Below, in pieces: positions 1 through 64,000 of a DNA stretch of 64,000 nucleotides. The translations under genes were made by a program, and so were the position numbers. Within the stretch, counting starts at the first letter, position 1. Each line of letters begins with the position of its first letter. The stretch is from Capillimicrobium parvum (lineage in GTDB: Bacteria; Actinomycetota; Thermoleophilia; Solirubrobacterales; Solirubrobacteraceae), in assembly GCF_021172045.1 (NCBI RefSeq), contig NZ_CP087164.1, forward strand, positions 5,456,001 through 5,520,000. The letters run 5' to 3'. The notes under the pieces are model-generated. The model was given only the letters and a program-made list of their open reading frames with translations. It did not search any database and was not told where the DNA came from.

Positions 1-1112
1 GCCGCCACGCGGACCCAGCGCGGCGACCGCACGGGCCGGGACGCGGCCTGTGTCGGCCAGAACGCGTGCGGGCCGAGGACCGCGAGCACCGCGGGCAGCA
101 GCGTGAACGCGGCGAGCAGCATCACGGCGATGCCGAGCGCCAGCACCGGCCCCAGCCAATGGGTCGACTCGAGGTCGGCCAGGAGCAGGACCAGCATGGC
201 GGCGATCACGGTCGCGCCCGCCGCGCCGATCGCGGGCGCGGACCCGACGACCGCGCGCCGCAGCGCCGGCTCGTGACCGTCGCCGGCGCCCAGCTCCTCG
301 CGGTAGCGCTGGACGATCAGCAGCGCGTAGTCGGTCCCCGCCCCGAAGATGAGGACGAGCAGCAGCATCGTGCCCTCGGCGTTGACCTGGATGGCGTCGG
401 CTTCGATGAGCAGGTACGTCAGGCCCGCCGTGACGAGGTAGGCCGCGGCGACCACGATCAGCGGCAGGACCGCGAGCGCCGGCGCCCGGTAGACGACGAG
501 CAGCAGCACGAGGACGAGACCCGCGGTGACGAACAGCAGCGTGCGCCCGGCGTCGTCGGCGGCCTGCTCGAAGTCCACGGCCGTGCCGGCCGGGCCGGTC
601 ACGTGGGCCTGCAGGCCGGGCGGGGTCTGCGCGCGGACGACGCGCCGGATCTGGTGCACGGCCGGCGTGATCGCGCCCGGCACGTTGGCGTCGATGCCGA
701 CCGGCACCACCGCCGCGTCGCCGTCGCGCGAGATGAGGCCCGCGCCGCCGAGGATGTCTGAGCGGCCGCGCTCGGTGAACGGCGCGAACGCCGGCGTGGC
801 GCCGCGCAGGCCGAGCCGGTCGATCGAGGTGGCCATCCCGCCGATGGCCGTGCGGTCGGCCCGGGTCAGGCCGCCGTCGCGGGCGAAGACGATGAGCGCC
901 GGGATGTCGCTGCCGCCCTGGACGCCGCCCTGGCCGAGGGCCTGGGTCGCCTTCGTCGAGTTCGAGTGGCGGGGCAGGAAGCTGGTCTGCCCGCCCTGCG
1001 TGACGTCCGGCAGCTTCGCGTGCCCCATGTAGCCGAGCACGGCGGCGGCCAGCCACGCCGCGATGACGACGAAGCGCCCTCGCCGTCCTGTAGCCCACGC
1101 CACGACCCGCAT
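1..1112 (-). CDS. MMPL family transporter, N-terminal part (runs off left edge)
   Basis: An RND-superfamily inner-membrane exporter of the MMPL type, which moves lipids or hydrophobic compounds using the proton gradient. The frame starts at ATG 1112 and is still open at base 1, so only about 370 residues are visible. There is one membrane helix at residues 13-30, a large outside loop to about 190, then a cluster of helices (about 191-345). The conserved helix motif GAGTDYALL with its proton-relay aspartate lies at residues 257-265. Family proteins of about 700 residues repeat this layout, so roughly half is missing. The substrate cannot be told. A second MMPL gene lies at 53229-55412. Confidence 0.9.
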   Translation of the reverse strand, partial: MRVVAWATGRRGRFVVIAAWLAAAVLGYMGHAKLPDVTQGGQTSFLPRHSNSTKATQALGQGGVQGGSDIPALIVFARDGGLTRADRTAIGGMATSIDRLGLRGATPAFAPFTERGRSDILGGAGLISRDGDAAVVPVGIDANVPGAITPAVHQIRRVVRAQTPPGLQAHVTGPAGTAVDFEQAADDAGRTLLFVTAGLVLVLLLVVYRAPALAVLPLIVVAAAYLVTAGLTYLLIEADAIQVNAEGTMLLLVLIFGAGTDYALLIVQRYREELGAGDGHEPALRRAVVGSAPAIGAAGATVIAAMLVLLLADLESTHWLGPVLALGIAVMLLAAFTLLPAVLAVLGPHAFWPTQAASRPVRSPRWVRVA

Positions 1113-1205
1113 GTCGAGGCGCAGTCTCCCTCACCGCGCGGTCAGGGCGAAAGCGCCGGCCGTCCTGGCGTTGAGGGTCGACAGTCCGGGTACGTCGTCA
1201 TCACC

Positions 1206-3008
1206 GTGCGGAAGCTCTCCTGCTCGTCGGGCAGTGCCGTGTTGGCGGTCGGTCTCCTCCTCTCGCTTCATCGTGCCCGGCGTGCCAGTGCAGACCTACG
1301 CCAGGCCCACGATGAAGCAGCCGCTCAGCGCCGGCGCCACGAGGGTGAGCTGCGACGGCTCCGCGAAACGATGGGACGGCATCGTGCCGCAGAGGCGCGC
1401 CTGCAGCGGGCGTGGAAGGCAGAACGCGAGTGGAGCCGCGAGCTGCGGTCGCAGATCGCCCGCCTCACCGCAGAGCCACGTCGCTCCAGCGGACGTGACG
1501 ACGTTCGGTCCCTCGTGCTCGAGGCGGCCATCGTGCTGTCCCAAGGCGATCGCGGAATCCTGCTCTCCCACGAGGACGCTGACGACGACGGCAAGCTCGA
1601 TGTCGTTCTGTCGCGCGGCTTTGATCATGACCCGCGCGACAGCGCCGTCGCCCAGCGCTTCGCGCGTGAAGTGCTCAAGCGCGATCAGATCCTTCGCGAG
1701 GACGCGCCGGCGAAGCATGGCGAGCAGTCCACCGCGGCAGATCGGGAAATCGAGTCGCTCGTCGCGATCCCGCTCTACCTTCACGACCGATTCCACGGCG
1801 TCGTCATTTGTGCCAACCGCCCCGGCGGCTTCGAGGACGTCGAAGATGCCGTGCTACTCGCACTCGGGGATCACGCGGGCGCCGCCCTGCAGCAGGGGAT
1901 GCTGCATCACCAGCTCGAGTCGGCGCACCGCGGTGCGCTCCGGACGCTCGTGGAGGCGGTTAGTGCGTTCGATCCGCTCCTGCATCGCGAGTCGGCCCGT
2001 CTGGTCGTCCATGCCCTGCATCTCGCGGCCGACCTTGGGCTCGACACCCGCGAGCGCGACGTGCTCGTGGGCGCCGTCCTGCTGCGCGCGGTCGGCTACC
2101 TCGCGCTCCCCGACAGCGTCCTGCGCAAACCGGGCCCGCTCACTGACGAGGAACGGCAGGTCGTCGAGATGCATCCGCGGATCGGCTTCAACATCATCGG
2201 CCAGGTTCCGGCGCTACGCGAGGTCGCCACCGGTGTCCTGCACCATCAGGAGCGCTTCGATGGCACCGGGTACCCCGCGGGCCTGGCCGGTGACCGCATC
2301 CCGCTCGTGTCACGAGCACTCGGTGTCCTGGAGTCCTACGGCGCGATGACGCACGAGCGCCCATTCCGCTGCTCACGTTCGGCCGAAGATGCATGCCAGG
2401 ACATCATCGACGGCGCCGGCTCGCAGTTCGATCCGGAGATCGCCCAGCTCTTTGTCGAGGAGATTCGGCACTCGGCCGGCGACCCCAGCGACGACCTCGC
2501 GGAGAGTGTGCTCGAAGTGCTGCCCTACCATCCCGGCGGAGGGATCCCCGGGATGCTGGGGCCTTTCGGCGGCCCCTCCACCGACGGGCTCACGCTGCTA
2601 GGCGACCACCGCGCGCTTCAGCTCAGTGCCCGCGAGGCCATCCGTCTTGCGGGCGACGACGGAGAGCTCGCCGTCGCCTTCGTCCAGCTCGAAGACCTCC
2701 CGCGGCTGAACGACGAGGCGAGCTTCATGGTCGGCGATCGCCTGATCCAGGTCGCAGCGCGCAACCTGACGCGCGCAGCCGCCCGCCTCGGCGGAACCGC
2801 GTTCCGCGCCAGCGGGCGGCGGCTTGCGATGATCGTCCCGCTGGGCGGCCCCTTGTCGCCGGAGCACGTGGAGCAGGAGATCGCCGGCGAGTTCACCGGC
2901 GGGCCCGCCATACGCCACACCGTCGTGACCTGGAACCCGGGCGAGCGCAGTGAGGACCTCATCGCCCGCGCCCGCCACCAGCTCGCGGCCCCGGCAGCCG
3001 GCACCTGA
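1206..3008 (+). CDS. GAF + degenerate HD-GYP + degenerate GGDEF protein
   Basis: Signal-transduction-like protein of about 600 residues. A hydrophobic stretch (residues 9-21) and an Arg/Glu-rich coiled coil (25-90) lead into a GAF-like domain (about 98-230), an HD-GYP-like domain (about 240-425) and a weak GGDEF-like tail (about 455-570). The HD-GYP core keeps HHQERFDGTGYP at 346-357 and the KPGPLT stretch, but the metal-binding HD pair that should sit in LLHDIGK reads LLRAVGY (RA at 294-295), and the later DxxDA is ESYGA. The GGDEF signature is replaced by GGTAF. I infer a sensor or c-di-GMP-related scaffold without phosphodiesterase or cyclase activity. The start is uncertain: GTG 1206 was chosen because coding character begins there, but I see no good ribosome site. 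Confidence 0.75.
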   Translation: MRKLSCSSGSAVLAVGLLLSLHRARRASADLRQAHDEAAAQRRRHEGELRRLRETMGRHRAAEARLQRAWKAEREWSRELRSQIARLTAEPRRSSGRDDVRSLVLEAAIVLSQGDRGILLSHEDADDDGKLDVVLSRGFDHDPRDSAVAQRFAREVLKRDQILREDAPAKHGEQSTAADREIESLVAIPLYLHDRFHGVVICANRPGGFEDVEDAVLLALGDHAGAALQQGMLHHQLESAHRGALRTLVEAVSAFDPLLHRESARLVVHALHLAADLGLDTRERDVLVGAVLLRAVGYLALPDSVLRKPGPLTDEERQVVEMHPRIGFNIIGQVPALREVATGVLHHQERFDGTGYPAGLAGDRIPLVSRALGVLESYGAMTHERPFRCSRSAEDACQDIIDGAGSQFDPEIAQLFVEEIRHSAGDPSDDLAESVLEVLPYHPGGGIPGMLGPFGGPSTDGLTLLGDHRALQLSAREAIRLAGDDGELAVAFVQLEDLPRLNDEASFMVGDRLIQVAARNLTRAAARLGGTAFRASGRRLAMIVPLGGPLSPEHVEQEIAGEFTGGPAIRHTVVTWNPGERSEDLIARARHQLAAPAAGT

Positions 3009-3037
3009 GCACAGCCGATCGGACCGTGCGCCGGCCG

Positions 3038-3313
3038 TCACTTCGTCTTTCCGAGCCGCTCGTCGATGCGCACGTGGACTGTGTCGCCCGCCTCCTTGCC
3101 GATCGCCTTGCGGAGCTTCGCCTTGACGGGCAGTCGATGCGTTCCGTCGCCCTGGGCCATGAGTGCCCCGTCGAACGGCTCGCCGTCGATCTCCCCGCGG
3201 ATCTTCACGAGGCCGCGCGTGCCAAAGAGCTCCGCCGCGTCGTCCATCACGACGCACGTCCACGCACCCGGGTTGTCGCCCTTCCGAAGCCGGGCGTTGA
3301 ACTCTGTCAGCAT
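3038..3313 (-). CDS. DUF1905 domain protein
   Basis: Small protein of 91 residues that matches the DUF1905 fold: FNARLRKG near the N-terminus, then VKIRGEIDGEPFDGALM and LPVKAKLRKAIG. Family members are about 80-100 residues and of unknown biochemical role. ATG at 3313 gives a protein that starts just before the domain. The frame stays open upstream to 3436, but that part translates the remnant of another gene (see 3343-3503), so the longer start is rejected. It faces the GAF/HD-GYP gene tail to tail, 29 bases apart. Confidence 0.8.
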   Translation of the reverse strand: MLTEFNARLRKGDNPGAWTCVVMDDAAELFGTRGLVKIRGEIDGEPFDGALMAQGDGTHRLPVKAKLRKAIGKEAGDTVHVRIDERLGKTK

Positions 3314-3342
3314 GATGATCAGACTCGCGCGCACGACACAAT

Positions 3343-3503
3343 TCATCGCTTCGCGAGCCGCGAACCTCGCCGCGAGGTCGACGCCACGGAGCGCGGCGGT
3401 CCCCTGCCCGCCGAGGCGCCGCCCGACCGCCTCCACCTCCGCGGCGTCCCGGGCGCAGATCCCCAGTGATCAGCGCCCGTGCGCCGGTGAGCTCCAGGTC
3501 CAT
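3343..3503 (-). pseudogene. short-chain dehydrogenase (SDR) remnant, internally deleted and truncated
   Basis: On the minus strand an ATG at 3503 opens MDLELTGARALITG, the usual first beta strand of an SDR Rossmann fold ending where the TGxxxGIG loop should follow. The glycine-rich loop and next helix are absent. Instead the frame changes and continues as ICARDAAEVEAVGRRLGGQG followed by ALRGVDLAARFA, which is the second strand and adenine-pocket region of the same family. Homology fades near 3345, just before the DUF1905 start. So about 70 bases are deleted with a frame change, and the last 80 percent of the gene is gone. It fills most of the gap between DUF1905 and the methyltransferase; I see nothing else in 3504-3647. 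Confidence 0.7.
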
Positions 3504-3647
3504 CGGGCCGCGCTGTTGGCCGCTTGCGCCCCGAGCGAGAGGACCCGCGGACGGGGGAGTGCGCTCTTGACAAGCCCGCGAAGCGCAAGTTCTCGAGCGG
3601 TCGCGAGGTTGTTGGGCCAAGACGAGGAGAGGGACGGCCTGGGTGCG

Positions 3648-4304
3648 ATGGTGAACGGTCGGGCAACAGCCCGTGACGCCTATCTCTCGCTGCGACGGGT
3701 GTCGGGCGAGCTGCTGGTGGACCGCCGGTGGGGAACGGAGACGTCGCGCGTGGCCGATCTCGGCGGGGTGGACGCCCCCGGCCGGGTGCGCTACGAGCCA
3801 TCGGGCTATCTGGATCTGCGCCGGGTCCTGCGCCACCGCGACGTCACCCCCCAGGACGTGTTCCTCGACCTCGGCTGCGGGAAGGGCCGGATCGTCCTGC
3901 AGGCCGCCCGCTACGAGTTCGGGCGGGTCATCGGCGTCGAGGTCTCGCCGGAGCTGTGCGAGGTCGCCCGCGCCAACGTACGGGCGCGCCGAGACCACCT
4001 GCGCAGCGACGTCGAGCTCATCGTCGCCGATGCCGCGACGTTCGACATCCCGGACGACGTCACCGTGATCTACCTCTACAACCCGTTCCGAGGAGCGGTC
4101 TTCGCGGCAGCGGTCGACCAGATCGTGTCGTCGCTGAACCGTGCACCGCGCAGAGTCCGCGTGATCTACCGCACGCCGCTCGAGGAGGACGTCCTCCTCG
4201 GTACCGGGCGCTTCCGCCTGACGCGCAGCGTCCCGGGATTGCGGCCGACCCGCGCGTGGGCCCAGAAGATGTCGACCCGGATCTACGTCGCCGAACCGGC
4301 GTGA
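3648..4304 (+). CDS. class I SAM-dependent methyltransferase
   Basis: Protein of 218 residues with a Rossmann-type methyltransferase core: motif I is FLDLGCGKGRIVLQAA (about residue 73-88), the acidic end of strand 2 is VIGVEVSPE, motif III is VADAATFD, and the motif IV position reads YLYNPF. The order and spacing are typical of small class I enzymes. The substrate is unknown; the NPF motif is compatible with an N-methyltransferase, but this is weak evidence. ATG 3648 is followed in frame by GTG 3651; a purine-rich GAGGAGAGGG sits about 15 bases upstream. No partner gene suggests a pathway. Confidence 0.8.
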   Translation: MVNGRATARDAYLSLRRVSGELLVDRRWGTETSRVADLGGVDAPGRVRYEPSGYLDLRRVLRHRDVTPQDVFLDLGCGKGRIVLQAARYEFGRVIGVEVSPELCEVARANVRARRDHLRSDVELIVADAATFDIPDDVTVIYLYNPFRGAVFAAAVDQIVSSLNRAPRRVRVIYRTPLEEDVLLGTGRFRLTRSVPGLRPTRAWAQKMSTRIYVAEPA

Positions 4305-4436
4305 CCGCGGGCTCGGCGCAGACGCCGCCGTTCGCCTAACCACTCCCACCGCCGCCGTCCCTGTCCGAACGGGCCGTGGAGACGTCCCTCGCCCACAACG
4401 CCGCCCAGAGCGAAAAGCCCGTAGAACATGGCCCCT

Positions 4437-4529
4437 GGAGCGGCCGGGGCCCGGTGGCCCGTCCGGTCTTCAAAACCGGGAAGCCGCGGCAGCCCCGCGG
4501 TTGGGAGGTTCGACTCCTTCGCCGCTCCG
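4437..4529 (+). tRNA. selC: tRNA-Sec (UCA anticodon)
   Basis: A 93-base gene that folds as a selenocysteine tRNA. The acceptor stem is 8 bp and perfect (4437-4444 with 4521-4528) with discriminator G at 4529. The D stem is long with a 4-base loop (4447-4460). The anticodon loop 4468-4474 carries TCA at 4470-4472, reading UGA. The long variable arm has the palindromic stem CCGCGG at 4484-4489 and 4495-4500. The T arm has loop TTCGACT at 4509-4515. The 8+5 acceptor/T arrangement is diagnostic of bacterial tRNA-Sec. CCA is not encoded. It lies upstream of selA-selB with one opposing gene between, and its last ten bases are part of a 31-bp tandem duplication. Confidence 0.96.
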
Positions 4530-4581
4530 CTACTGCTTCGTGAACGTCGTCGCCGCTCCGCTACTGCTTCGTGAACGTCGT
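4520..4581. repeat. 31-bp perfect tandem duplication joining tRNA-Sec and the protease 3' end
   Basis: Bases 4520-4550 and 4551-4581 are identical. Each copy contains the 3' acceptor strand and discriminator of tRNA-Sec (GCCGCTCCG) followed by the reverse complement of the last codons and stop of the protease gene (Phe-Thr-Lys-Gln-stop). The left copy completes the tRNA; the right copy completes the protease, whose stop codon is at 4561-4563. Either copy could serve the tRNA or the protease, so a single ancestral copy must have served both genes with their 3' ends overlapping or abutting. Confidence 0.95.
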
Positions 4582-7500
4582 CGCGCTCGTCACCGTCCCG
4601 GACGGCGACGAGGTGTTCGTGACCGTGATCGGCCCGGTCGTGGCCGTCGCGGGGACGACGGCGCGCAGGTTGGTCGCGCTGACCAGGGTCGTGGTCGCGG
4701 CCGCGCCGTTGAACCGGACGCGGCTGGACGCGTCGAACCCCACGCCGTTGACGGTCACGGTCGCGTTCTGCGGGCCGCGGCCCGGCGAGAACGACGTGAT
4801 CGAGAGCCGGACGGTGAAGTCGGTCGCGCTCGTCGCGGTGCCGCCGGGCGCGACCACCCTGACCTTGCCGGTCGTCGCGCCGTTGGGAACGGTCGCCGTG
4901 ACCTTCGTGTCCGAGGCGGCGGTGAACGTCCCTGCGGCCAGCCCGTTGAACGACACGGCGGTCGCGCCCGTGAACCCGCTGCCGGTGATCGTCACCTGCG
5001 CGCCGGTGAGCCCGCTGCCGGGCGACAGGGTCGTGATCTTCGGCACCGGCGGCGCCGTGACCGTGAAGCTCGCGGCGCTCGTCGCCGTCCCGACCGCGCC
5101 GGTGGGGTTGCTCACCGTGACCCTGCCGGTCGTCGCCGACGCCGGGACCGTCGCCTTCAGCGACGTCGCCGACACGAACGTGCTCACCGCCTTCGCGCCG
5201 TTGAACTTCACGACGCTGGTCGCGTTGAACCCGGAGCCGGCGATCGTGACCTGGCTGCCCGTCGGACCGGACGCCGGCGTCAGCGACGTCACGGCGAGCA
5301 TGGTGAACGTGCCGGGGCTCGTCGCGGTGCCGCCGGCGGTGCGCACGCCGATCCTGCCCGTCGTGGCGGTCGCCGGGACCGTCGCCTTGATCTGGGTCGG
5401 CGACACGACGGTGAACGTCGGCGCGGCCTTCGCGTTGAACGTCACCGCGCTCGCGCCGGTCAGGTTCCTGCCGGTGATCGTGACGACCGTGCCCGCCGGA
5501 CCGCCGGTCGGGGTGAACGACGTGATCGACGGCGCCGGCGGCGCCGTGACCGTGAACGCGGCCGGGCTCGCAGCCGTGCCGGCGACGCCGGTCGTGTTCG
5601 TCACCGTCACCTTGCCGGTCGTCGCGGTCGCCGGCACGGTGGCCGTCAGCGACGTCGCCGACTTGAACGTCTTCGCGGCGGTCACGCCGTTGAACTTCAC
5701 GACGCTGCCGGGGTTGAAGCCGGCGCCGGCGATCGTCACGACCGTCCCGGCCGGCCCGCTCGCCGGGGCGAGCGAGGTCACCGTGAGCGTCGGCGTGAAG
5801 TCCGTGGCGCTCGTGGCCGTGCCCTTCGGCGTGGTGACCTTGATCCGGCCCGTCGTCGCGCCGTCGGGCACCTTGGCGGTGACCTTCGTGGCGCTCGCCA
5901 CCGTGAACGTCGCCGCCCTGCCGTTGAACGCCACCGCGGTCGCACCCGTGAAGTTCGTGCCGTTCACGGTGACCGTCGTGCCCGTCGGCCCGTTCGCCGG
6001 GGTGAACGACGTGATCGCCGGCGCTGCGCTCGCGCCCTTCGCCTGGGCGACCGCCTTGTCGGCCAGGATGAACCCGGAGCCGCAGTCGGTGTCGGGGTTG
6101 CCGGCGAGACTGCAGTCGATCGCGTTCGCCGGGTTGGTCATGATCGCGCGCAGCTCGTCGACGTTCATCGACGGGCGCGCGGAGATGACGAGCGCCGCGA
6201 CGCCGGCCGCGCTCGGCGCGGCCGCGCTCGTGCCGTAGAACGGCTTGAACCCGGGCACCGTCGTCTGCACGCCGTCCGCCGCCGCGAGCTGCGGCTTCTG
6301 CCGGACCTGCGGCGTGCCGAAGCGCACGCCGTCCTTGTCGAACAGCCGCGTCTTGAGGCCGCGCGAGCTGAAGCTCTCCACGTCGTCATGACCGGGTTCG
6401 GCGGCGTCGATCGCCGCGACCGCCAGCGAACCCGAGGCCGACGCCGCGTCGGGGTTGATCGCATCCGACTTCGTGTCGTGCTCGATGGCGTAGGTGCCCC
6501 CGAAGCCGATCCACTTCATCAGCGGGTTGCGGGCGCCGGCGTACCGCTGGATGACGAGGCCGACCGTCTTCGCCGACCCGGTGGTGTTGGTCCACGTGAT
6601 CGTCTCGCGCGGCAGGCCGGTCGCGACGTTGTCGTCGATGCTCGTGCGCAGGAAGCCGCCGTTGACGTTGGCCATGTCCACCAGGCCGGCATCGAGGTCG
6701 GTCTGCGCCTGCCCCCAGGGCTCGTCCCACTGCAGCACGATCTGGATGAACCTCCCCGGGGCGACGCTGGCCACCGACTGCACCTGATCGCCGCCGCCGA
6801 AGTCGTTGTTCTGGTTGGCCGAGGCGGCGTACGTGCCCTGCCAGCTCTGGCGGGCGCGGTTGCCGGCGGAGGCGAAGTAGCCGACGCCCGCCGCCTTGGC
6901 CGCGTCGACCGCCTGGGCGACCACGCCGTCCTGGAAGAACGGCTCGCTCAGGTAGAAGATGTCGTCGGCGATCACGCGGACGCCCGCGTTCGCCAGCGCG
7001 GTGATGTTGTTCGCCTTGAGGACCGGTCCCCCGCCGCCCGTCGCGAACAGCAGGTCCGTGATCCCGGGCGCCATGTCGTAGATGATCTCCGCCATGGCAC
7101 GGCCCTCGTCGGTGCCGCCGATGTGGTCGTCGAGGATCTGGACGTTCGCCGGGAGATCGCCGGTCGCCTTCGAGCCCGACACGCCCGTCCCGACGTGGCT
7201 GATCGAGTCAGACATCACGCCGACCTTCACGCCCGCGCCGGTGGCCCCGAGTGCCCGGGCGGTCGGCCCGTTGTGCGCCGCGTCGCCCGCGGAGGTGACC
7301 GCGCCGACGTCCGTCTCGCCGGTCTCCTGCCCGGCGTCGTCCGTGCCCCATGCCGTGACCGGAGAGATCGCGCGCGTGACGTCGAGCTGCGCCACCGCGC
7401 CGGCCTGCCCGACGGCAAGCCAGCCCTCGACCAGCGCCACCGGGGCCGCGTCCGACGTGCCGGTGACCTGCATCCCGGCCGCCGCGAGCATGGCGCCGGC

Positions 7501-7737
7501 CGGCTTCGCGTCGCCTCGGACGGCGACGTCGACCAGCACCCGCTCCGCGCCGTCTAGCGTGAGCCGGCTGTCGGCCGCGAGCGGCGCGATGCTCTGCCCG
7601 CGCGCGTTCGCGACGGCGAGCCGGCGCAGGCTCGAATCGATCTTGCCGTCAGGCCCGGACACCGACTCCGCGGCCGCCGTGGCGGAAACGGCGAGGACGA
7701 GCAGCGACGACAGCAGCAGGACCTTCAGCGCCTTCAT
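4561..7737 (-). CDS. secreted S8-type serine peptidase with six C-terminal IPT/TIG repeats
   Basis: Exported protein of 1058 residues. It has a signal peptide (residues 1-24, KALKVLLLSSLLVLAVSATA), a propeptide-like region to about 160, a subtilase-like domain (about 165-570) and six IPT/TIG immunoglobulin-like repeats of about 80 residues to the C-terminus. Visible active-site features are the aspartate in VKVGVMSDS (about 177), the oxyanion Asn in SAGN (about 293) and the serine in GTSAAAPSAAGVAAL. The usual HGTxVA histidine motif is absent; the aligned segment reads DEGRAMAEII, as I recall for a divergent S8/S53-like subgroup. TIG repeats alternate between two types. ATG 7737 has GGGGG nine bases upstream; the in-frame GTG 7743 is too close to it. 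No cell-wall anchor is seen. Confidence 0.87.
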   Translation of the reverse strand: MKALKVLLLSSLLVLAVSATAAAESVSGPDGKIDSSLRRLAVANARGQSIAPLAADSRLTLDGAERVLVDVAVRGDAKPAGAMLAAAGMQVTGTSDAAPVALVEGWLAVGQAGAVAQLDVTRAISPVTAWGTDDAGQETGETDVGAVTSAGDAAHNGPTARALGATGAGVKVGVMSDSISHVGTGVSGSKATGDLPANVQILDDHIGGTDEGRAMAEIIYDMAPGITDLLFATGGGGPVLKANNITALANAGVRVIADDIFYLSEPFFQDGVVAQAVDAAKAAGVGYFASAGNRARQSWQGTYAASANQNNDFGGGDQVQSVASVAPGRFIQIVLQWDEPWGQAQTDLDAGLVDMANVNGGFLRTSIDDNVATGLPRETITWTNTTGSAKTVGLVIQRYAGARNPLMKWIGFGGTYAIEHDTKSDAINPDAASASGSLAVAAIDAAEPGHDDVESFSSRGLKTRLFDKDGVRFGTPQVRQKPQLAAADGVQTTVPGFKPFYGTSAAAPSAAGVAALVISARPSMNVDELRAIMTNPANAIDCSLAGNPDTDCGSGFILADKAVAQAKGASAAPAITSFTPANGPTGTTVTVNGTNFTGATAVAFNGRAATFTVASATKVTAKVPDGATTGRIKVTTPKGTATSATDFTPTLTVTSLAPASGPAGTVVTIAGAGFNPGSVVKFNGVTAAKTFKSATSLTATVPATATTGKVTVTNTTGVAGTAASPAAFTVTAPPAPSITSFTPTGGPAGTVVTITGRNLTGASAVTFNAKAAPTFTVVSPTQIKATVPATATTGRIGVRTAGGTATSPGTFTMLAVTSLTPASGPTGSQVTIAGSGFNATSVVKFNGAKAVSTFVSATSLKATVPASATTGRVTVSNPTGAVGTATSAASFTVTAPPVPKITTLSPGSGLTGAQVTITGSGFTGATAVSFNGLAAGTFTAASDTKVTATVPNGATTGKVRVVAPGGTATSATDFTVRLSITSFSPGRGPQNATVTVNGVGFDASSRVRFNGAAATTTLVSATNLRAVVPATATTGPITVTNTSSPSGTVTSATTFTKQ

Positions 7738-7899
7738 GCGCACAAACCCCCGGGGAGCGTTCTGTCCGAGGTCACCGTCCGTGGCCTCCGGAGCGATCCT
7801 CCATGTTCCGGATGGTCGGCGTCAACCCCAGCGCGGGGATCGCCCCATCCACGTCCGCCGAGAGGCGGGCCGCCGCCGACCTGCGACCATGGCGGCGCC

Positions 7900-9198
7900 G
7901 TGAGCGACGCACACGACGCCGACCCCCGCCGGGCTCTGCCCTCGGTCGACCGGCTGGCGACCGCGGTGGCCCGCGCCGAGCTCGCCGAGCGCCGGGCCGC
8001 GCTGCACGACGGCGGCGCCCCGCCGCAGGACGACCTCGTCGCGGCGGCCCGGCGGCGCCTGCGGCCGTCGCTGCGCAGGGTGCTCAACGCGACCGGCGTC
8101 GTCGTGCACACGAACCTCGGCCGCGCGCCTCTGAGCACGGCGGCGCAGGCGGCGGTCGCGGACGTCGCCGCGGGGTACAGCAACCTCGAGCTCGACCTGG
8201 CCGACGGCCGGCGCGGCTCCCGCCAGGACCACGTCGCCGCGCTGCTGCGCGAGCTCACCGGCGCGGAGGCGGCGCTGGCGGTCAACAACTGCGCCGCGGC
8301 GACGCTCCTCGCGGTCGCCGCGCTGGCCGGGCCGGACCGCGAGGTGATCGTGTCGCGCGGCCAGCTCATCGAGATCGGCGGCTCGTTCCGGATCCCCGAG
8401 GTCGTCGCGCAGGCCGGCGCCCGGCTCGTCGAGGTGGGCACGACGAACCGCACCCGCGTCGACGACTACCGCCGCGCGATCGGCGAGCGCACCGCCGCCG
8501 TGCTGCGCGCCCACCAGTCGAACTTCCGCACGGTCGGCTTCGTCGAGGAGGCCGCCATCGAGGAGCTCTGCAACCTGGGCGTGGCGGTCATCGACGACGT
8601 CGGCTCCGGCGCCCTCGCCGAGGATCTGCCGCAGCTGGCCGGCGAACCCCCGGTGCGCCGCTCGGTGCGCGCCGGCGCCGATCTCGTGGCGTTCTCCGCC
8701 GACAAGCTCCTCGGCGGCCCGCAGGCCGGGCTGCTCGTCGGCCGCCACGAGGCGATCGACCGCTGCGCGCGCCACCCGCTCGCCCGCGCGCTGCGCATCG
8801 ACAAGCTCTCCCTCGCGGCGCTCGAGGCGACCCTGCAGCTGTACCGCGACCCCGAGCTCGCCCGCCGCGAGGTCCCGGTCCTCGCGATGCTCGACGCACC
8901 GCCGGAGGTCCTGGAGCGGCGCGCTCGACGCCTCGCCGAGGGCGTCGGCGGCGAGCTCGGCACCGCGGTCGCGCGCGCCGGGGGAGGAGCGCTGCCGCTG
9001 CTCGAGCTCGACGGGCCGGCCGTCGCGCTCGACCCGGGGCCGGGCGGGGCCGACGCCCTCGCCGCCGCGCTGCGCGGCGGCGACCCGCCCGTCGTCGGCC
9101 GCATCCGCGCGGGCCGGGTGATCCTCGACCCGCGCACGCTCGCCGACGACGAGCTCGACGCGGCGATCGCCGCGGTCCGCGCGGCGCGGCGACCGTGA
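7900..9198 (+). CDS. selA: L-seryl-tRNA(Sec) selenium transferase SelA
   Basis: PLP enzyme of 432 residues that converts seryl-tRNA(Sec) to selenocysteinyl-tRNA(Sec) with selenophosphate. It shows family stretches VLNATGVVVHTNLGRAPLS (about 61-79), VNNCAAATLL, a GQLIEIGGSFRIP segment, and the PLP lysine K269 in FSADKLLGGPQAG. The length is a little below the E. coli protein but within the family range. The start is GTG 7900. It is transcribed away from the protease, with about 160 bases between them for both promoters, and overlaps selB by four bases. Confidence 0.95.
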   Translation: MSDAHDADPRRALPSVDRLATAVARAELAERRAALHDGGAPPQDDLVAAARRRLRPSLRRVLNATGVVVHTNLGRAPLSTAAQAAVADVAAGYSNLELDLADGRRGSRQDHVAALLRELTGAEAALAVNNCAAATLLAVAALAGPDREVIVSRGQLIEIGGSFRIPEVVAQAGARLVEVGTTNRTRVDDYRRAIGERTAAVLRAHQSNFRTVGFVEEAAIEELCNLGVAVIDDVGSGALAEDLPQLAGEPPVRRSVRAGADLVAFSADKLLGGPQAGLLVGRHEAIDRCARHPLARALRIDKLSLAALEATLQLYRDPELARREVPVLAMLDAPPEVLERRARRLAEGVGGELGTAVARAGGGALPLLELDGPAVALDPGPGGADALAAALRGGDPPVVGRIRAGRVILDPRTLADDELDAAIAAVRAARRP

Positions 9199-10700
9199 GC
9201 GGCGCCAGCGGGCCGCTGACCCTCGGCACCGGCGGCCACATCGATCACGGCAAGACCGCGCTCGTCCGGGCGCTCACCGGCCGCGACACCGATCGCCTGC
9301 CCGCCGAGCGCGAGCGCGGCATCTCGATCGAGCTGGGCTACGCGCGCCTCGACCTGCCCAGCGGGCGCCGGCTGTCCGTCGTCGACGTCCCGGGCCATGA
9401 GCGGTTCGTGCGCACGATGGTCGCCGGCGCGACGGGCGTCGACCTCTTCCTGCTCACCGTCGCCGCCGACGACGGCGTGATGCCGCAGACGCGTGAGCAC
9501 TGGACCGTGCTGCAGGCGCTCGGCGTCGAGCGCGGCGTGGTCGCGATCACGAAGGCCGACGTCGCGGATCCGGCGCCCGCCGCCGAGGAGGCCCGGGCGC
9601 TCACCGGCGCAGGCCTGCGCGCCGTCGCCTGCTCGGCCCGCACCGGCGCGGGGCTCGACGAGCTGCGCGCCGCGCTCGACGCCGCGGCCGCGCAGGCCCC
9701 GAGCCGTGCGCAGCGCGCCGGTCCGGCGGTGCTCCACGTCGACCGCTCGTTCAGCGTGCGCGGGGCCGGCACGGTCGTCACGGGCACGCTGTGGTCCGGC
9801 GAGCTCGGGTCCGGCGAGACGGTCGACCTGCTGCCGTCCGGGCGCCGGGCCCGGATCCGCGGCCTCCAGGTCCACGACCGGGCCGTCGAGCGCGCCGCCG
9901 CCGGGCAGCGGGTTGCCGTCAACCTGACGGGCGTCGACCGCGACGCCGTCGCCCGCGGCGACGTGCTCGCCACCCCCGGCGCCGGGATCGCGGCGGCCTG
10001 GATCATCGACGCGGCGCTCGACCTGCGCGTCGTGCCCCCGGGCGGCCGCGTCCACGTCCACCACGGCACGCGCGAGTCCCCCGCGCGGATCGTCGCGCTC
10101 GGCGAGGACCTCTGGCAGATCCGGGCCCGGGCGCCGCTGCTGGCGCGCGCCGGCGACCGGCTCGTCATCCGGGCCAGCTCGCCGCCCGACACCCTCGGCG
10201 GCGGGATCGTCGTGGAGCCGGGCGCACGGCGCCACGGCGCCGGCGCCGACGTCGTCGCCCGGCTGCGGCGAGCGCGCGCCGGCGAGCCGGTCGCCGAACC
10301 CGGACCCGAACCGGACGCCGAGCCCGTGGCGGCCGGGCCCCCGCCGCTGACCACCGCGGCCCTCGCGCTCGAGCAGCGCCTGCGCGAGGCCGGCCACGAG
10401 CCGCCCAGCGAGGCCGAGCTCGGCGACCTCGCCGTCGAGCTGCCCGCACTGCGCGCCGCCGGCCGCGCGGTCCGCGTCGGCCGCTCGATGTACGCGCATC
10501 CGGAGGCGCTCGACGCGGTCCGCGAGCGCGCCGTCGCGATCATCGACGCCGAGGGCGGCCTGACACTCGCCCGCCTGCGCGACGAGCTCGGCACGTCGCG
10601 CCGCTACGCCCAGGCGCTGCTCGAGCACCTCGACGCCGCGCGGGTGACGCTGCGCCTGCCCGACGACCGGCGGGTGCTGCGCCGGTCGGCGCGCGGGTAG
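9195..10700 (+). CDS. selB: selenocysteine-specific elongation factor SelB
   Basis: GTPase that delivers selenocysteinyl-tRNA to UGA codons with a downstream mRNA hairpin. Residues 14-21 are the P loop GHIDHGKT, followed by the switch [16 protein letters not shown] and TKAD motifs. The EF-Tu-like beta domains (about 185-350) and a C-terminal winged-helix region (about 385-501), which should bind the SECIS RNA, follow. At 501 residues it is shorter than the 614-residue E. coli protein, mainly in the winged-helix part. The GTG start at 9195 overlaps the selA stop as GTGA, so translation is probably coupled. selD is not in the window. Confidence 0.95.
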
Positions 10701-10712
10701 CCCCAACCTACC

Positions 10713-12227
10713 GTGACCTCGGTCCTCGTCATCGGCGCCGGCCACCAGGGCCTGGTCGCCGCCATCCATCTCGCCTCAGCCGGGCTCGACGTCACGGTGC
10801 TCGAGCACGCGGCCGCGCCGGGCGGCGCGACGCGCTCGGCCGAGTGCACCCTCCCCGGCTTCGTCCACGACCTCCACGCCGGCTTCCTGCCGATGACGGT
10901 CGTCTCGCCGGCGATCCGCGAGCTCGAGATCCTCGGCGACGTCGACCTCGTCACGCCGCACGTCGCGATCGCCCACCCGTTCCCCGACGGCACCTCGATC
11001 GCGCTGCACACCGACGTGGAGGCGACGATCGCCTCGCTCGGCCCGTCGGGGCGGCACTGGCGCGAGGCGATGGACCAGCTGCTCCCGCTCGCGGACACGC
11101 TCGCCGGCACCGTGCTGTCGCCGCTGCCGCCGGTGGCCTGCACCGCCCGCCTGGCCGCCGCCCTGCGCACCGACGGCATCACCTGGGGGCGCCGGATGAT
11201 CATGTCCGCCGAGGCGCTCGGCCTCGAGCTCTTCGAGGGCGACCGGCGCGCCACGGCCTGGCTGGCGGCGTCCGCCCAGCACAGCGGCCTGCCGCCCGAC
11301 ACGACGATCAGCGGCGCGTTCGGCTTCCTGCTGCAGCTCGTCGGCCAGCGTCACGGGTGGCCGCTCGTCCGGGGCGGCACCGGCCGGCTGGTCGACGCGC
11401 TCGTGCGCCGCGCGACGGGCGCCGGCGCGCAGATCCGCTGCGACGCAGCCGTCGAGGGCGTCCTCGTCGAACGCGGCCGGGCGGCCGGCGCCCGGCTCGC
11501 CACCGGCGAGCGCATCAGGGCCGACGCCGTCCTCAGCACGATCAGCGCGCTGCCCCTCGCCCGGCTCCTGCCGCCGGGGGCGCTCCCCGGCCGCCTGCAG
11601 CGGCGCCTCGCGCACTGGCGCTACGGCACCGGCGCGTTCAAGATCGACTACGCCCTCTCCGCCCCGGCGCCGTGGACCGCGCCGGAGGCGCGCGAGTCCG
11701 GCGTCGTGCACGTCGCCGGGGAGCTTGAGGAGCTCGCGCGCTCCGCCCAGGACGCGCAGCGCGGCGTCGTCCCGCAGCGCCCCGCGCTCGTCGTCGGCCA
11801 GCAGTCGCTGCACGACGACCGCCGCGCGCCGGCCGGGCAGCACACGCTCTACGTCTACGCCCACGTCCCCAGCCGCTACGACGTGACCGACGAGGACGTC
11901 GCCGACCGCATCGAGGCCCAGCTCGAGCGCTTCGCCCCCGGCCTGCGCGACGTCCTCCTCGCGCGCGCGGTGCGGTCGCCGGCGGCGACGGAGCGCGACA
12001 ACCCGAGCCTCGTCGGCGGCGATCTCGGCGGCGGCAGCTACGAGCTCGACCAGCAGCTGATCTTCCGCCCGGCCCCCGGGCTCTCCCGCTACCGCACGCC
12101 GCTGCGCGGCCTCTACGTCGCGGGCGCCTCGACCCATCCCGGCGGCGCGGTCCAGGGCGTCAGCGGCCGGGGCGCCGCGCGCGCCCTGCTCAGCGACCGG
12201 CGGCTGCGGCGCTGGCGGGCCCCGTAG
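10713..12227 (+). CDS. FAD-dependent NAD(P)/FAD oxidoreductase, phytoene desaturase-like
   Basis: Flavoprotein of 504 residues. It opens with the dinucleotide-binding motif VLVIGAGHQGLVAAIHLA and the acidic strand end VTVLEH, followed by GGATRSAE. Near the C-terminus GLYVAGASTHPGGAVQGVSGRGAA is split by family pattern into the FAD-binding GLYxAGAxTHPGG signature of CrtI/PYROXD2-like proteins. No membrane segment is evident. The substrate is unknown; no carotenoid genes lie nearby, so calling it a carotenoid enzyme would be a guess. The GTG start is 12 bases after selB. Its 3' end overlaps the opposing SRPBCC gene by 38 bases. Confidence 0.85.
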   Translation: MTSVLVIGAGHQGLVAAIHLASAGLDVTVLEHAAAPGGATRSAECTLPGFVHDLHAGFLPMTVVSPAIRELEILGDVDLVTPHVAIAHPFPDGTSIALHTDVEATIASLGPSGRHWREAMDQLLPLADTLAGTVLSPLPPVACTARLAAALRTDGITWGRRMIMSAEALGLELFEGDRRATAWLAASAQHSGLPPDTTISGAFGFLLQLVGQRHGWPLVRGGTGRLVDALVRRATGAGAQIRCDAAVEGVLVERGRAAGARLATGERIRADAVLSTISALPLARLLPPGALPGRLQRRLAHWRYGTGAFKIDYALSAPAPWTAPEARESGVVHVAGELEELARSAQDAQRGVVPQRPALVVGQQSLHDDRRAPAGQHTLYVYAHVPSRYDVTDEDVADRIEAQLERFAPGLRDVLLARAVRSPAATERDNPSLVGGDLGGGSYELDQQLIFRPAPGLSRYRTPLRGLYVAGASTHPGGAVQGVSGRGAARALLSDRRLRRWRAP

Positions 12228-12675
12228 CGGTGGCGGCCTCGCCATGTTCGGCGAGCCGCTTGAGCCGGCGCAGCGACTCGGCGTTGCGCAGGTGCACGAG
12301 CGGGTCGCTGAGCGGGTTGAGGACCAGCCGGCTCGGCAGCGTCGCGGCGTGCTCGATCATCGTCACGAACGCGCTCGCCTCCCCGCGGGGCTCGACGAGC
12401 ATCGTCACGTGCGCGCTGCCGAGCAGCGGCCGCGCCCGCGCGAGCAGCTCGAGGCGGTACGGCGGGTTGCCGTCGACCACCTCGGTGTAGTCGCGGACCT
12501 TGACGGGGCCGCTGCCGACCCGGTGGCGGAACCGGCTCCCGGTCGCCGGGAACTCCGGATCGGCGTCCAGGATCGTCTCGGAGCCGACGACCCACTGCCC
12601 GTAGGCGAACGCGTCGGAGAGGACCGCGAACACGCGCTCGGCGGACGCCTCGATGACGATGGTGTTGTGCGACAC
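12190..12675 (-). CDS. SRPBCC (START-like) family protein
   Basis: Protein of 161 residues with the helix-grip pattern of polyketide cyclase/START-like proteins: the first strand NTIVIEASAERVFAVLSD, the W in YGQWVVGSE, and a terminal amphipathic helix (about 120-147). These proteins bind hydrophobic ligands or act as small cyclases/chaperones. The tail is Ala-rich. It is convergent with the oxidoreductase and shares its strand with the sugar transferase 28 bases away, so it may be the last gene of that transcript. The function is not assignable. Confidence 0.8.
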   Translation of the reverse strand: MSHNTIVIEASAERVFAVLSDAFAYGQWVVGSETILDADPEFPATGSRFRHRVGSGPVKVRDYTEVVDGNPPYRLELLARARPLLGSAHVTMLVEPRGEASAFVTMIEHAATLPSRLVLNPLSDPLVHLRNAESLRRLKRLAEHGEAATATGPASAAAAGR

Positions 12676-12703
12676 GAGACGCGGTCTACCCGCGTGGGCG
12701 CGG

Positions 12704-14245
12704 TCAGAACGCGCCGCGGCGCGAGATGACCGCCGGAAGGGTCTTCAGCAGGATCGTGAAGTCCAGGAAGACCGACCAGCGCTCGAGGTAGAGGAAGTCG
12801 AGCCGGACGAGGTCGTCGAAGTCGAGATCCGAGCGGCCCGAGACCTGCCAGAGCCCGGTGATGCCGGGCAGGACCAGGTAGCGCTTCTTGTGCCAGTCCT
12901 CGAGGCGGTCGAAGTCGCGCTGCGGGAGCGGCCGCGGCCCGACGAGCGACATCTCGCCGCGCAGGACGTTCATCAGCTGCGGCAGCTCGTCGATCGAGTA
13001 CCGGCGCAGCAGCCGGCCCACCGGCGTCACGCGCGGGTCGTCGCGGATCTTGAAGATCGCCCCGCCGGCCTCGTTGAGCGCCTCGAGCTCGGCCTGCTGG
13101 CGGTCGGCGCCGTGGTACATCGTGCGGAACTTGAAGCAGGCGAACGGGCTGCCGCCGATGCCCGGCCGCATCGAGTGGTAGAGCACCGGCCCGCGCGAGG
13201 TGATCCGGACCGCCGCGGCGCTGGCGATCAGGACCGGGCTGAAGAAGAACAGCAGCAGCGAGGCGCCGACCAGGTCGAACGTCCGCTTGAGCAGGTAGTC
13301 GAAGCCCTCGAAGACCGGCGGCTTGAGCTCGAACAGCGGCACCGACTGCCCCGGGACGAACTCGGCGCGATGCACGAGGATCTCCATCGTCGACGGGGCG
13401 ATGCGCACCCGCACGCCCATCGCGTGACAGCGGTCGACCAGGTCGACCGCCCGGTCCTCGGGGAAGTCCGGGTCGGCGATGATCACCTCGTCGATGCGGT
13501 TGCCCCGCATGATCTCCGGCAGGTCCTCGAAGCGCCCGAGCGACCGCAGGCCGTTGTCCGGCCGCGGGCTCAGCGAGACGAACCCGACGACGTTGATCTG
13601 CGCGTGCCCGCCGTCGTCGAGCGCGTGCGCGACGTCTTCGATGTGGCTGCCCGAGCCGACGAGCACGGCGCGCCGCTGATAGCCGGCCGCGCGCAGCAGC
13701 GCGCCGGTCAGCCACTCGTAGCCGAAGCGGAAGCTCGAGACGTACAGCACGCCGAAGAACAGCGAGCCGTAGAAGATGTAGTAGCTGGAGAAGTCCTTGC
13801 CGCTGACGAGCGCGTAGATCAGCGCGACGAGCGTGACCTGGAACAGGCAGGCGACGATCCGCGTGAGGCCGGGGCGCTCCGCCCGGTCGGCGTAGAGCGC
13901 GGATCGCGCGAACAGCAGCACCGTGAGCAGGTATGCGAAGGAGACGATGTCCTTCGTCTGCTGGAACACCGCGTGGGTGTCGAGGCCGCCGCGGACCGCC
14001 GCCTTGAGCGCCAGCGCGGTGAAGATCGCCAGGAAGACCGCGACGAGGTCGAGGCCCATGAGCGACAGGATGCGCGCGGTGCGCCGCAGCGTCTCCAGGC
14101 GCAGGAGGAAGGACAGCGCCGGCGGGCGCTTGCGGCGCATGTCGACACCGGGCGGGGCGTAGGTCGACATGCGGACGTACGGGATGTTCCCGCCGTCGTT
14201 CTCCGACCGCTCCTGCGATCCGGCTTGCGCTGTGTCCTGGGCCAT
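12704..14245 (-). CDS. polyprenyl-phosphate sugar-1-phosphate transferase (exopolysaccharide priming type)
   Basis: Membrane enzyme of about 513 residues that starts glycan assembly by moving a sugar-1-phosphate from a nucleotide sugar to undecaprenyl phosphate. It has four N-terminal helices, a central CoA-binding-like Rossmann domain (RRAVLVGSGSHIEDVAHAL), another membrane helix, and the C-terminal transferase core with KFRTMY, the DELPQL segment, GEMSLVGPRP and PGITGLWQVSGRS. This is the WbaP/CpsE/EpsL architecture. The ATG at 14245 is preceded by GGAG, unusually close; an upstream in-frame start at 14329 would lie inside the next gene and is less likely. The neighbouring UDP-glucuronate decarboxylase could supply its sugar. 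Confidence 0.9.
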   Translation of the reverse strand: MAQDTAQAGSQERSENDGGNIPYVRMSTYAPPGVDMRRKRPPALSFLLRLETLRRTARILSLMGLDLVAVFLAIFTALALKAAVRGGLDTHAVFQQTKDIVSFAYLLTVLLFARSALYADRAERPGLTRIVACLFQVTLVALIYALVSGKDFSSYYIFYGSLFFGVLYVSSFRFGYEWLTGALLRAAGYQRRAVLVGSGSHIEDVAHALDDGGHAQINVVGFVSLSPRPDNGLRSLGRFEDLPEIMRGNRIDEVIIADPDFPEDRAVDLVDRCHAMGVRVRIAPSTMEILVHRAEFVPGQSVPLFELKPPVFEGFDYLLKRTFDLVGASLLLFFFSPVLIASAAAVRITSRGPVLYHSMRPGIGGSPFACFKFRTMYHGADRQQAELEALNEAGGAIFKIRDDPRVTPVGRLLRRYSIDELPQLMNVLRGEMSLVGPRPLPQRDFDRLEDWHKKRYLVLPGITGLWQVSGRSDLDFDDLVRLDFLYLERWSVFLDFTILLKTLPAVISRRGAF

Positions 14246-14294
14246 TTCTCCAATCCGCTGCAACGGCGCAGCTTCGGCGAAGTTGTGAGGTAGG

Positions 14295-15245
14295 TCAGTG
14301 CGCGCCGGTGCCGACGAGCGTCTCGACACCCGCTTCGTCGATCGTCCGGCGCAGTCCTTCGCGCAGGCCGACCTCGGGCTCCCAGCCCAGCACCTGCTTG
14401 GCCAGGCTCGTATCGGGCTGACGAACCTTCGGATCGTCCGTGGGCAGCGCCTCGTGGACGACCTCGGACTTCGAGCCGGTGACCTCGATCACCGCGTTCG
14501 CCAGCTCCATCAGGGTGTACTCGTCGGGATTGCCGATGTTCACCGGGTAGTGATAGTCGGACTCGGCCAGCGCGATGATGCCCCGGATCAGGTCGCTGAC
14601 GTAGCAGAAGCTCCGGGTCTGGCTGCCGTCGCCGAAGACGGTCAGCGGGCGGTCCTGCAGGGCCTGGCGCAGGAACGTCGGGATCGCGCGGCCGTCGTGG
14701 GGGCGCATCCGCGAGCCGTAGGAGTTGAAGATCCGCACGATCGAGGTGTCCACGCCCTGCTGGCGGTGGTAGGCCATCGTCAGCGCCTCGGCGTAGCGCT
14801 TGGCCTCGTCGTAGACGCCGCGCGGGCCGATCGGGTTCACGTGGCCCCAGTAGGACTCGGGCTGGGGGTGGACCTGCGGATCGCCGTAGACCTCGCTCGT
14901 CGAGGCCAGCAGGAAGCGCGCGCGGTGCAGCTTGGCCAGGCCGAGCGTGTGATGCGTGCCGTACGAGCCGACCTTCAGCGTGTGCAGCGGCAGCCGCAGG
15001 TAGTCGATCGGCGACGCCGGCGACGCGAGGTGGTAGACGACGTCGACCGGCTCCTCCACGAAGTAGGGGTCGGTGATGTCGACGTTGAGGTGGACGAACT
15101 CGGGCTTGCGGATGTGCTCGATGTTCGCCAGCGAGCCCGTCTCGAGGTTGTCGACGCAGATGACGCGGTGGCCGCGAGCCAGCAGTTCATCGCACAGATG
15201 CGACCCGAGAAAGCCCGCGCCACCGGTGACGACGCACGTGGCCAT
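14295..15245 (-). CDS. UDP-glucuronate decarboxylase (UDP-xylose synthase) type NAD epimerase
   Basis: Extended SDR enzyme of 316 residues. It has the NAD motif [15 protein letters not shown] at the N-terminus, [21 protein letters not shown] (family hallmark of UDP-xylose synthases, quoted here in two parts: [10 protein letters not shown] and LRLPLHTL), STSEVYGDP and the catalytic YDEAK. It converts UDP-glucuronate to UDP-xylose through a 4-keto intermediate. ATG 15245 starts directly at the first beta strand. It lies upstream of the sugar transferase on the same strand, which fits a nucleotide-sugar supply for exopolysaccharide or wall glycan. Confidence 0.9.
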
Positions 15246-15256
15246 GCCCGGAGACT

Positions 15257-15361
15257 CTACGCGCTCGACTTTGCAGCAAGCTTTTTGAGCCGCACCGGGC
15301 AGCGTTTGCAACGCGGCTTGCTCTTGCAGCACTTCTTCTTCGGCTTCAGCGGCTTGCCCAT
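15257..15361 (-). CDS. 34-residue basic Cys-rich protein
   Basis: A very short frame on the minus strand, ATG 15361 to TAG 15259-15257. It contains the block [16 protein letters not shown] in its first half and ends in a Lys-rich tail. Fourteen of the residues are Lys or Arg and four are Cys, arranged CC-x5-C-x2-C. From memory, small actinobacterial proteins share this Lys/Cys pattern; their function is unknown to me. The Cys spacing is compatible with zinc or iron binding and the charge with RNA or DNA binding. It sits 11 bases upstream of the decarboxylase gene. No clear Shine-Dalgarno site is seen. Confidence 0.65.
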
Positions 15362-15391
15362 GGCGACCGCTCATGTTAGGGCGCCCGAATC

Positions 15392-16039
15392 TCAGCCGGG
15401 TGACGGGGTCGATCCCTCGACCCACTCGCCCTCTTCGCGCTTCCAGATCGGCAGCTGCGCCTTGATCGTGTCGATCATCGCCCGGGCGCCGGCGAACGCC
15501 TCGGCCCGGTGCGGCGCGGACGCCGCGACGATCACGGAGGCCTCGGCCAGCGGCACGCGCCCGATGCGGTGCTCGGCGGCGCCCGCACACAGGCCGTGCT
15601 CGGCGACCGCGGCCTCGACGATGCGCTCGAGCTCCGGCAGGGCCATCTCCGCGTAGGCCTCGTAGTCGAGGTGTGCGACGTCGCGGGTCGTGCCCGAGAA
15701 GGTGACGACCGCGCCGGCACGCGGGTCGCGGACGCGTTCGAGCAGCGCGTCGACCGACAGCGGCTCCTCGGTGACGCGCGCCCAGGTGCCGCCCGCGGCC
15801 TGCGGCGCGGCGCCGCCGGACACGGGTGGGACGAGGGCGAGCTCGTCCGAGGCCGAGAGTGGATGGTCCGCGCGGACGTACTCGCGGTTGACGGCCATCA
15901 CGAGCGGCAGGCCGGCGGCCAGATCGCCGACGGCGTCCAGGGCATCGGCCACCCGCGCGTCGTCGGGCAGGTCGAGCTCGATCTCGCGGCGCCCGGCGCG
16001 CTCGCGCAGCTGGGCGAAGAGGCGGACGCGGACGAGCAT
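15392..16039 (-). CDS. molybdopterin synthase, MoaD-MoaE fusion
   Basis: Protein of 215 residues joining the sulfur carrier MoaD (residues 1-76) to the catalytic subunit MoaE (about 86-215). MoaD starts [16 protein letters not shown] and ends in the carrier Gly-Gly at 75-76 (PPVSGG), which here is internal. MoaE shows FSGTTRD, a SAPHRAEAF histidine/arginine segment and the lysines of [16 protein letters not shown] that act in dithiolene formation. The fused protein would need cleavage after Gly-Gly, as I recall for MoaX of mycobacteria, or act in some other way. It makes molybdopterin from precursor Z for molybdenum or tungsten enzymes. Confidence 0.93.
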
Positions 16040-16121
16040 GGGTCCAAGGCTACCCAGCCCCCGTGTGCGGCGCGGCCGAAGCCGCACCGCACACGTCTCC
16101 CCCCTCGACATGAGAAGAACT

Positions 16122-16149
16122 GCCGGCGCGCATCCGTGCTTGCGCCGGC
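16122..16149. other. perfect 8-bp inverted repeat between divergent genes
   Basis: GCCGGCGC at 16122-16129 is matched by GCGCCGGC at 16142-16149 with a 12-base loop. It lies in the 210-base gap between the divergently read molybdopterin synthase and methylmalonyl-CoA mutase genes. It is therefore upstream of both and not a simple terminator. It could be an operator or an mRNA leader hairpin. GC-rich inverted repeats arise easily by chance in this base composition. Confidence 0.3.
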
Positions 16150-16249
16150 GGCGCATTCTTCGCGCCCGAGACGGTCCGGGGCCATCGAACGTTCGTCCAC
16201 GAGCCGCGGGAGGGCTCCGCGAGCTGCCTGGAGGGTAGCCTCTGAGGGC

Positions 16250-17863
<1,614 letters not shown>

Positions 17864-17994
17864 CCGCCCCCGGGCGGCGGCTCGCGGGGGCCGCGAGGGC
17901 CGCGGCCGTACCGCATCGCACCGGATTCCGCTACCGGCACTCGACGAATAGCCGATTTCCGTGGCGTTGGCGGGTTGGCAGGCTGCCGCCACCC

Positions 17995-18765
17995 ATGCGC
18001 CTTCACGTCCTGATTCCCGCCACCGTCCTCGCCACCTTCGCCCTCGCCGGCCCGGCGCTGGCTACCGAGGTCAACCCGCCCGCCCAGACGCGCCAGTTCG
18101 ACGTCGCCCCCGCCCGGGTCGCCGTCACCGGCGCGCCGGCGAACACGAACATGCTGGTCCGCCTGATCCGGGCCAACGGCAGGGTGGCCAGCGAGTGGAG
18201 GAACTCCGGTCCCACCGGCGCCTTCAACTACGGGTGGTGGGGCAAGGCGATCGGTACGGACACGCTGCGGGTCTGCCCGGACGCGGCCATGGACGGCACC
18301 TGCGACTCGGCGTTCGTCCAGTCGATGATGACCTGGACGCAGTACCCGGCGATCCGCTCCTACAAGAACAGCGTGGCGGGCGTCGCCACCGCGCGCTTCG
18401 ACGGCGGCCGGCAGGTCTCGTTCAACATGAACGTCGCGTGCGTCCCGGGCGGGGCCCTCTTCCAGTGGCAGGCGTTCTTCCTCATGGCGTGGGATGACGG
18501 CGCCGGCCACCATCGGTTCACGAGCGACTACATGTCGTCGAACTCGTGCGTGCTGCGAGGCGACGGCGGCTACGACCTGACCGTGTTCGGTTGGGGCCGC
18601 GACGCGACCGATGCCGCGTACCCGTACAAGATCATCCTGACCGTGCCGAACGGCAGTCCGACGACCGTGCGCCTGGGCATCGGCAACGCGCCCGCCGGAC
18701 TCGACTGGGACTTCCTCAACGGCGTCCTGAAGAGCAACAGCAGGCTCCAGTACCTCCCCGGCTGA
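17995..18765 (+). CDS. secreted protein of unknown function
   Basis: Protein of 256 residues with a clear signal peptide (LHVLIPATVLATFALAGPALA, given here as residues 3-23) and a predicted cleavage after ALA. The mature part is rich in aromatic residues and Gly and has four or more Cys (DTLRVCPDAAMDGTCDSAF, NVACVPGG, SSNSCVLRG) that could form disulfides outside the cell. I recognise no domain. It begins about 130 bases after the mutase gene and probably has its own promoter. Confidence 0.7.
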   Translation: MRLHVLIPATVLATFALAGPALATEVNPPAQTRQFDVAPARVAVTGAPANTNMLVRLIRANGRVASEWRNSGPTGAFNYGWWGKAIGTDTLRVCPDAAMDGTCDSAFVQSMMTWTQYPAIRSYKNSVAGVATARFDGGRQVSFNMNVACVPGGALFQWQAFFLMAWDDGAGHHRFTSDYMSSNSCVLRGDGGYDLTVFGWGRDATDAAYPYKIILTVPNGSPTTVRLGIGNAPAGLDWDFLNGVLKSNSRLQYLPG

Positions 18766-18829
18766 CGCGCACCTGAACGACCCCTTCCGGAGGAAGGAGT
18801 CCGCGCGCCGGCCCGGAAATCCGCAGGCG

Positions 18830-19510
18830 ATGCAGGTTCAACGCACGCTGGTCAAGTCGCCGCCCGAGATCTGGACGGAGGTATCGGACGTGGAGGCGCT
18901 GACGCGCCATCTCGGCGAGTTCGGCGAGATCACGATCACCAAGGTGGAGCCCGAGACCAAGGTCGCCTGGGAGGGCGAGCACGCTTGCGGCACGGTCGAG
19001 TTGACCGCTTCGGGCTGGGGAACGACGGTGGTGCTGACGGCCGAGGCGGTGAAGCCGGAGCCCGTCCCGCCGGCGACGCCGCCCTCGCCGATCGGCGGCC
19101 CGCAACCCGGGCCGCCTGCCGAGGCGGCGGAGCCGGAGCCCGTCCCGGCGGCGACGCCGCCCTCGCCGATCGGCGGCGCGCAAACCGGGCCGCCCGCCGA
19201 GGCGGCGGCGGGCGCTCCGGCGCAGCCCGCCGATCCGCGCGTCGCCCCTCGGAGCCGGTGGCGGCGGCTGCGGTTCTGGCGGCGCGACGCCGTGGGCCCA
19301 ACGCCCCCGACGCCGGGGCCGGCGCCGGGTCCGCCGGCACCGCCGGCTCCGGATCCGGTGCCTCCGACGCCCACGCCGGACCCCGGGCCGCCCGGTCCTC
19401 CGGATCCCCGACCACCGCAGATCTCCAGCGATCCGGCGGAGACCGAGGCGGTCCTCACGCGGGTGCTCGACCACCTCGGCCAGGCGCACCACCGGCCCTT
19501 CACACGGTAG
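18830..19510 (+). CDS. SRPBCC-like N-terminus with long Pro-rich region
   Basis: Protein of 226 residues. The first 75 look like half of a START-like fold: MQVQRTLVKSPPEIWTEVSD, then HLGEFGEITITK and ACGTVELTASGWGTTVVLTAE. Residues 76-200 are low-complexity Pro/Ala/Gly with a two-fold repeat of 26 residues containing EPVPxATPPSPIGG. A basic patch RSRWRRLRFWRR lies between two Pro-rich parts. The last 27 residues are helical (AETEAVLTRVLDHLGQAHH). I infer a ligand- or membrane-associated adaptor; no function is known. Confidence 0.6.
   Translation: MQVQRTLVKSPPEIWTEVSDVEALTRHLGEFGEITITKVEPETKVAWEGEHACGTVELTASGWGTTVVLTAEAVKPEPVPPATPPSPIGGPQPGPPAEAAEPEPVPAATPPSPIGGAQTGPPAEAAAGAPAQPADPRVAPRSRWRRLRFWRRDAVGPTPPTPGPAPGPPAPPAPDPVPPTPTPDPGPPGPPDPRPPQISSDPAETEAVLTRVLDHLGQAHHRPFTR
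19055..19210 (+). repeat. two tandem 78-bp coding repeats
   Basis: Two adjacent copies of a 78-base unit (about 19055-19132 and 19133-19210), differing at a few positions, encode the 26-residue Pro-rich repeat of the surrounding gene. The unit length is a multiple of three, so the frame is kept. Confidence 0.8.
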
Positions 19511-19545
19511 ATCGCCGGCCGTAGACTCCCGCCTGGGAGGCGAGC

Positions 19546-20616
19546 ATGCTTCGCGCGGCCATCGTCACTGCGGCACTGTGCGCCGTCGCCGTCGCGGCGC
19601 CGGTCCAGGCCGCTACGACGGTCGTCGCCTCCCGGCTCGATCGGCCTCGCGGCCTCGCCTTCGCACCGGACGGCACCCTGTACGCGGCGCTCGTCGGCCA
19701 CGGGGCGACCGGGCCGAGGACGAAGCGCAGATGCAACCGCGAGGGCTGCTTCGGAGCGACCGGGCGGATCGTCCGCGTCGGCCCCGGAGGCGCGGTCTCC
19801 GACGTCGTGACCGGCCTGGTCTCGATGCTCTCCGGTCCCGACGCCTCGTTCGTCATCGGCGCCGACCAGCTCACCGTGCTCCCAGACGGCCGGCTGGCCA
19901 GCGCGATCACGGCGGAGTTCAACGACGGTCATAGTCGCCCGCCGCGGCAGGTGCCGCGCCGGGTGCGCGCCCAGGTCGGGCGGCTGGTCACCGTCCGGCC
20001 CGGCGGGCGGCTTGCGCTCGGACCGCGCCTGGACGCTCCGGAGCTGGCCTTCGACGCCGACCACGAGGGCAAGATCTCCAACCCGTACGGGATCGCCGCG
20101 CTCGGCGACGCCATCTACGTCAGCGACTCGGCCGCCAACACGCTGCTCGAGATCCGGGGCGGCGCGGTCGGTGTCATCGCCGTCTTCCCGCCGGTCGCAC
20201 CTGGCGTCCAGTCGGTGCCCGCCGCGCTGACCGCGGGCCCCGACGGCGCGCTGTACGTCGGGGAGTTCACCGGCGGCGGATCGACCCCCGGAAGCGCCCG
20301 GATCTGGCGTGTGGTCCCAGGTCAGGCTCCGACCGTCTACGCCACCGGGCTCAGCAACGTGACCGCGCTCGCCGCCGCGCCCGACGGGTCGCTGTACGCC
20401 ACCGAGTTCGGCCAGGGCAGCGGCGGCGACGTCGTGCGCATCGCCCCTGACGGGACGCAGACGCGGCTGGGCGTCGGCGAGCTGCACGAGCCCGGCGGTG
20501 TGGCCGTCGCGCCCGACGGCACGGTGTACGTCTCGAACTGGACCCTGTCGGGGGCGCACCGGGAGGGCTCCGCGCCGCGCCTTCGCCACACGGGCGCGAT
20601 CCTGCGGCTCGGGTGA
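19546..20616 (+). CDS. secreted ScyD/ScyE-type beta-propeller protein
   Basis: Protein of 356 residues with a signal peptide (about 1-22) followed by a six- or seven-bladed propeller-like repeat pattern: RPRGLAFAPDGTLYAAL, NPYGIAALGDAIYVSDSAA, ALTAGPDGALYVGEF, ALAAAPDGSLYATEFG and PGGVAVAPDGTVYVSNW. This matches the ScyD/ScyE family, which resembles NHL repeats and whose members are exported. The role is unclear in non-photosynthetic bacteria. GGGAGG lies upstream of ATG 19546. Confidence 0.82.
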   Translation: MLRAAIVTAALCAVAVAAPVQAATTVVASRLDRPRGLAFAPDGTLYAALVGHGATGPRTKRRCNREGCFGATGRIVRVGPGGAVSDVVTGLVSMLSGPDASFVIGADQLTVLPDGRLASAITAEFNDGHSRPPRQVPRRVRAQVGRLVTVRPGGRLALGPRLDAPELAFDADHEGKISNPYGIAALGDAIYVSDSAANTLLEIRGGAVGVIAVFPPVAPGVQSVPAALTAGPDGALYVGEFTGGGSTPGSARIWRVVPGQAPTVYATGLSNVTALAAAPDGSLYATEFGQGSGGDVVRIAPDGTQTRLGVGELHEPGGVAVAPDGTVYVSNWTLSGAHREGSAPRLRHTGAILRLG

Positions 20617-20660
20617 CCGGCCGCCGGGGTCGAACACCGGGTCAATAGCATCGGCGCCCC

Positions 20661-22232
20661 ATGACCCAGCGCCAGCACAACCCTGAGACGTTCGACGAGA
20701 AGCTCGCGCAGCTGGAGGAGCTGCGCCAGGCCGCGGCGCACTCGTCGCCCGAGGCCGAGGAGAAGCAGCACGCACGCGGGAAGTACACGGCGCGCGAGCG
20801 GATCGAGAAGCTGCTGGACCCCGGCTCGTTCCAGGAGCTCGACACGTACGTGCGCCACCGCACGATCGACTTCGACATGCAGCGCAACCGGCCGTGGGGC
20901 GACGCGGTCGTCACCGGGCACGGGACGATCGAGGGCCGCCGGGTGTGCGTCTTCAGCCAGGACTTCACCGTCTTCGGCGGATCTCTCGGCGAGGTCATGG
21001 CCGAGAAGATGTGCAAGATCATGGACCTGGCGGCGAAGATCGGCTGCCCGGTCATCGGGATCAACGACTCGGGCGGCGCGCGCATCCAGGAGGGCGTGGT
21101 CTCGCTCGGCGCCTACGGCGACGTGTTCCTGCGCAACGTCCGCAGCTCCGGCGTCATCCCCCAGATCAGCCTGATCATGGGCCCGTGCGCGGGCGGCGCG
21201 GTCTACTCGCCCGCGATCACCGACTTCATCTTCATGGTGAAGGAGACGTCGCACATGTTCATCACCGGCCCCGACGTCATCAAGACGGTGACGGGCGAGG
21301 AGGTCGGCTTCGAGGAGCTCGGCGGCGCGATGTCGCACAACACGAAGTCCGGCGTCGCGCACCTGGCGGCCGACGACGAGGACCAGTGCATCGAGGACAC
21401 GCGGTACCTCATGAGCTTCCTGCCGCAGAACAACCTCGAGATCCCGCCGCGCGTCCAGCCGACCGACGACCCGATGCGCATGGACGAGGAGCTCAACACC
21501 GTCGTCCCGGCGGATCCCACGAAGCCCTACGACATGCGCGACGTCGTGCGGCTCATCGTCGACGACGGCGAGTTCTTCGAGATCCAGGAGCACTTCGCCC
21601 AGAACATCGTCATCGGCTTCGCCCGCCTGAACGGCATCTCGATCGGCATCGTCGGCAACAACCCCCGCGCGATGGCGGGCGTGCTCGACATCGCCGCCTC
21701 GGAGAAGGCGGCGCGGTTCGTCCGCACGTGCGACGCGTTCAACGTCCCGATCCTCACGCTCTGCGACGTCCCCGGCTTCCTGCCCGGCACGACCCAGGAG
21801 TGGGGCGGCATCATCCGCCACGGCGCGAAGCTGCTGTACGCGTTCGCCGAGGCGACCGTCCCGAAGATCACCGTCATCACGCGCAAGGCCTACGGCGGTG
21901 CGTACGACGTCATGTCGTCCAAGCACCTCGGCGCCGACTTCAACTTCGCATGGCCGACCGCGGAGGTCGCGGTCATGGGCCCGGAGGGCGCGGTGAACAT
22001 CATCTACCGCCGCGACATCGCCCAGTCGCCGACCCCGGACGACCGCCGCCAGAAGCTCATGGACGACTACAAGGCGCGCTTCGCCAACCCGTACACGGCG
22101 GCCGAGCGCGGCTACATCGACGACGTCATCGTCCCGATCGAGACGCGGCCGAGGCTCATCACCGCGCTCGAGACGCTGCAGACCAAGCGCGAACCGGGGC
22201 CGAAGCGCAAGCACGGCAACATCCCGCTTTGA
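20661..22232 (+). CDS. acyl-CoA carboxylase, carboxyltransferase beta subunit (propionyl-CoA carboxylase type)
   Basis: Protein of 523 residues that transfers carboxyl from carboxybiotin to acyl-CoA, probably propionyl-CoA or acetyl-CoA. It has two crotonase-like halves: the N half contains [12 protein letters not shown] and [12 protein letters not shown], and the C half contains [29 protein letters not shown] and the [15 protein letters not shown] stretch. The length is that of PccB/AccD5. Its biotin partner is probably 33181-34962 and its small subunit 26488-26712, both separate from it. With the mutase at 16250 and sucCD it would complete the methylmalonyl route. Acyl specificity cannot be fixed by eye. 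Confidence 0.93.
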
Positions 22233-22318
22233 TGACCGACTAGCGGCCCGTCCCCCAACCATCGAGACGAACCACCACTAGCGGACGGCGCGGCACGTTC
22301 CGGAGCCCCCCACTCGAC

Positions 22319-23377
22319 AAGGCGGCGTGGTGGCTGGCGCTCGGTGCCGCCACCGTCGTCGCCGCGCTGGCCGCGGGCGCCATCGGCCTTCCGAGCGCCG
22401 CGCTGTTCGCGGCCCTCCTCGTCGGCATCGTCTACGCGCTGACGCTCGCAACGCGCCATGAGCTGGTCCCGCCGGCGCCCGTCACCCGCGGCGCGCAGGC
22501 GATCGTCGGCGTCGCCCTGGGCGCCGCGGTCGACGCCGACACGCTGCGGGCGGTCGCCTCCCACTGGCTGCCGGTCCTGCTCGTGATCGTCGGGACGCTG
22601 GCGGCCTCGCTCGGTGCGGGCCTCCTCATGTCGCGCGTGACCGAGGCGGACGCGCCGACCGCCTCGCTCGGCCTCATCGCCGGCGGCGCGAGCGGCATCG
22701 TCGCGATGTCCGACGAGCTCGGCGCGGACGCGCGGATGGTCGCGTTCATGCAGTACCTGCGCGTGCTGGTCGTCGTGCTGATCGCCCCGCCGCTCGCCCA
22801 TCTCTTCGCCACGGGCGGCGGCAGCGGCGGGGGCATCGACGCCGGCGGCGCCGGGCTCGCGGGCGACCTCGCCTTCACGGTCGGCTGCGCGGTCGGCGGC
22901 GTGCTGCTCGCGCAGGTGACCCGGCTGACGGGCGGCTCCGTGCTCGTCCCGCTCGCGCTCGCCGCGGGGCTGTCGATCAGCGGGCTCAGCGGCGACGCGG
23001 TCGTGCCCGACCTCGTCGAGCAGGTGGGCTTCGCGCTCATCGGCCTGCAGGTCGGCCTGCGCTTCACGGTCGCGAGCCTGCGCGAGGCTCGCAACCTGCT
23101 GCCGGCGACCCTCGTCGCGATCGTCGCGCTGATCGGCGTCTGCGCGGCGATGGCGGCGGGGATGGCGCCGCTGGCCGACGTCTCGTTCGCCGATGCGTAC
23201 CTGGCGACGACCCCCGGCGGCCTGTACGCGGTGCTCGCCGCGGCCGCCGACCTCGGCGCCAACACGACGTTCGTCGTCGCCGTCCAGGCGCTGCGCGTGT
23301 TCGTCATGGTGCTCGCGGCGCCGCCGCTCGTGCGCCTGCTCGTCGGCCGCGGGCCTCCCCGGCGCGCCTCGGCGTGA
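22319..23377 (+). CDS. AbrB/ammonia monooxygenase-like duplicated membrane protein; start codon unclear
   Basis: Multi-pass protein made of two similar halves with the family patterns TRGAQAIVGVALGAAVD, LGLIAGGASGIVAMSDELGAD (residues read in two parts) and, in the second half, ATTPGGLYAVLAAAADLGAN. Such AbrB-duplication membrane proteins have about 350 residues and unknown transport roles. Coding character, including a first helix ALGAATVVAALAAGAIGL, begins near 22320, but between the in-frame TAG at 22241-22243 and GTG 22583 I find no ATG, GTG or TTG. The coordinate given is only where homology-like sequence begins. Starting at GTG 22583 would lose two to three helices. A CTG start (22334) or a 5' frameshift are options. 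Confidence 0.7.
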   Translation, partial: KAAWWLALGAATVVAALAAGAIGLPSAALFAALLVGIVYALTLATRHELVPPAPVTRGAQAIVGVALGAAVDADTLRAVASHWLPVLLVIVGTLAASLGAGLLMSRVTEADAPTASLGLIAGGASGIVAMSDELGADARMVAFMQYLRVLVVVLIAPPLAHLFATGGGSGGGIDAGGAGLAGDLAFTVGCAVGGVLLAQVTRLTGGSVLVPLALAAGLSISGLSGDAVVPDLVEQVGFALIGLQVGLRFTVASLREARNLLPATLVAIVALIGVCAAMAAGMAPLADVSFADAYLATTPGGLYAVLAAAADLGANTTFVVAVQALRVFVMVLAAPPLVRLLVGRGPPRRASA

Positions 23378-23408
23378 GGTCCGGAGCCGGGGGTAGCTTC
23401 CCGCGGCG

Positions 23409-24527
23409 ATGACCGCCTCGCAAACGGCGCGCAACGTCCTCGTCACCCTGCTGATCACCGCGGCGGTCTACGTCGCGTGGCTGATCCGCGACGTGGTGCT
23501 GCTCGTGGTGCTGGCGATCTTCGTGGCGGCAGCGCTGAGCGCGCCGACGGCGTTCGTGCAGCGCAGGACGCGCCTGCCACGGGCGGCGTCGATCCTCGTC
23601 GTCTACGTCGCGCTGATCGGGTTGGTCGCCCTGGTCGGGGCGATCGTCGTGCCGCCGCTCGTCGACCAGATCGAGGCGTTCGTCCGCAAGGTGCCGTCGT
23701 ACGTGCACCGGCTGGAGGACTCCAGGACGATCCGCGACTGGGACGAGCAGTACGGGCTGCTCAGCAAGCTCGAGGCGCAGGCGGGCAAGCTGCCGTCGCT
23801 GCTCAAGGACGCCGCCGGCGAGCTCGAGAGCGTCACGGTCGGGGCGGTCGAGCGCGTGGTCGAGCTCATCGCCGTGCTGGCGATCGCGTTCCTCCTGCTG
23901 CTCGACGCTCCTCGGCTGACCGCGCTCGTGTACGCCCGGATCGGGCCGGCGCGCGAGGCGCGGGCGCGGCGGCTGGTCAACGAGGCGTCGGGCGCGATCA
24001 CCGGGTACGTGGCCGGGGCGTTCGCGGTCGCGTCGCTCGCGGGGCTCGTCGCGTTCGTCGTCATGACGATCCTCGGCATCCCGTTCGCGATCCCGCTCGC
24101 CGTTCAGATGGCGTTCTTCGCGCTCATCCCGCTGGTGGGGTCGGCGATCGGCGCGTTCGTCATCGCGCTCGTGTCGCTGTTCGAGGGGCCGGGGACCGCG
24201 ATCGCGTTCGTCGCGTTCTTCGTCGTCTACCAGCAGCTCGAGACGCACGTGCTCGGGCCCTTCGTGTACCGGCGCACGGTGGCGATGCGGCCGGTGCTCG
24301 TGATCGTCTCCGTGCTGGTGGGGGCCGCGCTGCTCGGCATCCTCGGGGCGCTGCTGGCGATCCCCGCCGCGGCCACCATCCAGATCGTCGTGCAGGAGTG
24401 GTGGCGGGCGCGGCATCCCGGCGACGCCGTACCGGATCCGCTGGGGCCGAGCGCGCTGGACGCCGCGCCGCCCGCCGACGCGCCGCCGCCGGCTGCGCCC
24501 GGAGCCCCGGAGCCGGGTCCGGCGTAG
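23409..24527 (+). CDS. AI-2E family transporter (PF01594 type)
   Basis: Integral membrane protein of 372 residues with two N-terminal helices, a hairpin, a periplasmic amphipathic region (about 75-155), and a C-terminal helix cluster. The conserved stretch around AFFALIPLVGSAIGAF and YQQLETHVLGPFVYRR is the family signature. Members export varied substrates or act as sodium/proton antiporters, so the AI-2 name should not be taken literally. The Pro/Ala-rich tail after 335 is likely disordered. ATG 23409 follows the upstream gene by 31 bases, so cotranscription is likely. Confidence 0.88.
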   Translation: MTASQTARNVLVTLLITAAVYVAWLIRDVVLLVVLAIFVAAALSAPTAFVQRRTRLPRAASILVVYVALIGLVALVGAIVVPPLVDQIEAFVRKVPSYVHRLEDSRTIRDWDEQYGLLSKLEAQAGKLPSLLKDAAGELESVTVGAVERVVELIAVLAIAFLLLLDAPRLTALVYARIGPAREARARRLVNEASGAITGYVAGAFAVASLAGLVAFVVMTILGIPFAIPLAVQMAFFALIPLVGSAIGAFVIALVSLFEGPGTAIAFVAFFVVYQQLETHVLGPFVYRRTVAMRPVLVIVSVLVGAALLGILGALLAIPAAATIQIVVQEWWRARHPGDAVPDPLGPSALDAAPPADAPPPAAPGAPEPGPA

Positions 24528-24538
24528 CCTGCCCGGCC

Positions 24539-25354
24539 ATGTTCGCCGCCACCCTCCTCGCCATCGCCGCCGCCGCCACCCCGCACGTACCCGCCGTCCA
24601 GGCGCATCGCGGCGGCTCGTTCGTGGACGGGCGGGCGACCTACGCCGAAGCGACGATGCCGGCGTTCCGCGCCGCGGCCAAGCGCGGCGACGTGCTCGAG
24701 CTCGACATCCAGATGACCGCCGACGGCGTGCCCATGGTCATGCACGACGACACGCTCGACCGGACCACGGTGTGCACCGGACCCGTGTCCGCCCGCAGCG
24801 CCGCGGACATCCGGGCGGCGTGCCCGACCGACGTGCTCGGCTCCCCCGGCAGCGCGCTGGGGTCCAAGCCGACCTCCCGGCGCGCCAGCGTGCCGACGCT
24901 CGCCGAGGTCCTGGCGCTGGTGAAGAGGACGGGTGCGCGCGCGAGCATCGAGCTCAAGCAGTTGGACCCGAGCGGCGTGAGCGCCGACGCGCTGGCCGCC
25001 GCGATCCGGACCGCCGGCGTCCCGCTCGACCGCATCGTCGTGCAGTCGTTCTTCCCGCCGAACCTGCAGGCGATCTCGCGCGCACTGCCGGGCGTCGCCA
25101 CCGCCACGCTGACGCTCAAGGCCGGTGAGGGCACGTCGATCGCGACCGCCAGGTCCAGCGGGAGCCGGTGGGTCTCGCCGCAGTGGCCGGTCTCGGCGTC
25201 GTACGTGCGCGAGGCCCACGCGGCGGGGCTGAAGGTCGTGCCGTTCACGCTGGACCGCGCGTCGGAGGTGCGGGCGGCCGCGACGGCGGGCGTGGACGCG
25301 CTGATCACGGATGACCCGGTGATGGCGGCTCGGGTGTTGAAGCGGCTGCGATAG
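24539..25354 (+). CDS. secreted glycerophosphodiester phosphodiesterase
   Basis: Protein of 271 residues with a short signal-like N-terminus (MFAATLLAIAAAATPHVPA). It hydrolyses glycerophosphodiesters to glycerol-3-phosphate and an alcohol. The TIM-barrel active-site pattern is present: AHRGG (catalytic His), EATMPAFRAAAKRGD, LELDIQMTADGVPMVMHDDTLDR (metal-binding Glu-x-Asp and second His), and at the end VDALITDDP. It is probably outside the membrane. It starts 11 bases after the AI-2E gene and may belong to the same transcript. Confidence 0.9.
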   Translation: MFAATLLAIAAAATPHVPAVQAHRGGSFVDGRATYAEATMPAFRAAAKRGDVLELDIQMTADGVPMVMHDDTLDRTTVCTGPVSARSAADIRAACPTDVLGSPGSALGSKPTSRRASVPTLAEVLALVKRTGARASIELKQLDPSGVSADALAAAIRTAGVPLDRIVVQSFFPPNLQAISRALPGVATATLTLKAGEGTSIATARSSGSRWVSPQWPVSASYVREAHAAGLKVVPFTLDRASEVRAAATAGVDALITDDPVMAARVLKRLR

Positions 25355-25421
25355 GGGCTCTGCGTCCCGCTCAGCGGTGTCGGCGGGGCCGGCCGGGGCG
25401 CACGGCCCATCGAAGGGGGAC

Positions 25422-25510
25422 GGGCCGCACGGGCGCCGCCCACGTCCCGCCACAGACGGGCCGCAAGAGCGCCGCCCACATCCCGCCACAGACGGGCCGC
25501 AAGAGCGCCG
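25422..25510. repeat. 36-bp tandem repeat, about 2.5 copies
   Basis: Copies at 25422-25457 and 25458-25493 differ at three or four bases; a third partial copy runs 25494-25510. The unit begins GGGCCGCAAGAGCGCCGCC. It fills the 160-base gap between the convergent GDPD and ornithine-cyclodeaminase-like genes. No coding role is seen, and no convincing hairpin. Confidence 0.85.
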
Positions 25511-25515
25511 GAACG

Positions 25516-26466
25516 CTACAGCCCGACCGACGGCACGCTGACCTGCCCGTCGCCCACGGCCTCGAGACAGGCGATCGCGATCGCCAGGTCCTGGATCGCC
25601 AGGCCGGTCGAGTCGAACAGCGTCACCGCGTCGGGCCCCGGCCGGCCCGGCGCCTCCCCCGCCAGCACGGCGCCCAGGTCCGTCACGTCCGAGCGCGACA
25701 CGATCCCCGCCTCCACGGCGCCCGTCAGCTCGCCGCCGTGCGAGGCCTGCGCCCACTCGTCGCAGAACAACCGGCACGACGCGACCGCGCCGATCGTCGC
25801 CTCCGCCTTGCCCGGCCCGTCCGCGCCGAGCATGTTCAGGTGCAGACCCGGGCGCAGGTCGCCCGCGTCGACGACGGGCTCCGCGCCCGGCGTCACGCAC
25901 GACACGACGTCGCAGGCGAGCGCCTCCTCACGCGTGCCCGCACGCCAGCCGACCTCGTGGGCCAGCGCCTCGGCGACGCCGGGCCGCGGGTCGAAGCAGA
26001 CGCCCTCGCGGTAGCCGGCCGCGCGCAGGCACCGGGCCGTCCACGCCCCGTGCAGGCCGCAGCCGACGATCCCCGCGGAGCGCGCGCCCGAGCGCGCCAG
26101 CGCCCCCGCGGCCACCGCCGCGACCGCGCCGGTCCGCAGCGCGGTGACCGCGCCCGCGTCGAGGAGGGCCACGGGCGCGGAGGTCGAGGCGTCGCTCACG
26201 CACACGACCCCCATGACCGCGGGCAGGCCGTGCGCAGCCGGGTTGCCGGGAAACGACGAGATCCACTTGAGCATCGCGTAGCCGCCGCCGCGTGCCGGCA
26301 TCGCCCGGAAGTCCCCGTACGGCGGCGAGTCGAGGTACACCTTCGCCGGCATCACCCACTCGCCGCGGTGGTGGCGCAGGAACGCATCGCGCACGTGCGC
26401 GATCGCCGCCTGCGGGCTGACGGCGGCGAGGACGGCATCGTGGTTGAGGACCTGCAGGTCGGCCAT
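25516..26466 (-). CDS. ornithine cyclodeaminase / mu-crystallin family protein
   Basis: NAD(P)-binding protein of 316 residues. Family signs are MPAKVYLDSPPYGDFRAMPA near the N-terminus (substrate-binding basic/aromatic positions), KWISSFPGN, LRTGAVAAVAA, the nucleotide motif GIVGCGLHGAWTARCL and NMLGADGPGKAE. Members include ornithine cyclodeaminase, alanine dehydrogenase and ketimine reductases, so the exact reaction is open. It diverges from the carboxylase epsilon gene with 21 bases between start codons, so their promoters overlap coding sequence or are very short. Confidence 0.87.
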   Translation of the reverse strand: MADLQVLNHDAVLAAVSPQAAIAHVRDAFLRHHRGEWVMPAKVYLDSPPYGDFRAMPARGGGYAMLKWISSFPGNPAAHGLPAVMGVVCVSDASTSAPVALLDAGAVTALRTGAVAAVAAGALARSGARSAGIVGCGLHGAWTARCLRAAGYREGVCFDPRPGVAEALAHEVGWRAGTREEALACDVVSCVTPGAEPVVDAGDLRPGLHLNMLGADGPGKAEATIGAVASCRLFCDEWAQASHGGELTGAVEAGIVSRSDVTDLGAVLAGEAPGRPGPDAVTLFDSTGLAIQDLAIAIACLEAVGDGQVSVPSVGL

Positions 26467-26487
26467 GACCGGGTAGCCTGCCGCATC

Positions 26488-26712
26488 GTGCCCAACCGGC
26501 GTCCCCAGCTCGAGATCATCGCCCCCAGCGCGACGCCCGAGGAGGCGGCCGCCGTCGTCGCCGCCCTCGAGCGCTTCATGCGCGAGACCGCGCCCCTGGC
26601 GGCACCGCCCGCGCCGGCCCGCAACCCCTGGCAGCGGACCGCTCTGCTGGAGGGCACCGACCGCGGCGTCGCGGGCCCCACGCCCTGGGGCGACGCCACG
26701 CCCTGGGGCTGA
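26488..26712 (+). CDS. acyl-CoA carboxylase epsilon-like small subunit
   Basis: Protein of 74 residues with the pattern of actinobacterial carboxylase epsilon subunits: LEIIAPSATPEEAAAVVAAL, a short Pro/Ala linker, then PWQRTALLEG. In related complexes this subunit stabilises the biotin-carboxylase/carboxyltransferase assembly. The C-terminus ends with a duplicated TPWGDATPWG. The GTG start at 26488 precedes the domain directly. Unusually it is not beside the carboxyltransferase gene (20661) but lies alone before the sulfate operon. Confidence 0.72.
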   Translation: MPNRRPQLEIIAPSATPEEAAAVVAALERFMRETAPLAAPPAPARNPWQRTALLEGTDRGVAGPTPWGDATPWG

Positions 26713-26725
26713 AACCCCTGGAAAA

Positions 26726-26741
26726 CCGGACCGCCGTCCGG
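26726..26741 (+). promoter_or_regulatory. hairpin and AT-richer leader before the sulfate operon
   Basis: CCGGAC and GTCCGG (6 bp, 4-base loop) lie 14 bases after the epsilon subunit stop and could end its transcript. The following 41 bases are less GC-rich than anything nearby and include TTGCTACTTTAC just before the sulfite reductase ATG, so the operon promoter is probably here. No known riboswitch fold was recognised. Confidence 0.35.
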
Positions 26742-26782
26742 CAAATAGGGCAAACGCGACAGGGAATTGCTACTTTACCTCG

Positions 26783-28606
26783 ATGGAGCCGACCAGCATC
26801 AAGTCGGGGGGCCGACGCGGTTCGCTCGACAATCCTGAGGTCTACGAGAACGTCCCGGGTCACATCATCCCGATCCTCGAACGCGAGTTCGACGACTTCG
26901 ACAACGAGGCCGAGAAGTTCCTGGCCGGCGACACCCCCGAGACGGAGTTCATCGGCTTCCGCCTGAAGCAGGGCGTCTACGGCCAGCGCCAGCCCGACGT
27001 CCAGATGATCCGGGCCAAGGTGCCGATGGGCGGCATGACGCCGGAGCAGTTCGAGTGCTACGCCGACGTGATCGAGAAGTACGCGCCCCTGAACAAGGGC
27101 CACGTCACCACGCGCCAGAACATCCAGATCCACCACATCCCCCTGCGTGACGCCGCCAAGGCGATCCGCGAGCTCTCCGAGGCGGGGATCTCCAGCCGCG
27201 AGGGCTGCGGCAACACCGTGCGCAACGTCACCGGCGACCCGTGGGCCGGCGTGATCGACGGCGAGCCGTTCGACTGCACGCCGTACGGCATCGCGTACGT
27301 CCGCTACTTCGTGCGCCACCCCACGACGCAGCTCATGCCGCGCAAGGTCAAGACCGCCTTCAACGGCGACCCCGCCGACCGTGCGATCACCGGCATCCAC
27401 GACATCGCCTTCCTCGCCCGCGTCCGCGACGGCGAGCGCGGCTTCGAGGTCCGCGTCGGCGGCGGCACGGCGATCATGCCGCGCATCGCCCCGACGCTCT
27501 ACGAGTTCGTCACCGCGGACGACGGCGAGTACCTCAAGATCGCCGAGGCCGTGTTCCGCATCTTCGACCGCCAGGAGTGGCTGCGCAAGAACCGCGCCCG
27601 CGCGCGCCTGAAGGTCTTCGTCGACAAGTTCGGCATCGACGAGCTGCGCCGGCAGGTCGAGGAGGAGCTCGAGGGCGACTGGGTCGACGAGCGCGACTTC
27701 TCGATCGACCACCTGCTCTTCGACGACGACGAGGAGGCCGGCGCGCCGCGCGTGCCGGCCGCCTACGGCACGCCGAACGGCGACCTGTCGGAGTTCGAGC
27801 GCTTCGCCGCCTCGAGCGTCGAGCCGCAGAAGCAGGACGGCTTCTCGACCGTCCACATCCACATCCCGCGCGGCGACCTGACGCCGGAGCAGATGCGCGG
27901 GCTGGCCGCGATCATGCGCCGGTTCACCGGCGGCTACGCGCGCACGACCGTGCACCAGAACCTGGTGCTGCGCTGGGTGCGCGACGAGTCCGTCTACGAC
28001 GTCTGGCGCGCGCTCGCCGAGCTCGACCTCGGCCAGCCGGGCGCCGACGAGATCGACGACGTGGTCTCCTGCCCTGGTACCGACTCGTGCAAGCTGGGCA
28101 TCACGAGCTCCATGGGCTTGAACCTCGCGCTCCGCGAGCGCCTCGCGGAGATGCAGGTGACCGACCCGCTCACGCGGAAGATCCACCTCAAGATGAGCGG
28201 CTGCCCGAACGGGTGCAGCCAGCACCACATCGCCAACATCGGGTTCTACGGTGCCTCGATCAAGGTGGGCGACAACACGATCCCCGCGTACATCCCGCAC
28301 ATCGGCGGCCAGTACGGCGCCCCGACCGGCGAGGTCGCCTACGGCGCGCGCCTGAAGCTGCGTCTGCCCGCCAAGCGCGTCCCGGAGGCCGTGGAGCGCT
28401 GGCTGCGGTGGTACGAGGCCGAGCGCGAGGAGGGCGAGGAGTTCAACGACTTCGCCCGCCGCGTCGGCACCTCGGCGTTCGAGGACCAGGTCCGCGAGCT
28501 CTCGCTGCCCGTCGAGTTCAGCATCGAGACGATGGACAGCTTCATCGACTGGAGCCGCAACGTGCCCTTCCAGGTCATCCGCGGCGAAGGCGAGTGCGCG
28601 GTCTAG
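26783..28606 (+). CDS. assimilatory sulfite reductase (ferredoxin-type siroheme protein)
   Basis: Protein of 607 residues that reduces sulfite to sulfide with six electrons. It has the two pseudo-symmetric ferrodoxin-like/siroheme halves of the family; HVTTRQNIQIHHIPL lies in the first half and YARTTVHQNLVLRWV in the second. The [4Fe-4S]-siroheme ligands are C430 and C436 (CPGTDSC) and C474 and C478 (CPNGC). Nitrite reductases share this fold, but its place at the head of a sulfate reduction operon favours sulfite. cysH follows after four bases. Confidence 0.92.
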   Translation: MEPTSIKSGGRRGSLDNPEVYENVPGHIIPILEREFDDFDNEAEKFLAGDTPETEFIGFRLKQGVYGQRQPDVQMIRAKVPMGGMTPEQFECYADVIEKYAPLNKGHVTTRQNIQIHHIPLRDAAKAIRELSEAGISSREGCGNTVRNVTGDPWAGVIDGEPFDCTPYGIAYVRYFVRHPTTQLMPRKVKTAFNGDPADRAITGIHDIAFLARVRDGERGFEVRVGGGTAIMPRIAPTLYEFVTADDGEYLKIAEAVFRIFDRQEWLRKNRARARLKVFVDKFGIDELRRQVEEELEGDWVDERDFSIDHLLFDDDEEAGAPRVPAAYGTPNGDLSEFERFAASSVEPQKQDGFSTVHIHIPRGDLTPEQMRGLAAIMRRFTGGYARTTVHQNLVLRWVRDESVYDVWRALAELDLGQPGADEIDDVVSCPGTDSCKLGITSSMGLNLALRERLAEMQVTDPLTRKIHLKMSGCPNGCSQHHIANIGFYGASIKVGDNTIPAYIPHIGGQYGAPTGEVAYGARLKLRLPAKRVPEAVERWLRWYEAEREEGEEFNDFARRVGTSAFEDQVRELSLPVEFSIETMDSFIDWSRNVPFQVIRGEGECAV

Positions 28607-28610
28607 CGGC

Positions 28611-29252
28611 ATGACGGCCGTCGAATCCCTCACCGACGATCTGGAGCCGCTCACCGCCGAGGAGGTCCTCGCGGACGCCGTCGATCGCTTCCACCCGCGC
28701 CTGCTGGTGGCGACGTCCTTCCAGAAGGAAGCGTCGGTGATCTTCGACATGGTCATGAAGATCGAGCCCTCGGTCGGCGTGTTCACGCTGGACACCGGCG
28801 TCCACTTCCCGGAGACGTACGAGACGTGGAAGGCCATGGAGGATCGCTACGGTGTGACGATCGAGGGGCTGCGCGGGCCGCGGCCCGAGCGCCTGTGGGA
28901 GACGGATCCCGATCGCTGCTGCGAGCTGCGCAAGGTCATTCCTCTGCGCAACCGGCTCGCCGGCGCAGGCGCCTGGGTGACGGGGTTGCGGCGCGAGCAG
29001 TCAAGCGAACGGCGTGGCACGCCGAAGATGGACTGGGACCACAAGCACGGCCTGTGGAAGGTCAACCCGCTCGCGGACTGGTCCGAGAGGGACGTGTGGC
29101 GCTACATCCTGGCCAATGACATTCCCTACCACCCTCTTCATGATCGCGGCTATGAGTCGATCGGGTGCGAGCCGTGCACCAGTCCCGGGGCTGGGCGGGA
29201 AGGCCGCTGGGCCGGCACCGACAAGCTCGAGTGCGGCCTTCACGGCGACTGA
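28611..29252 (+). CDS. cysH: adenylyl-sulfate (APS) reductase, CysH family
   Basis: Protein of 213 residues that reduces adenylyl sulfate to sulfite using thioredoxin. It has the PP-loop-like LLVATSFQKEASVIFD, the LDTGVHFPETYET segment and the paired cysteines RCCELRK and GCEPC that bind a [4Fe-4S] cluster. These mark the APS-using bacterial type rather than the enteric PAPS enzyme. The catalytic Cys is in ECGLH at the C-terminus. It lies between sulfite reductase and the exporter gene with tight spacing. Confidence 0.93.
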   Translation: MTAVESLTDDLEPLTAEEVLADAVDRFHPRLLVATSFQKEASVIFDMVMKIEPSVGVFTLDTGVHFPETYETWKAMEDRYGVTIEGLRGPRPERLWETDPDRCCELRKVIPLRNRLAGAGAWVTGLRREQSSERRGTPKMDWDHKHGLWKVNPLADWSERDVWRYILANDIPYHPLHDRGYESIGCEPCTSPGAGREGRWAGTDKLECGLHGD

Positions 29253-29264
29253 GCAGCGAGGTCC

Positions 29265-30230
29265 ATGGACCCGCTGATCGTGCTGTTCGGCCTCGGGGTC
29301 GGGATCCTCATCGGCATGACGGGAATCGGCGGCGGCTCGCTGATGACCCCGCTGCTGATCCTCGTCTTCGGGACGAAGCCGCTGGTCGCCATCGGCACGG
29401 ATCTGGCCTACGGCGCGCTGACGAAGACGCTGGGCGGCTGGCGCCACTTCCGCAAGGGGACGGTCGACCTGGGGGTCGCACTGTGGCTGTCCGTGGGCTC
29501 GGCGCCGGGCGCGGTCGGCGGCGTGGTGGCGATCGAGGCGATCCAGCGCCACTACGGCGACGAGTTCCAGAACTTCCTGCTGGTGGCGCTGGGGGTCGCG
29601 CTCTTCCTGGTCGGCGCGGCGGTCCTGCTGCGCGCGCTCTTCCTGCAGAGCCTCATCGCCAAGGAGCGCCACAGCGTCCCGATGACCACCCGCACGAAGG
29701 TGACCGCGGTGTCGCTCGGGTTCGTGCTCGGCGCGATCCTCGGACTCACCTCGGTCGGCAGCGGCGCCCTCATCGGCCTCGCGCTGATCCTGGTCTTCCG
29801 GCTGACGCCGCAGCGCGTCGTCGGAACGGACGTGTTCCAGGCCGCGATACTGCTGTGGGTGGCGGGGCTCACGCACATGTTCTTCGGCAACGTCGACTAC
29901 ACGCTGATGGCGAACATCCTCATCGGCTCGCTGCCGGGCGTCTGGGTCGGCACGCACCTCGTCACCCGCGTGCCGACCGCCGGGCTGCGCATCACCCTCG
30001 GCGTCGTCCTCTTCGCCTCCGCGTTCGGCGTCATGCAGAAGGCCGGGGCTGACTATGGTCTCGGCGTCGTCATCGGCGTCCCGCTGCTCCTCGCCGCGGC
30101 CAGCTGGGTGATCCACAGCCGCATGTCCAAGCGGCAGATCACGGCCACCGCGCCCGCCGCCGCGTCGCCCGCCCTCGTCACTTCCGCCGCCGCGCCCACC
30201 GCCTCCACCCAACCCGAGAACCCATCGTGA
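29265..30230 (+). CDS. TauE/SafE family sulfite/sulfur-compound permease
   Basis: Integral membrane protein of 321 residues with about eight helices and the family repeat GxGGGSLMTPLLILVFG near the N-terminus and LTSVGSGALIGLALI in the second half. Because it lies within the sulfate reduction operon, between cysH and cysD and overlapping cysD, it probably moves sulfate, sulfite or another sulfur anion; the direction is not known. The Ala/Pro/Thr tail is probably cytoplasmic and disordered. Confidence 0.9.
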   Translation: MDPLIVLFGLGVGILIGMTGIGGGSLMTPLLILVFGTKPLVAIGTDLAYGALTKTLGGWRHFRKGTVDLGVALWLSVGSAPGAVGGVVAIEAIQRHYGDEFQNFLLVALGVALFLVGAAVLLRALFLQSLIAKERHSVPMTTRTKVTAVSLGFVLGAILGLTSVGSGALIGLALILVFRLTPQRVVGTDVFQAAILLWVAGLTHMFFGNVDYTLMANILIGSLPGVWVGTHLVTRVPTAGLRITLGVVLFASAFGVMQKAGADYGLGVVIGVPLLLAAASWVIHSRMSKRQITATAPAAASPALVTSAAAPTASTQPENPS

Positions 30231-31132
30231 GCTACGACATCTCCCATCTCGACGCGCTCGAGTCCGAGGCGATCCACGTCATGCGTGAGGTCGCCGCCGA
30301 GCTCGAGAAGCCGGTGCTGCTGTTCAGCGGCGGCAAGGACTCGATCGTGCTGCTGCGGCTGGCCGAGAAGGCCTTCCGCCCCGGGCGCTTCCCGTTCCCG
30401 CTGATGCACGTCGACACCGGCCACAACTTCCCGGAGGTCATCGAGTTCCGCGACCGGCGGGTGGCGGAGCTCGGGGAGCGGCTGATCGTCGCCTCGGTGC
30501 AGGAGTCGATCGACAAGGGCCGCGTGGTCGAGGAGACGGGGCCGCGCGCCTCGCGCAACCGCCTGCAGACGGTGACGCTGCTGGACGCGATCGCCGAGCA
30601 CGGCTTCGACGCGGCGTTCGGCGGCGCGCGCCGCGACGAGGAGCGCGCCCGGGCCAAGGAGCGGATCTTCAGCTTCCGCGACGACTTCGGCGGCTGGGAC
30701 CCGAAGAACCAGCGCCCGGAGCTGTGGAACCTCTACAACGGGCGCATCAAGCGCGGCGAGAACGTGCGCGTGTTCCCGATCTCCAACTGGACCGAGCTCG
30801 ACGTGTGGCAGTACATCGATCGCGAGGGTCTCGAGCTGCCGCCGATCTACTTCGCCCATGAGCGCGAGGTGTTCCGGCGCGACGGGATGCTGTACGCGAC
30901 GTCGTCGTTCACGGAGCTGATCGAGGGCGAGGAGCCGTTCCGCGAGACGGTGCGCTACCGCACCGTCGGCGACATGAGCTGCACGGGCGCCGTCGCATCG
31001 CAGGCGCGCACGCTGCAGACCGTGGTGGCGGAGATCGCCGCGACCCGCATCACCGAGCGCGGTGAAACCCGCGCCGACGACCGCGCCACCGAGGCCGCGA
31101 TGGAAGACCGCAAGAAGGAAGGCTATTTCTGA
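30227..31132 (+). CDS. cysD: sulfate adenylyltransferase small subunit CysD
   Basis: Protein of 301 residues that makes adenylyl sulfate from ATP and sulfate together with CysN. The PP-loop is LLFSGGKDSIVLLRLA (about residues 34-49). Further family stretches are LMHVDTGHNFPEV, FGGARRDEERARAKERIFSFR (two adjoining parts) and NWTELDVWQYI. The GTG start overlaps the exporter stop (GTGA), and its own stop overlaps the cysNC start (TGATG), so translation is coupled along the operon. Confidence 0.96.
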   Translation: MSYDISHLDALESEAIHVMREVAAELEKPVLLFSGGKDSIVLLRLAEKAFRPGRFPFPLMHVDTGHNFPEVIEFRDRRVAELGERLIVASVQESIDKGRVVEETGPRASRNRLQTVTLLDAIAEHGFDAAFGGARRDEERARAKERIFSFRDDFGGWDPKNQRPELWNLYNGRIKRGENVRVFPISNWTELDVWQYIDREGLELPPIYFAHEREVFRRDGMLYATSSFTELIEGEEPFRETVRYRTVGDMSCTGAVASQARTLQTVVAEIAATRITERGETRADDRATEAAMEDRKKEGYF

Positions 31133-33099
31133 TGCCCGGCCCGGCCACCAACGGCAACCTCGAAGCGCTCACGACGGTCGCGGCCAGCGCGGGCCTGCTG
31201 CGCCTGGCGACCGCGGGCAGCGTCGACGACGGCAAGTCGACGCTCATCGGGCGGCTGCTCTATGACTCCAAGGCGCTGTTCGAGGATCAGCTCGCGCAGA
31301 TCGCCGAGGCGTCCAAGCGCCGGCACGGCGACGACGGCACGGTCGACCTGGCGCTGCTGACCGACGGCCTGCGCGCCGAGCGCGAGCAGGGCATCACGAT
31401 CGACGTCGCCTACCGCTACTTCGCGACGCCGAAGCGCACGTTCATCATCGCCGACACGCCGGGCCACGTCCGCTACACGCGCAACATGGTCACGGGCGCG
31501 TCGACCGCCGACCTGGCGATCGTGCTCATCGACGCCCGCAACGGCGTCGTGCAGCAGTCGCGGCGCCACGCGTTCATCAGCTCGCTGCTGCGCATCCCGC
31601 ACCTCGTGGTGTGCGTGAACAAGATGGACCTCGTCGAGCACGACGAGGCCGTCTTCAACGCGATCGTCGAGGACTTCACCTCGTTCGCGTCCAAGCTCGA
31701 GATCACCGACATCACGTTCATCCCGATCTCGGCGCTCAACGGCGACAACGTCGTGGACCGCAGCACGAACATGGACTGGTACGGCGGCCCGCCGCTGCTC
31801 TACCACCTCGAGCACGTCCACATCGCGTCGGACCGCAACCTCATCGACCCCCGCTTCCCGGTCCAGTGGGTCGTGCGCCCGGGCGACGCCCAGGGCGAGC
31901 AGCACGACTATCGCGGGTACTCCGGCCAGGTCGCGGGCGGCGTCCTGCGCAAGGGCGACGACGTCGTCGTGCTACCGTCGGGCGCGACGTCGCGCATCGC
32001 CGGCATCGACTCGTTCGCGGACGAGGTCGCCGAGGCGTTCCCGCCGATGAGCGTGACGCTGCGCCTCGAGGACGACATCGACATCTCCCGCGGCGACATG
32101 ATCGCGCGGCCGCACAACCACCCGGTCGTCTCGCGCGAGCTCGACGCGATCGTGTGCTGGATGAGCGAGGAGCCGTTGCAGCAGGGCAACCGCTATGTCC
32201 TCAAGCACACGACGAAGACCGTGCGCGCGGTGGCCGACCAGTTGCTGCATCGCATCGACGTCGACACCCTGCACCGCGACGAGAACGCCAAGAGCCTCGA
32301 CCTCAACGAGATCGGGCGCCTGCGGCTGCGCACCAGCGCGCCGCTGGCGTTCGACGCCTACCGGCGCAACCGCGCGACCGGCGGGTTCATCCTCGTCGAC
32401 GAGGCCAGCAACGAGACCCTCGCCGCGGGCATGCTCCTCGATCCCGACGAGCCGGTCTCGGCGCTCGAGATGGAGACGACGGCGGTCGCGCCGCGCAGCT
32501 CCAACGTGCGCTGGGAGCCGAACAAGCTCGCCCGCGAGGCGCGGTGGGAGGCGCTCGGCCACGGCGGCGCGACAGTCTGGATGACCGGCCTGCCGTCGTC
32601 GGGCAAGTCGACCGTCGCGGGCGGGCTCGAGCAGCGTCTCGTCGAGGCCGGCATCCCCGCCTACCGCCTCGACGGCGACAACCTGCGCCACGGGCTCAAC
32701 GGCAACCTCGGCTTCAGCGCGACCGACCGGGCGGAGAACGTCCGGCGCACCGCGCAGGCCGCGCGCCTGCTCGCCGACGCCGGGGTCGTCGCGATCGTCT
32801 CGCTCGTCAGCCCCTACGCCGCCGACCGCCAGGCCGCCAAGGCGATCCACGAGGAGGCCGGGCTGGACTTCGTCGAGGTGTTCGTCGACACGCCGCCCGA
32901 GGAATGCGAGCGCCGCGACACCAAGGGCCTGTACGCGAAGGCGCGCGCCGGCGAGATCACCGGGTTCACCGGCGTCGACGACCCGTACGAGCGCCCGGAG
33001 AGCCCGGACATCGTGCTGCTGCCCGACGACAGCGACCCGATCGGAGCGCTGCTCGTCGCCCTCGAGGACCTCGGCGTCCGGACGACGCGCGGCTCCTGA
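31132..33099 (+). CDS. cysNC: bifunctional sulfate adenylyltransferase GTPase / APS kinase CysNC
   Basis: Protein of 655 residues. The N part (about 1-440) is the EF-Tu-like CysN GTPase with GSVDDGKST, DTPGHVRYTRNM and NKMD. The C part (from about 480) is APS kinase with P loop GLPSSGKST (about residue 486-494), LDGDNLRHGLN and an FVDTPPEECERRD lid region. It drives APS formation and phosphorylates APS to PAPS. Having both APS kinase and an APS-type CysH means PAPS is probably for sulfotransfer or regulation. It is the last gene of the operon; I see no strong terminator in the 81 bases after it. Confidence 0.96.
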   Translation: MPGPATNGNLEALTTVAASAGLLRLATAGSVDDGKSTLIGRLLYDSKALFEDQLAQIAEASKRRHGDDGTVDLALLTDGLRAEREQGITIDVAYRYFATPKRTFIIADTPGHVRYTRNMVTGASTADLAIVLIDARNGVVQQSRRHAFISSLLRIPHLVVCVNKMDLVEHDEAVFNAIVEDFTSFASKLEITDITFIPISALNGDNVVDRSTNMDWYGGPPLLYHLEHVHIASDRNLIDPRFPVQWVVRPGDAQGEQHDYRGYSGQVAGGVLRKGDDVVVLPSGATSRIAGIDSFADEVAEAFPPMSVTLRLEDDIDISRGDMIARPHNHPVVSRELDAIVCWMSEEPLQQGNRYVLKHTTKTVRAVADQLLHRIDVDTLHRDENAKSLDLNEIGRLRLRTSAPLAFDAYRRNRATGGFILVDEASNETLAAGMLLDPDEPVSALEMETTAVAPRSSNVRWEPNKLAREARWEALGHGGATVWMTGLPSSGKSTVAGGLEQRLVEAGIPAYRLDGDNLRHGLNGNLGFSATDRAENVRRTAQAARLLADAGVVAIVSLVSPYAADRQAAKAIHEEAGLDFVEVFVDTPPEECERRDTKGLYAKARAGEITGFTGVDDPYERPESPDIVLLPDDSDPIGALLVALEDLGVRTTRGS

Positions 33100-33180
33100 C
33101 CCCCCCAAACGTCGGGACCGACAGGAGCTTTGCGTTGACCGGAGAGTCAATGTCGCGGATGCGTCGATAGCATCGCGGTC

Positions 33181-34962
33181 ATGTTCGAAAAGGTCCTCGT
33201 CGCCAACCGGGGCGAGATAGCGCTGCGGGTCATCCGGGCGCTGGAAGAGCTCGGCATCGCATCCGTCGCGGTGTACTCGGAGATCGATCGCGACGCGCTG
33301 CACGTCGCGCGCGCCGACGAGGCCTACCTGCTGGGCGGCCCGACCGCCGCCGAGTCGTATCTGAACGTCGACAAGCTGATGGAGGTCATCCGCGAGTCGG
33401 GCGCGCAGGCCGTGCATCCCGGCTACGGCTTCCTCGCCGAGAACGCGCCGTTCGCGCGGGCGTGCGAGGAGGCGGGGATCGTCTTCATCGGCCCGCCCGC
33501 GAGCGCGATCGACGCGATGGGCTCCAAGACGCGGGCCCGGGAGATCATGCAGGCCGCCGGGGTGCCGATCGTGCCGGGCACGACCGAGCCGGTCGACACG
33601 GTCGACGACGCGCGCAAGCTGATCGACAAGCAGATCGGCTACCCCGTGGCGATCAAGGCCGCGGGCGGCGGCGGCGGCAAGGGCTTCCGGGTGGCGCTGA
33701 GCGAGGACGAGCTCGAGAAGGCGTTCGAGGGCGCGGCGCGCGAGGGCGAGAAGTTCTTCTCCGACGCGACGGTGTACATCGAGCGCTACCTCCCCGACCC
33801 GCGCCACGTCGAGGTGCAGGTCCTCGCCGACACGCACGGCAACGTGATCCATCTCGGCGAGCGCGACTGCTCCATCCAGCGTCGCCACCAGAAGCTGATC
33901 GAGGAGGCGCCGGCGCCGGTCGTCGACGACGAGATGCGCGCGCGGATCGGCAAGATCGCCACCGACGCGGCGCGCGCGGTCGACTACCGCGGCGCGGGGA
34001 CGATCGAGGGCCTCTACCAGGACGGCGAGTACTTCTTCCTGGAGATGAACACCCGGGTGCAGGTCGAGCACTGCGTCACCGAGATGGTGACCGGGATCGA
34101 CATCGTCAAGGAGGGCATCCGGGCGGCGGCGGGCGAGCCGCTGAGCGTCTCGCAGGACGAGGTGGTGCTGCGCGGGCACGCGATCGAGTGCCGCATCAAC
34201 GCAGAGGACGCGTCGAGGAACTTCGCGCCCGCACCGGGGCGGATCGGCGCCTACAAGGAGCCGTCCGGACCCGGCGTGCGGGTGGACTCCGGCGTCGGCG
34301 AGGGCGGCGAGGTCTCGCCGATGTACGACCCGATGGTCGCCAAGCTCATCGTCTGGGACGCCGATCGCGAGCAGGCGACGCGGCGGATGCTGCGCGCGCT
34401 GGGCGAGTACGAGATCGAGGGCCTGACGACCCTGGTCCCCTTCCACGAGGCGATCATGGCCTCCGAGCAGTGGGCGAACGCCGAGACCTGCCGCGACCTC
34501 GTCGAGGACAAGGCGTGGTTGAAGTCCCTGGCCGCCGAGAAGGCGCTGGTCGACGACTCGGAGGACGGCGAGAAGCTCGAGCAGACCTACACCGTCGAGG
34601 TCTCCGGCAAGCGCTTCGACGTCAAGGTCATCGGACCGCCGTTCGCCGGCGGTGGGGGCGGCGCCGCGCCGGCGGCGAGCGCGAACGGCAAGAAGCCGGC
34701 GCGCTCGGCCCGCGCGCGCTCGGGCGGCGGCGGAGCCGGCGGCGACACGCTCGCCTCGCCGATGCAGGGCAACATCTTCAAGGTCCTCGTCGAGGCCGGC
34801 CAGACCGTCGAGGAGGGCGCGATGATCGCGATCATCGAGGCGATGAAGATGGAGAACGAGATCACGGCCCACAAGGCGGGGGTCATCGCCGAGCTGCCGA
34901 TCAAGGTCGGCGACGCGGTCACCAGCGGCGCGACGCTCGCGGTGATCAAGGACGCCGAGTAG
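33181..34962 (+). CDS. acyl-CoA carboxylase alpha chain (biotin carboxylase + BCCP)
   Basis: Protein of 593 residues that carboxylates its own biotin with ATP and bicarbonate. Biotin carboxylase spans about 1-445, with the glycine-rich ATP-grasp loop AAGGGGGKGFRV, EMNTRVQVEH and HAIECRINAED. A linker rich in Gly/Ala/Ser leads to the biotinyl domain (about 520-592) with biotin on Lys556 in EAMKMEN. The length and arrangement match actinobacterial AccA/PccA. It would serve the carboxyltransferase at 20661, and possibly others elsewhere. A weak start region precedes ATG 33181. Confidence 0.95.
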   Translation: MFEKVLVANRGEIALRVIRALEELGIASVAVYSEIDRDALHVARADEAYLLGGPTAAESYLNVDKLMEVIRESGAQAVHPGYGFLAENAPFARACEEAGIVFIGPPASAIDAMGSKTRAREIMQAAGVPIVPGTTEPVDTVDDARKLIDKQIGYPVAIKAAGGGGGKGFRVALSEDELEKAFEGAAREGEKFFSDATVYIERYLPDPRHVEVQVLADTHGNVIHLGERDCSIQRRHQKLIEEAPAPVVDDEMRARIGKIATDAARAVDYRGAGTIEGLYQDGEYFFLEMNTRVQVEHCVTEMVTGIDIVKEGIRAAAGEPLSVSQDEVVLRGHAIECRINAEDASRNFAPAPGRIGAYKEPSGPGVRVDSGVGEGGEVSPMYDPMVAKLIVWDADREQATRRMLRALGEYEIEGLTTLVPFHEAIMASEQWANAETCRDLVEDKAWLKSLAAEKALVDDSEDGEKLEQTYTVEVSGKRFDVKVIGPPFAGGGGGAAPAASANGKKPARSARARSGGGGAGGDTLASPMQGNIFKVLVEAGQTVEEGAMIAIIEAMKMENEITAHKAGVIAELPIKVGDAVTSGATLAVIKDAE

Positions 34963-34983
34963 AGCGCTCCGCTGAAGGGGCGG

Positions 34984-35034
34984 GGACGTGCGTCACCTTC
35001 TGCCCACCCCTCGGGACAAACCTGACGCACGTCC
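34984..35034. terminator. 12-bp perfect inverted repeat after the carboxylase alpha gene
   Basis: GGACGTGCGTCA at 34984-34995 pairs with TGACGCACGTCC at 35023-35034 across a 27-base loop that is unusually C/A-rich. It sits 22 bases after the stop at 34962 and before the DUF4442 gene. The stem is strong, but the loop is long and there is no T-run. It may be a terminator, a small structured RNA, or one copy of a palindromic repeat. Confidence 0.45.
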
Positions 35035-35108
35035 GGCACCTGCGCGTCGTCGCCGGGTCCGGCGACGCGCGCCGGACCGCGCCCCCGCCGCCTGAGTAGA
35101 TTGCCGCC

Positions 35109-35555
35109 ATGGACTTCGAGGCGATCCGCGGCGGGATGGCGCAGGCGATCCCCTTCAACACGCACGTGGGCCTGGAGATCGTCGAGGTCGCGGCGGGGCG
35201 GGGCGTCGTCCGGCTGCCCGACGACCAGCGGTTGCGCAACCACGTCGGCTCCCAGCACGCCGGGGCGATGTTCGCGGCCGGAGAGGCGGCGTCCGGCGCG
35301 GCGTTCGCCGGGGCGTTCATCGAGGAGATCGCCGACATCGAGCCGCTCGCTCGCGGCGCACGGATCGACTACCGCAAGATCGCCCGCGGCCCCATCACCG
35401 CGACCGGCCGCCTGAAGCAGAGCCACGACGGCCTGCTCGCCCGGCTGCGCGACGAGGGCTCGGTGCGCTTCGCGGTCGAGGTTGAGCTCACCAACGGCGC
35501 CGGCGACGTCGTCGCCGAGATGACGGTCGACTGGCACATCACGAAGCGGTCATGA
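35109..35555 (+). CDS. hotdog-fold thioesterase-like protein (DUF4442/PaaI-like)
   Basis: Protein of 148 residues with the hotdog pattern: a first helix and strand IPFNTHVGLEIVEVAAGRGVVRL, the central helix HVGSQHAGAMFAAGEAASGAA, and strands ending VVAEMTVDWHI. Members hydrolyse or bind acyl thioesters. The absence of the classical HGG...D active-site set and the QHAGAMFA helix favour a DUF4442-type assignment. The GNAT gene overlaps it by four bases (ATGA). Confidence 0.8.
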   Translation: MDFEAIRGGMAQAIPFNTHVGLEIVEVAAGRGVVRLPDDQRLRNHVGSQHAGAMFAAGEAASGAAFAGAFIEEIADIEPLARGARIDYRKIARGPITATGRLKQSHDGLLARLRDEGSVRFAVEVELTNGAGDVVAEMTVDWHITKRS

Positions 35556-36199
35556 GCGGCGTCCGCACCTGGCTGGCCGAGCCGCACGAGGCCGAGCCGG
35601 TCGCGCGGCTGCTCGTCGCGTTCCGCAACCACCTCGCACCAGGGGTGCCGACGCCGGCCCCCGGCTCGCAAGGTGGGCTTGCGGCCCCTGCCGGCGGGAG
35701 GCGGGCCCTCGAGGGATCACCAGGGGTGCCGACGCCGGCCCCCGGCTCGCAAGGTGGGCTTGCGGCCCCTGCCGGCGGGAGGCGGGCCCCCGAGCGTTCT
35801 CCCTGGCCGTCGGACAACGCGATCCTCGCGGCGGTCGAGCGTCTCATGGAGGACCCCCAGACCGAGTACCTCCTCGCCGCGCGCGACGGGGACTCGCCGC
35901 CCGCCGGAGTCATCCAGCTGCGCTACCGCTTCAGCGTGTGGACCGCGGCCCCGGACTGCTGGCTCGAGGACCTCTTCGTCAGCGCGGAGGCCCGGCGCAG
36001 CGGCTGCGGCGCAGCGCTCGTCTCCCTGGCCCTGGAGCGGGCGGCGCTGCGCGGCTGCCGGCGCATCGAGCTCGACACGAACGAGGACAACGAGCCCGCG
36101 CTCGCGCTCTACCGGCGCATGGGCTTCTCGGAGCACTCGAAGACGAGCGGCGCGCGGGACCTCTTCCTCGGCCGCCGGATCGAGCCGGCGGCGGACTGA
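35552..36199 (+). CDS. GNAT family N-acetyltransferase with a duplicated 27-residue insertion
   Basis: Protein of 215 residues. The acetyl-CoA binding half is intact: DLFVSAEARRSGCGAALVSLALERA (R/Q-x-x-G-x-G/A loop) and CRRIELDTNEDNEPALALYRRMGF read across two strands. Between RNHLA (about residue 30) and WPSDNAIL (about 87) two near-identical 27-residue repeats (GVPTPAPGSQGGLAAPAGGR) interrupt the first helix region, where family members run directly from RxHL to WPSD. The insertion is in frame. The substrate is unknown. The 3' end is part of a triple tandem repeat. Confidence 0.83.
   Translation: MSGVRTWLAEPHEAEPVARLLVAFRNHLAPGVPTPAPGSQGGLAAPAGGRRALEGSPGVPTPAPGSQGGLAAPAGGRRAPERSPWPSDNAILAAVERLMEDPQTEYLLAARDGDSPPAGVIQLRYRFSVWTAAPDCWLEDLFVSAEARRSGCGAALVSLALERAALRGCRRIELDTNEDNEPALALYRRMGFSEHSKTSGARDLFLGRRIEPAAD
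35637..35798 (+). repeat. two tandem 81-bp repeats inside the GNAT gene
   Basis: Copies at 35637-35717 and 35718-35798 are identical over about 65 bases and differ only in the last 15. The unit contains a short imperfect palindrome around CGCAAG/CTTGCG. Its length is a multiple of three and it adds 54 residues to an otherwise ordinary acetyltransferase. Confidence 0.93.
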
Positions 36200-36305
36200 C
36201 GCGCGGGACCTCGTCCTCGGCCGCCGGATCGAGCCGGCGACGGGCTGACGCGCGGGACCTCGTCCTCGGCCGCCGGATCGAGCCGGCGACGGGCTGACGC
36301 GCGGG
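36151..36305. repeat. 49-bp unit in three tandem copies covering the GNAT stop codon
   Basis: Copies at 36151-36199, 36200-36248 and 36249-36297, with eight further bases to 36305. Copy 1 is the actual gene end (Ala-Arg-Asp-Leu ... stop at 36197-36199). Copies 2 and 3 are identical to each other and differ from copy 1 at about four positions. Every copy ends in TGA. Since 49 is not a multiple of three, the extra copies cannot be in-frame coding extensions. Confidence 0.95.
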
Positions 36306-36320
36306 CGAGCGCCGCGCCGG

Positions 36321-37253
<933 letters not shown>

Positions 37254-37283
37254 GCCCGTATCTGTCGGCCGGCGCGCGCCGAT

Positions 37284-37643
37284 CTACAGTGGCGGGGGGA
37301 ACTCCATGACCTCGATCATGTGGCCGACCGGATCGGTCGCGTAGCCGCGCGGCGAGCCCCAGTGCACCTCGTGGCGCCGGTACGAATGGCCGGCCGCCTC
37401 CAGGCGCGCGACGGTCCCCTCGTAGTCCGCCCGCACGATCGCGATGTGCCCCCTCGGCGGCACCACGGGATCCTCGACGTACAGCAAGTGGATGGTCTGC
37501 TCCCCGGAGCGCACCCACGCGGCGATGTCGAGCAGCGACTCCGGCGGCGACACACGCTCGAACCCGAGCAGCTCGTAGAACGCGACGGTCTCCTCGGTCA
37601 GCGAGCGCGGCATCTCGACCGCCACGTGGTTGATCAGGCTCAT
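37284..37643 (-). CDS. VOC (glyoxalase/dioxygenase superfamily) protein
   Basis: Protein of 119 residues with the paired beta-alpha-beta-beta-beta modules of the vicinal oxygen chelate fold: INHVAVEMPRSLTEETVAFYELLGF, then IHLLYVEDP, HIAIVRADYEGTVARLEAAGH and the closing GYATDPVGHMIEVMEF. His6, His66 and Glu111 are possible metal ligands. The start ATG overlaps the stop of the metallo-hydrolase gene upstream (ATGA), so it is made with it. The substrate is unknown. Confidence 0.85.
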   Translation of the reverse strand: MSLINHVAVEMPRSLTEETVAFYELLGFERVSPPESLLDIAAWVRSGEQTIHLLYVEDPVVPPRGHIAIVRADYEGTVARLEAAGHSYRRHEVHWGSPRGYATDPVGHMIEVMEFPPPL

Positions 37644-38416
37644 GCGACTCGTCGCCGGTTCTCCTCGTGGATCCGGCGCTGGGTCGCCGTCCGCCGCGCC
37701 AGGGGCAGCGTGACCTCGTCCGGGCCACCCAGCGCCTCCAGGTAGGCGCGGTCCTCCCGCAGGAGCGCCATCGCCCGCTGGGCGTCGAGCGGCTCGCCAT
37801 GGCCGGGCACGACCCACTCGGCCTCGGCGACCAGCGGCTCGAGGCGCGCCAGCGTCGCCAGGTACGCGTCGCGCGAAGCGCCCTCCGACAACCACGGGAT
37901 CTCGACGGGCGAGAGGTAGTCGCCGCAGACGAGCACGCCCGTCCACGGCATCCAGATCGCCATGCCGTCGGTCGTGTGGCCGTCCGCCGGGTGCAGCTCG
38001 AGCTCCCCCGCGTCGCCGAGCTCGAGCTTGCCGGGCACCGGCAGGGCCTCGACCTGGCCGAGGGAGAGCGGGCCGCTGCGGACGACGTAGTGGTCGTCGT
38101 CGAACTCGCGCAGCCCGCGCTGGGCGGCACCGGGCTCGCCGGTCAGCCGCGCCGCGGTCGTCTCCGCACAGCCCAACGCCGCGCCGGGGAACGCGTAGCG
38201 GCCGAGCAGATGGTCCCAGTCGCCGTGCGTCGCCAGGAGCCCGGAGAACGGGAAGCCGGCCTGCTCGAGCACCGCGGGCAGCACGTCGAGCTCGTCGGGC
38301 AGCACCGGCGAGTCGATGACGAAGGCCTCGTCGCCCCCACGCAGGACCGTGCACGTCGTCTGCCAGAACCGGCTGGTGGCGACGAGCACATCCGGGTGCA
38401 GGGCGCGGACCCTCAC
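37640..38416 (-). CDS. metallo-beta-lactamase fold hydrolase
   Basis: Protein of 258 residues with the dinuclear metal motif THGDWDH (HxHxDH-like, first His replaced by the T-H-G-D-W-D-H spelling), ADGHTTDGMAIWMP, VLVCGDYLSP and WVVPGHGEP in the usual order. Such enzymes hydrolyse thioesters, lactones or phosphoesters. GTG 38416 overlaps the HAD stop as GTGA, and its own stop overlaps the VOC start, making a coupled three-gene unit. Confidence 0.87.
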   Translation of the reverse strand: MRVRALHPDVLVATSRFWQTTCTVLRGGDEAFVIDSPVLPDELDVLPAVLEQAGFPFSGLLATHGDWDHLLGRYAFPGAALGCAETTAARLTGEPGAAQRGLREFDDDHYVVRSGPLSLGQVEALPVPGKLELGDAGELELHPADGHTTDGMAIWMPWTGVLVCGDYLSPVEIPWLSEGASRDAYLATLARLEPLVAEAEWVVPGHGEPLDAQRAMALLREDRAYLEALGGPDEVTLPLARRTATQRRIHEENRRRVA

Positions 38417-39093
38417 CCGCCGCTCAGGAGCTTGAGCGCCTCCGCGAGCGTCTTGACCTCGGCGGTCGGCTTCTTGGCGCCCGGCTCCAGCGTCTCCTTG
38501 CGGCGGTTGACCCACACGACCGGGATCTTCTCCTTCAGGCACGGCTCGACGTCGTGGTAGAGCGACGAGGCGACGTGGACCCAGCCCTTCTTGCCGCCGA
38601 CGCGGCGCGCGCACTCCTTGAAGTGGGCGGGGTCCGGCTTGTAGGAGCGCACCTGCTGGGCGGTGACGACGAGGTCGAAGTCGAGCGGGATGTGCCGGCG
38701 CGTCTGCCCGAGCAGCTTGTCGTCGATGTTCGAGATCAGCCCGACCTCGTAGGACTTCTTGAACTTCGCCAGCTGCGCGTTGGTCTCCTTGAACGGGCGC
38801 CAGCGCTGCACCGAGTCCGGCAGGAAGCCCGAGCGCGACGGCTCGAGGTCCCAGCCGATCCGCTTGGCGATCTCGATCGCGGTGCGCCGGAGAACCTCCG
38901 CGTAGAGCTCGTAGGAGCCCGACTCGATCTCGCGCGAGATCTCCAGGAACAGGGTGATGACCTCGTCGCGATCGATCGTGAACCCGTCGCGCGACGCCTC
39001 CTTCTCGAAGGCGTCGGCGATGCCGGTCTCCCAGTCGATGAGAGTGCCGTACACGTCGAAGGTGACGAAGGTGACGTTGCTTGGGAGGGCCAT
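38413..39093 (-). CDS. HAD hydrolase, haloacid dehalogenase type II-like
   Basis: Protein of 226 residues. Motif I is FVTFDVYGTLIDW with the nucleophile Asp, motif II is GLISNIDDKLLG, motif III is YKPDPAHFKECARRVG and motif IV VASSLYHDVEPC. The DxYGT form with the SxYxD-like tail is typical of 2-haloacid dehalogenase-like and related phosphatase members. ATG 39093 was chosen over upstream in-frame starts because it directly precedes the fold. It is the first gene of the HAD-MBL-VOC unit and diverges from sucC. Confidence 0.85.
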   Translation of the reverse strand: MALPSNVTFVTFDVYGTLIDWETGIADAFEKEASRDGFTIDRDEVITLFLEISREIESGSYELYAEVLRRTAIEIAKRIGWDLEPSRSGFLPDSVQRWRPFKETNAQLAKFKKSYEVGLISNIDDKLLGQTRRHIPLDFDLVVTAQQVRSYKPDPAHFKECARRVGGKKGWVHVASSLYHDVEPCLKEKIPVVWVNRRKETLEPGAKKPTAEVKTLAEALKLLSGG

Positions 39094-39227
39094 GAGGCCG
39101 CGCATTGTCCCAAACCGCCGAAAGGCCGCACCGCGAGGGCCCGCGGCCCGCGATGGGAGCTCCCACAGATCCGCGCCTCGACGGGCGGGTACCCGCACGG
39201 CCCAAACCCCTAAAGTCGGGCGCTCTT

Positions 39228-40385
39228 ATGGACCTTCTCGAATATCAGGGCAAGCAACTCTTCGCCCGCCACGGGGTTCCGGTGCCCCGCGGCGGGTACG
39301 CCGCGACCGTCGACGAGGCGCTCGACGTGGCCGACGGGATCGGCTATCCGGTCGTCGTCAAGGCGCAGGTGCAGATCGGCGGGCGCGGCAAGGCGGGCGG
39401 CATCAAGGTCGCCCGGAACCGCGACGAGGCGGGCGTCCATGCCGACGCCATCCTCGGCATGGACATCCGCGGCCTGACCGTCCGCGAGCTGTGGATCGAG
39501 GAGGCGAGCGACATCGCCTCCGAGTACTACGCCTCCTTCGTCTTCGACCGCGCGGCCAAGGCCACGCTGGCGATGCTATCGACCAAGGGCGGCATGGACA
39601 TCGAGGCCGTCGCCGAGGAGGACCCGGCGGCGATCGCGCGCCTACACGTCGACCCGCTGCTCGGCTTCCAGGACTTCCACGCGCGCCGCCTGTGCTTCGA
39701 CGCCGGCGTGGACGCGGACGTCGTGCGCGGCGTCTCCGCCCTGCTCGGCCGCCTCTACGAGGCCTACGAGCAGGAGGAGGCGATGCTCGTCGAGGTCAAC
39801 CCGCTGATCATCAAGGACGACCGCTCGGTGGCCGCCCTCGACGCGAAGGTGACGCTCGACGACAACGCGCTGTTCCGGCACGGCGACAACGCCGAGCTGC
39901 GCAACGTCTCGGGCGAGGACGAGCAGGAGGTCATGGCCAAGGAGCGCGGCCTGACCTACGTCAAGCTCGACGGCGACATCGGCATCCTCGGCAACGGCGC
40001 CGGGCTCGTCATGAGCACGCTCGACGTCGTCGCCCAGGCGGGCGGCAGCCCCGCGAACTTCCTCGACGCGGGAGGCGGCTCGAAGGCCGAGGCGATCACG
40101 AGCGCGGTCGAGGTCATCCTCTCCGACCCGAAGGTGAAGGCCGTCCTGTTCAACATCTTCGGCGGCATCACCCGCTGCGACGAGGTGGCCAAGGGCCTCA
40201 TCGCCGCGTTCGCGGAGATCAGGCCGACCGTGCCGTTCGTCGTCCGTCTGGACGGCACGAACGACAAGGAGGGCCGCGCGCTTCTCGCCGAGGCCCAGCT
40301 GCCCAACGTCCACACCGAGGCGACGATGGACGGCGCGGCCGCCAAGGTCGTCGAGCTGGCTGCCAGCACGGAGGCCTCCCGATGA
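39228..40385 (+). CDS. sucC: succinyl-CoA synthetase beta subunit SucC
   Basis: Protein of 385 residues, the ATP-grasp nucleotide-binding subunit that couples succinyl-CoA to succinate conversion with ATP or GTP synthesis. It begins MDLLEYQGKQLFARHGVPVP and has VVKAQVQIGGRGKAGG, EVNPLIIKDD, FLDAGGG and NIFGGITRCDEVAKG. No ribosome site is obvious next to ATG 39228. sucD overlaps by four bases (ATGA). Confidence 0.96.
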   Translation: MDLLEYQGKQLFARHGVPVPRGGYAATVDEALDVADGIGYPVVVKAQVQIGGRGKAGGIKVARNRDEAGVHADAILGMDIRGLTVRELWIEEASDIASEYYASFVFDRAAKATLAMLSTKGGMDIEAVAEEDPAAIARLHVDPLLGFQDFHARRLCFDAGVDADVVRGVSALLGRLYEAYEQEEAMLVEVNPLIIKDDRSVAALDAKVTLDDNALFRHGDNAELRNVSGEDEQEVMAKERGLTYVKLDGDIGILGNGAGLVMSTLDVVAQAGGSPANFLDAGGGSKAEAITSAVEVILSDPKVKAVLFNIFGGITRCDEVAKGLIAAFAEIRPTVPFVVRLDGTNDKEGRALLAEAQLPNVHTEATMDGAAAKVVELAASTEASR

Positions 40386-41257
40386 GCATCCTCGTCGACA
40401 ACGACACTCGCCTCTGCGTCTCCGGCATCACCGGGCGCGAGGGCACCTTCCACGCCATGAACAACAAGCGCTACGGCACGAACGTCGTGGCGGGCGTGAC
40501 CCCGGGCAAGGAGGGCCAGGACGTCGAGGGCGTCCCCGTGTTCAACACGTTCGCGCACGCGGTCGCCGAGCGCGGCGCCAACACCGCGATGATCTTCGTG
40601 CCGCCGCGTTTCGCCGCGGACTCGATCCTCGAGGCCGCCGACGCCGGCATCAAGCTCGTCATCGCGATCACCGAGGGCATCCCGGCGCACGACGAGCTGC
40701 GGGTCTACACGCACCTCAAGCGCGCCGGCGACGTGCGCCTCGTCGGACCGAACTGCCCGGGCATCCTCTCGCCGGGCAAGGCGAACGTCGGGATCATCCC
40801 GGCCGCCTTCTTCAAGGAGGGCAACGTCGGCGTGGTCTCGCGCTCCGGCACGCTGACCTACCAGATCGGCAACGAGCTGGCCCAGCGCGGGTTCGGCAAC
40901 TCGTCGATCGTCGGCATCGGCGGCGACCCGGTCCCCGGCTCGAGCTTCATCGACATCATCGAGCTGTTCGAGCAGGACCCGCAGACGGAGCTCATCGTGA
41001 TGAGCGGCGAGATCGGCGGCTCGGCCGAGGAGGAGGCCGCCGAGTACATCGCGGCCAGCGTCTCCAAGCCGGTCGTCGGCTACATCGCCGGCTTCACCGC
41101 GCCCCCCGGCAAGACGATGGGCCACGCCGGCGCGATCGTCTCCGGCACGCAGGGCACCGCCGCGGCGAAGGCGGAGGCGCTCGAGTCGCGCGGCGTGCGC
41201 GTCGGGCGGACGCCGACGCAGGTCGCCGACATCGCGGTGGAGATCTTGGGCGGCTGA
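40382..41257 (+). CDS. sucD: succinyl-CoA synthetase alpha subunit SucD
   Basis: Protein of 291 residues that binds CoA and carries the phosphorylated His. Family stretches are [21 protein letters not shown] read in two parts, [34 protein letters not shown] and the active-site histidine region [16 protein letters not shown]. It acts with SucC in the TCA cycle and at the end of the methylmalonyl-CoA route. The last four codons and stop belong to a 14-base tandem duplication, and a strong hairpin follows. Confidence 0.96.
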
Positions 41258-41274
41258 TCCTGGGCGGCTGATCC
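41247..41274. repeat. 14-bp perfect tandem duplication over the sucD stop
   Basis: TGGGCGGCTGATCC occurs at 41247-41260 and again at 41261-41274. The first copy holds the final Gly-Gly codons and TGA stop of sucD; the second repeats them outside the gene. Confidence 0.92.
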
Positions 41275-41328
41275 GGCGCCGCCGAGGGTGAGGGCAGCCG
41301 GAACAGTCGCCGGGGGCGGGTGATTGCA

Positions 41329-41357
41329 GCCGGTCCTGCGCCGCGCGCAGGACCGGC
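41329..41357 (+). terminator. sucCD transcription terminator hairpin
   Basis: A perfect 13-bp stem (41329-41341 with 41345-41357) around a 3-base loop, 72 bases after sucD. The stem begins GCCGGTCCTGCGC. There is no clear T-run, as is common in high-GC actinobacteria. A second, weaker GC-rich inverted repeat follows near 41371-41400. The rest of 41258-41454 shows no gene. Confidence 0.75.
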
Positions 41358-41454
41358 GAGGGTTGACGAGGGGCGGCGCGGTCCCGGCGCGCCGCCGCCT
41401 CGTTGATTCGTCCAGGATGGCCGCGGGCCGCTCCAGGCCCGTTACGGTCGCGCG

Positions 41455-42366
41455 ATGCACCGAGCAGGGCTCTGCATCGCGCTGCTCGCCTTCGCGCTGG
41501 CGCTCGCCACGCCCGCCGCCGCCCTGGCGAGCGGGGCGCCGTCCGTGCGCGTCTATCGCGTCGCGCAGAGCCTGACGCTCGACGAGGGCCAGAGCGGCGA
41601 GTTCACGCTCGCCTGCCGTGCCGGCGACGTCGTCACCGACGGGACGTGGCGAGTCGAGTCGGTGGACTCGAACCGGCAGATCGACGACGAGTCGTTCGAC
41701 CTCGTCAGCGGCGTCGACGTCCTGCAGGCCGAGGCGTTCTCGCGCCAGGCCTACCGCTTCGCCGTGCGCAACAACGCGGAGGGCGATGCCGCGCTGCAGC
41801 TCGCGGTGAGCTGCCTGCGGGGCAGCGTCGGCGACCGCAAGGTCGTCGTGCGCGAGCGGCGCGAAGTGACCGCAAAGCTGGCCGCGGGCACCGCCTCGAC
41901 GCTGCCCGCGGTCGCCTGTCCGGCCGGGACGGTGGCGATCGCTTCCGGGCTGCGCATCGAGGGGGGCGGGGCGGGCCGGCTGCTCGGGCGCATGCCGGCG
42001 CTGCCCGGGCTCGAGCGCAGCACGCTGACCGTGTTGGGCCTCGACGACGTCACCGTCGTCGCCTCCGCGCGGTGCCTGCACCGCGAGACGTCCGGCCACG
42101 GCGGCCGGCGGTTCAGCCTGCGTCTGGCGTTCCGCGCGGGCGACGCACATGTCGAGGCGGGGCACGCGGCGTCTTTCACCGTGGGCTGCCGAGCGCGGGA
42201 GTCCGCGATCGCCGGCGGCTTCACGCTCTCCGCCGCCTGGTACATCGGCCAGACCACGACCCGGCGCCAGCGGGCGTTCCGGGTGCAGGCCACGGCGGAT
42301 GGCGCCGGAAGCGCCCGCCTGGGGCTGTTGTGCCTGGGCGAGCAGGCCGCGACGAGCCGTCGATGA
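41455..42366 (+). CDS. secreted two-repeat protein of unknown function
   Basis: Protein of 303 residues with a signal peptide (ALLAFALALATPAAALASG, about 9-27). Three related modules each hold a Cys and a Gly-rich turn: GEFTLACRAGDVVTDGTWRVE, STLPAVACPAGTVAIASGLRIE and ASFTVGCRARESAIAGGFTL (each quoted only in part), alternating with AALQLAVSCLRG, VVASARCLHR and ARLGLLCLGE, suggesting a disulfide per module. I do not recognise the family. The 225 bases after it (42367-42590) contain no gene I can support. Confidence 0.65.
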   Translation: MHRAGLCIALLAFALALATPAAALASGAPSVRVYRVAQSLTLDEGQSGEFTLACRAGDVVTDGTWRVESVDSNRQIDDESFDLVSGVDVLQAEAFSRQAYRFAVRNNAEGDAALQLAVSCLRGSVGDRKVVVRERREVTAKLAAGTASTLPAVACPAGTVAIASGLRIEGGGAGRLLGRMPALPGLERSTLTVLGLDDVTVVASARCLHRETSGHGGRRFSLRLAFRAGDAHVEAGHAASFTVGCRARESAIAGGFTLSAAWYIGQTTTRRQRAFRVQATADGAGSARLGLLCLGEQAATSRR

Positions 42367-42699
42367 CGATCCGCACAAGTCGAACCTTCGTCCAGAATGG
42401 CGGTGGACCGTCAAGGATCTGCGGGTTCGGGCCCTACTGTCAGATTCCGGACACACGCGCGCCCGATGCGCGCGACAAGGCAAGGAGCCTGATGCGCAGC
42501 CACGGATGCACCTCGCTCGACGGGAGCGCCGACCTGCGCGACGCGTGCCACGGACGCCGTCCGAGCGCTGCTGACGACGGGCGATGACACCGTGTCTGCA
42601 TCCCCGCACACGACCGCTCGCCGCCCGCAAACACCGGCCGGTGCAGGGGAAGGTACTGGTAGGCTGGCCGCGAATCCCGAAGGGGCGATTCACGTCCCG

Positions 42700-43779
42700 A
42701 TGGCTGCTCTGGTGACGGCACGGACTCCACACGAACCTGGAGGCGGGAACGTCTCCACCACCCTCAGCGAGCTCGAGCGCAAGCTCCGCCGCCTCGAGGC
42801 CGAGCTGACATCCGTCGCCCCGGCCCAAGCGGCGAACGGCGGCGACCAGGCGGCGCCTCCGACCGCCGCGGCTGCGCCGCCCCCGCCGGAGGTCTCACCG
42901 CCGGCACCGGTCGCCGCGCCCGCCTCGGCGCCCGTCGGATCCCGTCCCGCGACCGGCATGGGCGAAGCCGACCGCCTGCTCGCCGAGGCCCGCGCCCGCC
43001 TGGGCGGCCTGACGGGACAGGTCGACGAGCTGCTGCGCTTCCGCGAGCAGCTGCATCGCACCGCCCGCGAGCTCGAGGCCGAGTACAGCCGGGTGCTCGA
43101 GCGCATCGGTGCGCCACCTGCCCCCGCTGCCGCGCCCGGCCCCACCGCCGCCCCCGCCCCCGCTACCGCGCCTGCTCCTGCCACCTGGCCGGCGCCCGCC
43201 CCCGCCACCGCGCCTGCTCCTGCCGCCGCGCCCGCCCCCACCGCCGCGCCCGCGACCGCGCCTGCTCCTGCCGCCGCGCCGCCGCAGGCCGACCCCCAGC
43301 TTCACACGCCGGCCTCTCCGGCACTGCCCGCCCAGCCCGCCGTCCCCGGCGTGGGAACCGCGCTGCCCGACGCCGCGTACGGCACGCCGCCCCCCGCACC
43401 CGAGCCCGCCGCGTACGGCACGCCGCCCGCCGCGCCCGAGCCCGCCGCACCCACGCCGGCCCCCGTCGCCCCCGCGCCGCCCCCACCCGGCGACCACGAC
43501 GACATGACCTTCGAGGGCCCCGTCGTCATCGACGCCGGCCCGTTCTCGGACATCACCTCCCTCAGCACGTTCGAGCAGGGCCTCGCGCGCGTGGCGGGAG
43601 TCGAGGACGTCTACGTCTCGGGCTTCGAGGGCAACCGCGCGCTCATCGAGCTGCGCGTCGCCGCTCCCGTCGCGCTCGTGCGCGAGATGCGCGCCGCGGG
43701 GACCGGCGAGCTCATCGTCACGGAGGCCGCGGCCGGTCGCCTCCGCGTCGACGTCCGACCGGCCGGGACGGGAGGCTAG
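42700..43779 (+). CDS. Ala/Pro-rich coiled-coil protein with a C-terminal alpha/beta domain
   Basis: First gene of the eight-gene block, about 359 residues. A short helix (TLSELERKLRRLEAELTSV) and Ala/Pro linker lead to a coiled coil (about 88-135, DRLLAEARARLGGLTGQVDE onward), then about 140 residues of Pro/Ala repeats. The C-terminal 85 residues form a beta-alpha-beta-beta pattern (VVIDAGPFSDITSLSTFEQ, VEDVYVSGFEGNRALIEL) like a ferredoxin-fold adaptor domain. There is no membrane helix. I infer a cytoplasmic scaffold. The start is uncertain: the frame is open from 42592, and ATG 42700 was chosen. An SD-like GGAGGCGGG at 42740 has no start codon after it. Confidence 0.6.
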   Translation: MAALVTARTPHEPGGGNVSTTLSELERKLRRLEAELTSVAPAQAANGGDQAAPPTAAAAPPPPEVSPPAPVAAPASAPVGSRPATGMGEADRLLAEARARLGGLTGQVDELLRFREQLHRTARELEAEYSRVLERIGAPPAPAAAPGPTAAPAPATAPAPATWPAPAPATAPAPAAAPAPTAAPATAPAPAAAPPQADPQLHTPASPALPAQPAVPGVGTALPDAAYGTPPPAPEPAAYGTPPAAPEPAAPTPAPVAPAPPPPGDHDDMTFEGPVVIDAGPFSDITSLSTFEQGLARVAGVEDVYVSGFEGNRALIELRVAAPVALVREMRAAGTGELIVTEAAAGRLRVDVRPAGTGG

Positions 43780-43783
43780 GCCC

Positions 43784-44143
43784 ATGCCCCCGCAGCAGCG
43801 CGAGGACCGGTATCAGCCGCTGGCGCTGATCGGCGTGACGATGGTGGCGCTGCTCGGCTTCGCCGTGTTCTTCCTCTCCTTCCTCGTCGCGCCGCTGGCC
43901 ATCCTGCTCATCTTCTACGTGGGCTTCGCCGCCTCCGACCGCTCCCGCCGCCGCCGCAACGCCAGCGCGAGCGCCCACGCCAACGCCAACGCCGCGCCCG
44001 TCGCGGAGCCGCCCGGCGAGCCGGTCGCCGCCGTGCCTCCCGCCGAGCGCCACCGCGCCGCGACGCTGCTGGCCCGCGAGGCCCAGTACCGGCGCAACAC
44101 GATCGAGCGCCCGGACGACCCAGAGCCCCCCACCCCTCGATGA
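43784..44143 (+). CDS. small membrane protein with two helices
   Basis: Protein of 119 residues, starting four bases after the previous stop. Two hydrophobic segments (about 13-32 and 33-50, LIGVTMVALLGFAVFFLSFL and APLAILLIFYVGFAA) are followed by a basic cluster RSRRRR and a charged, Ala/Pro-rich cytoplasmic tail. It may anchor the neighbouring soluble proteins at the membrane. No family is recognised. Confidence 0.65.
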   Translation: MPPQQREDRYQPLALIGVTMVALLGFAVFFLSFLVAPLAILLIFYVGFAASDRSRRRRNASASAHANANAAPVAEPPGEPVAAVPPAERHRAATLLAREAQYRRNTIERPDDPEPPTPR

Positions 44144-44149
44144 GGCTCC

Positions 44150-44449
44150 ATGACCGATGATGCGCACGCCGCTATGGCCGTGGCGCTCGAAGCCGGCCTC
44201 GGCTACACCGGACTGCGCGGCTTCGAGCCCGATCCGAAGCTGTTCCACTACCTCCCGCCCACCCTCGCGTCACGCGAGCGGGCGGTGCCCGTGATCCTCG
44301 TGGGAGATCGGCTCAAGGTTGCGAGCTCGCGACCCGATCCTGATCTCACCCTCGTGCGCCAGCGTTTTCCGTACTTGACCGTCGATATCGTCATCGCGCC
44401 CGCCGTCGAGATCGAGCGCGCGCTGCAACGCGCCTCAGGGACGAGCTGA
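44150..44449 (+). CDS. stand-alone GspE-N/MshEN-C-like domain
   Basis: Protein of 99 residues resembling the second half of a GspE N-terminal domain: helix HYLPPTLASRERAVPVILVG, strand DRLKVASSRPDPDLTLVRQ, then VDIVIAPAVEIERALQRA. In type II secretion and MSHA ATPases this region follows the cyclic-di-GMP-binding motif. It lacks that motif itself. It ends on ATG 44449 of the glycosyltransferase gene (TGATG), whose N-terminus carries two more domains of this kind, so the two proteins are probably partners. Confidence 0.68.
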   Translation: MTDDAHAAMAVALEAGLGYTGLRGFEPDPKLFHYLPPTLASRERAVPVILVGDRLKVASSRPDPDLTLVRQRFPYLTVDIVIAPAVEIERALQRASGTS

Positions 44450-46713
44450 TGCAGACCACGACCGCCCCCGAGCCGAGCCGGAGCTTCTACCGCCGCCTGG
44501 CCACGCACGCGGGACTGCCGTTCGCCGCGCTCGACCCCGCGCACCGCGAGGATCCCGACTTCTTCGAGATCAACCCGCTGGCCGCGCGCCTGCTCAGCGA
44601 GCAGATCTGCCGCTACCACCGCATGCTGCCCGTCTCCTACGCCAGCGGCGTGGTGACGATCGCGACGCCCGAGCCGTTCGACCAGGTCGCCCGCGAGGTG
44701 GCCACCGCCCTCACCGGCCGCTCGGTGCGCTTCGTGGTCAGCCCCGAGGAGGACGTCGACCGGGCCATCGACGAGACGTTCGACGCGATGCCGCTCGACG
44801 AGCCCGGCCGCGTCACCGAGCCGAGCTACCCCACCCGCATCGGCGACCTGCTCGTCGCCCGCGGGATCGCCACCGACGAGCAGGTGCGCGAGGCGCTCGA
44901 GGAGCAGGAGCGCACCGGCAGCCGCCTCGGCGACATCCTCGTGCACGCGGGGATCATCCACGAGCCGGAGCTCGTCGCGATCCTCGCCGAGCAGTTCCAG
45001 CTCCCGCTCGTCGACCTCTCCGAGTACGACCCGGACCCGGAGGCGCTCGCGCTCATCCCCGAGCCGCTGGCCCGCCACCTGCGCGTCGTGCCGATCGCGG
45101 TCGACGACACGACGCTGTACCTGGCGATCGCCGACGTCCTCGACGACGACACGGTCGCCGCGCTGCGCGAGCACACGCATCTCGAGCTGCGCGGCTTCCT
45201 CGCCTCCCGCAACTCGATCGACGAGCTGCTGCAGCGCGTCCACGGAACCGAGTACGTCACGGTCGCGCGCTCCGAGCTGCTCAACCGCTTCCCCGAGGAG
45301 TCCGCCAACCGCGTCCTCTCCGGCGCCCAGAAGGGCTTCTTCCTCGCGATCGCGCTGATCTTCCTGCTCTGCCTGATCCTGGAGCCGAAGCTCACCCTCA
45401 TCGTGACGATGGCGCTGTCGAGCCTCTTCTACCTCTCGACGTCGCTGTACAAGTTCATGCTCACGTACTCGGCGCTCAGCCACCAGTACGAGGTGGGGGT
45501 CACCGACGAGGAGGTCGCCGCCCTCGACGAGCGCGACCTGCCGATGTACACGATCCTCATCCCGCTGTACCGGGAGGCGTCGGTCGTCCCGCGGCTCGTG
45601 GCCGGCATCGGCGGACTGGACTACCCGAAGACGAAGCTCGACGTCCGCCTGCTCTGCGAGGAGGACGACGACGAGACGGTCCCCGCGATCCAGGCGATGG
45701 ACCTGCCGCCGCACTTCAAGATCGTCGTCGTCCCGGACGCGCAGCCGAAGACGAAGCCGAAGGCGTGCAACTACGGCCTGCTGCAGGCCGACGGCAAGTA
45801 CGTCGTCATCTTCGACGCCGAGGACCGCCCGGATCCCGATCAGCTCAAGAAGATCGTCGTCGCCTTCACGAAGGTCGACCCGAGCGTCACCTGCATCCAG
45901 GCCAAGCTCAACTACTTCAACTCGGACCAGAACCTGCTCACGCGGTGGTTCACGACCGAGTACTCGATGCACTTCGATCTCCTGCTCCCGGGGCTGGACG
46001 CGCAGGACGTGCCGATCCCGCTCGGCGGCACCTCGAACCACTTCATCACGGACCGCCTGATCGACCTCGCGGCCTGGGATCCGTTCAACGTCACCGAGGA
46101 CGCCGACCTGGGCATCCGCCTGCACAAGGCGGGCTACAAGACGGCGATGATCGACTCGACGACGCTCGAGGAGGCCAACTCCGAGCTCAACAACTGGATC
46201 CGCCAGCGCTCGCGCTGGATCAAGGGCTACATCCAGACCTGGCTCGTGCACATGCGCCACCCGTTCCGGCTGATGCGCCAGGTGGGCTTCAAGAGCTGGC
46301 TGAGCTTCCAGATGGTGGTCGGCGGGACGTTCATCTTCCTGCTGAACCCGATCTTCTGGGCGCTGACCACGCTGTTCTTCTTCACGGAGTCCAACCTGAT
46401 CCGCGAGCTCTTCCCGAGCTTCATCTTCTACGCGGCGGCGTTCCAGCTGTTCATCGGCAACTTCGTCTTCATGTACCTCAACGTCGCGGGGTGCGTGCAG
46501 CGCGGGTACTTCGACCTCGCGAAGTACGCGCTGCTGTCGCCGCTCTACTGGGGCCTCATGTCGCTGGCGGCCTGGAAGGGCTTCCTGCAGCTGTTCTACC
46601 GACCGTTCTACTGGGAGAAGACGGTCCACGGCCTCGACGCCGGCCACGCGTCGGCCGCACCGCCCGCGCCGCGCCGCGTGGGGCCCGCTCCCGACCGCAC
46701 CGCCGCTCGCTGA
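44449..46713 (+). CDS. glycosyltransferase 2 with N-terminal MshEN cyclic-di-GMP-binding domain
   Basis: Protein of 754 residues. Residues 40-112 form a GspE-N-like subdomain. Residues 130-153 and 159-182 are two 24-residue MshEN motifs separated by exactly five residues, with R130, G132, G139, Q153 and R159, G161, G168, Q182 at the consensus places. Another GspE-N-like subdomain covers 190-265. Two membrane helices (about 296-336) precede the GT2 catalytic domain with YTILIPLYREA, FDAED (DxD-like, 455-459), TED (549-551) and QRSRW (586-590), and four or five helices follow. This resembles NfrB of E. coli with the domain order reversed. It should polymerise or move a glycan at the membrane under cyclic-di-GMP control. 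Confidence 0.9.
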   Translation: MQTTTAPEPSRSFYRRLATHAGLPFAALDPAHREDPDFFEINPLAARLLSEQICRYHRMLPVSYASGVVTIATPEPFDQVAREVATALTGRSVRFVVSPEEDVDRAIDETFDAMPLDEPGRVTEPSYPTRIGDLLVARGIATDEQVREALEEQERTGSRLGDILVHAGIIHEPELVAILAEQFQLPLVDLSEYDPDPEALALIPEPLARHLRVVPIAVDDTTLYLAIADVLDDDTVAALREHTHLELRGFLASRNSIDELLQRVHGTEYVTVARSELLNRFPEESANRVLSGAQKGFFLAIALIFLLCLILEPKLTLIVTMALSSLFYLSTSLYKFMLTYSALSHQYEVGVTDEEVAALDERDLPMYTILIPLYREASVVPRLVAGIGGLDYPKTKLDVRLLCEEDDDETVPAIQAMDLPPHFKIVVVPDAQPKTKPKACNYGLLQADGKYVVIFDAEDRPDPDQLKKIVVAFTKVDPSVTCIQAKLNYFNSDQNLLTRWFTTEYSMHFDLLLPGLDAQDVPIPLGGTSNHFITDRLIDLAAWDPFNVTEDADLGIRLHKAGYKTAMIDSTTLEEANSELNNWIRQRSRWIKGYIQTWLVHMRHPFRLMRQVGFKSWLSFQMVVGGTFIFLLNPIFWALTTLFFFTESNLIRELFPSFIFYAAAFQLFIGNFVFMYLNVAGCVQRGYFDLAKYALLSPLYWGLMSLAAWKGFLQLFYRPFYWEKTVHGLDAGHASAAPPAPRRVGPAPDRTAAR

Positions 46714-48449
46714 TGGCCGTCGCCGCACCGCCGCCCGGCCTGGGGCACCGCGCCCACACCTCCGGCACCCCACTCGACGACCGCCCGTACCGCCCCGAGG
46801 TCGCCATCCCCGGGGCCCGCATGGGCCTGCTGATGTTCGCCGTGTTCGCGGCCTTCTACTTCCTCGTCGGCTACAAGGTGACGATCGACGACCACGTCGT
46901 CGTCTTCGACGCGCTCAACCGCCTCACCGACGCGTACCTGGTGTGGTGGAACGACCCGCCGAAGCTCGCCGCGATCGGCTTCCTGTTCCCACCGCTGACG
47001 ACGTTCGCCTTCCTGCCGCTCACGGTGGTCAAGCCGGTGGCGACGTCGCTGGTGGCGCTGCCGCTGCTGACCTCGATCTTCGCCGCGGCCGGCATCGTCT
47101 GGCTGGACCGCACGCTCGCGCGCTGCGAGATGCCGCTGGTCTTCCGCCTGCCGCTGATCCTCGCGTTCGGCCTCAACCCGATGTGGGTCTTCTACGCGGG
47201 CAACGGCATGAGCGAGGCCGTCTACCTGGCGATGCTCGCGTTCTGCCTGTACGGCTTCATCTCGTGGTACGAGACGACCGAGCCGCGCTTCCTCATCGCC
47301 GCCGGCTTCGGCTTCGCGCTGCTCGTCGTCACGCGCTACGCGTTCATCGTCTGGGCGCTGCTCGTGGCGCTGCTGATCGGCGTCGCGCTCGTGCGCCGTC
47401 GCGCGAGCCGGGTGGAGGTCGAGGGCTCGGTGATCGCGTTCTGCGCGCCCGTCGTCTACGCCCTGGCGCTGTGGATCCTGTTCAACGCGCTGATCGTCGG
47501 CGAGCCGTTCGGCTGGCTGTCGGACCAGACCTCGACGCAGGCGGTCAACGCCACCGGCATCGACGTCAGCGGCTCGCTCGGCTTCGACGAGGTGTCGAGG
47601 CGGTTGCTCGAGCTCAACGTGGCGGTGTTCCCGCTCGCGTTCGCGGCGGTCCCGGCGCTCGTCATCGCGTTCCTCGGCCAGCGCAACGACATGGCGCTGT
47701 GGCTGGCCAGCTTCATCGTGCTCGGCATCGTGATCATGGGCGCGCATGCGCTGATCTCCCAGAACGAGGGACTGCTGACGCTGCGCGACTCGATGCCGAT
47801 GGCGCTCACGTCGCTCGTCGGCGCGGCCTGGGTGTACCGAAGTTACGCCGCCTTCCGATTGGTCGTCTGGGGCGTGACCCTGGTGCTGCTGATCGTCAAC
47901 CTCTTCACGGCCTGGAAGGGCATGCAGGACTACCCCTTCCAGTCGCTCGAGCAGGCGTTCACCCGCGCGATCTCCACCGGCGACAGCCAGGAGGGGACGT
48001 CGTCGCGCGGCGGCTTCAACGTGGGCATCGACCCCGAGGCCCAGATGGCGCAGCACATCAAGGACCGCATCCACACGAACAACTCGATCCTGACCGACAA
48101 CGCGCAGACGTTCGGGGTGATCCTGCTCAACGGCCAGCCGCAGGTGTTCTGGGACCGCATCGACAAGGGCGACGCGAAGTGGAACTCGGTGCTCAACGAC
48201 CCGTACGGGAAGGTGCGCTACCTGCTCGCGGCGTACAACCCGCGGTCCGGCGACCTGATCACGCGCCACTACCCGGGCCTGAACGCCGGCGCCGTGCCGG
48301 GGATGACCGTCGTCTACCGGACCGAGCGCTACATCCTCGTCCGCGTCGCGACGGCCAACCCGATCGCGCCGGTGCGCCGGACCACCACGAACCGCAACGG
48401 CAACGGGACGGGGACGGGGTCGCAGACCTTCGCCCGGCCCGGCGGCTGA
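46713..48449 (+). CDS. multi-pass GT-C-like membrane glycosyltransferase or glycan exporter
   Basis: Protein of 578 residues with about ten or eleven helices (from LLMFAVFAAFYFLVGYKV at about 38) and a soluble C-terminal part (about 420-578) containing NSILTDNAQTFGVILLNGQ and YPGLNAGAVPGMTVVYRTERY. The overall plan, with a large extracytoplasmic tail and acidic residues after the first helix (IDDHVVVFD), fits lipid-linked-sugar-dependent GT-C enzymes of the ArnT/PMT type, but no diagnostic motif is certain. It overlaps the GT2 gene stop by one base (TGATG). Confidence 0.72.
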   Translation: MAVAAPPPGLGHRAHTSGTPLDDRPYRPEVAIPGARMGLLMFAVFAAFYFLVGYKVTIDDHVVVFDALNRLTDAYLVWWNDPPKLAAIGFLFPPLTTFAFLPLTVVKPVATSLVALPLLTSIFAAAGIVWLDRTLARCEMPLVFRLPLILAFGLNPMWVFYAGNGMSEAVYLAMLAFCLYGFISWYETTEPRFLIAAGFGFALLVVTRYAFIVWALLVALLIGVALVRRRASRVEVEGSVIAFCAPVVYALALWILFNALIVGEPFGWLSDQTSTQAVNATGIDVSGSLGFDEVSRRLLELNVAVFPLAFAAVPALVIAFLGQRNDMALWLASFIVLGIVIMGAHALISQNEGLLTLRDSMPMALTSLVGAAWVYRSYAAFRLVVWGVTLVLLIVNLFTAWKGMQDYPFQSLEQAFTRAISTGDSQEGTSSRGGFNVGIDPEAQMAQHIKDRIHTNNSILTDNAQTFGVILLNGQPQVFWDRIDKGDAKWNSVLNDPYGKVRYLLAAYNPRSGDLITRHYPGLNAGAVPGMTVVYRTERYILVRVATANPIAPVRRTTTNRNGNGTGTGSQTFARPGG

Positions 48450-48479
48450 CGCCTCCGAGGCCGTTGGTAGCGTGAATCG

Positions 48480-48932
48480 ATGATGGCCGGCGACCTGACC
48501 GCGTCCGTGGGCGCCCGCGTCGAGGAGATCATGGCCGCCGCCCGGCAGGCGGCCGAGGCCCTCCAGCGCGAGGTCGACGAGGCGTCCGCGCGCCGGGCCA
48601 CCGAGGTGCGCCTCGACGCCGAGCGCGACGCCCAGCGCATCCGCGCCGAGGCGGAGTCCGCGGCGGCGCGCCACCTCGAGGAGGCCCGGCGCCAGGTCCA
48701 GACCTTCGCCGACGCGCGCGTGCGCCGCATCAGCGAGATCACGGACGCGCTCGTGGCGGCCGCCGAGAGCATCCCGGGCCGCCTCGAGGAGGCGGCCGAC
48801 GTGCGCCGCCAGATCGACGAGCTGATCGTCGCGCTCGGAGCGGCCGCCGAACAGGCCGCTCGGGAGGCGGGCCGGCCGGCGATTCGCCTGCCGGGGATCG
48901 CAGACCCGCCGCCGACCGAGGGCGACGGGTGA
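48480..48932 (+). CDS. DivIVA/ATP-synthase-b-like coiled-coil protein
   Basis: Protein of 150 residues, almost wholly helical. Residues 8-115 give heptads rich in Ala, Glu and Arg (IMAAARQAAEALQREVDEA, AQRIRAEAESAAARHLEEA). The tail is Pro-rich and acidic. There is no membrane helix. Such proteins mark poles or septa or form scaffolds. It lies 30 bases after the membrane gene and overlaps the following lipoprotein gene by four bases. Confidence 0.65.
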   Translation: MMAGDLTASVGARVEEIMAAARQAAEALQREVDEASARRATEVRLDAERDAQRIRAEAESAAARHLEEARRQVQTFADARVRRISEITDALVAAAESIPGRLEEAADVRRQIDELIVALGAAAEQAAREAGRPAIRLPGIADPPPTEGDG

Positions 48933-50302
48933 GCGGCCGCCTCGCCGCCGGCACGCTCGCGGCGGTGCTCGCCGCCCTCGGACTCGCCGCCTGCGGCGGC
49001 GACGGCGGCGGCGGCACCGAGACGGCGACGGTCGTCACGCGGACGGTCACCACGCCGCGCACCGCCCCGGCCACCACGACGCCGGCGCAGCCCAACGCGC
49101 CCGGCATCGGCGGCGCCGGCACGGAGGGGACGCCGGGCTCGGCGTCCACCGACACCGGCGCCGCGGGCGAGACCGGCAGCCTGAGCTCGACCTCGATCTT
49201 CCGGCCGTTCGCGGCGTCGAGCCCGTGGAACACGACGATCGTCGGCCAGGCGGTCGACGCCGACTCCGACCGGCTGATCGCCCAGGCGCAGGAGCGCATC
49301 GGGGTCACGGAGCGCGGCAACACGATCACGACGCAGCGCCGCCGGATCGACGACCCGCTCTTCATCAACACGACGGAGTGGACGGTCCCGATCGTCGACG
49401 AGGAGGGCGGTGTCGAAACGCGGATGGTCTGCCGCCAGATCCCGCCCGACTGCGGCGACGGGCGCAACGTCGACACCCTCCTGATCCCGCCCGACGCGTC
49501 GCCGCTGCCGCAGTTCGACGGCTGGTTCACGGTGCTCAACCGGCGCGAGGGCGTCGCGTATGACCTGTGGCGCGCGCGCCGGGGCTCCGACAACGTCATG
49601 TCCTACCAGTTCATGCGCAAGTGGGCGCTCAACGGCCCGGGCTACCAGCGACCGAACTCGGTCAGCGCGCGCGGGTCCGGCCTGCCGCTGTTCGCCGGCG
49701 TGCTGCTGCCCGAGGAGGTCGCCGCCGGGCGCATCGAGCACGCGCTCGCGATCTCGGTCCCCGGCCCGGCGCAGCGCAGCTACGTCCAGCCCGCATCAGC
49801 GACGGACGGCAACGGCCGCACGAGCTCGCTGCCCGAGGGCGCCCGGATCCGCCTGCGCACGGACCGCTTCGACGACCTCGTCTCGCTGCCGACCTGCGGG
49901 CCGGGCCGGCTGCGCGACAGCCAGGGCGAGATCCGCACGGACTGCATCGCCCCGCGCACGAACCGCAAGGCCGCGCGGGCGATCCTCGACTCGCTGCGCC
50001 GGTACGGCGCGATCGTCGTCGACCGGTCGCGCACGCCGACCCTGTACGCGAAGCAGAACGCCGACTGGAACCAGCTCCTGCGCGGGCCCGACGGCCGGCT
50101 GCTGACGGCCAGCGGCCGCGACCCGCTGCCGCGCAACCTCGCCCGTGAGCGCAACCAGGGCACGCCGCTGCTGCGCGGCAACGAGGTGCAGTTCCTGCGG
50201 CTCTCCGACTTCGAGGTCATGCAGCTGCCCGAGCTCCTGAAGTTCCCGCCGCTGGGCTCGACCGAGGTGTCCCCCCAGACCTTCACCCCGGTGATCCCGT
50301 GA
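48929..50302 (+). CDS. lipoprotein of unknown fold in the glycan block
   Basis: Protein of 457 residues with a lipobox (LGLAACGG, Cys about 23) and a Thr/Pro/Gly-rich linker (28-90). The large mature domain starts FRPFAASSPWNTTI and includes DPLFINTTEWTVPIVDEEGG, RREGVAYDLWRARRG, ISVPGPAQRSYVQPAS and RYGAIVVDRSRTPTLYAKQN. The SPWNT start and the GAIVVD end are conserved-looking, but I cannot name the family; a carbohydrate-active or glycan-binding role is only a guess from context. GTG start overlapping the coiled-coil gene; its own stop overlaps the next gene (GTGA). Confidence 0.68.
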   Translation: MSGRLAAGTLAAVLAALGLAACGGDGGGGTETATVVTRTVTTPRTAPATTTPAQPNAPGIGGAGTEGTPGSASTDTGAAGETGSLSSTSIFRPFAASSPWNTTIVGQAVDADSDRLIAQAQERIGVTERGNTITTQRRRIDDPLFINTTEWTVPIVDEEGGVETRMVCRQIPPDCGDGRNVDTLLIPPDASPLPQFDGWFTVLNRREGVAYDLWRARRGSDNVMSYQFMRKWALNGPGYQRPNSVSARGSGLPLFAGVLLPEEVAAGRIEHALAISVPGPAQRSYVQPASATDGNGRTSSLPEGARIRLRTDRFDDLVSLPTCGPGRLRDSQGEIRTDCIAPRTNRKAARAILDSLRRYGAIVVDRSRTPTLYAKQNADWNQLLRGPDGRLLTASGRDPLPRNLARERNQGTPLLRGNEVQFLRLSDFEVMQLPELLKFPPLGSTEVSPQTFTPVIP

Positions 50303-52041
50303 ACGTCCGCCTCGCCATCGCCGCGCTGCTCGCCGGCGTCGCCGCCGCGGTGCTCGTCGCGTGTGGCATCGACACGAGCGACTCCGGCACGTCGAGCGTC
50401 GCCGGGCCCGAGGGCACGACGAACACGAACACGGTGCGCCGCAACGCGCCGCCGCTGCCCGCCGCACCGGAGAACACGGTGCGCGTCGACGGCATCGAGG
50501 GCGGCCTGAGCACCGCCGCCACGAGCCGCTTCCTCGGCAGCTCGAGCGTCGGCGTCGCCCGCATCACCGCGGGCGAGGAGCAGGCGTTCGTGGACCTCTG
50601 CGCCGGCCGCGTCGACGTGATCGAGGTCGCCCGCCTGCCCACCGAGGCCGAGGTCCGCGCGTGCAACAACCGCGGCGTCGAGCTGTCCGAGCCGCTCGCC
50701 TCGGCGGCCGACGCGGAGGTCATCGCCACGAAGAACGAGGCCGACGTCGGCGGGGACTGCATCACCGTCCAGCAGGCGCGCGACATCTTCCGCGCCGGCT
50801 CGCCGTACACGACGTGGTCGCAGCTCGGCTTCTTCGACCTGCCGCTCACCACCACCGGTCGCCAGGACGGCTCGGGCAACTTCGAGTTCTTCGGCCAGGT
50901 GGTGCTCGGCGTCGACGACCCGTCGCTCGCCGACGTCCGCGCGGACTACGTCGTGGAGAACACGGACCTGCTCGAGCGCGAGGAGGTCGTGGGCCAGCGG
51001 CGCGTGACCGCCGCGCAGCGCCGCGTCGACGCGTACGAGGCGCGGCTGCGGCGCGAGACCGCCAGGGAGCGCCGGCAGGCGGTCGACGCGGCGGTCCGGA
51101 CGGCGGACCGCGCGGTGCTGCGCGCGATCGCCCGCGAGAACCAGGACCTGGCCCGCCGCAAGGTGACGCTCACCGCCGCCCAGGCGGCTCGGCTGGAGGC
51201 GCGCAACCGGGTGCGCAACATCCGCGCCAAGCGCCGCGCCGCGGCCCGCGTCAACGCCCGCTTCGACCGCGAGCTGCGCGACCGCGTCCTCCGCTATGCG
51301 CGCTCGCAGCTCGCCCTGGCTGAGGCGCCCGGCGTCGTCGGCGGCTTCCGCTTCACGTACTACGAGCTCTTCGAGGACCAGCTGCGCCCGATGGAGATCG
51401 ACTACGGCGTGCCGGTGACCGCGTCGGGCCAGCCCGTCACGCTCGACGACCTGTCCGACAAGGATCGGGAGCGGATCCTCGCCGCGCAGGGCGTCACGAC
51501 GCCGACGGTGCCCAACGTCGGGCCCGCCGCGACGGTGACCACGCCCGACGGCAACATCACGACGGTCCAGACGGCGACGGCGATCCCGGACCTCCCGGCG
51601 AGCCAGCTGCCGAAGAAGACCAAGGACGGCGAGACGATCTACCCGGGGCCGAACTGCGTGTTCCCGTCGCCGATCACGATCACCTCCGGCGCGTATCCGC
51701 TGTCGCGGCGCTTCTACCTGTTCACGTCGCGCCAGTCGCTGGAGCGCGACGAGGTCCGCGCCTACGCGCAGGCGTACCTGAAGAGCGCGCAGGCCCTGGC
51801 CACCGCGAACCGCCTCGTGCCGATCACCGACGCGCAGCTCGCCGAGGAGCTCGCGATCATCGAGAACAGGGGCCGCAAGCCCGCGGCGAAGCCGGCGACC
51901 ACCACGACGACGCGGACGGTCACGACGCCGTCCGGCACGACGACGGTGCGCACCGTGACGACCACCACCCCGGCCACCACCACCCCCCGCACGCAGACGA
52001 GCAGCGGCATCCCCGGCGTGTCCAGTCGCGGCGGCGGCTGA
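50299..52041 (+). CDS. PstS-like substrate-binding lipoprotein interrupted by a coiled coil
   Basis: Protein of 580 residues. The lipobox is VLVACG (Cys about 22). Residues 60-215 look like the first part of a phosphate-binding-type periplasmic protein (VRVDGIEGGLSTAATSRFL, DVIEVARLPTEAEV, ITVQQARDIFRAGSPYTTWS). A highly charged coiled coil of about 110 residues (about 225-340, many Arg and Ala) follows. Binding-protein character returns at about 345-370 (FRFTYYELFED) and 455-520 (ITSGAYPLSRRFYLFTSRQS). The end is a Thr-rich tail. No ABC permease or ATPase genes are near, so it may bind a ligand for signalling or assembly, not uptake. Confidence 0.72.
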   Translation: MNVRLAIAALLAGVAAAVLVACGIDTSDSGTSSVAGPEGTTNTNTVRRNAPPLPAAPENTVRVDGIEGGLSTAATSRFLGSSSVGVARITAGEEQAFVDLCAGRVDVIEVARLPTEAEVRACNNRGVELSEPLASAADAEVIATKNEADVGGDCITVQQARDIFRAGSPYTTWSQLGFFDLPLTTTGRQDGSGNFEFFGQVVLGVDDPSLADVRADYVVENTDLLEREEVVGQRRVTAAQRRVDAYEARLRRETARERRQAVDAAVRTADRAVLRAIARENQDLARRKVTLTAAQAARLEARNRVRNIRAKRRAAARVNARFDRELRDRVLRYARSQLALAEAPGVVGGFRFTYYELFEDQLRPMEIDYGVPVTASGQPVTLDDLSDKDRERILAAQGVTTPTVPNVGPAATVTTPDGNITTVQTATAIPDLPASQLPKKTKDGETIYPGPNCVFPSPITITSGAYPLSRRFYLFTSRQSLERDEVRAYAQAYLKSAQALATANRLVPITDAQLAEELAIIENRGRKPAAKPATTTTTRTVTTPSGTTTVRTVTTTTPATTTPRTQTSSGIPGVSSRGGG

Positions 52042-52058
52042 CCTCGTACATTTGGGGC

Positions 52059-53165
52059 ATGGCCCCTTCCGACACCATCTCCTTCGCCCGCGGCGCCCCG
52101 TCGCTCGACATCGTCGACGTCGAGGGCCTGCGCGAGGCGGCGGCGCTCGCCTTCGCCGAGGACCCGGCGGGCCTGACCGGCTACGGCACCGCGATCGGCT
52201 ACCCGCCCCTGCGCGCGTGGATCGCCGAGCAGCACGGCGTCGACCCGTCGCAGGTCATCGTCACGAACGGCTCGATGCAGGCCGATGCGTTCCTCTTCGA
52301 GACGCTCGTCGGCGAAGGCGACAGCGTGGTCGTGGAGAAGCCCACGTACGACCGCACGCTGCTGAGCCTGCGCAAGTACCGCCGCGCTGACATCCACATG
52401 ATCGACCTGGAGCCCGACGGCCTCGACGTCACGGCGCTCGGCGCCGCCCTGCGCGACGGCCTCAAGCCGACGCTCGCCCACGTCATCCCGAACTTCCAGA
52501 ACCCGGCGGGCTACACGCTGTCGCGCGAGAAGCGCTCGGCGCTGCTGGCGCTCGCCCGGGAGCACGACTTCACGATCTTCGAGGACGACCCGTACGTCGC
52601 GCTGCGCTTCGCCGGCGAGGCGCTGCCCACCATGCTCTCGCTCGACGAGCACGGCACGGTCGTCTACGCGTCGTCGTTCTCCAAGACGGTGTGCCCCGGC
52701 GTGCGCGTCGGCTACCTCGTCGGGCCGGCGGAGCTCATCGCCCGCATCACGGCGCTGGCGACCCACACGTACATCTCACCCTCGATGGTCGCCCAGGGCA
52801 TCGTCCACCAGTTCTGCGCGAGCGGCCGGATCCGCAGCTCGATCGAGACGGTCAAGGCCGCCCTCGCCGAGCGCGCGGGCGTCCTCTGCGCGGCGCTCGA
52901 GCGCGAGATCCCGGATGCGCGGTTCGTGGCGCCGGAGGGCGGCTACTTCCTGTGGGTCGAGCTGCCCGAGGGCACGGACGTCGCGGCGCTGTTCACCGCG
53001 GCGGCCGAGCGCGGCGTGCAGATCGTCAAGGGCACCGACTTCCTGCTGGAGGGCGGCGAGAACACCCTGCGGCTCGCGTACTCGGGCGTGACGCCCGAGG
53101 AGATCGACGAGGGCGTGCGCCGGCTGGCGGAGGCCTACGAGGCGCTCGCTCCGGCGGCCGCGTAG
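52059..53165 (+). CDS. PLP-dependent class I/II aminotransferase (2-aminoadipate/LysN-like)
   Basis: Fold-type I enzyme of 368 residues. Family signs are SFARGAPSLDIVDVEGLRE, GYGTAIGYPPLRAWIAEQHG, VTNGSMQADAFLFE, PNFQNPAGYTLSREKR (substrate/PLP Asn and Tyr) and the PLP lysine in SSFSKTVCPGVRVGY. It resembles MocR-type aminotransferase domains without the DNA-binding part. The donor and acceptor are unknown. It starts 17 bases after the lipoprotein gene, so it may be read through from that block, though its function looks unrelated. Confidence 0.88.
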   Translation: MAPSDTISFARGAPSLDIVDVEGLREAAALAFAEDPAGLTGYGTAIGYPPLRAWIAEQHGVDPSQVIVTNGSMQADAFLFETLVGEGDSVVVEKPTYDRTLLSLRKYRRADIHMIDLEPDGLDVTALGAALRDGLKPTLAHVIPNFQNPAGYTLSREKRSALLALAREHDFTIFEDDPYVALRFAGEALPTMLSLDEHGTVVYASSFSKTVCPGVRVGYLVGPAELIARITALATHTYISPSMVAQGIVHQFCASGRIRSSIETVKAALAERAGVLCAALEREIPDARFVAPEGGYFLWVELPEGTDVAALFTAAAERGVQIVKGTDFLLEGGENTLRLAYSGVTPEEIDEGVRRLAEAYEALAPAAA

Positions 53166-53228
53166 GCGATCTCGTCCATATGTCCGGTTCGATTGCGCTG
53201 CGGCGCCGCGCGTGATTTCGTGGTCTGA

Positions 53229-55412
53229 GTGAGCGCGGCTCTCGAGAGGCTCGGACGCCTGTGCGTGCGCCGCCGCTGGATCGTGCTGATCTGCTGCCTG
53301 ATGGCCGTGGTCGGGCTCGGGCTGGCGGCCGGCGCACTGGGCACGCGGACCAGCGACAACTTCGCGCTGCCCGGCACGGGAAGCCAGCGGGCGCAGGACC
53401 TCCTGGTCGACCACTTCCCGGCGGCGACCAAGGCGTCGAGCCCGGTGGTGTTCGCCGCCGCGGAAGGCCGGGTGGACCGCGGCGCCAACCGGGCGGCGGT
53501 GGACGGGGCGCTGAAGGACCTGCGCGCGGCGGATGACGTCGCGGACGTCTCGGACCCGTTCACGCCGGCCACGGTGAGCCGCGACGGGCGGATCGCCTAC
53601 GCGACGGTCACGCTCGACGGCGAGCCGCAGGACCTGACCCACGCCGCCGCGGACGACATCGTCGCCGCGACGGACGCGGCGCGCTCGCAGCTGACGGTCG
53701 CGGTGGGCGGGATCGTCGGCCAGCAGGCCGAGGCACAGGTCGAGGACCCCAGCGAGGCGATCGGCCTCGCCATCGCGGTGATCGTCCTGCTCGTCACGTT
53801 CGGCAGCGTCGTGTCGATGGGCCTGCCGCTGCTCACGGGGCTCATCGGGCTGGGTGCCGGGCTGTCGCTGGTCACCGTCCTCGGCCACCTCATCACCGTG
53901 CCGACCATCGGGCCGACGCTCGGGACGATGATCGGCCTCGGGGTGGGCATCGACTACGCGCTGTTCCTCATCACCCGCCACCGCCAGAACCTCGCCGCCG
54001 GGATGACGGTCGCCGAGTCGATCCCGCGCACGGTCGCCACGTCCGGCAACGCGGTGGTCTTCGCCGGCGGCACGGTGGTCGTCGCGCTGTGCTCGCTCGC
54101 GCTGACCGGCATCCCGATCGTGTCGTCGCTCGGGTACTCCGCGGCGATCGTCGTGGCGATCGCGGTGCTCGCGGCGATCGTCCTGCTCCCGTGCCTGATG
54201 GCCCTGGTCGGCACGAAGATCAACGCGCTGCCGATCCCCGGTCTGCACCGCCGCGCCCAGCGCGCGCAGCAGCGCGAGGGCGTGCACGGGTGGGCCCGGT
54301 GGGCGCGTGCGGTCGCCGACCGTCCGTGGCCCGCCCTGATCGCCGGGCTGGCGATCCTCGTCGCGCTCATGATCCCGGTCTTCTCGCTGCACCTCGGGCA
54401 GGCCGACAACGGCACCGCGGCCAAGGGCAGCGAGCAGCGCGTCGCGTTCGACCTGCTGTCGGAGGGCTTCGGGCCCGGGAGCAACGGGCCGCTGCTCGTC
54501 GCCGTGCCCGGTGCCCCCCAGGAGGCCGACCTGACCCGGCTGGCCGCCGCGCTGACCGGGGCCGACGGCGTGGCGTCCGTGTCGCCGCCGATCCCGGCCC
54601 AGGACGGCCAGGCCGCGCTGCTCACGGTGACGCCGACGACGGCGCCGGGCGACCTCGCGACCGAGGCGCTCGTGCGGCGCCTGCGCAACGACGTCATCGC
54701 GCCGACCGGCATCGACGCCCAGGTCGGGGGCCAGACCGCGGCGGGTGTCGACCTCGCGGCGGAGATCTCCGACCGCCTGCCGCTCGTCATCGCCTTCGTG
54801 CTCGCGCTGAGCTTCCTGCTGCTCCTGCTCGCGTTCCGGTCGATCGTGCTGCCGATCAAGGCCGCGGTGATGAACCTCCTGTCGATCGGCGCGGCCTACG
54901 GCGTGGTGACGCTCGTCTTCCAGGAGGGCTTCGGCATCTCGCTCATCGGGCTGTCGGACCCGGTGCCGATCGTCTCGTTCGTCCCGTTGATGATGTTCGC
55001 GATCCTCTTCGGGCTGTCGATGGACTACGAGGTCTTCCTGCTCAGCGCCTGCCACGAGCGCTGGATCGAGACCCACGACCCGCGCACGGCGGTCGTCGAC
55101 GGCATCGCGTCGACCGGGCGGGTGATCACCTCCGCCGCGCTGATCATGGTCAGCGTCTTCGCGGCCTTCGTCGGCAACGCGGACCCGACGGTCAAGCAGT
55201 TCGGGCTCGGCATGGCGGTGGCCGTGGCGGTCGACGCGACCGTCGTGCGCTGCCTGCTCGTGCCCGCGGTGATGATCCTGCTCGGACGCTCGAGCTGGTG
55301 GCTGCCCGCGTGGCTGGACCGGCGCCTGCCGCACGTGTCGGTCGAAGGCGCTCCTGCCCCGGCGCTCGCGGTCGAGGCTCCCGAGCCGGTCGCCGCGGGC
55401 GGGCGCGACTGA
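53229..55412 (+). CDS. MMPL family (RND superfamily) transporter
   Basis: Complete protein of 727 residues with two repeats of one helix, a large outside loop and five helices. Helix motifs are GLGVGIDYALFLITRHRQN (about 237-255) in the first half and ILFGLSMDYEVFLLSACHE in the second, each with the proton-relay Asp. It exports lipids, drugs or similar compounds. It starts with GTG 53229, 63 bases after the aminotransferase stop. The 180 bases after it hold no gene I can support (see rejected items). Confidence 0.93.
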   Translation: MSAALERLGRLCVRRRWIVLICCLMAVVGLGLAAGALGTRTSDNFALPGTGSQRAQDLLVDHFPAATKASSPVVFAAAEGRVDRGANRAAVDGALKDLRAADDVADVSDPFTPATVSRDGRIAYATVTLDGEPQDLTHAAADDIVAATDAARSQLTVAVGGIVGQQAEAQVEDPSEAIGLAIAVIVLLVTFGSVVSMGLPLLTGLIGLGAGLSLVTVLGHLITVPTIGPTLGTMIGLGVGIDYALFLITRHRQNLAAGMTVAESIPRTVATSGNAVVFAGGTVVVALCSLALTGIPIVSSLGYSAAIVVAIAVLAAIVLLPCLMALVGTKINALPIPGLHRRAQRAQQREGVHGWARWARAVADRPWPALIAGLAILVALMIPVFSLHLGQADNGTAAKGSEQRVAFDLLSEGFGPGSNGPLLVAVPGAPQEADLTRLAAALTGADGVASVSPPIPAQDGQAALLTVTPTTAPGDLATEALVRRLRNDVIAPTGIDAQVGGQTAAGVDLAAEISDRLPLVIAFVLALSFLLLLLAFRSIVLPIKAAVMNLLSIGAAYGVVTLVFQEGFGISLIGLSDPVPIVSFVPLMMFAILFGLSMDYEVFLLSACHERWIETHDPRTAVVDGIASTGRVITSAALIMVSVFAAFVGNADPTVKQFGLGMAVAVAVDATVVRCLLVPAVMILLGRSSWWLPAWLDRRLPHVSVEGAPAPALAVEAPEPVAAGGRD

Positions 55413-55595
55413 CCCCGGCTCAGCGGGCGGACCGGCGCATCGTCTCCGGCACGAGGCGGACCACGTGGAGCGCGGCGGCCACCCCGCCCCGCGTCACGCC
55501 GCCGAGCATCGACATCGCCCGCCCGCGCAGCCCGGCCGACACGACCTCGGCGCCTCGCTCGCCCTGGCCGGACCAGGCGGGCAGGCGACGGGCCT

Positions 55596-56540
55596 TCAGG
55601 CTCCGGGCCGGTGGCGCCGCGGCACGCGGTCCAGCCGCCGCCGGACCGATGCCAACCGCTCCTCGACCGCCTGCACGAACGCGCGGGTCGCGGGCGACAA
55701 GTGCGCACCGCGCCGCCAGACGAACGCGAAGTCGTCGTAGATCGGCTCGGCGAACGGCACCCACCCCAGCCGCCCCGACAGGCGCCGGCGCTGGGCCAGC
55801 AGCGTGCCGCGGGCGGCGATGGTGTCGCCGAGCCCTTCGACGGCGAGGTCGAGCGCGGTCTCCGGGTCCTCGACGTCGATCAGCGGCTCGAGCGTGACCC
55901 CGGCGCGCTGGGCGAGCTCGGTGAGCTGGCGCCGCGTGGGGTCCTGGGCGCCGAACGTCACGTCGTAGAGCACGAGCGGTCCGCGGGCGAGGCGCTCGAT
56001 CGTCATGGCCGAGCGCAGGTGCGCGGGATCGGCCGAGCAGAACAGCAGCTCGTCGCGCATCGCCGGGCGCACGTCCAGGCCGGCATCGTCGATGGGCAGC
56101 ACGACGACGCCCGCCTCGAGCTCGCCGGCGCGCACCGCGTCGACCACCTCGGACGAGTTCTGGCCGACGAGCTGAATGCGGACGTCCGGATGGTCGCGGT
56201 GGAATGCGCGCACGAGGTCCGCACCGAGGTAGTAGCGCGAGGTGCCGAAGACGCCGAACGCCGCGGTGCCGCCGCGCACCTCGCGCACGTCCACGACGGC
56301 GTCGCGGGCGCCCTCGACCTCGGCCAGGACCCGCTCGGCGTGCGGGCGCAGCGTGCGTCCCGCCTCAGTGGCGACGAGGCCGCGCCCGACGCGCTGGAAG
56401 AGGGTGACGCCGAGCTCGTCCTCGAGCCGGCGAACCTGCTCGGACACCGACGGCTGGGCGAGGTGCAGCGCCTCGGCGGCCGCGCTGAAGGAGCCGTGCT
56501 CGACCGACGCCAGGAAGTACTGGAGCTGCTGGAGCGTCAT
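55596..56540 (-). CDS. LysR family transcriptional regulator
   Basis: Protein of 314 residues. The winged helix-turn-helix is at residues 1-60 (LQQLQYFLASVEHGSFSAAA, LHLAQPSVSEQVRRLEDELG) and the effector-binding domain follows, with FGVFGTSRYYLGADLVRAF at its first strand. LysR proteins usually control a divergent neighbour, here the small membrane protein at 56611 and the EamA exporter at 56751 across a 70-base gap, so I infer it controls that exporter. Confidence 0.93.
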   Translation of the reverse strand: MTLQQLQYFLASVEHGSFSAAAEALHLAQPSVSEQVRRLEDELGVTLFQRVGRGLVATEAGRTLRPHAERVLAEVEGARDAVVDVREVRGGTAAFGVFGTSRYYLGADLVRAFHRDHPDVRIQLVGQNSSEVVDAVRAGELEAGVVVLPIDDAGLDVRPAMRDELLFCSADPAHLRSAMTIERLARGPLVLYDVTFGAQDPTRRQLTELAQRAGVTLEPLIDVEDPETALDLAVEGLGDTIAARGTLLAQRRRLSGRLGWVPFAEPIYDDFAFVWRRGAHLSPATRAFVQAVEERLASVRRRLDRVPRRHRPGA

Positions 56541-56610
56541 AGGCGTTTCCTTTGGATGCCGAAGCCGATCAAGGCTACCGCTGAGGCACCCGACGTCCGA
56601 TCATGTGGAC

Positions 56611-56736
56611 ATGATCATTGTTGCCTCAATCATCGGTGCCGTGGTGTTCGCGGCGCTCTCGTCACGGTACGGCGCGGAGAGCCGCCCGTTCTTCGACGAG
56701 CGCCCCGAGCCGTTCCCGCGCCGCCCGAACCTGTAG
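56611..56736 (+). CDS. 41-residue membrane peptide
   Basis: A short frame with one hydrophobic segment at the N-terminus (IIVASIIGAVVFAALSS) followed by a charged tail (RPFFDERPEPFPRRPNL). It lies between the divergent LysR start and the EamA gene, 14 bases before the latter, so it is probably translated with it. No family is recognised. Confidence 0.5.
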   Translation: MIIVASIIGAVVFAALSSRYGAESRPFFDERPEPFPRRPNL

Positions 56737-56750
56737 GACGGCCCTTCGCG

Positions 56751-57680
56751 ATGCGCGACCACGGCCGCGAGCGGCAGGGGATCGCGCTGTGCCTGATCTC
56801 CGCCGCCGGCTTCGGGGCCATGGCGATCTTCGCCAAGCTCGCCTACGGAGCCGGCTTCGACGTCTCGACGCTGCTGCTGGTCCGCTTCGGCGTGGCCGCC
56901 GTGGTGCTGTGGGCGATCGTCGCCGTGCGGCGGCCCGCCCGGCCGAGCCTGCGCATCGTCGCGTACGCGCTCGGCCTCGGCGCCCTCGGCTACGCGCTCC
57001 AGGCCGCCACGTTCTTCGCCAGCCTCGAGCGCCTCGACGCGTCGCTCGCCGCGCTGCTGCTCTACGCCTACCCCGCGCTCGTCGTGCTCGGCGGGATCGC
57101 GCTGCGGCGCGAACCGGCCAACCGCCGGCGTCTCGGCGCGCTCGCGCTGGCCGCGAGCGGCACGGTGCTCGTTCTCGCGGGCGGCGGGGCCGGCGCGCTC
57201 GACGCCGCCGGCGTGGCGCTCGCCCTCGGCGCCGCGGTCGCCTACACGGCCTACATCCTCGCGGCGGACCGCACCGTCGGCCAGGTCGACCCGGTCCTGC
57301 TCACCGCGCTCGTCGTCACCGCGGCGGCCGTCGTCATCGGCGCGTTCACCGCGGTCCGCGGAGGCCCGCAACTCGATGCGACGACCGGTGGCTGGGCCAC
57401 CGTCGCCGCCATCGTCGTCGTCTGCACGGTGGTGCCGGTGCTGGCGTTCCTGCTCGGCCTGCAGCGCGTCGGCGCCGCGACCGCCTCCATCGTCAGCACC
57501 GTCGAGCCGCTCGTGACCGTCCTGCTGGCGATGGCCGTCTTCGGCGAGCGCCTGGGCCCCGCCCAGGCGGCCGGCGGCGCGCTCGTGCTCGCCGCCGTCG
57601 TGCTCGTCAACGTCCGGCGCCGCGCCCGCCGCACCGTGACCGCCCGGCCCGAGGTGGCGGTCGCCTCGACGGCGGCCTGA
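56751..57680 (+). CDS. EamA/DMT family transporter
   Basis: Integral membrane protein of 309 residues with ten helices in two EamA repeats. The signature ASLERLDASLAALLLYAYPAL at the end of the first repeat and GAATASIVSTVEPLVTVLLA of the second (each given in part) are typical. Such proteins export amino acids or metabolites. ATG 56751 follows the small peptide gene. It is probably regulated by the LysR gene upstream. Confidence 0.92.
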   Translation: MRDHGRERQGIALCLISAAGFGAMAIFAKLAYGAGFDVSTLLLVRFGVAAVVLWAIVAVRRPARPSLRIVAYALGLGALGYALQAATFFASLERLDASLAALLLYAYPALVVLGGIALRREPANRRRLGALALAASGTVLVLAGGGAGALDAAGVALALGAAVAYTAYILAADRTVGQVDPVLLTALVVTAAAVVIGAFTAVRGGPQLDATTGGWATVAAIVVVCTVVPVLAFLLGLQRVGAATASIVSTVEPLVTVLLAMAVFGERLGPAQAAGGALVLAAVVLVNVRRRARRTVTARPEVAVASTAA

Positions 57681-57683
57681 CGC

Positions 57684-58463
57684 TCAGAAGGCGGTGGGGC
57701 CGACGCCGGTGAACGCGACGACGAGGAAGGCGATGAACGCCGCGGCGAGGGCGATGATCGCCGGCAGGTGCTGGCGCTGGACGTTGGCCGTCAGGTGGCG
57801 CAGCTCCATGACGGCGAAGCTGCCGCTGCGCTCCTCGGCCGGCCACGCGTCCGCCGGCTCGCCCTCATGAGCCACCGGCGGCTCGAACGCCCCCGTCCCG
57901 AGCGACTCGCGGTCGAAGACCGACTCGAAGCGCGCGATGGGCTCCACCTCGGGCGGGAGCGCTGGATCGAGCATGGGCTCCGCCTCGTCGAGCACGGGCT
58001 CCATCTCGGGCGGAAGCCCCGGGTCGAGCATGGGCTCCGCCTCGTCGAGCACGGGCTCCATCTCGGGCGAAAGCCCCGGGTCAAGTACGGGCTCGACGAT
58101 CCCGGGCTGCTCCATCGGCGCCGCCAGCTGCAGCGCCGGCGCGGGCAGGCCGACCGCCTTGGTGTCCTCACGCCACAGCCACAGCTGCGCGGACGCGACC
58201 TCGCCACCGGCCACGAACGTCAGCCGCTGGACGCCCTCGCCCAGATCCTGGGTGCTCCAGCAGCCGTGGACGTCGTGCTCGCCGCCGATGTCGGAGATGA
58301 GCATCGGCCCGCCGGACATCGACCCGCCCTCCCCTGGCGAGCCGAGCGGCCGCGCGTCGACCTCGAGGACCGCGACGGTCCCCACGAGCGTCGCGGTGAC
58401 GCCCCACACCTCGAAGGCATCGGGCAGAACGGGATGGAGACCGTCGGCAGATGGCAGTGACAC
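57684..58463 (-). CDS. tail-anchored protein with acidic tandem repeats
   Basis: Protein of 259 residues. The N-terminal 110 residues look like a beta-sandwich (LPDAFEVWGVTATLVGTVAVLEV, SAQLWLWREDTKAVGLPAP) of unknown family. An acidic Pro-rich region of 19-residue repeats (LDPGLPPEMEPVLDEAEPM) covers about 120-175. A single helix near the C-terminus (IIALAAAFIAFLVVAFTGVG) leaves a very short tail. The GTG start at 58463 sits on the first strand. It is convergent with the EamA gene, three bases apart. Confidence 0.65.
   Translation of the reverse strand: MSLPSADGLHPVLPDAFEVWGVTATLVGTVAVLEVDARPLGSPGEGGSMSGGPMLISDIGGEHDVHGCWSTQDLGEGVQRLTFVAGGEVASAQLWLWREDTKAVGLPAPALQLAAPMEQPGIVEPVLDPGLSPEMEPVLDEAEPMLDPGLPPEMEPVLDEAEPMLDPALPPEVEPIARFESVFDRESLGTGAFEPPVAHEGEPADAWPAEERSGSFAVMELRHLTANVQRQHLPAIIALAAAFIAFLVVAFTGVGPTAF
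57967..58098. repeat. 57-bp coding tandem repeat, about 2.3 copies
   Basis: Copies at 57967-58023 and 58024-58080 are almost identical, with a decayed third to about 58098. They encode the 19-residue acidic repeats of the surrounding minus-strand gene and keep its frame. Confidence 0.9.
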
Positions 58464-58589
58464 GCCGGGATCTTCTGCGCGCGGTGCGGCGATCCTGTCG
58501 CGCCCCGGAGGGTGCAATGGCGCGTGCAGCCCGGCCGCCGGACGCAGCGCACACACGGGCACGGCGTGGCGGCGTATGCTCTGAAGGCC

Positions 58590-59201
58590 TTGCCCATTAG
58601 CGCCCCACCGCTCCCCGCCCGCCGCCGCAGGCTCGACCCCGCCGACCGGCGCGACGAGATCCTCGAGGCCGCGACGCGCGTTTTTGCCGCACAGCCCTAC
58701 GTCGACGTGTCGATGGCGGAGATCGCCCGCGAGGCCGGGGCCAGCCGCGCGCTGGTCTCGCACTACTTCGAGGACAAGGCGGGCGTGTTCGCGGCGGTGT
58801 TCGCCCGGTTCGCCCGGCTGGCCGCGCAGACGGTCCGCGTCGACCGCCAGCTGCCCCCCGCGGAGATGGTCGCCGCCAACACCGAGGCGTTCCTCGCGTT
58901 CGCCGACGAGCACCGCGAGACCGTCCTTGCGCTGCTGCCGACCGGGCCGGTGGGCTCGGACCGCCGGCTGCAGCAGATCGCGGATGCGATGCGCGACGCG
59001 CTCGTCGACCGCATGCTCGTCAACCACTTCGGCACGACGGACGTTCCGGCCGGCCACCGGCTCGCGCTGCGGGCCTACACGGGTCTGTTCGCCATCGCGC
59101 TCGGCGATCTGCTGCGCAACCCGGAGCTCTCCCGCGAGGACGCCGCCGCGTTCCTCGCGCGCACCCTGCTCGACATCGTCGCGGAGCTGCGCACGAAGTA
59201 G
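58590..59201 (+). CDS. TetR family transcriptional regulator
   Basis: Protein of about 203 residues. The DNA-binding helix-turn-helix is RRDEILEAATRVFAAQPYVD followed by VSMAEIAREAGASRALVSHYFEDK. The C-terminal ligand domain shows FLAFADEHRETVLALLPTG. The start is uncertain: TTG 58590 places the first residue about 15 before the helices and has GAAGG close upstream; ATG 58512 gives a longer, less plausible N-terminus. It diverges from the tail-anchored gene and is followed 11 bases later by the ligase. Confidence 0.88.
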   Translation: MPISAPPLPARRRRLDPADRRDEILEAATRVFAAQPYVDVSMAEIAREAGASRALVSHYFEDKAGVFAAVFARFARLAAQTVRVDRQLPPAEMVAANTEAFLAFADEHRETVLALLPTGPVGSDRRLQQIADAMRDALVDRMLVNHFGTTDVPAGHRLALRAYTGLFAIALGDLLRNPELSREDAAAFLARTLLDIVAELRTK

Positions 59202-59212
59202 CCTCCCGGGCC

Positions 59213-60157
59213 GTGGCCCTGCCGCTCAGCCCGCCCGTCGCCCCGCAGCTCGCCCGCTCGCGCGCGGCGCTGCCCGAGGGCGACGGCTGGGCCTACGAGC
59301 CGAAGTGGGACGGCTTCCGCGCCATCGCGTTCGTCGACGACGGCGACGTGCACCTGCAGTCGCGCAACGGCAAGCCGCTGAACCGCTACTTCCCCGAGCT
59401 GCGCTTCCCGCCCGGCCGCTACGTCGTCGACGGCGAGATCGTGATCCTCGACGAGCGCGGCGGCCAGGAGTTCGACCTGCTCGGCCAGCGCATCCACCCC
59501 GCCGCGTCACGCGTGGCGATGCTCGCCGAGAAGACGCCCGCGCGCTTCGTCGCGTTCGACCTGCTGGCCCGCGACGACGAGACGCTGCTGGCGCAGCCGT
59601 TCCGCGCGCGCCGCGCGGCGCTGGAGGCGATCGTCGACGCGCCGATGGACATCACCCCGTTCACGCTCGATCCCGCGGGCGCCCAGCCATGGCTGCAGGG
59701 TGCCGAGGGCGTCGTGGCCAAGGAGCTCGACGCCCCGTACTGCCCGGGCGAGCGCAAGGGCATGGTCAAGATCAAGCGCGTGCGGACGATCGACGCGGTC
59801 GTCCTGGGCTGGCGGCCGGGCAAGGCCGAGCGGACCGTGGGCGCCCTGATCCTCGGCCTCTACACGCCCGACGGCAGGTTGCGGGAGGTCGGGCACTCGT
59901 CGGGCTTCACCGCGAAGGAGAAGCGCGAGCTCGTCGATCGCCTGGCGCCCTACGAGACCGGTGAACGCGGCAGCGGGGAGCCCTCCCGCTGGACCCAGGG
60001 ACGCGAGCTCGCCTGGGTCAAGCTGCGCCCCGAGCTGGTGGTCGAGGTCACCTTCGACCACGTCAGCGACGGCCGCATCCGTCACGGCGCGAAGGTGCAG
60101 CGCTGGCGCGACGACAAGGATCCGGCCGAGTGCCGGGTCGAGCAGCTCGACAGCTGA
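59213..60157 (+). CDS. ATP-dependent DNA ligase, LigC type
   Basis: Protein of 314 residues with adenylation and OB domains only. Motif I is YEPKWDGFRAI with the AMP-accepting Lys, motif III VVDGEIV, motif IV EGVVAKELDAPY and motif V MVKIKR. LigC enzymes seal nicks in NHEJ-like or base-excision repair, distinct from the replicative NAD ligase. No polymerase, nuclease or Ku gene lies nearby, so it is likely a stand-alone repair ligase. GTG start. Confidence 0.93.
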   Translation: MALPLSPPVAPQLARSRAALPEGDGWAYEPKWDGFRAIAFVDDGDVHLQSRNGKPLNRYFPELRFPPGRYVVDGEIVILDERGGQEFDLLGQRIHPAASRVAMLAEKTPARFVAFDLLARDDETLLAQPFRARRAALEAIVDAPMDITPFTLDPAGAQPWLQGAEGVVAKELDAPYCPGERKGMVKIKRVRTIDAVVLGWRPGKAERTVGALILGLYTPDGRLREVGHSSGFTAKEKRELVDRLAPYETGERGSGEPSRWTQGRELAWVKLRPELVVEVTFDHVSDGRIRHGAKVQRWRDDKDPAECRVEQLDS

Positions 60158-60222
60158 GCGCCGGCCGGACGGGTTCCGGGTTCCCGCTTGCCAGAACCGG
60201 CTCGGAGGCGTATCCCTTGTCC

Positions 60223-60684
60223 ATGGTCGGTCTGGGCATCGCGCTGTTGCTCGCCGGCGTGGTGCTCGTCATCGCCGAGGCGCACGTCACGTCCGCCGGA
60301 GCCCTGGGCGCGCTCGGGACCGCGGCCGTCGTCGGCGGGGCGATCCTCGCGATCGAGGGCGCGGGCGGAGGGCTCATCCTCGCGATCGTGCTCGCGCTGG
60401 TGCTCGGCGCGCTGCTCGGCGGGGTCCTGCTCGCCGCCGGGCTGAAGGTCGCCCGCTCGAAGCCCAGCCGGCCCCGCAGCGGGCGCGAGGCGCTCATCGG
60501 CTGCGCCGGCCTTGCCCGCTCGCCGATCGCGCCCGAGGGCCAGGTGCTCGTCGAGGGCGCCCTGTGGCGCGCGCGGCGGTGCTTCGACGACGAGGCGCTC
60601 GAGCCCGGCGACCCGGTCGTCGTCGAGCGCGTCGACGGGCTGACGCTGACCGTCCGCAAAGCCGAACCCTGGGAGGTGGTCTGA
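60223..60684 (+). CDS. NfeD-like membrane protein
   Basis: Protein of about 153 residues: two or three N-terminal helices ([39 protein letters not shown] and [19 protein letters not shown]) and a C-terminal OB-like domain ([34 protein letters not shown]). It works with slipin or SPFH proteins at the membrane. The start could be TTG 60217, with GGAGG eight bases before it, or ATG 60223. The slipin gene follows one base later. Confidence 0.88.
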
Positions 60685-60685
60685 C

Positions 60686-61525
60686 GTGGCCGCCGTGATC
60701 GTCGTGCTGGTCATCCTCGTCGCCGCGCTCGTCGCGCTGGTCGGAACGTCGGTGCGCATCCTGCGCGAGTACGAACGGGGGGTCGTGTTCCGGCTGGGGC
60801 GGCTGATCGACCAGCGCGGGCCGGGCCTCGTGCTGCTGATCCCGATCGTCGACCGGATGGTGCGCGTGAGCCTGCGCACGGTGACGCTGAAGATCCCGCC
60901 GCAGGACCTCATCACCCGCGACAACGTGCCCGCCCGGGTGACCGCGGTCGCCTACTTCCGCGTGGTCGACGCCAACCGCTCCGTCGTCGAGGTCGAGAGC
61001 TTCGAGGCGGCCACCTCGCAGATCGCCCAGACGACGCTGCGCTCCGTCCTCGGCAAGGCGGAGCTCGACACCCTGCTGGCCGAGCGCGAGCGCCTCAACG
61101 AGGACCTGCAGACCATCATCGACCAGCAGACCGAGCCGTGGGGCGTGAAGGTCACGACGGTGGAGATCAAGGACGTCGAGATCCCCGCCTCGATGCAGCA
61201 GGCCATGGCGCGCCAGGCCGAGGCCGAGCGCGAGCGGCGCGCGAAGATCATCAACGCCGAGGGCGAAGCACAGGCCGCGACGCGCCTGGCCGACGCCGCC
61301 GACATCATCGGCCGCAACCCGACGACGCTGCAGCTGCGCTACCTGCAGACGCTGCGCGAGATCGGCAACTCCGAGAGCTCGACCGTCGTCTTCCCGCTGC
61401 CGATGGACCTGCTCAAGCCGCTGCTCGAGGCCCACGACGACCGCCCGCGGCTCGAGCCCGCGCCCGCGCCGGACCGCATCGCCGCGAGCGCGCCGGGGCG
61501 CGAGGCGCCGGTCGAGCGCCGCTGA
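60686..61525 (+). CDS. slipin (SPFH/band 7 membrane protein)
   Basis: Protein of 279 residues. One N-terminal helix ([19 protein letters not shown]) is followed by the SPFH domain with [28 protein letters not shown] and [16 protein letters not shown], and then a coiled-coil ([20 protein letters not shown]). NfeD and slipin are a well-known pair for membrane organisation and protein quality control. GTG start directly after NfeD. Confidence 0.93.
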
Positions 61526-61539
61526 CAGGATTGCGCCCC

Positions 61540-61929
61540 GTGCGCCTCCTGCTCGCCCTCGATCGTCTGGACGGGGCCGCCGTCGCGCGCGGGGTGGTCG
61601 CCGCCGGGCTGCCGGCGCCGGACGTGTACCCGGTCGCCGGCGGACTCGATGCGACGTTCGACGTCCGCATGCGCGCCGCGTTCGCCGTCGTCGCCGGCGA
61701 GCCGGTGCTCGACCGCGACACCGTCGACGGCCGGATCGCCGGGGAGATCGCCGTGCGCGCGCGCCAGGCCGGCGTCCCGTGCCATGCGATCGTGGGCGCC
61801 GACCGGCTCGACCGGTTCGGCAAGCGGATCCTCGACCTCCAGCACGTGCTCGAGGCGAGCGGCGGCGGGCTGGAGGCGGCGGGGGCGCGGCTCGCGCGTC
61901 TTCTCATGACAGATGTCATGCCGGATTGA
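61540..61929 (+). CDS. miniature glycerate-kinase-like protein
   Basis: Protein of 129 residues. The C part (MRAAFAVVAGEPVLDRDTVD, GEIAVRARQAGVPCHAIVG) aligns by eye with the end of glycerate kinases, where AxLVITGEGRLDxQT and VAxxAxxxGVPVxAIxG occur. The N part (LLALDRLDGAAVARGVVAAG) recalls the DSFKGxxSA start, so the middle about 200 residues appear to be missing. It may be a trimmed family member without kinase activity, or a deletion derivative. GTG 61540 was chosen as start; the end overlaps the LuxR stub. Confidence 0.5.
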   Translation: MRLLLALDRLDGAAVARGVVAAGLPAPDVYPVAGGLDATFDVRMRAAFAVVAGEPVLDRDTVDGRIAGEIAVRARQAGVPCHAIVGADRLDRFGKRILDLQHVLEASGGGLEAAGARLARLLMTDVMPD

Positions 61930-62074
61930 CGACGTTCGCCACTACCGCCGCGACGCCGTGCTGCACCTGTCGGCCGGGACGGTGCGCAACTACCTGTCCT
62001 CGGCGATGCAGAAGCTCGACGCGCGCACCCGCGCGGAGGCGGTGCGGGCCGCCGAGGAGAAGGGCTGGCTCTGA
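61913..62074 (+). pseudogene. LuxR/NarL-type DNA-binding domain stub
   Basis: The frame from 61913 to TGA 62074 ends with LHLSAGTVRNYLSSAMQKLD and RTRAEAVRAAEEKGWL, the last two helices of a NarL/DesR-type response regulator. The preceding helices, the receiver domain and the usual EREVLxLxAxG region are absent. In their place is a short unrelated stretch overlapping the glycerate-kinase-like gene. I read it as a deletion remnant; translation of a 53-residue stub from ATG 61913 is possible but not supported. Confidence 0.7.
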
Positions 62075-62128
62075 GACGCGCGTGACCCATTAGGCTGGCC
62101 TCTCCGCTGCCCTTCATGGAGGAAGACG

Positions 62129-64000
62129 ATGCGCAGGTCACGGTCGATCCGGGTCATCCCGACGTTGGTTCTCGCGGTGCTGGCGGTTGCCGCGGCGCCC
62201 GCGGTCGCCGCCCCGGCCGAGCGCTTCGTCGCGACCACCGGCGACGACGCCGCCAACACGTGCGCCGTCGAGGCGACGCCGTGCCGGACGATCCAGCACG
62301 CGGTCGACGTGTCCGACGCGGCCAACACCATCAACGTCGCCGCCGGCACCTACGTCGAGTCCGTGGTCGTCGGTCAGGAGCTCACGATCGTCGGTCCGTT
62401 CTCGAACGACTTCCCCGACGACCCGGCCCGCGGCGGTGCGGCGGAGGCGCGCTGGATGGGCGACGGCGGCAGCCCGGCGGTCACCGCGACAGTGGACGGC
62501 ATCGCGATCGCCGGCTTCACGTTCGGCCCGGCGACCGGCCCGGCGAGCGGGCAGGCGGTCCTGATCGAATCGGGTGCCCACGTCAACCAGGTCTGGTACT
62601 CGATCTTCGAGCATCTGGAGCGCGGCATCGAGCTCGACGGCTCGGGCAGTGCGTTCGTCGCCTTCAACCTGTTCCAGGACAACGACGCGGCCTCCGGCGA
62701 GGCCGTCCAGGGCTTCAGCGACGACCAGACGTTCCTCTTCCAGAACCTGTTCCGGCGCAACTCGACGGCGGTCGATCTCGACGGCTCGACGAACGGCCAG
62801 GTCCAGGAGAACTGGTCGACCGGCGACGCGACATTCACGCGCATGCGGGTCACCGGCTCGATGGGCGTGGTCGGCAACCTCGTCGAGGGCGTGACCGAGG
62901 CGGGCATCCTGCTGGCGGGCGACGCCGACGCGGACATCGAGCTCAACTCCATCGACGGCGACGGCGACGGCCTGCGTCTGACACCCGACGGCGGCACGGT
63001 CGTGTCCGACCCGATCGTCGACGGCAACAACCTCCACGACCTCGGCGGCAGCGGCATCGAGGTCGCCGCCGGCGCGCTGAGCGACATCCTGGATGCGCAC
63101 GGCAACCGGATCTTCGGCACCGGTGCGGCCGGGCTCCTCGTCGAGGGCGACGCGGACGTCGATGCGACGAACAACTGGTGGGGCTGCAACGAAGGACCGA
63201 ACCAGCCCGGCTGCGACGACTACTCCGGCGCGAACGTCGACGCCGACCCATGGTCGATCATGACGATCTCGGCCGACCCGGATTCCATCCCGGTGGGCGG
63301 CGACACGAGCCAGATCACCGCGTCGTTCAACACGAACAGCGACGGCGACGACATCCTGCCCCAGGGCATCGGCGACGACGTGCAGGTGGCGTTCTCCACG
63401 ACGCTCGGCGACGTCGACCCCGCGGAGGACTGCACGTGCGGCGGCCTGTCGCTCACCGAGCTGACGTCGGGCGACCTGCCCGGCACCGCGACGGTGACGG
63501 CGACGCTCGACTCCGAGAGCGTGTCGACCGACGTCACCTTCACCGGCGCGCACGCGACGGTCACGCCGGCCGGCGCCGATTTCCAGCCCACCCAGGTCGG
63601 CGGCTACTCGACACGGCGGAAATTCACCGTCTCGAGCGACGGCAACGAGACCCTGCAGGTCTCGAACGTCGGCATCGGTGGGACGGACTCCGGCGACTTC
63701 GTGATCCCGGCCGGCTACGACGGCTGCACCGGGCGGTCGCTCGCGCCGGGCGACCATTGCGTCGTCGAGGCGCGCTTCCAGCCGGTCGGCGGCCCGGGCG
63801 CGAAGGACGGCACGCTCGTCGTCGACACGAACGCGATCGACACGCCGGCCACCGCGACGCTGACGGGCAGCGCCTCGGCTTCGCCGGTGCTGACGATCGT
63901 CCCGGACAGCGCCGACTTCGGCACCGTGAGCGTCAACGCGCTCTCGCGCCAGCAGAAGCTGGTCGTCTACAACGGCAGCGCCGGCGGCGTGACGATCGAC
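62129..64000 (+). CDS. large secreted right-handed beta-helix protein with Ig-like domains (runs off right edge)
   Basis: At least 624 residues, open to the last base of the window. GGAGGAA at 62118-62124 precedes ATG 62129. There is a signal peptide (VIPTLVLAVLAVAAAPAVAA), then an NosD/pectate-lyase-like beta helix of about 340 residues starting FVATTGDDAANTCAVEATPC and TINVAAGTYVESVVV, with a conserved NNWWGCN near its end. Two Ig-like or HYDIN/choice-of-anchor-D-type domains follow (TVTATLDSESVSTDVTF; LTIVPDSADFGTVSVNAL). These proteins usually bind or cut surface polysaccharides or act as adhesins. Confidence 0.85.
   Translation, partial: MRRSRSIRVIPTLVLAVLAVAAAPAVAAPAERFVATTGDDAANTCAVEATPCRTIQHAVDVSDAANTINVAAGTYVESVVVGQELTIVGPFSNDFPDDPARGGAAEARWMGDGGSPAVTATVDGIAIAGFTFGPATGPASGQAVLIESGAHVNQVWYSIFEHLERGIELDGSGSAFVAFNLFQDNDAASGEAVQGFSDDQTFLFQNLFRRNSTAVDLDGSTNGQVQENWSTGDATFTRMRVTGSMGVVGNLVEGVTEAGILLAGDADADIELNSIDGDGDGLRLTPDGGTVVSDPIVDGNNLHDLGGSGIEVAAGALSDILDAHGNRIFGTGAAGLLVEGDADVDATNNWWGCNEGPNQPGCDDYSGANVDADPWSIMTISADPDSIPVGGDTSQITASFNTNSDGDDILPQGIGDDVQVAFSTTLGDVDPAEDCTCGGLSLTELTSGDLPGTATVTATLDSESVSTDVTFTGAHATVTPAGADFQPTQVGGYSTRRKFTVSSDGNETLQVSNVGIGGTDSGDFVIPAGYDGCTGRSLAPGDHCVVEARFQPVGGPGAKDGTLVVDTNAIDTPATATLTGSASASPVLTIVPDSADFGTVSVNALSRQQKLVVYNGSAGGVTID

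What the first reader, a model, noticed from the sequence alone, without database searches (positions are those of the whole stretch)
42700..52041. Eight-gene block: candidate cyclic-di-GMP-controlled envelope glycan machine
Eight genes run in one direction with overlaps or gaps of at most 30 bases: Ala/Pro coiled-coil scaffold, two-helix membrane protein, GspE-N-like fragment, MshEN-glycosyltransferase, GT-C-like membrane protein, DivIVA-like coiled coil, and two lipoproteins. The combination has both synthetic (GT2, GT-C) and envelope-facing (lipoprotein) parts plus polar/scaffold proteins, but no ABC transporter, flippase or secretin. I do not know a described system with this set. The seen facts are the order, overlaps and motifs; the joint function is inference.
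Basis: partly seen in the sequence, partly recalled or inferred. Interest (0 to 1): 0.85.

Follow-up and report, generated by a model that had tools for sequence, protein, structure and literature searches.

The report
c-di-GMP-gated exopolysaccharide synthase operon
This gene block most likely makes a surface sugar polymer when the bacterial signal c-di-GMP is high; its catalytic core belongs to a known but little-studied family (XagB/Sfz2), while two lipoproteins conserved with it in soil actinobacteria are new partners, one carrying a domain otherwise seen in phage tails.

Summary
The eight-gene block is real and its order is conserved. The core is D (MshEN + GT2) followed by E (multi-pass membrane protein). 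D has a tandem c-di-GMP signature (NF053729, 6.9e-18) and the DxD/TED/QxxRW motifs of processive synthases. D is the XagB/Sfz2 type of exopolysaccharide synthase; E is homologous to Sfz3, encoded after Sfz2 in the Mariprofundus stalk cluster (hhalign E 1.5e-32). Across phyla D-E sits beside BcsB, GGDEF, ManC, GH5 or GH113 genes. The c-di-GMP-glycan reading is well supported, although 'no described system' is only partly right. New is the actinobacterial version: lipoproteins G and H occur in exactly the same 18 of 299 Thermoleophilia genomes, 16 of which have D within about 5 kb (the other two are contig breaks), recur in Nocardioides and Aeromicrobium, and are confined to one D clade. None of those loci has a BcsB gene, nor does this genome. 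G folds confidently (pLDDT 91), has no Pfam family or PDB match, and shares its domain with Gordonia-phage minor tail proteins. H is a PstS-type fold with a helical insert. I propose G and H as outer-face subunits of this synthase. The sugar, and the roles of E, G and H, are inferred. F is not DivIVA by Pfam.

The parts
42700..43779 (+). A: Ala/Pro-rich coiled-coil protein with a small conserved C-terminal domain
   Evidence: ORF; C-terminal domain conserved in L013, L014, L092, L104, L110 and others; no Pfam family
43784..44143 (+). B: short membrane hairpin protein with an FLVAP-type motif
   Evidence: hydropathy; similar hairpin just upstream of D in L013, L014, L015, L017, L018, L093, L101 and in Nocardioides L112-L115, L148
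44150..44449 (+). C: stand-alone MshEN/GspE-N-like fragment lacking the tandem c-di-GMP motif
   Evidence: PF05157 7e-12; conserved in L013-L016; sequence
44449..46713 (+). D: MshEN-GT2 membrane glycosyltransferase (XagB/Sfz2 type), predicted c-di-GMP-activated polysaccharide synthase
   Evidence: PF05157 3.9e-34, PF13641 4.1e-23; NF053729 6.9e-18, CelA model 2.1e-18; motifs; tree
44836..44994 (+). c-di-GMP-binding signature inside D (residues 130-182)
   Evidence: NF053729 residues 130-182; two 24-residue motifs with 5-residue spacer, pattern of PMC5013675
46713..48449 (+). E: multi-pass membrane protein, GT-C-like by topology, homologous to Sfz3 of the Mariprofundus stalk cluster
   Evidence: hhalign A4 vs A6 probability 99.9, E 1.5e-32, 472 columns; directly beside D across phyla; at least 9 hydrophobic segments; weak GPI mannosyltransferase match E 0.03
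48480..48932 (+). F: short cytoplasmic coiled coil, not DivIVA by profile
   Evidence: homologues in L013-L016, L090, L091
48929..50302 (+). G: lipoprotein; globular domain (residues 91-447) of an unannotated family shared with Gordonia phage minor tail proteins
   Evidence: lipobox; AF2 pLDDT 90.9; no PDB match; BFVD E 1.2e-14; PHROG 17388 in 34 of 39 members; tblastn E 1e-5
50299..52041 (+). H: lipoprotein with PstS-type substrate-binding fold and a helical insert
   Evidence: PF12849 1.6e-9; PDB 4jwo E 1.2e-33 with profile A3; lipobox
52059..53165 (+). Aminotransferase class I/II, 17 bp after H; possibly co-transcribed, probably not part of the machine
   Evidence: PF00155 3.3e-39; follows H also in L013 and L015 but not seen after H in L014, L016-L019

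Best explanation
A c-di-GMP-gated, synthase-dependent exopolysaccharide system of a monoderm actinobacterium. Shown here: D joins a c-di-GMP-type MshEN domain to a BcsA-like GT2 membrane synthase; E sits beside it and is homologous to Sfz3; G and H are co-inherited lipoproteins. Inferred: c-di-GMP binding to D releases the GT2 domain, which polymerises a nucleotide-sugar (beta-glucan or beta-(gluco)mannan type) and extrudes the chain through its own membrane helices; E, a GT-C-like protein, adds side sugars from a lipid-linked donor or helps translocation; G (glycan-binding or glycan-processing domain) and H (repurposed binding-protein fold) receive, anchor or trim the chain on the outer face, taking the place that BcsB holds in other D-E operons; A, B, C and F are cytoplasmic or membrane accessories for assembly or localisation.
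For: c-di-GMP signature in D and in 21 of 22 clade members; 12 GGDEF matches over cut-off in this genome. Catalytic motifs in nearly all of 104 relatives. GT2 part matches cellulose synthase models best. Neighbours of D-E in relatives: BcsB, GGDEF, ManC, polyprenyl-type GT2, GtrA, GH5, GH113; GGDEF beside D also within this class (L103-L105) and GGDEF-EAL in L017. D-E-G-H synteny in Thermoleophilia, Nocardioides and Aeromicrobium; G and H in the same 18 of 299 genomes, 17 of which have D; G/H confined to one D clade, 4 label changes against 22.6 shuffled. No BcsB in this genome, none at E < 1e-20 in any G/H locus. XagB contributes to biofilm in Xanthomonas (PMC3609779); NfrB shows that MshEN gates a GT2 synthase (PMC8669469).
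Against: No experiment on any member of this clade. The tandem c-di-GMP motif is degenerate in Nocardioides and Patulibacter relatives. Absence of BcsB may reflect phylogeny rather than replacement. No sugar-nucleotide gene lies in the block, so the polymer is unknown. GT-C assignment of E rests on topology, Sfz3 homology and a weak PDB match (E 0.03). G-H roles rest on location, co-inheritance and fold only. No promoter could be recognised, so co-transcription is not shown.
Confidence: 0.7

Rival explanations
1. D is a non-processive, c-di-GMP-regulated glycosyltransferase that makes a lipid-linked sugar, and E (GT-C) uses it to glycosylate a cell-wall polymer, lipoglycan or protein; G and H are acceptors or carriers.
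For: GT-C proteins normally use lipid-linked donors (general knowledge); many relatives carry polyprenyl-type GT2, GtrA and ManC genes.
Against: DxD, TED and QxxRW with flanking helices are the processive-synthase set; BcsB and GH5/GH113 beside relatives fit a polymer.
Confidence: 0.2
2. The conserved unit is only D-E; G-H form a separate module (for example glycan or phosphate sensing or scavenging) that is co-located but works independently.
For: G224 has G-H upstream of D-E rather than downstream; N. rubriscoriae (L121) and others keep D-E without detectable G-H; H has a PstS-type fold.
Against: G and H never occur (strong hits) without D within about 5 kb except on two truncated contigs; F-G and G-H overlap by 4 bp in the window; they track one D clade; no ABC permease in the block.
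Confidence: 0.25
3. Type IV pilus / type II secretion-related device, given the GspE-N domains.
For: MshEN/GspE-N domains in C and D.
Against: No ATPase, pilin, platform or secretin domain in any of the eight proteins; MshEN is known outside pilus ATPases (PMC5013675).
Confidence: 0.02

Closest known systems
XagB (xagABCD) of Xanthomonas and Sfz2/Sfz3 of the Mariprofundus stalk cluster
   Same: N-terminal GspE-N/MshEN plus C-terminal GT2; a membrane protein directly after it, homologous to E; all in one D tree (L171 is M. ferrooxydans PV-1, L167 a Xanthomonas)
   Different: Those lie with BcsB-like and GH genes in diderms; here no BcsB, and lipoproteins G and H plus A, B, C, F are present
NfrB (nfrBA-ybcH, E. 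coli)
   Same: GT2 synthase gated by an MshEN c-di-GMP domain; one exopolysaccharide operon
   Different: Domain order reversed (GT2 first in NfrB); no NfrA-like outer-membrane pore; the NfrB model matches D only over the MshEN part, residues 126-279
Bacterial cellulose synthase BcsA-BcsB
   Same: GT2 motif set; CelA model matches D 342-700; BcsB beside many D relatives
   Different: No PilZ domain found in D; no BcsB in this genome
PstS-type phosphate-binding proteins (for H)
   Same: PBP fold, 4jwo E 1.2e-33
   Different: No PstCAB in the block; long helical insert; the DGSG-like segment varies in the alignment
PHROG 17388 minor tail proteins of Gordonia phages (for G)
   Same: Same domain by fold (BFVD E 1.2e-14), profile and tblastn
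   Different: G is a cellular lipoprotein in a synthase operon, not a virion protein

Membership tests
XagB/Sfz2-type MshEN-GT2 synthase | N-terminal MshEN/GspE-N and C-terminal GT2 in one membrane protein | tested here: met
XagB/Sfz2-type MshEN-GT2 synthase | DxD, TED, QxxRW | tested here: met
   DAED 456, TED 549, QRSRW 586
XagB/Sfz2-type MshEN-GT2 synthase | Sfz3-like membrane partner gene next to it | tested here: met
   E vs Sfz3-type profile, probability 99.9, E 1.5e-32
complete sfz-type cluster | BcsB-like partner in the locus, as in Sfz | tested here: not met
   no BcsB in the genome; so the full sfz layout is not claimed, only the D-E core
c-di-GMP effector of MshEN type | two 24-residue motifs, 5-residue spacer | tested here: met
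   (D only; C lacks it)
c-di-GMP effector of MshEN type | binds c-di-GMP | not testable with these tools
   needs protein
NfrB | GT2 N-terminal, MshEN C-terminal | tested here: not met
   order reversed; NfrB per PMC8669469
NfrB | NfrA-like outer-membrane export protein | tested here: not met
   no such domain in the eight proteins
BcsA cellulose synthase | C-terminal PilZ domain | tested here: not met
   no PilZ match in D
BcsA cellulose synthase | makes beta-1,4-glucan | not testable with these tools
   product unknown
GT-C glycosyltransferase (E) | multi-pass fold with catalytic acidic residue in the first outer loop | tested here: inconclusive
   at least 9 hydrophobic segments; D67 nearly invariant; GPI mannosyltransferase match only E 0.03
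PstS phosphate-binding protein (H) | PBP fold | tested here: met
PstS phosphate-binding protein (H) | pstCAB transporter genes alongside | tested here: not met
   none among the eight genes or directly flanking
DivIVA (F) | DivIVA profile match | tested here: not met
   no DivIVA match at E <= 1 in Pfam or NCBIfam
phage minor tail domain family PHROG 17388 (G) | profile match | tested here: met
   34 of 39 family members, best 1.2e-17; G itself 2e-7 over residues 119-206 of the trimmed protein

The most novel reading that the evidence does not exclude
G and H form a new exo-face module that replaces BcsB in monoderm c-di-GMP-gated polysaccharide synthases, and the G domain is a glycan-recognition or glycan-processing fold shared between host synthase operons and actinophage tails, so that phages recognise or cut the polymer with a relative of the protein that handles it in the host.
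Probability: 0.3. Interest if true: 0.72.

Novelty: new variant of a known kind. Interest (0 to 1): 0.52.

Why it matters
c-di-GMP outputs in Actinomycetota outside Streptomyces are hardly described. This gives a concrete, widely distributed candidate effector (D) with a fixed partner set, links it to the Xag and iron-stalk synthases, and points to an unannotated, confidently folded lipoprotein family (G) with a phage-tail relative that can be tested directly for glycan binding or cleavage.

Tried and rejected
First AF2 model of G with 8 sequences was poor (pLDDT 47); repeated with 39 sequences, trimmed of the disordered leader (pLDDT 90.9). Foldseek on PDB gave nothing at E <= 0.001, and VIA-align 2 only Z < 3 on residues 61-144, shared with unrelated small domains; this does not prove a new fold. 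A strict 24-residue regex passes only 8 of 25 clade members; NF053729 (21 of 22) is the fairer test, yet Nocardioides motifs are visibly degenerate. Promoter/terminator scan was uninformative at this GC. Literature searches for MshEN with Paenibacillus or for Thermoleophilia found no description of the D-E-G-H set. Type IV pilus/T2SS reading rejected for lack of any ATPase, pilin or secretin. The many long antisense ORFs are taken as high-GC shadows of the real genes.

Full report
WHAT IS THERE. Eight + strand genes run from 42700 to 52041 with gaps/overlaps of +4, +6, -1, -1, +30, -4, -4 bp. I call them A-H. Pfam/NCBIfam: C is an MshEN fragment; D is MshEN + GT2; H has a PBP_like_2/PstS-type segment; A, B, E, F, G have no significant family. 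G and H carry lipoboxes, E at least nine hydrophobic segments, B a membrane hairpin. The window lies at 5456001-5520000 of a 5.95-Mb single-contig genome. Its same-family relative G020 and same-genus relative G003 are named Solirubrobacteraceae / Solirubrobacterales MAGs (contigs matching), so this is a thermoleophilian actinomycete, hence a monoderm (general knowledge). An aminotransferase begins 17 bp after H and follows H in two relatives, but was not seen after H in others, so I do not count it in.

THE CORE D-E. D carries exactly the MshEN pattern of Wang et al. (PMC5013675): two 24-residue motifs at residues 130-153 and 159-182, 5 residues apart; NF053729 scores 64 bits against a cut-off of 38. 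The GT2 part has DAED, TED and QRSRW and matches cellulose synthase models best. A GTDB scan returned 80 loci with D relatives in many phyla, and E homologues lie directly beside or close to D in Actinomycetota, Chloroflexota, Bacillota and Armatimonadota. In Proteobacteria and Bacteroidota the next gene is instead an Sfz3-type protein; profile-profile comparison shows this to be homologous to E over 472 columns (probability 99.9, E 1.5e-32). One of these loci is Mariprofundus ferrooxydans PV-1 itself (L171), where the BcsB-like, MshEN-GT2, 501-aa membrane and GH113 genes correspond to the published sfz1-4 stalk cluster (PMC8250860; PMC4643136). The Xanthomonas relative (L167) corresponds to XagB by architecture (inference); xagB is needed for the raised biofilm of an rpfG mutant (PMC3609779).

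NEIGHBOURS POINT TO A C-DI-GMP-CONTROLLED POLYMER. Pfam confirms, next to D in relatives: BcsB (L129, L141, L166, L178), GGDEF (L104 in this class; L133, L166), GGDEF-EAL (L017 in this family), a ManC-type nucleotidyltransferase (L132), polyprenyl-type GT2 and GtrA (L094, L133, L138), GH5 (L112, L120, L166) and GH113, a beta-mannanase family (L171). By home-made profiles these recur in many loci. The window's genome has 12 GGDEF matches over cut-off.

G AND H ARE CO-INHERITED PARTNERS. In 299 genomes of the class, strong G hits (E < 1e-100) and strong H hits (E < 1e-60) fall in the same 18 genomes, 17 of which have D; the exception (G001) is a 5-kb contig ending in E, and G036 carries G-H-E on an 8-kb contig apart from its two D copies. 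Hypergeometric values (3e-29 for G vs H, 7e-20 for G vs D) ignore relatedness and are only descriptive. The order D-E-(F)-G-H also holds in six Nocardioides and in Aeromicrobium. In G224 G-H lie upstream of D-E. On a D tree of 104 rows the 25 G/H-linked rows fall in a 28-row clade (SH-aLRT 98), needing 4 label changes against 22.6 shuffled. No G/H locus has a BcsB hit at E < 1e-20; of 29 genomes with D, or G and H, only three Patulibacter-like ones have BcsB, and it lies elsewhere. Replacement of BcsB by G-H is therefore a reasonable but unproven reading.

WHAT G AND H ARE. With 39 homologues G models at pLDDT 90.9. No PDB chain matches, nor does any Pfam or NCBIfam family describe it. The viral library returns phage tail proteins (Gordonia phage Guillaume minor tail protein, E 1.2e-14), PHROG 17388 'minor tail protein' matches 34 of 39 members, and tblastn finds 37 Gordonia phage records at about 28-30% identity. 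Tail proteins meet cell-surface glycans, so a glycan-binding or glycan-processing role is my inference. Invariant residues include D197, H271, P288-A289, G304, G360, D365. H is a PstS-type fold (4jwo, E 1.2e-33) with a helical insert, no transporter genes nearby, and a variable DGSG-like segment: probably repurposed rather than a phosphate transporter part.

LIMITS. The c-di-GMP motif weakens in Patulibacter and Nocardioides relatives, though 21 of 22 clade members still match NF053729. Polymer identity, E's activity and G/H function are not shown. 'DivIVA-like' for F is not supported. Co-transcription is inferred from spacing only.

VERDICT. The finding is real, and its interpretation as a c-di-GMP-controlled envelope glycan machine is largely right, but its core is a known kind of system; the new part is the actinobacterial, BcsB-less form with lipoproteins G and H.

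Noticed in passing
window 4437-4530 and 7900-9198: tRNA-SeC gene with a SelA gene (PF03841, 3.7e-125) nearby: this actinomycete encodes selenocysteine machinery.
   Followed up: partly
window 36321-37013 (-): Collagen-like repeat protein (PF01391 8.6e-9).
   Followed up: no
window 1533-3008 (+): Protein with a weak, C-terminally incomplete GGDEF match, about 40 kb from the block.
   Followed up: no
window 12704-15245 (-): Bacterial sugar transferase (PF02397) and an NAD-dependent epimerase/GDP-mannose-dehydratase-like gene side by side: a second, lipid-linked glycan route in the same window.
   Followed up: no
window 4561-7737 (-): Subtilase with several IPT/TIG domains.
   Followed up: no
L018:2995-4584, L104:13273-14574, L112:17862-18950, L120:17175-18290 and others: An unannotated secreted protein family lies just downstream of H in many relatives, some members with collagen-like repeats; it does not follow H in the window.
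   Followed up: partly
L107:4425-5609, L019:2726-4084, L106:4138-5460, L101:5492-6676: A family without Pfam match, looking like a secreted TIM-barrel glycosidase (inference from sequence), sits beside the block in Patulibacter-like genomes.
   Followed up: partly
L020 (G036 contig 81): Two D copies in one locus, with a polyprenyl-type GT2, a Wzx-like membrane protein (no Pfam match) and a PAS-EAL protein.
   Followed up: partly
G family across Thermoleophilia: Distant G-domain proteins bring the total to 124 of 299 genomes, with several copies in some and no Pfam annotation.
   Followed up: partly

What the first reader, a model, noticed from the sequence alone, without database searches (positions are those of the whole stretch)
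44449..46713. Textbook double MshEN motif at the N-terminus of a glycosyltransferase
Residues 130-153 and 159-182 each match the 24-residue MshEN c-di-GMP consensus and are separated by exactly five residues, the known spacing. They are joined to a GT2 domain with DxD-like, TED and QxxRW motifs. NfrB of E. coli joins the same parts in the opposite order; here the sensor is N-terminal and flanked by two GspE-N-like subdomains, suggesting an independent fusion.
Basis: partly seen in the sequence, partly recalled or inferred. Interest (0 to 1): 0.8.

Follow-up and report, generated by a model that had tools for sequence, protein, structure and literature searches.

The report
c-di-GMP-sensing polysaccharide synthase with split sensor
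This soil actinobacterium carries a membrane enzyme that very probably builds a surface polysaccharide when the signal molecule c-di-GMP docks on its N-terminal sensor; this kind of enzyme is known and widespread, but here the sensor has extra modules, one of them split off as its own small overlapping gene.

Summary
Window 44449-46713 encodes a 754-aa protein with a c-di-GMP-binding MshEN module at 130-182 (24+5+24 residues; Pfam E 3.9e-34; NCBIfam c-di-GMP motif 64 bits, cutoff 38) in front of a GT2 synthase (DAED, TED, QRSRW). An AlphaFold model (pLDDT 89.6) matches MshE:c-di-GMP over 128-265 and cellulose synthase over ~308-740. The fusion differs from NfrB's, whose GT region does not match. 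It is not private: 55 of 62 aligned family members, across many phyla, carry N-terminal MshEN, and Ferriphaselus XagB and Zetaproteobacterial Sfz2 with this layout are published. 'Motif arginines conserved' holds in the four nearest orthologues, not family-wide; the key glycines are well kept. Best reading: a c-di-GMP-activated processive exopolysaccharide synthase, XagB/Sfz2 type, in a variant architecture. Binding, activation and polymer are inferred.

The parts
44449..46713 (+). MshEN-GT2 membrane glycosyltransferase, 754 aa (P0001)
   Evidence: model pLDDT 89.6, pTM 0.79
44560..44784 (+). N-terminal extra MshEN_C-like subdomain, residues ~38-112
   Evidence: PF05157 59.5 bits at window 44512-44787; MshEN_C HMM 45 bits
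44836..44994 (+). MshEN_N c-di-GMP-binding module, residues 130-182 (two 24-residue motifs, 5-residue spacer)
   Evidence: NF053729 64.2 bits, cutoff 38; MshE:c-di-GMP 5htl Z 19.2, rmsd 2.2 A over 138 residues, for model residues 128-265
44995..45252 (+). MshEN_C subdomain, residues 183-268
   Evidence: PF05157 71.1 bits
45322..45477 (+). two predicted membrane helices, residues 292-343
   Evidence: helices in model, hydrophobic sequence; membrane insertion is inferred
45541..46227 (+). GT2 catalytic domain, residues 365-593, with DAED 456-459, TED 549-551, QRSRW 586-590
   Evidence: PF13641 E 4.1e-23; motifs; cellulose synthase fold
46261..46632 (+). C-terminal interface and membrane helices to about residue 728, with family signature PFYWEKTVHG
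   Evidence: model helices 605-717; conserved columns
44150..44449 (+). 99-aa stand-alone MshEN_C subdomain protein; its TGA overlaps the ATG of the synthase (TGATG)
   Evidence: PF05157 45.6 bits, cutoff 23.1; sequence; orthologues with overlapping stop/start in L035, L109, L110, L113
46713..48449 (+). 578-aa polytopic membrane protein, distant GT-C/PMT-like glycosyltransferase; start overlaps synthase stop (TGATG)
   Evidence: conserved next to the synthase in Actinobacteria, Chloroflexota and Bacillota; PMT_2 in relatives
43784..44143 (+). 119-aa small membrane protein, cluster member
   Evidence: conserved upstream in relatives
42592..43779 (+). 395-aa Pro/Ala-rich protein, cluster member, function unknown (start codon uncertain)
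   Evidence: conserved in near relatives; no family
48480..48932 (+). 150-aa coiled-coil-like protein, cluster member
   Evidence: conserved in four near relatives
48929..50302 (+). 457-aa predicted lipoprotein, conserved in the cluster, function unknown
   Evidence: alignment of 13; model too poor to use
50299..52041 (+). 580-aa lipoprotein-like protein with PstS-like substrate-binding domain, cluster member
   Evidence: PF12849 E 1.6e-9

Best explanation
The gene encodes an inner-membrane, processive GT2 polysaccharide synthase of the XagB/Sfz2 type. Its N-terminal cytosolic MshEN_N module (130-182) binds one c-di-GMP across its two motifs; with the flanking MshEN_C subdomains it then releases or orders the catalytic domain, as PilZ does in BcsA and C-terminal MshEN in NfrB. 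The enzyme polymerises a nucleotide-activated sugar and threads the chain through its own membrane helices; the co-conserved GT-C-like membrane protein and lipoproteins modify, anchor or release it outside. The coupled 99-aa MshEN_C protein is proposed to be a split-off piece of the sensor array that docks on the synthase. Shown here: architecture, fold match, motif conservation, gene cluster, conserved overlap. Inferred: c-di-GMP binding, activation, processivity, polymer identity, docking of the small protein.
For: Sensor; MshE:c-di-GMP structure match Z 19.2, rmsd 2.2 A, 36% identity over 138 residues; motif agrees with the consensus better than that of NfrB, which binds c-di-GMP experimentally. 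Synthase: cellulose/hyaluronan synthase fold, DAED/TED/QRSRW conserved throughout. The genome can make c-di-GMP: 13 GGDEF and 3 EAL matches, and the only MshEN domains in the genome are here. Cluster: GT-C partner adjacent across phyla, BcsB upstream in Ferriphaselus, Ammonifex, a gammaproteobacterium, a Chloroflexota MAG and a Paenibacillaceae MAG, and annotated BcsB in Geobacillus. Small protein: conserved with stop/start overlap in five genomes, and in L012/L108 an extra MshEN_C lies in frame with the synthase. Members that lost a motif glycine (four lineages) sit in genomes with 0-2 GGDEF (one exception with 10) against a median near 10.
Against: No binding or activity data. Motif arginines are not conserved family-wide. 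The motif-loss/GGDEF association rests on four independent losses, sign test p 0.25, and the motif score overall does not track GGDEF number (rho -0.03). No BcsB in the window's cluster, so a cellulose-like product is not implied. Some family members lack MshEN, so the synthase can work without it.
Confidence: 0.75

Rival explanations
1. The N-terminal MshEN is a degenerate structural or dimerisation module, as in XpsE, and the synthase is constitutive or regulated otherwise.
For: Motif decay in Nocardioides and other members; members with no MshEN or with an FHA domain instead; XpsE precedent for a non-binding MshEN.
Against: In this protein and its nearest relatives all 22 relaxed positions (21 in L007), both arginines and both glycines are intact; the c-di-GMP_motif model scores well over cutoff; the genome has c-di-GMP enzymes.
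Confidence: 0.15
2. The GT2 is a non-processive transferase that adds one sugar to a lipid or protein (PcManGT-like), with the GT-C-like neighbour using the lipid-linked sugar.
For: The top structural match by Z is the mannosyltransferase PcManGT (Z 28.6); the neighbour is GT-C/PMT-like, a class that uses lipid-linked sugars.
Against: TED and QxxRW typical of processive synthases are conserved throughout; several C-terminal membrane helices, cellulose synthase match over 380-400 residues; BcsB partner in several phyla.
Confidence: 0.25
3. The 99-aa ORF is an independent protein unrelated to synthase control, or a decaying remnant of a duplicated domain.
For: It lacks the 24-residue binding motif; similarity to the synthase's own MshEN_C is low (about 20 bits).
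Against: 45-69% identity and an overlapping stop/start kept in five genomes; no other MshEN protein in the genome to serve; in-frame fused counterpart in L012/L108.
Confidence: 0.25

Closest known systems
XagB-like protein of Ferriphaselus sp. R-1 (Kato et al. 2015, PMC4643136) and Sfz2/Sfb2 of stalk-forming iron oxidisers (PMC8250860)
   Same: N-terminal EpsE-N/MshEN domain plus C-terminal GT2 with QxxRW; gene next to BcsB-like and further xag-like genes; locus L062, from the Ferriphaselus sp. R-1 genome with BcsB upstream, is 42% identical to P0001 over 131-731
   Different: They have only MN-MC-GT; here MC-MN-MC-GT plus a separate MC protein, and no BcsB in the cluster
NfrB of E. coli (PMC8669469, PMC8669472)
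   Same: GT2 synthase controlled by an MshEN domain; same DAED and TED
   Different: Sensor C-terminal; GT region not matched by the NfrB HMM; partner is an outer-membrane pore, not found in this cluster
BcsA cellulose synthase
   Same: Catalytic and membrane fold, TED, QxxRW, c-di-GMP control
   Different: Sensor is a C-terminal PilZ domain; identity about 20%
MshE/PilB ATPases and Thermus PilF with serial GspE-N domains
   Same: MshEN_N and MshEN_C subdomains; PilF also has several in a row
   Different: Joined to an ATPase, not a glycosyltransferase

Membership tests
MshEN c-di-GMP receptor domain (PF05157 / NF053729) | two 24-residue motifs separated by 5 residues | tested here: met
MshEN c-di-GMP receptor domain (PF05157 / NF053729) | fold of the MshE:c-di-GMP complex | tested here: met
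   5htl Z 19.2, rmsd 2.2 A, 138 residues
MshEN c-di-GMP receptor domain (PF05157 / NF053729) | binds c-di-GMP | not testable with these tools
   needs a binding assay
XagB/Sfz2-type synthase | N-terminal MshEN followed by GT2 with the family's GT sequence | tested here: met
   L062 (Ferriphaselus) 42% identity; GT tree places both in one family; no Xanthomonas XagB or Sfz2 sequence was compared directly
XagB/Sfz2-type synthase | gene cluster with BcsB-like and xagC-like genes | tested here: inconclusive
   GT-C-like neighbour present and related to the downstream gene in many relatives, though barely to that of L062; BcsB not found in the window cluster
NfrB family | NfrB equivalog score over cutoff 1170 | tested here: not met
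   68.6 bits, sensor only
BcsA cellulose synthase | CelA/BcsA equivalog score and PilZ domain | tested here: not met
   CelA 65.8 vs cutoff 699; no PilZ among the Pfam matches
Processive GT2 synthase | DxD-like, TED, QxxRW and synthase membrane fold | tested here: met
   processivity itself not testable

The most novel reading that the evidence does not exclude
The c-di-GMP sensor of this synthase is a two-polypeptide array: a stop/start-coupled stand-alone MshEN_C protein docks on the MC-MN-MC sensor and tunes the response. The family as a whole treats the sensor as an exchangeable, extendable ladder (single, tandem, split, up to ~10 subdomains in Chloroflexota, or replaced by FHA), decaying when c-di-GMP synthesis is lost.
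Probability: 0.3. Interest if true: 0.55.

Novelty: new variant of a known kind. Interest (0 to 1): 0.42.

Why it matters
It identifies what c-di-GMP is likely to control in this Solirubrobacterales lineage, where this protein is the only MshEN effector in the genome, and suggests a c-di-GMP-activated polysaccharide synthase cluster in monoderm soil bacteria without the PilZ-BcsA architecture. The split MshEN_C gene gives a direct way to ask what MshEN_C does, which the original structural work left unclear. The family offers natural variants (gained, lost, replaced sensors) for testing how c-di-GMP opens a synthase.

Tried and rejected
The conserved lipoprotein 48929-50302 was folded to learn about the polymer; the model was poor (pLDDT 53.9), its fold search meaningless, and no PDB match or family over cutoff was found. 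A general correlation of motif score with GGDEF number was absent; only glycine loss showed an association, and the phylogenetically corrected test has no power. GT tree outgroups (BcsA, NfrB, PgaC) have saturated branches, so the tree itself does not prove separate origin from NfrB; profile scores were used instead. The promoter/terminator scan gave nothing above chance, and no Rfam element or riboswitch was found in 41000-53300. Literature searches found no paper on MshEN-GT2 in Actinobacteria in the held library.

Full report
OBSERVATION. The ORF 44449-46713 (+) is real: 754 aa, no in-frame start before the ATG. Residues 130-153 and 159-182 are two MshEN motifs with a five-residue spacer. 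Motif 2 matches the strict consensus; motif 1 departs at I131, A141 and V146, but both satisfy the relaxed motif of Wang et al. 2016 (PMC5013675) at all 22 defined positions. Pfam MshEN E 3.9e-34; NCBIfam c-di-GMP_motif 64.2 bits over 38. The three PF05157 matches in the whole 5.95 Mb genome all lie here. GT motifs DAED, TED and QRSRW are present.

STRUCTURE. An AlphaFold2 model from 59 relatives has mean pLDDT 89.6, pTM 0.79. VIA-align: residues 128-265 match MshE bound to c-di-GMP (5htl, Z 19.2, 2.2 A over 138 residues, 36% identity); about residues 308-740 match cellulose synthases (for example 9fnn Z 26.4, 4p00 Z 24.1), hyaluronan synthases and the mannosyltransferase PcManGT (Z 28.6). Layout: MshEN_C-like (38-112), MshEN_N (130-182), MshEN_C (183-268), two predicted membrane helices, GT2 domain, C-terminal helices.

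The third PF05157 match lies in a different frame: a 99-aa ORF at 44150-44449 that is a bare MshEN_C subdomain (45.6 bits, cutoff 23.1). Its TGA overlaps the ATG of the synthase (TGATG). Orthologues at 45-69% identity sit at the same place in L035, L109 (G031), L110 (G011) and L113 (G020), each with an overlapping stop/start. In L012/L108 an additional MshEN_C is in frame with the synthase (MC-MC-MN-MC-GT), and in Svornostia (L111) the N-terminal MC is on a separate ORF (a frameshift cannot be excluded there). This split/fused pattern is the best evidence that the small protein belongs to the sensor; its docking is inferred.

FAMILY. Relatives occur in Solirubrobacterales, Nocardioides, Patulibacter, Chloroflexota, Paenibacillaceae, Sporolactobacillus, Proteobacteria and others. 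55 of 62 aligned members match MshEN (some rows were clipped, so a lower bound). Layouts: MN-MC-GT (many phyla), MC-MN-MC-GT (the window's clade), MN-MN-MC-GT (Paenibacillaceae), arrays of up to 10 subdomains in 1300-1400-aa proteins of Chloroflexota (six PF05157 stretches in L044), none (Mycobacterium, Victivallales, Nonomuraea), and an FHA domain instead in a Planctomycetota MAG (L085, FHA 61 bits). In the GT tree P0001 lies in a 26-row clade (SH-aLRT 99) of actinobacterial and Chloroflexota proteins.

INDEPENDENT FUSION? The NfrB model matches only the sensor, and the GT part alone scores 44 bits with BcsA, 27 with PgaC and 5 with NfrB. A layout of this kind is published: the XagB-like gene of Ferriphaselus (PMC4643136; L062 is from that genome, has BcsB upstream and is 42% identical) and Sfz2, described with an N-terminal EpsE-like domain and GT2 with QxxRW, DxD and TED (PMC8250860). 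In the passages read, that paper does not use the name MshEN (no occurrence) and discusses RxxxR and RxxD as c-di-GMP motifs.

MOTIF CONSERVATION. Four nearest: R130, G132, R159, G161 all kept. In 24 clade members R130 13, G132 21, R159 19, G161 24. NfrB binds c-di-GMP with Pro at motif-1 position 1, and G491L in NfrB abolishes N4 infection, so glycines are the better test. Members that lost a motif glycine lie in genomes with GGDEF counts 0, 0, 0, 1, 2, 2 and 10 against 1-74 in the rest (Mann-Whitney p 0.0002, not corrected for kinship). With kinship there are four losses, 2.7 of 4 in the expected direction and none against, p 0.25. Suggestive only; drafts and MAGs may miss GGDEF genes, and two E-value limits were used.

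CLUSTER. Genes 43784, 44150, 44449, 46713, 48480, 48929 and 50299 follow each other closely, several overlapping. The synthase, the GT-C-like protein, the lipoprotein and the PstS-like protein are conserved together in Solirubrobacterales, Patulibacter and Nocardioides; synthase plus GT-C-like protein also in Chloroflexota and Bacillota. Elsewhere a BcsB-like gene lies just upstream (annotated in Geobacillus). The window's cluster has no recognisable BcsB. One operon is inferred; no promoter or terminator signal above chance was found.

MECHANISM. Most likely a c-di-GMP-activated processive exopolysaccharide synthase. Shown: parts, fold, conservation, cluster, presence of 13 GGDEF and 3 EAL matches in the genome. 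Inferred: binding, activation, direction of the effect, polymer.

NOVELTY. A new variant of a known kind: known MshEN-GT2 synthase, with extra MshEN_C subdomains and a split, coupled MshEN_C protein. The split sensor keeps it above ordinary.

Noticed in passing
window 2580-2840 (+): A weak GGDEF match (33 bits) in a long open frame of 748 aa lies elsewhere in the same window (genome C1:5458580-5458840); probably a degenerate diguanylate cyclase domain.
   Followed up: no
window 35637-35794 and 36151-36305: Near-perfect tandem DNA repeats, 81-bp unit twice (98% matches) inside, and 49-bp unit 3.2 times (97%) at the end of, a GNAT-like acetyltransferase ORF; recent local duplications, the second giving repeated alternative C-termini.
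   Followed up: partly
window 36321-37253 (-): ORF with collagen-like Gly-X-Y repeats preceded by 48-bp tandem repeats ([16 protein letters not shown]) behind a signal-like sequence.
   Followed up: no
window 48929-50302 (+): Conserved predicted lipoprotein of no known family with invariant DGW, DLWRARR-like and HxLA motifs, kept next to the synthase in 13 genomes or contigs; possible polysaccharide-acting enzyme.
   Followed up: partly
L044 4507-8529, L043 664-4635, L080 4840-9030, L041 29-4012: Chloroflexota synthases of 1300-1400 aa with serial arrays of MshEN_C and (partly degenerate) MshEN_N subdomains before the GT2 domain.
   Followed up: partly
L085 5323-7491: Planctomycetota relative with an FHA domain in place of MshEN on the same GT family, suggesting phosphopeptide instead of c-di-GMP control.
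   Followed up: partly
L092 (Geobacillus plasmid): A BcsB + MshEN-GT + GT39 operon on a plasmid typed as conjugative, so the synthase cluster may be mobile.
   Followed up: no
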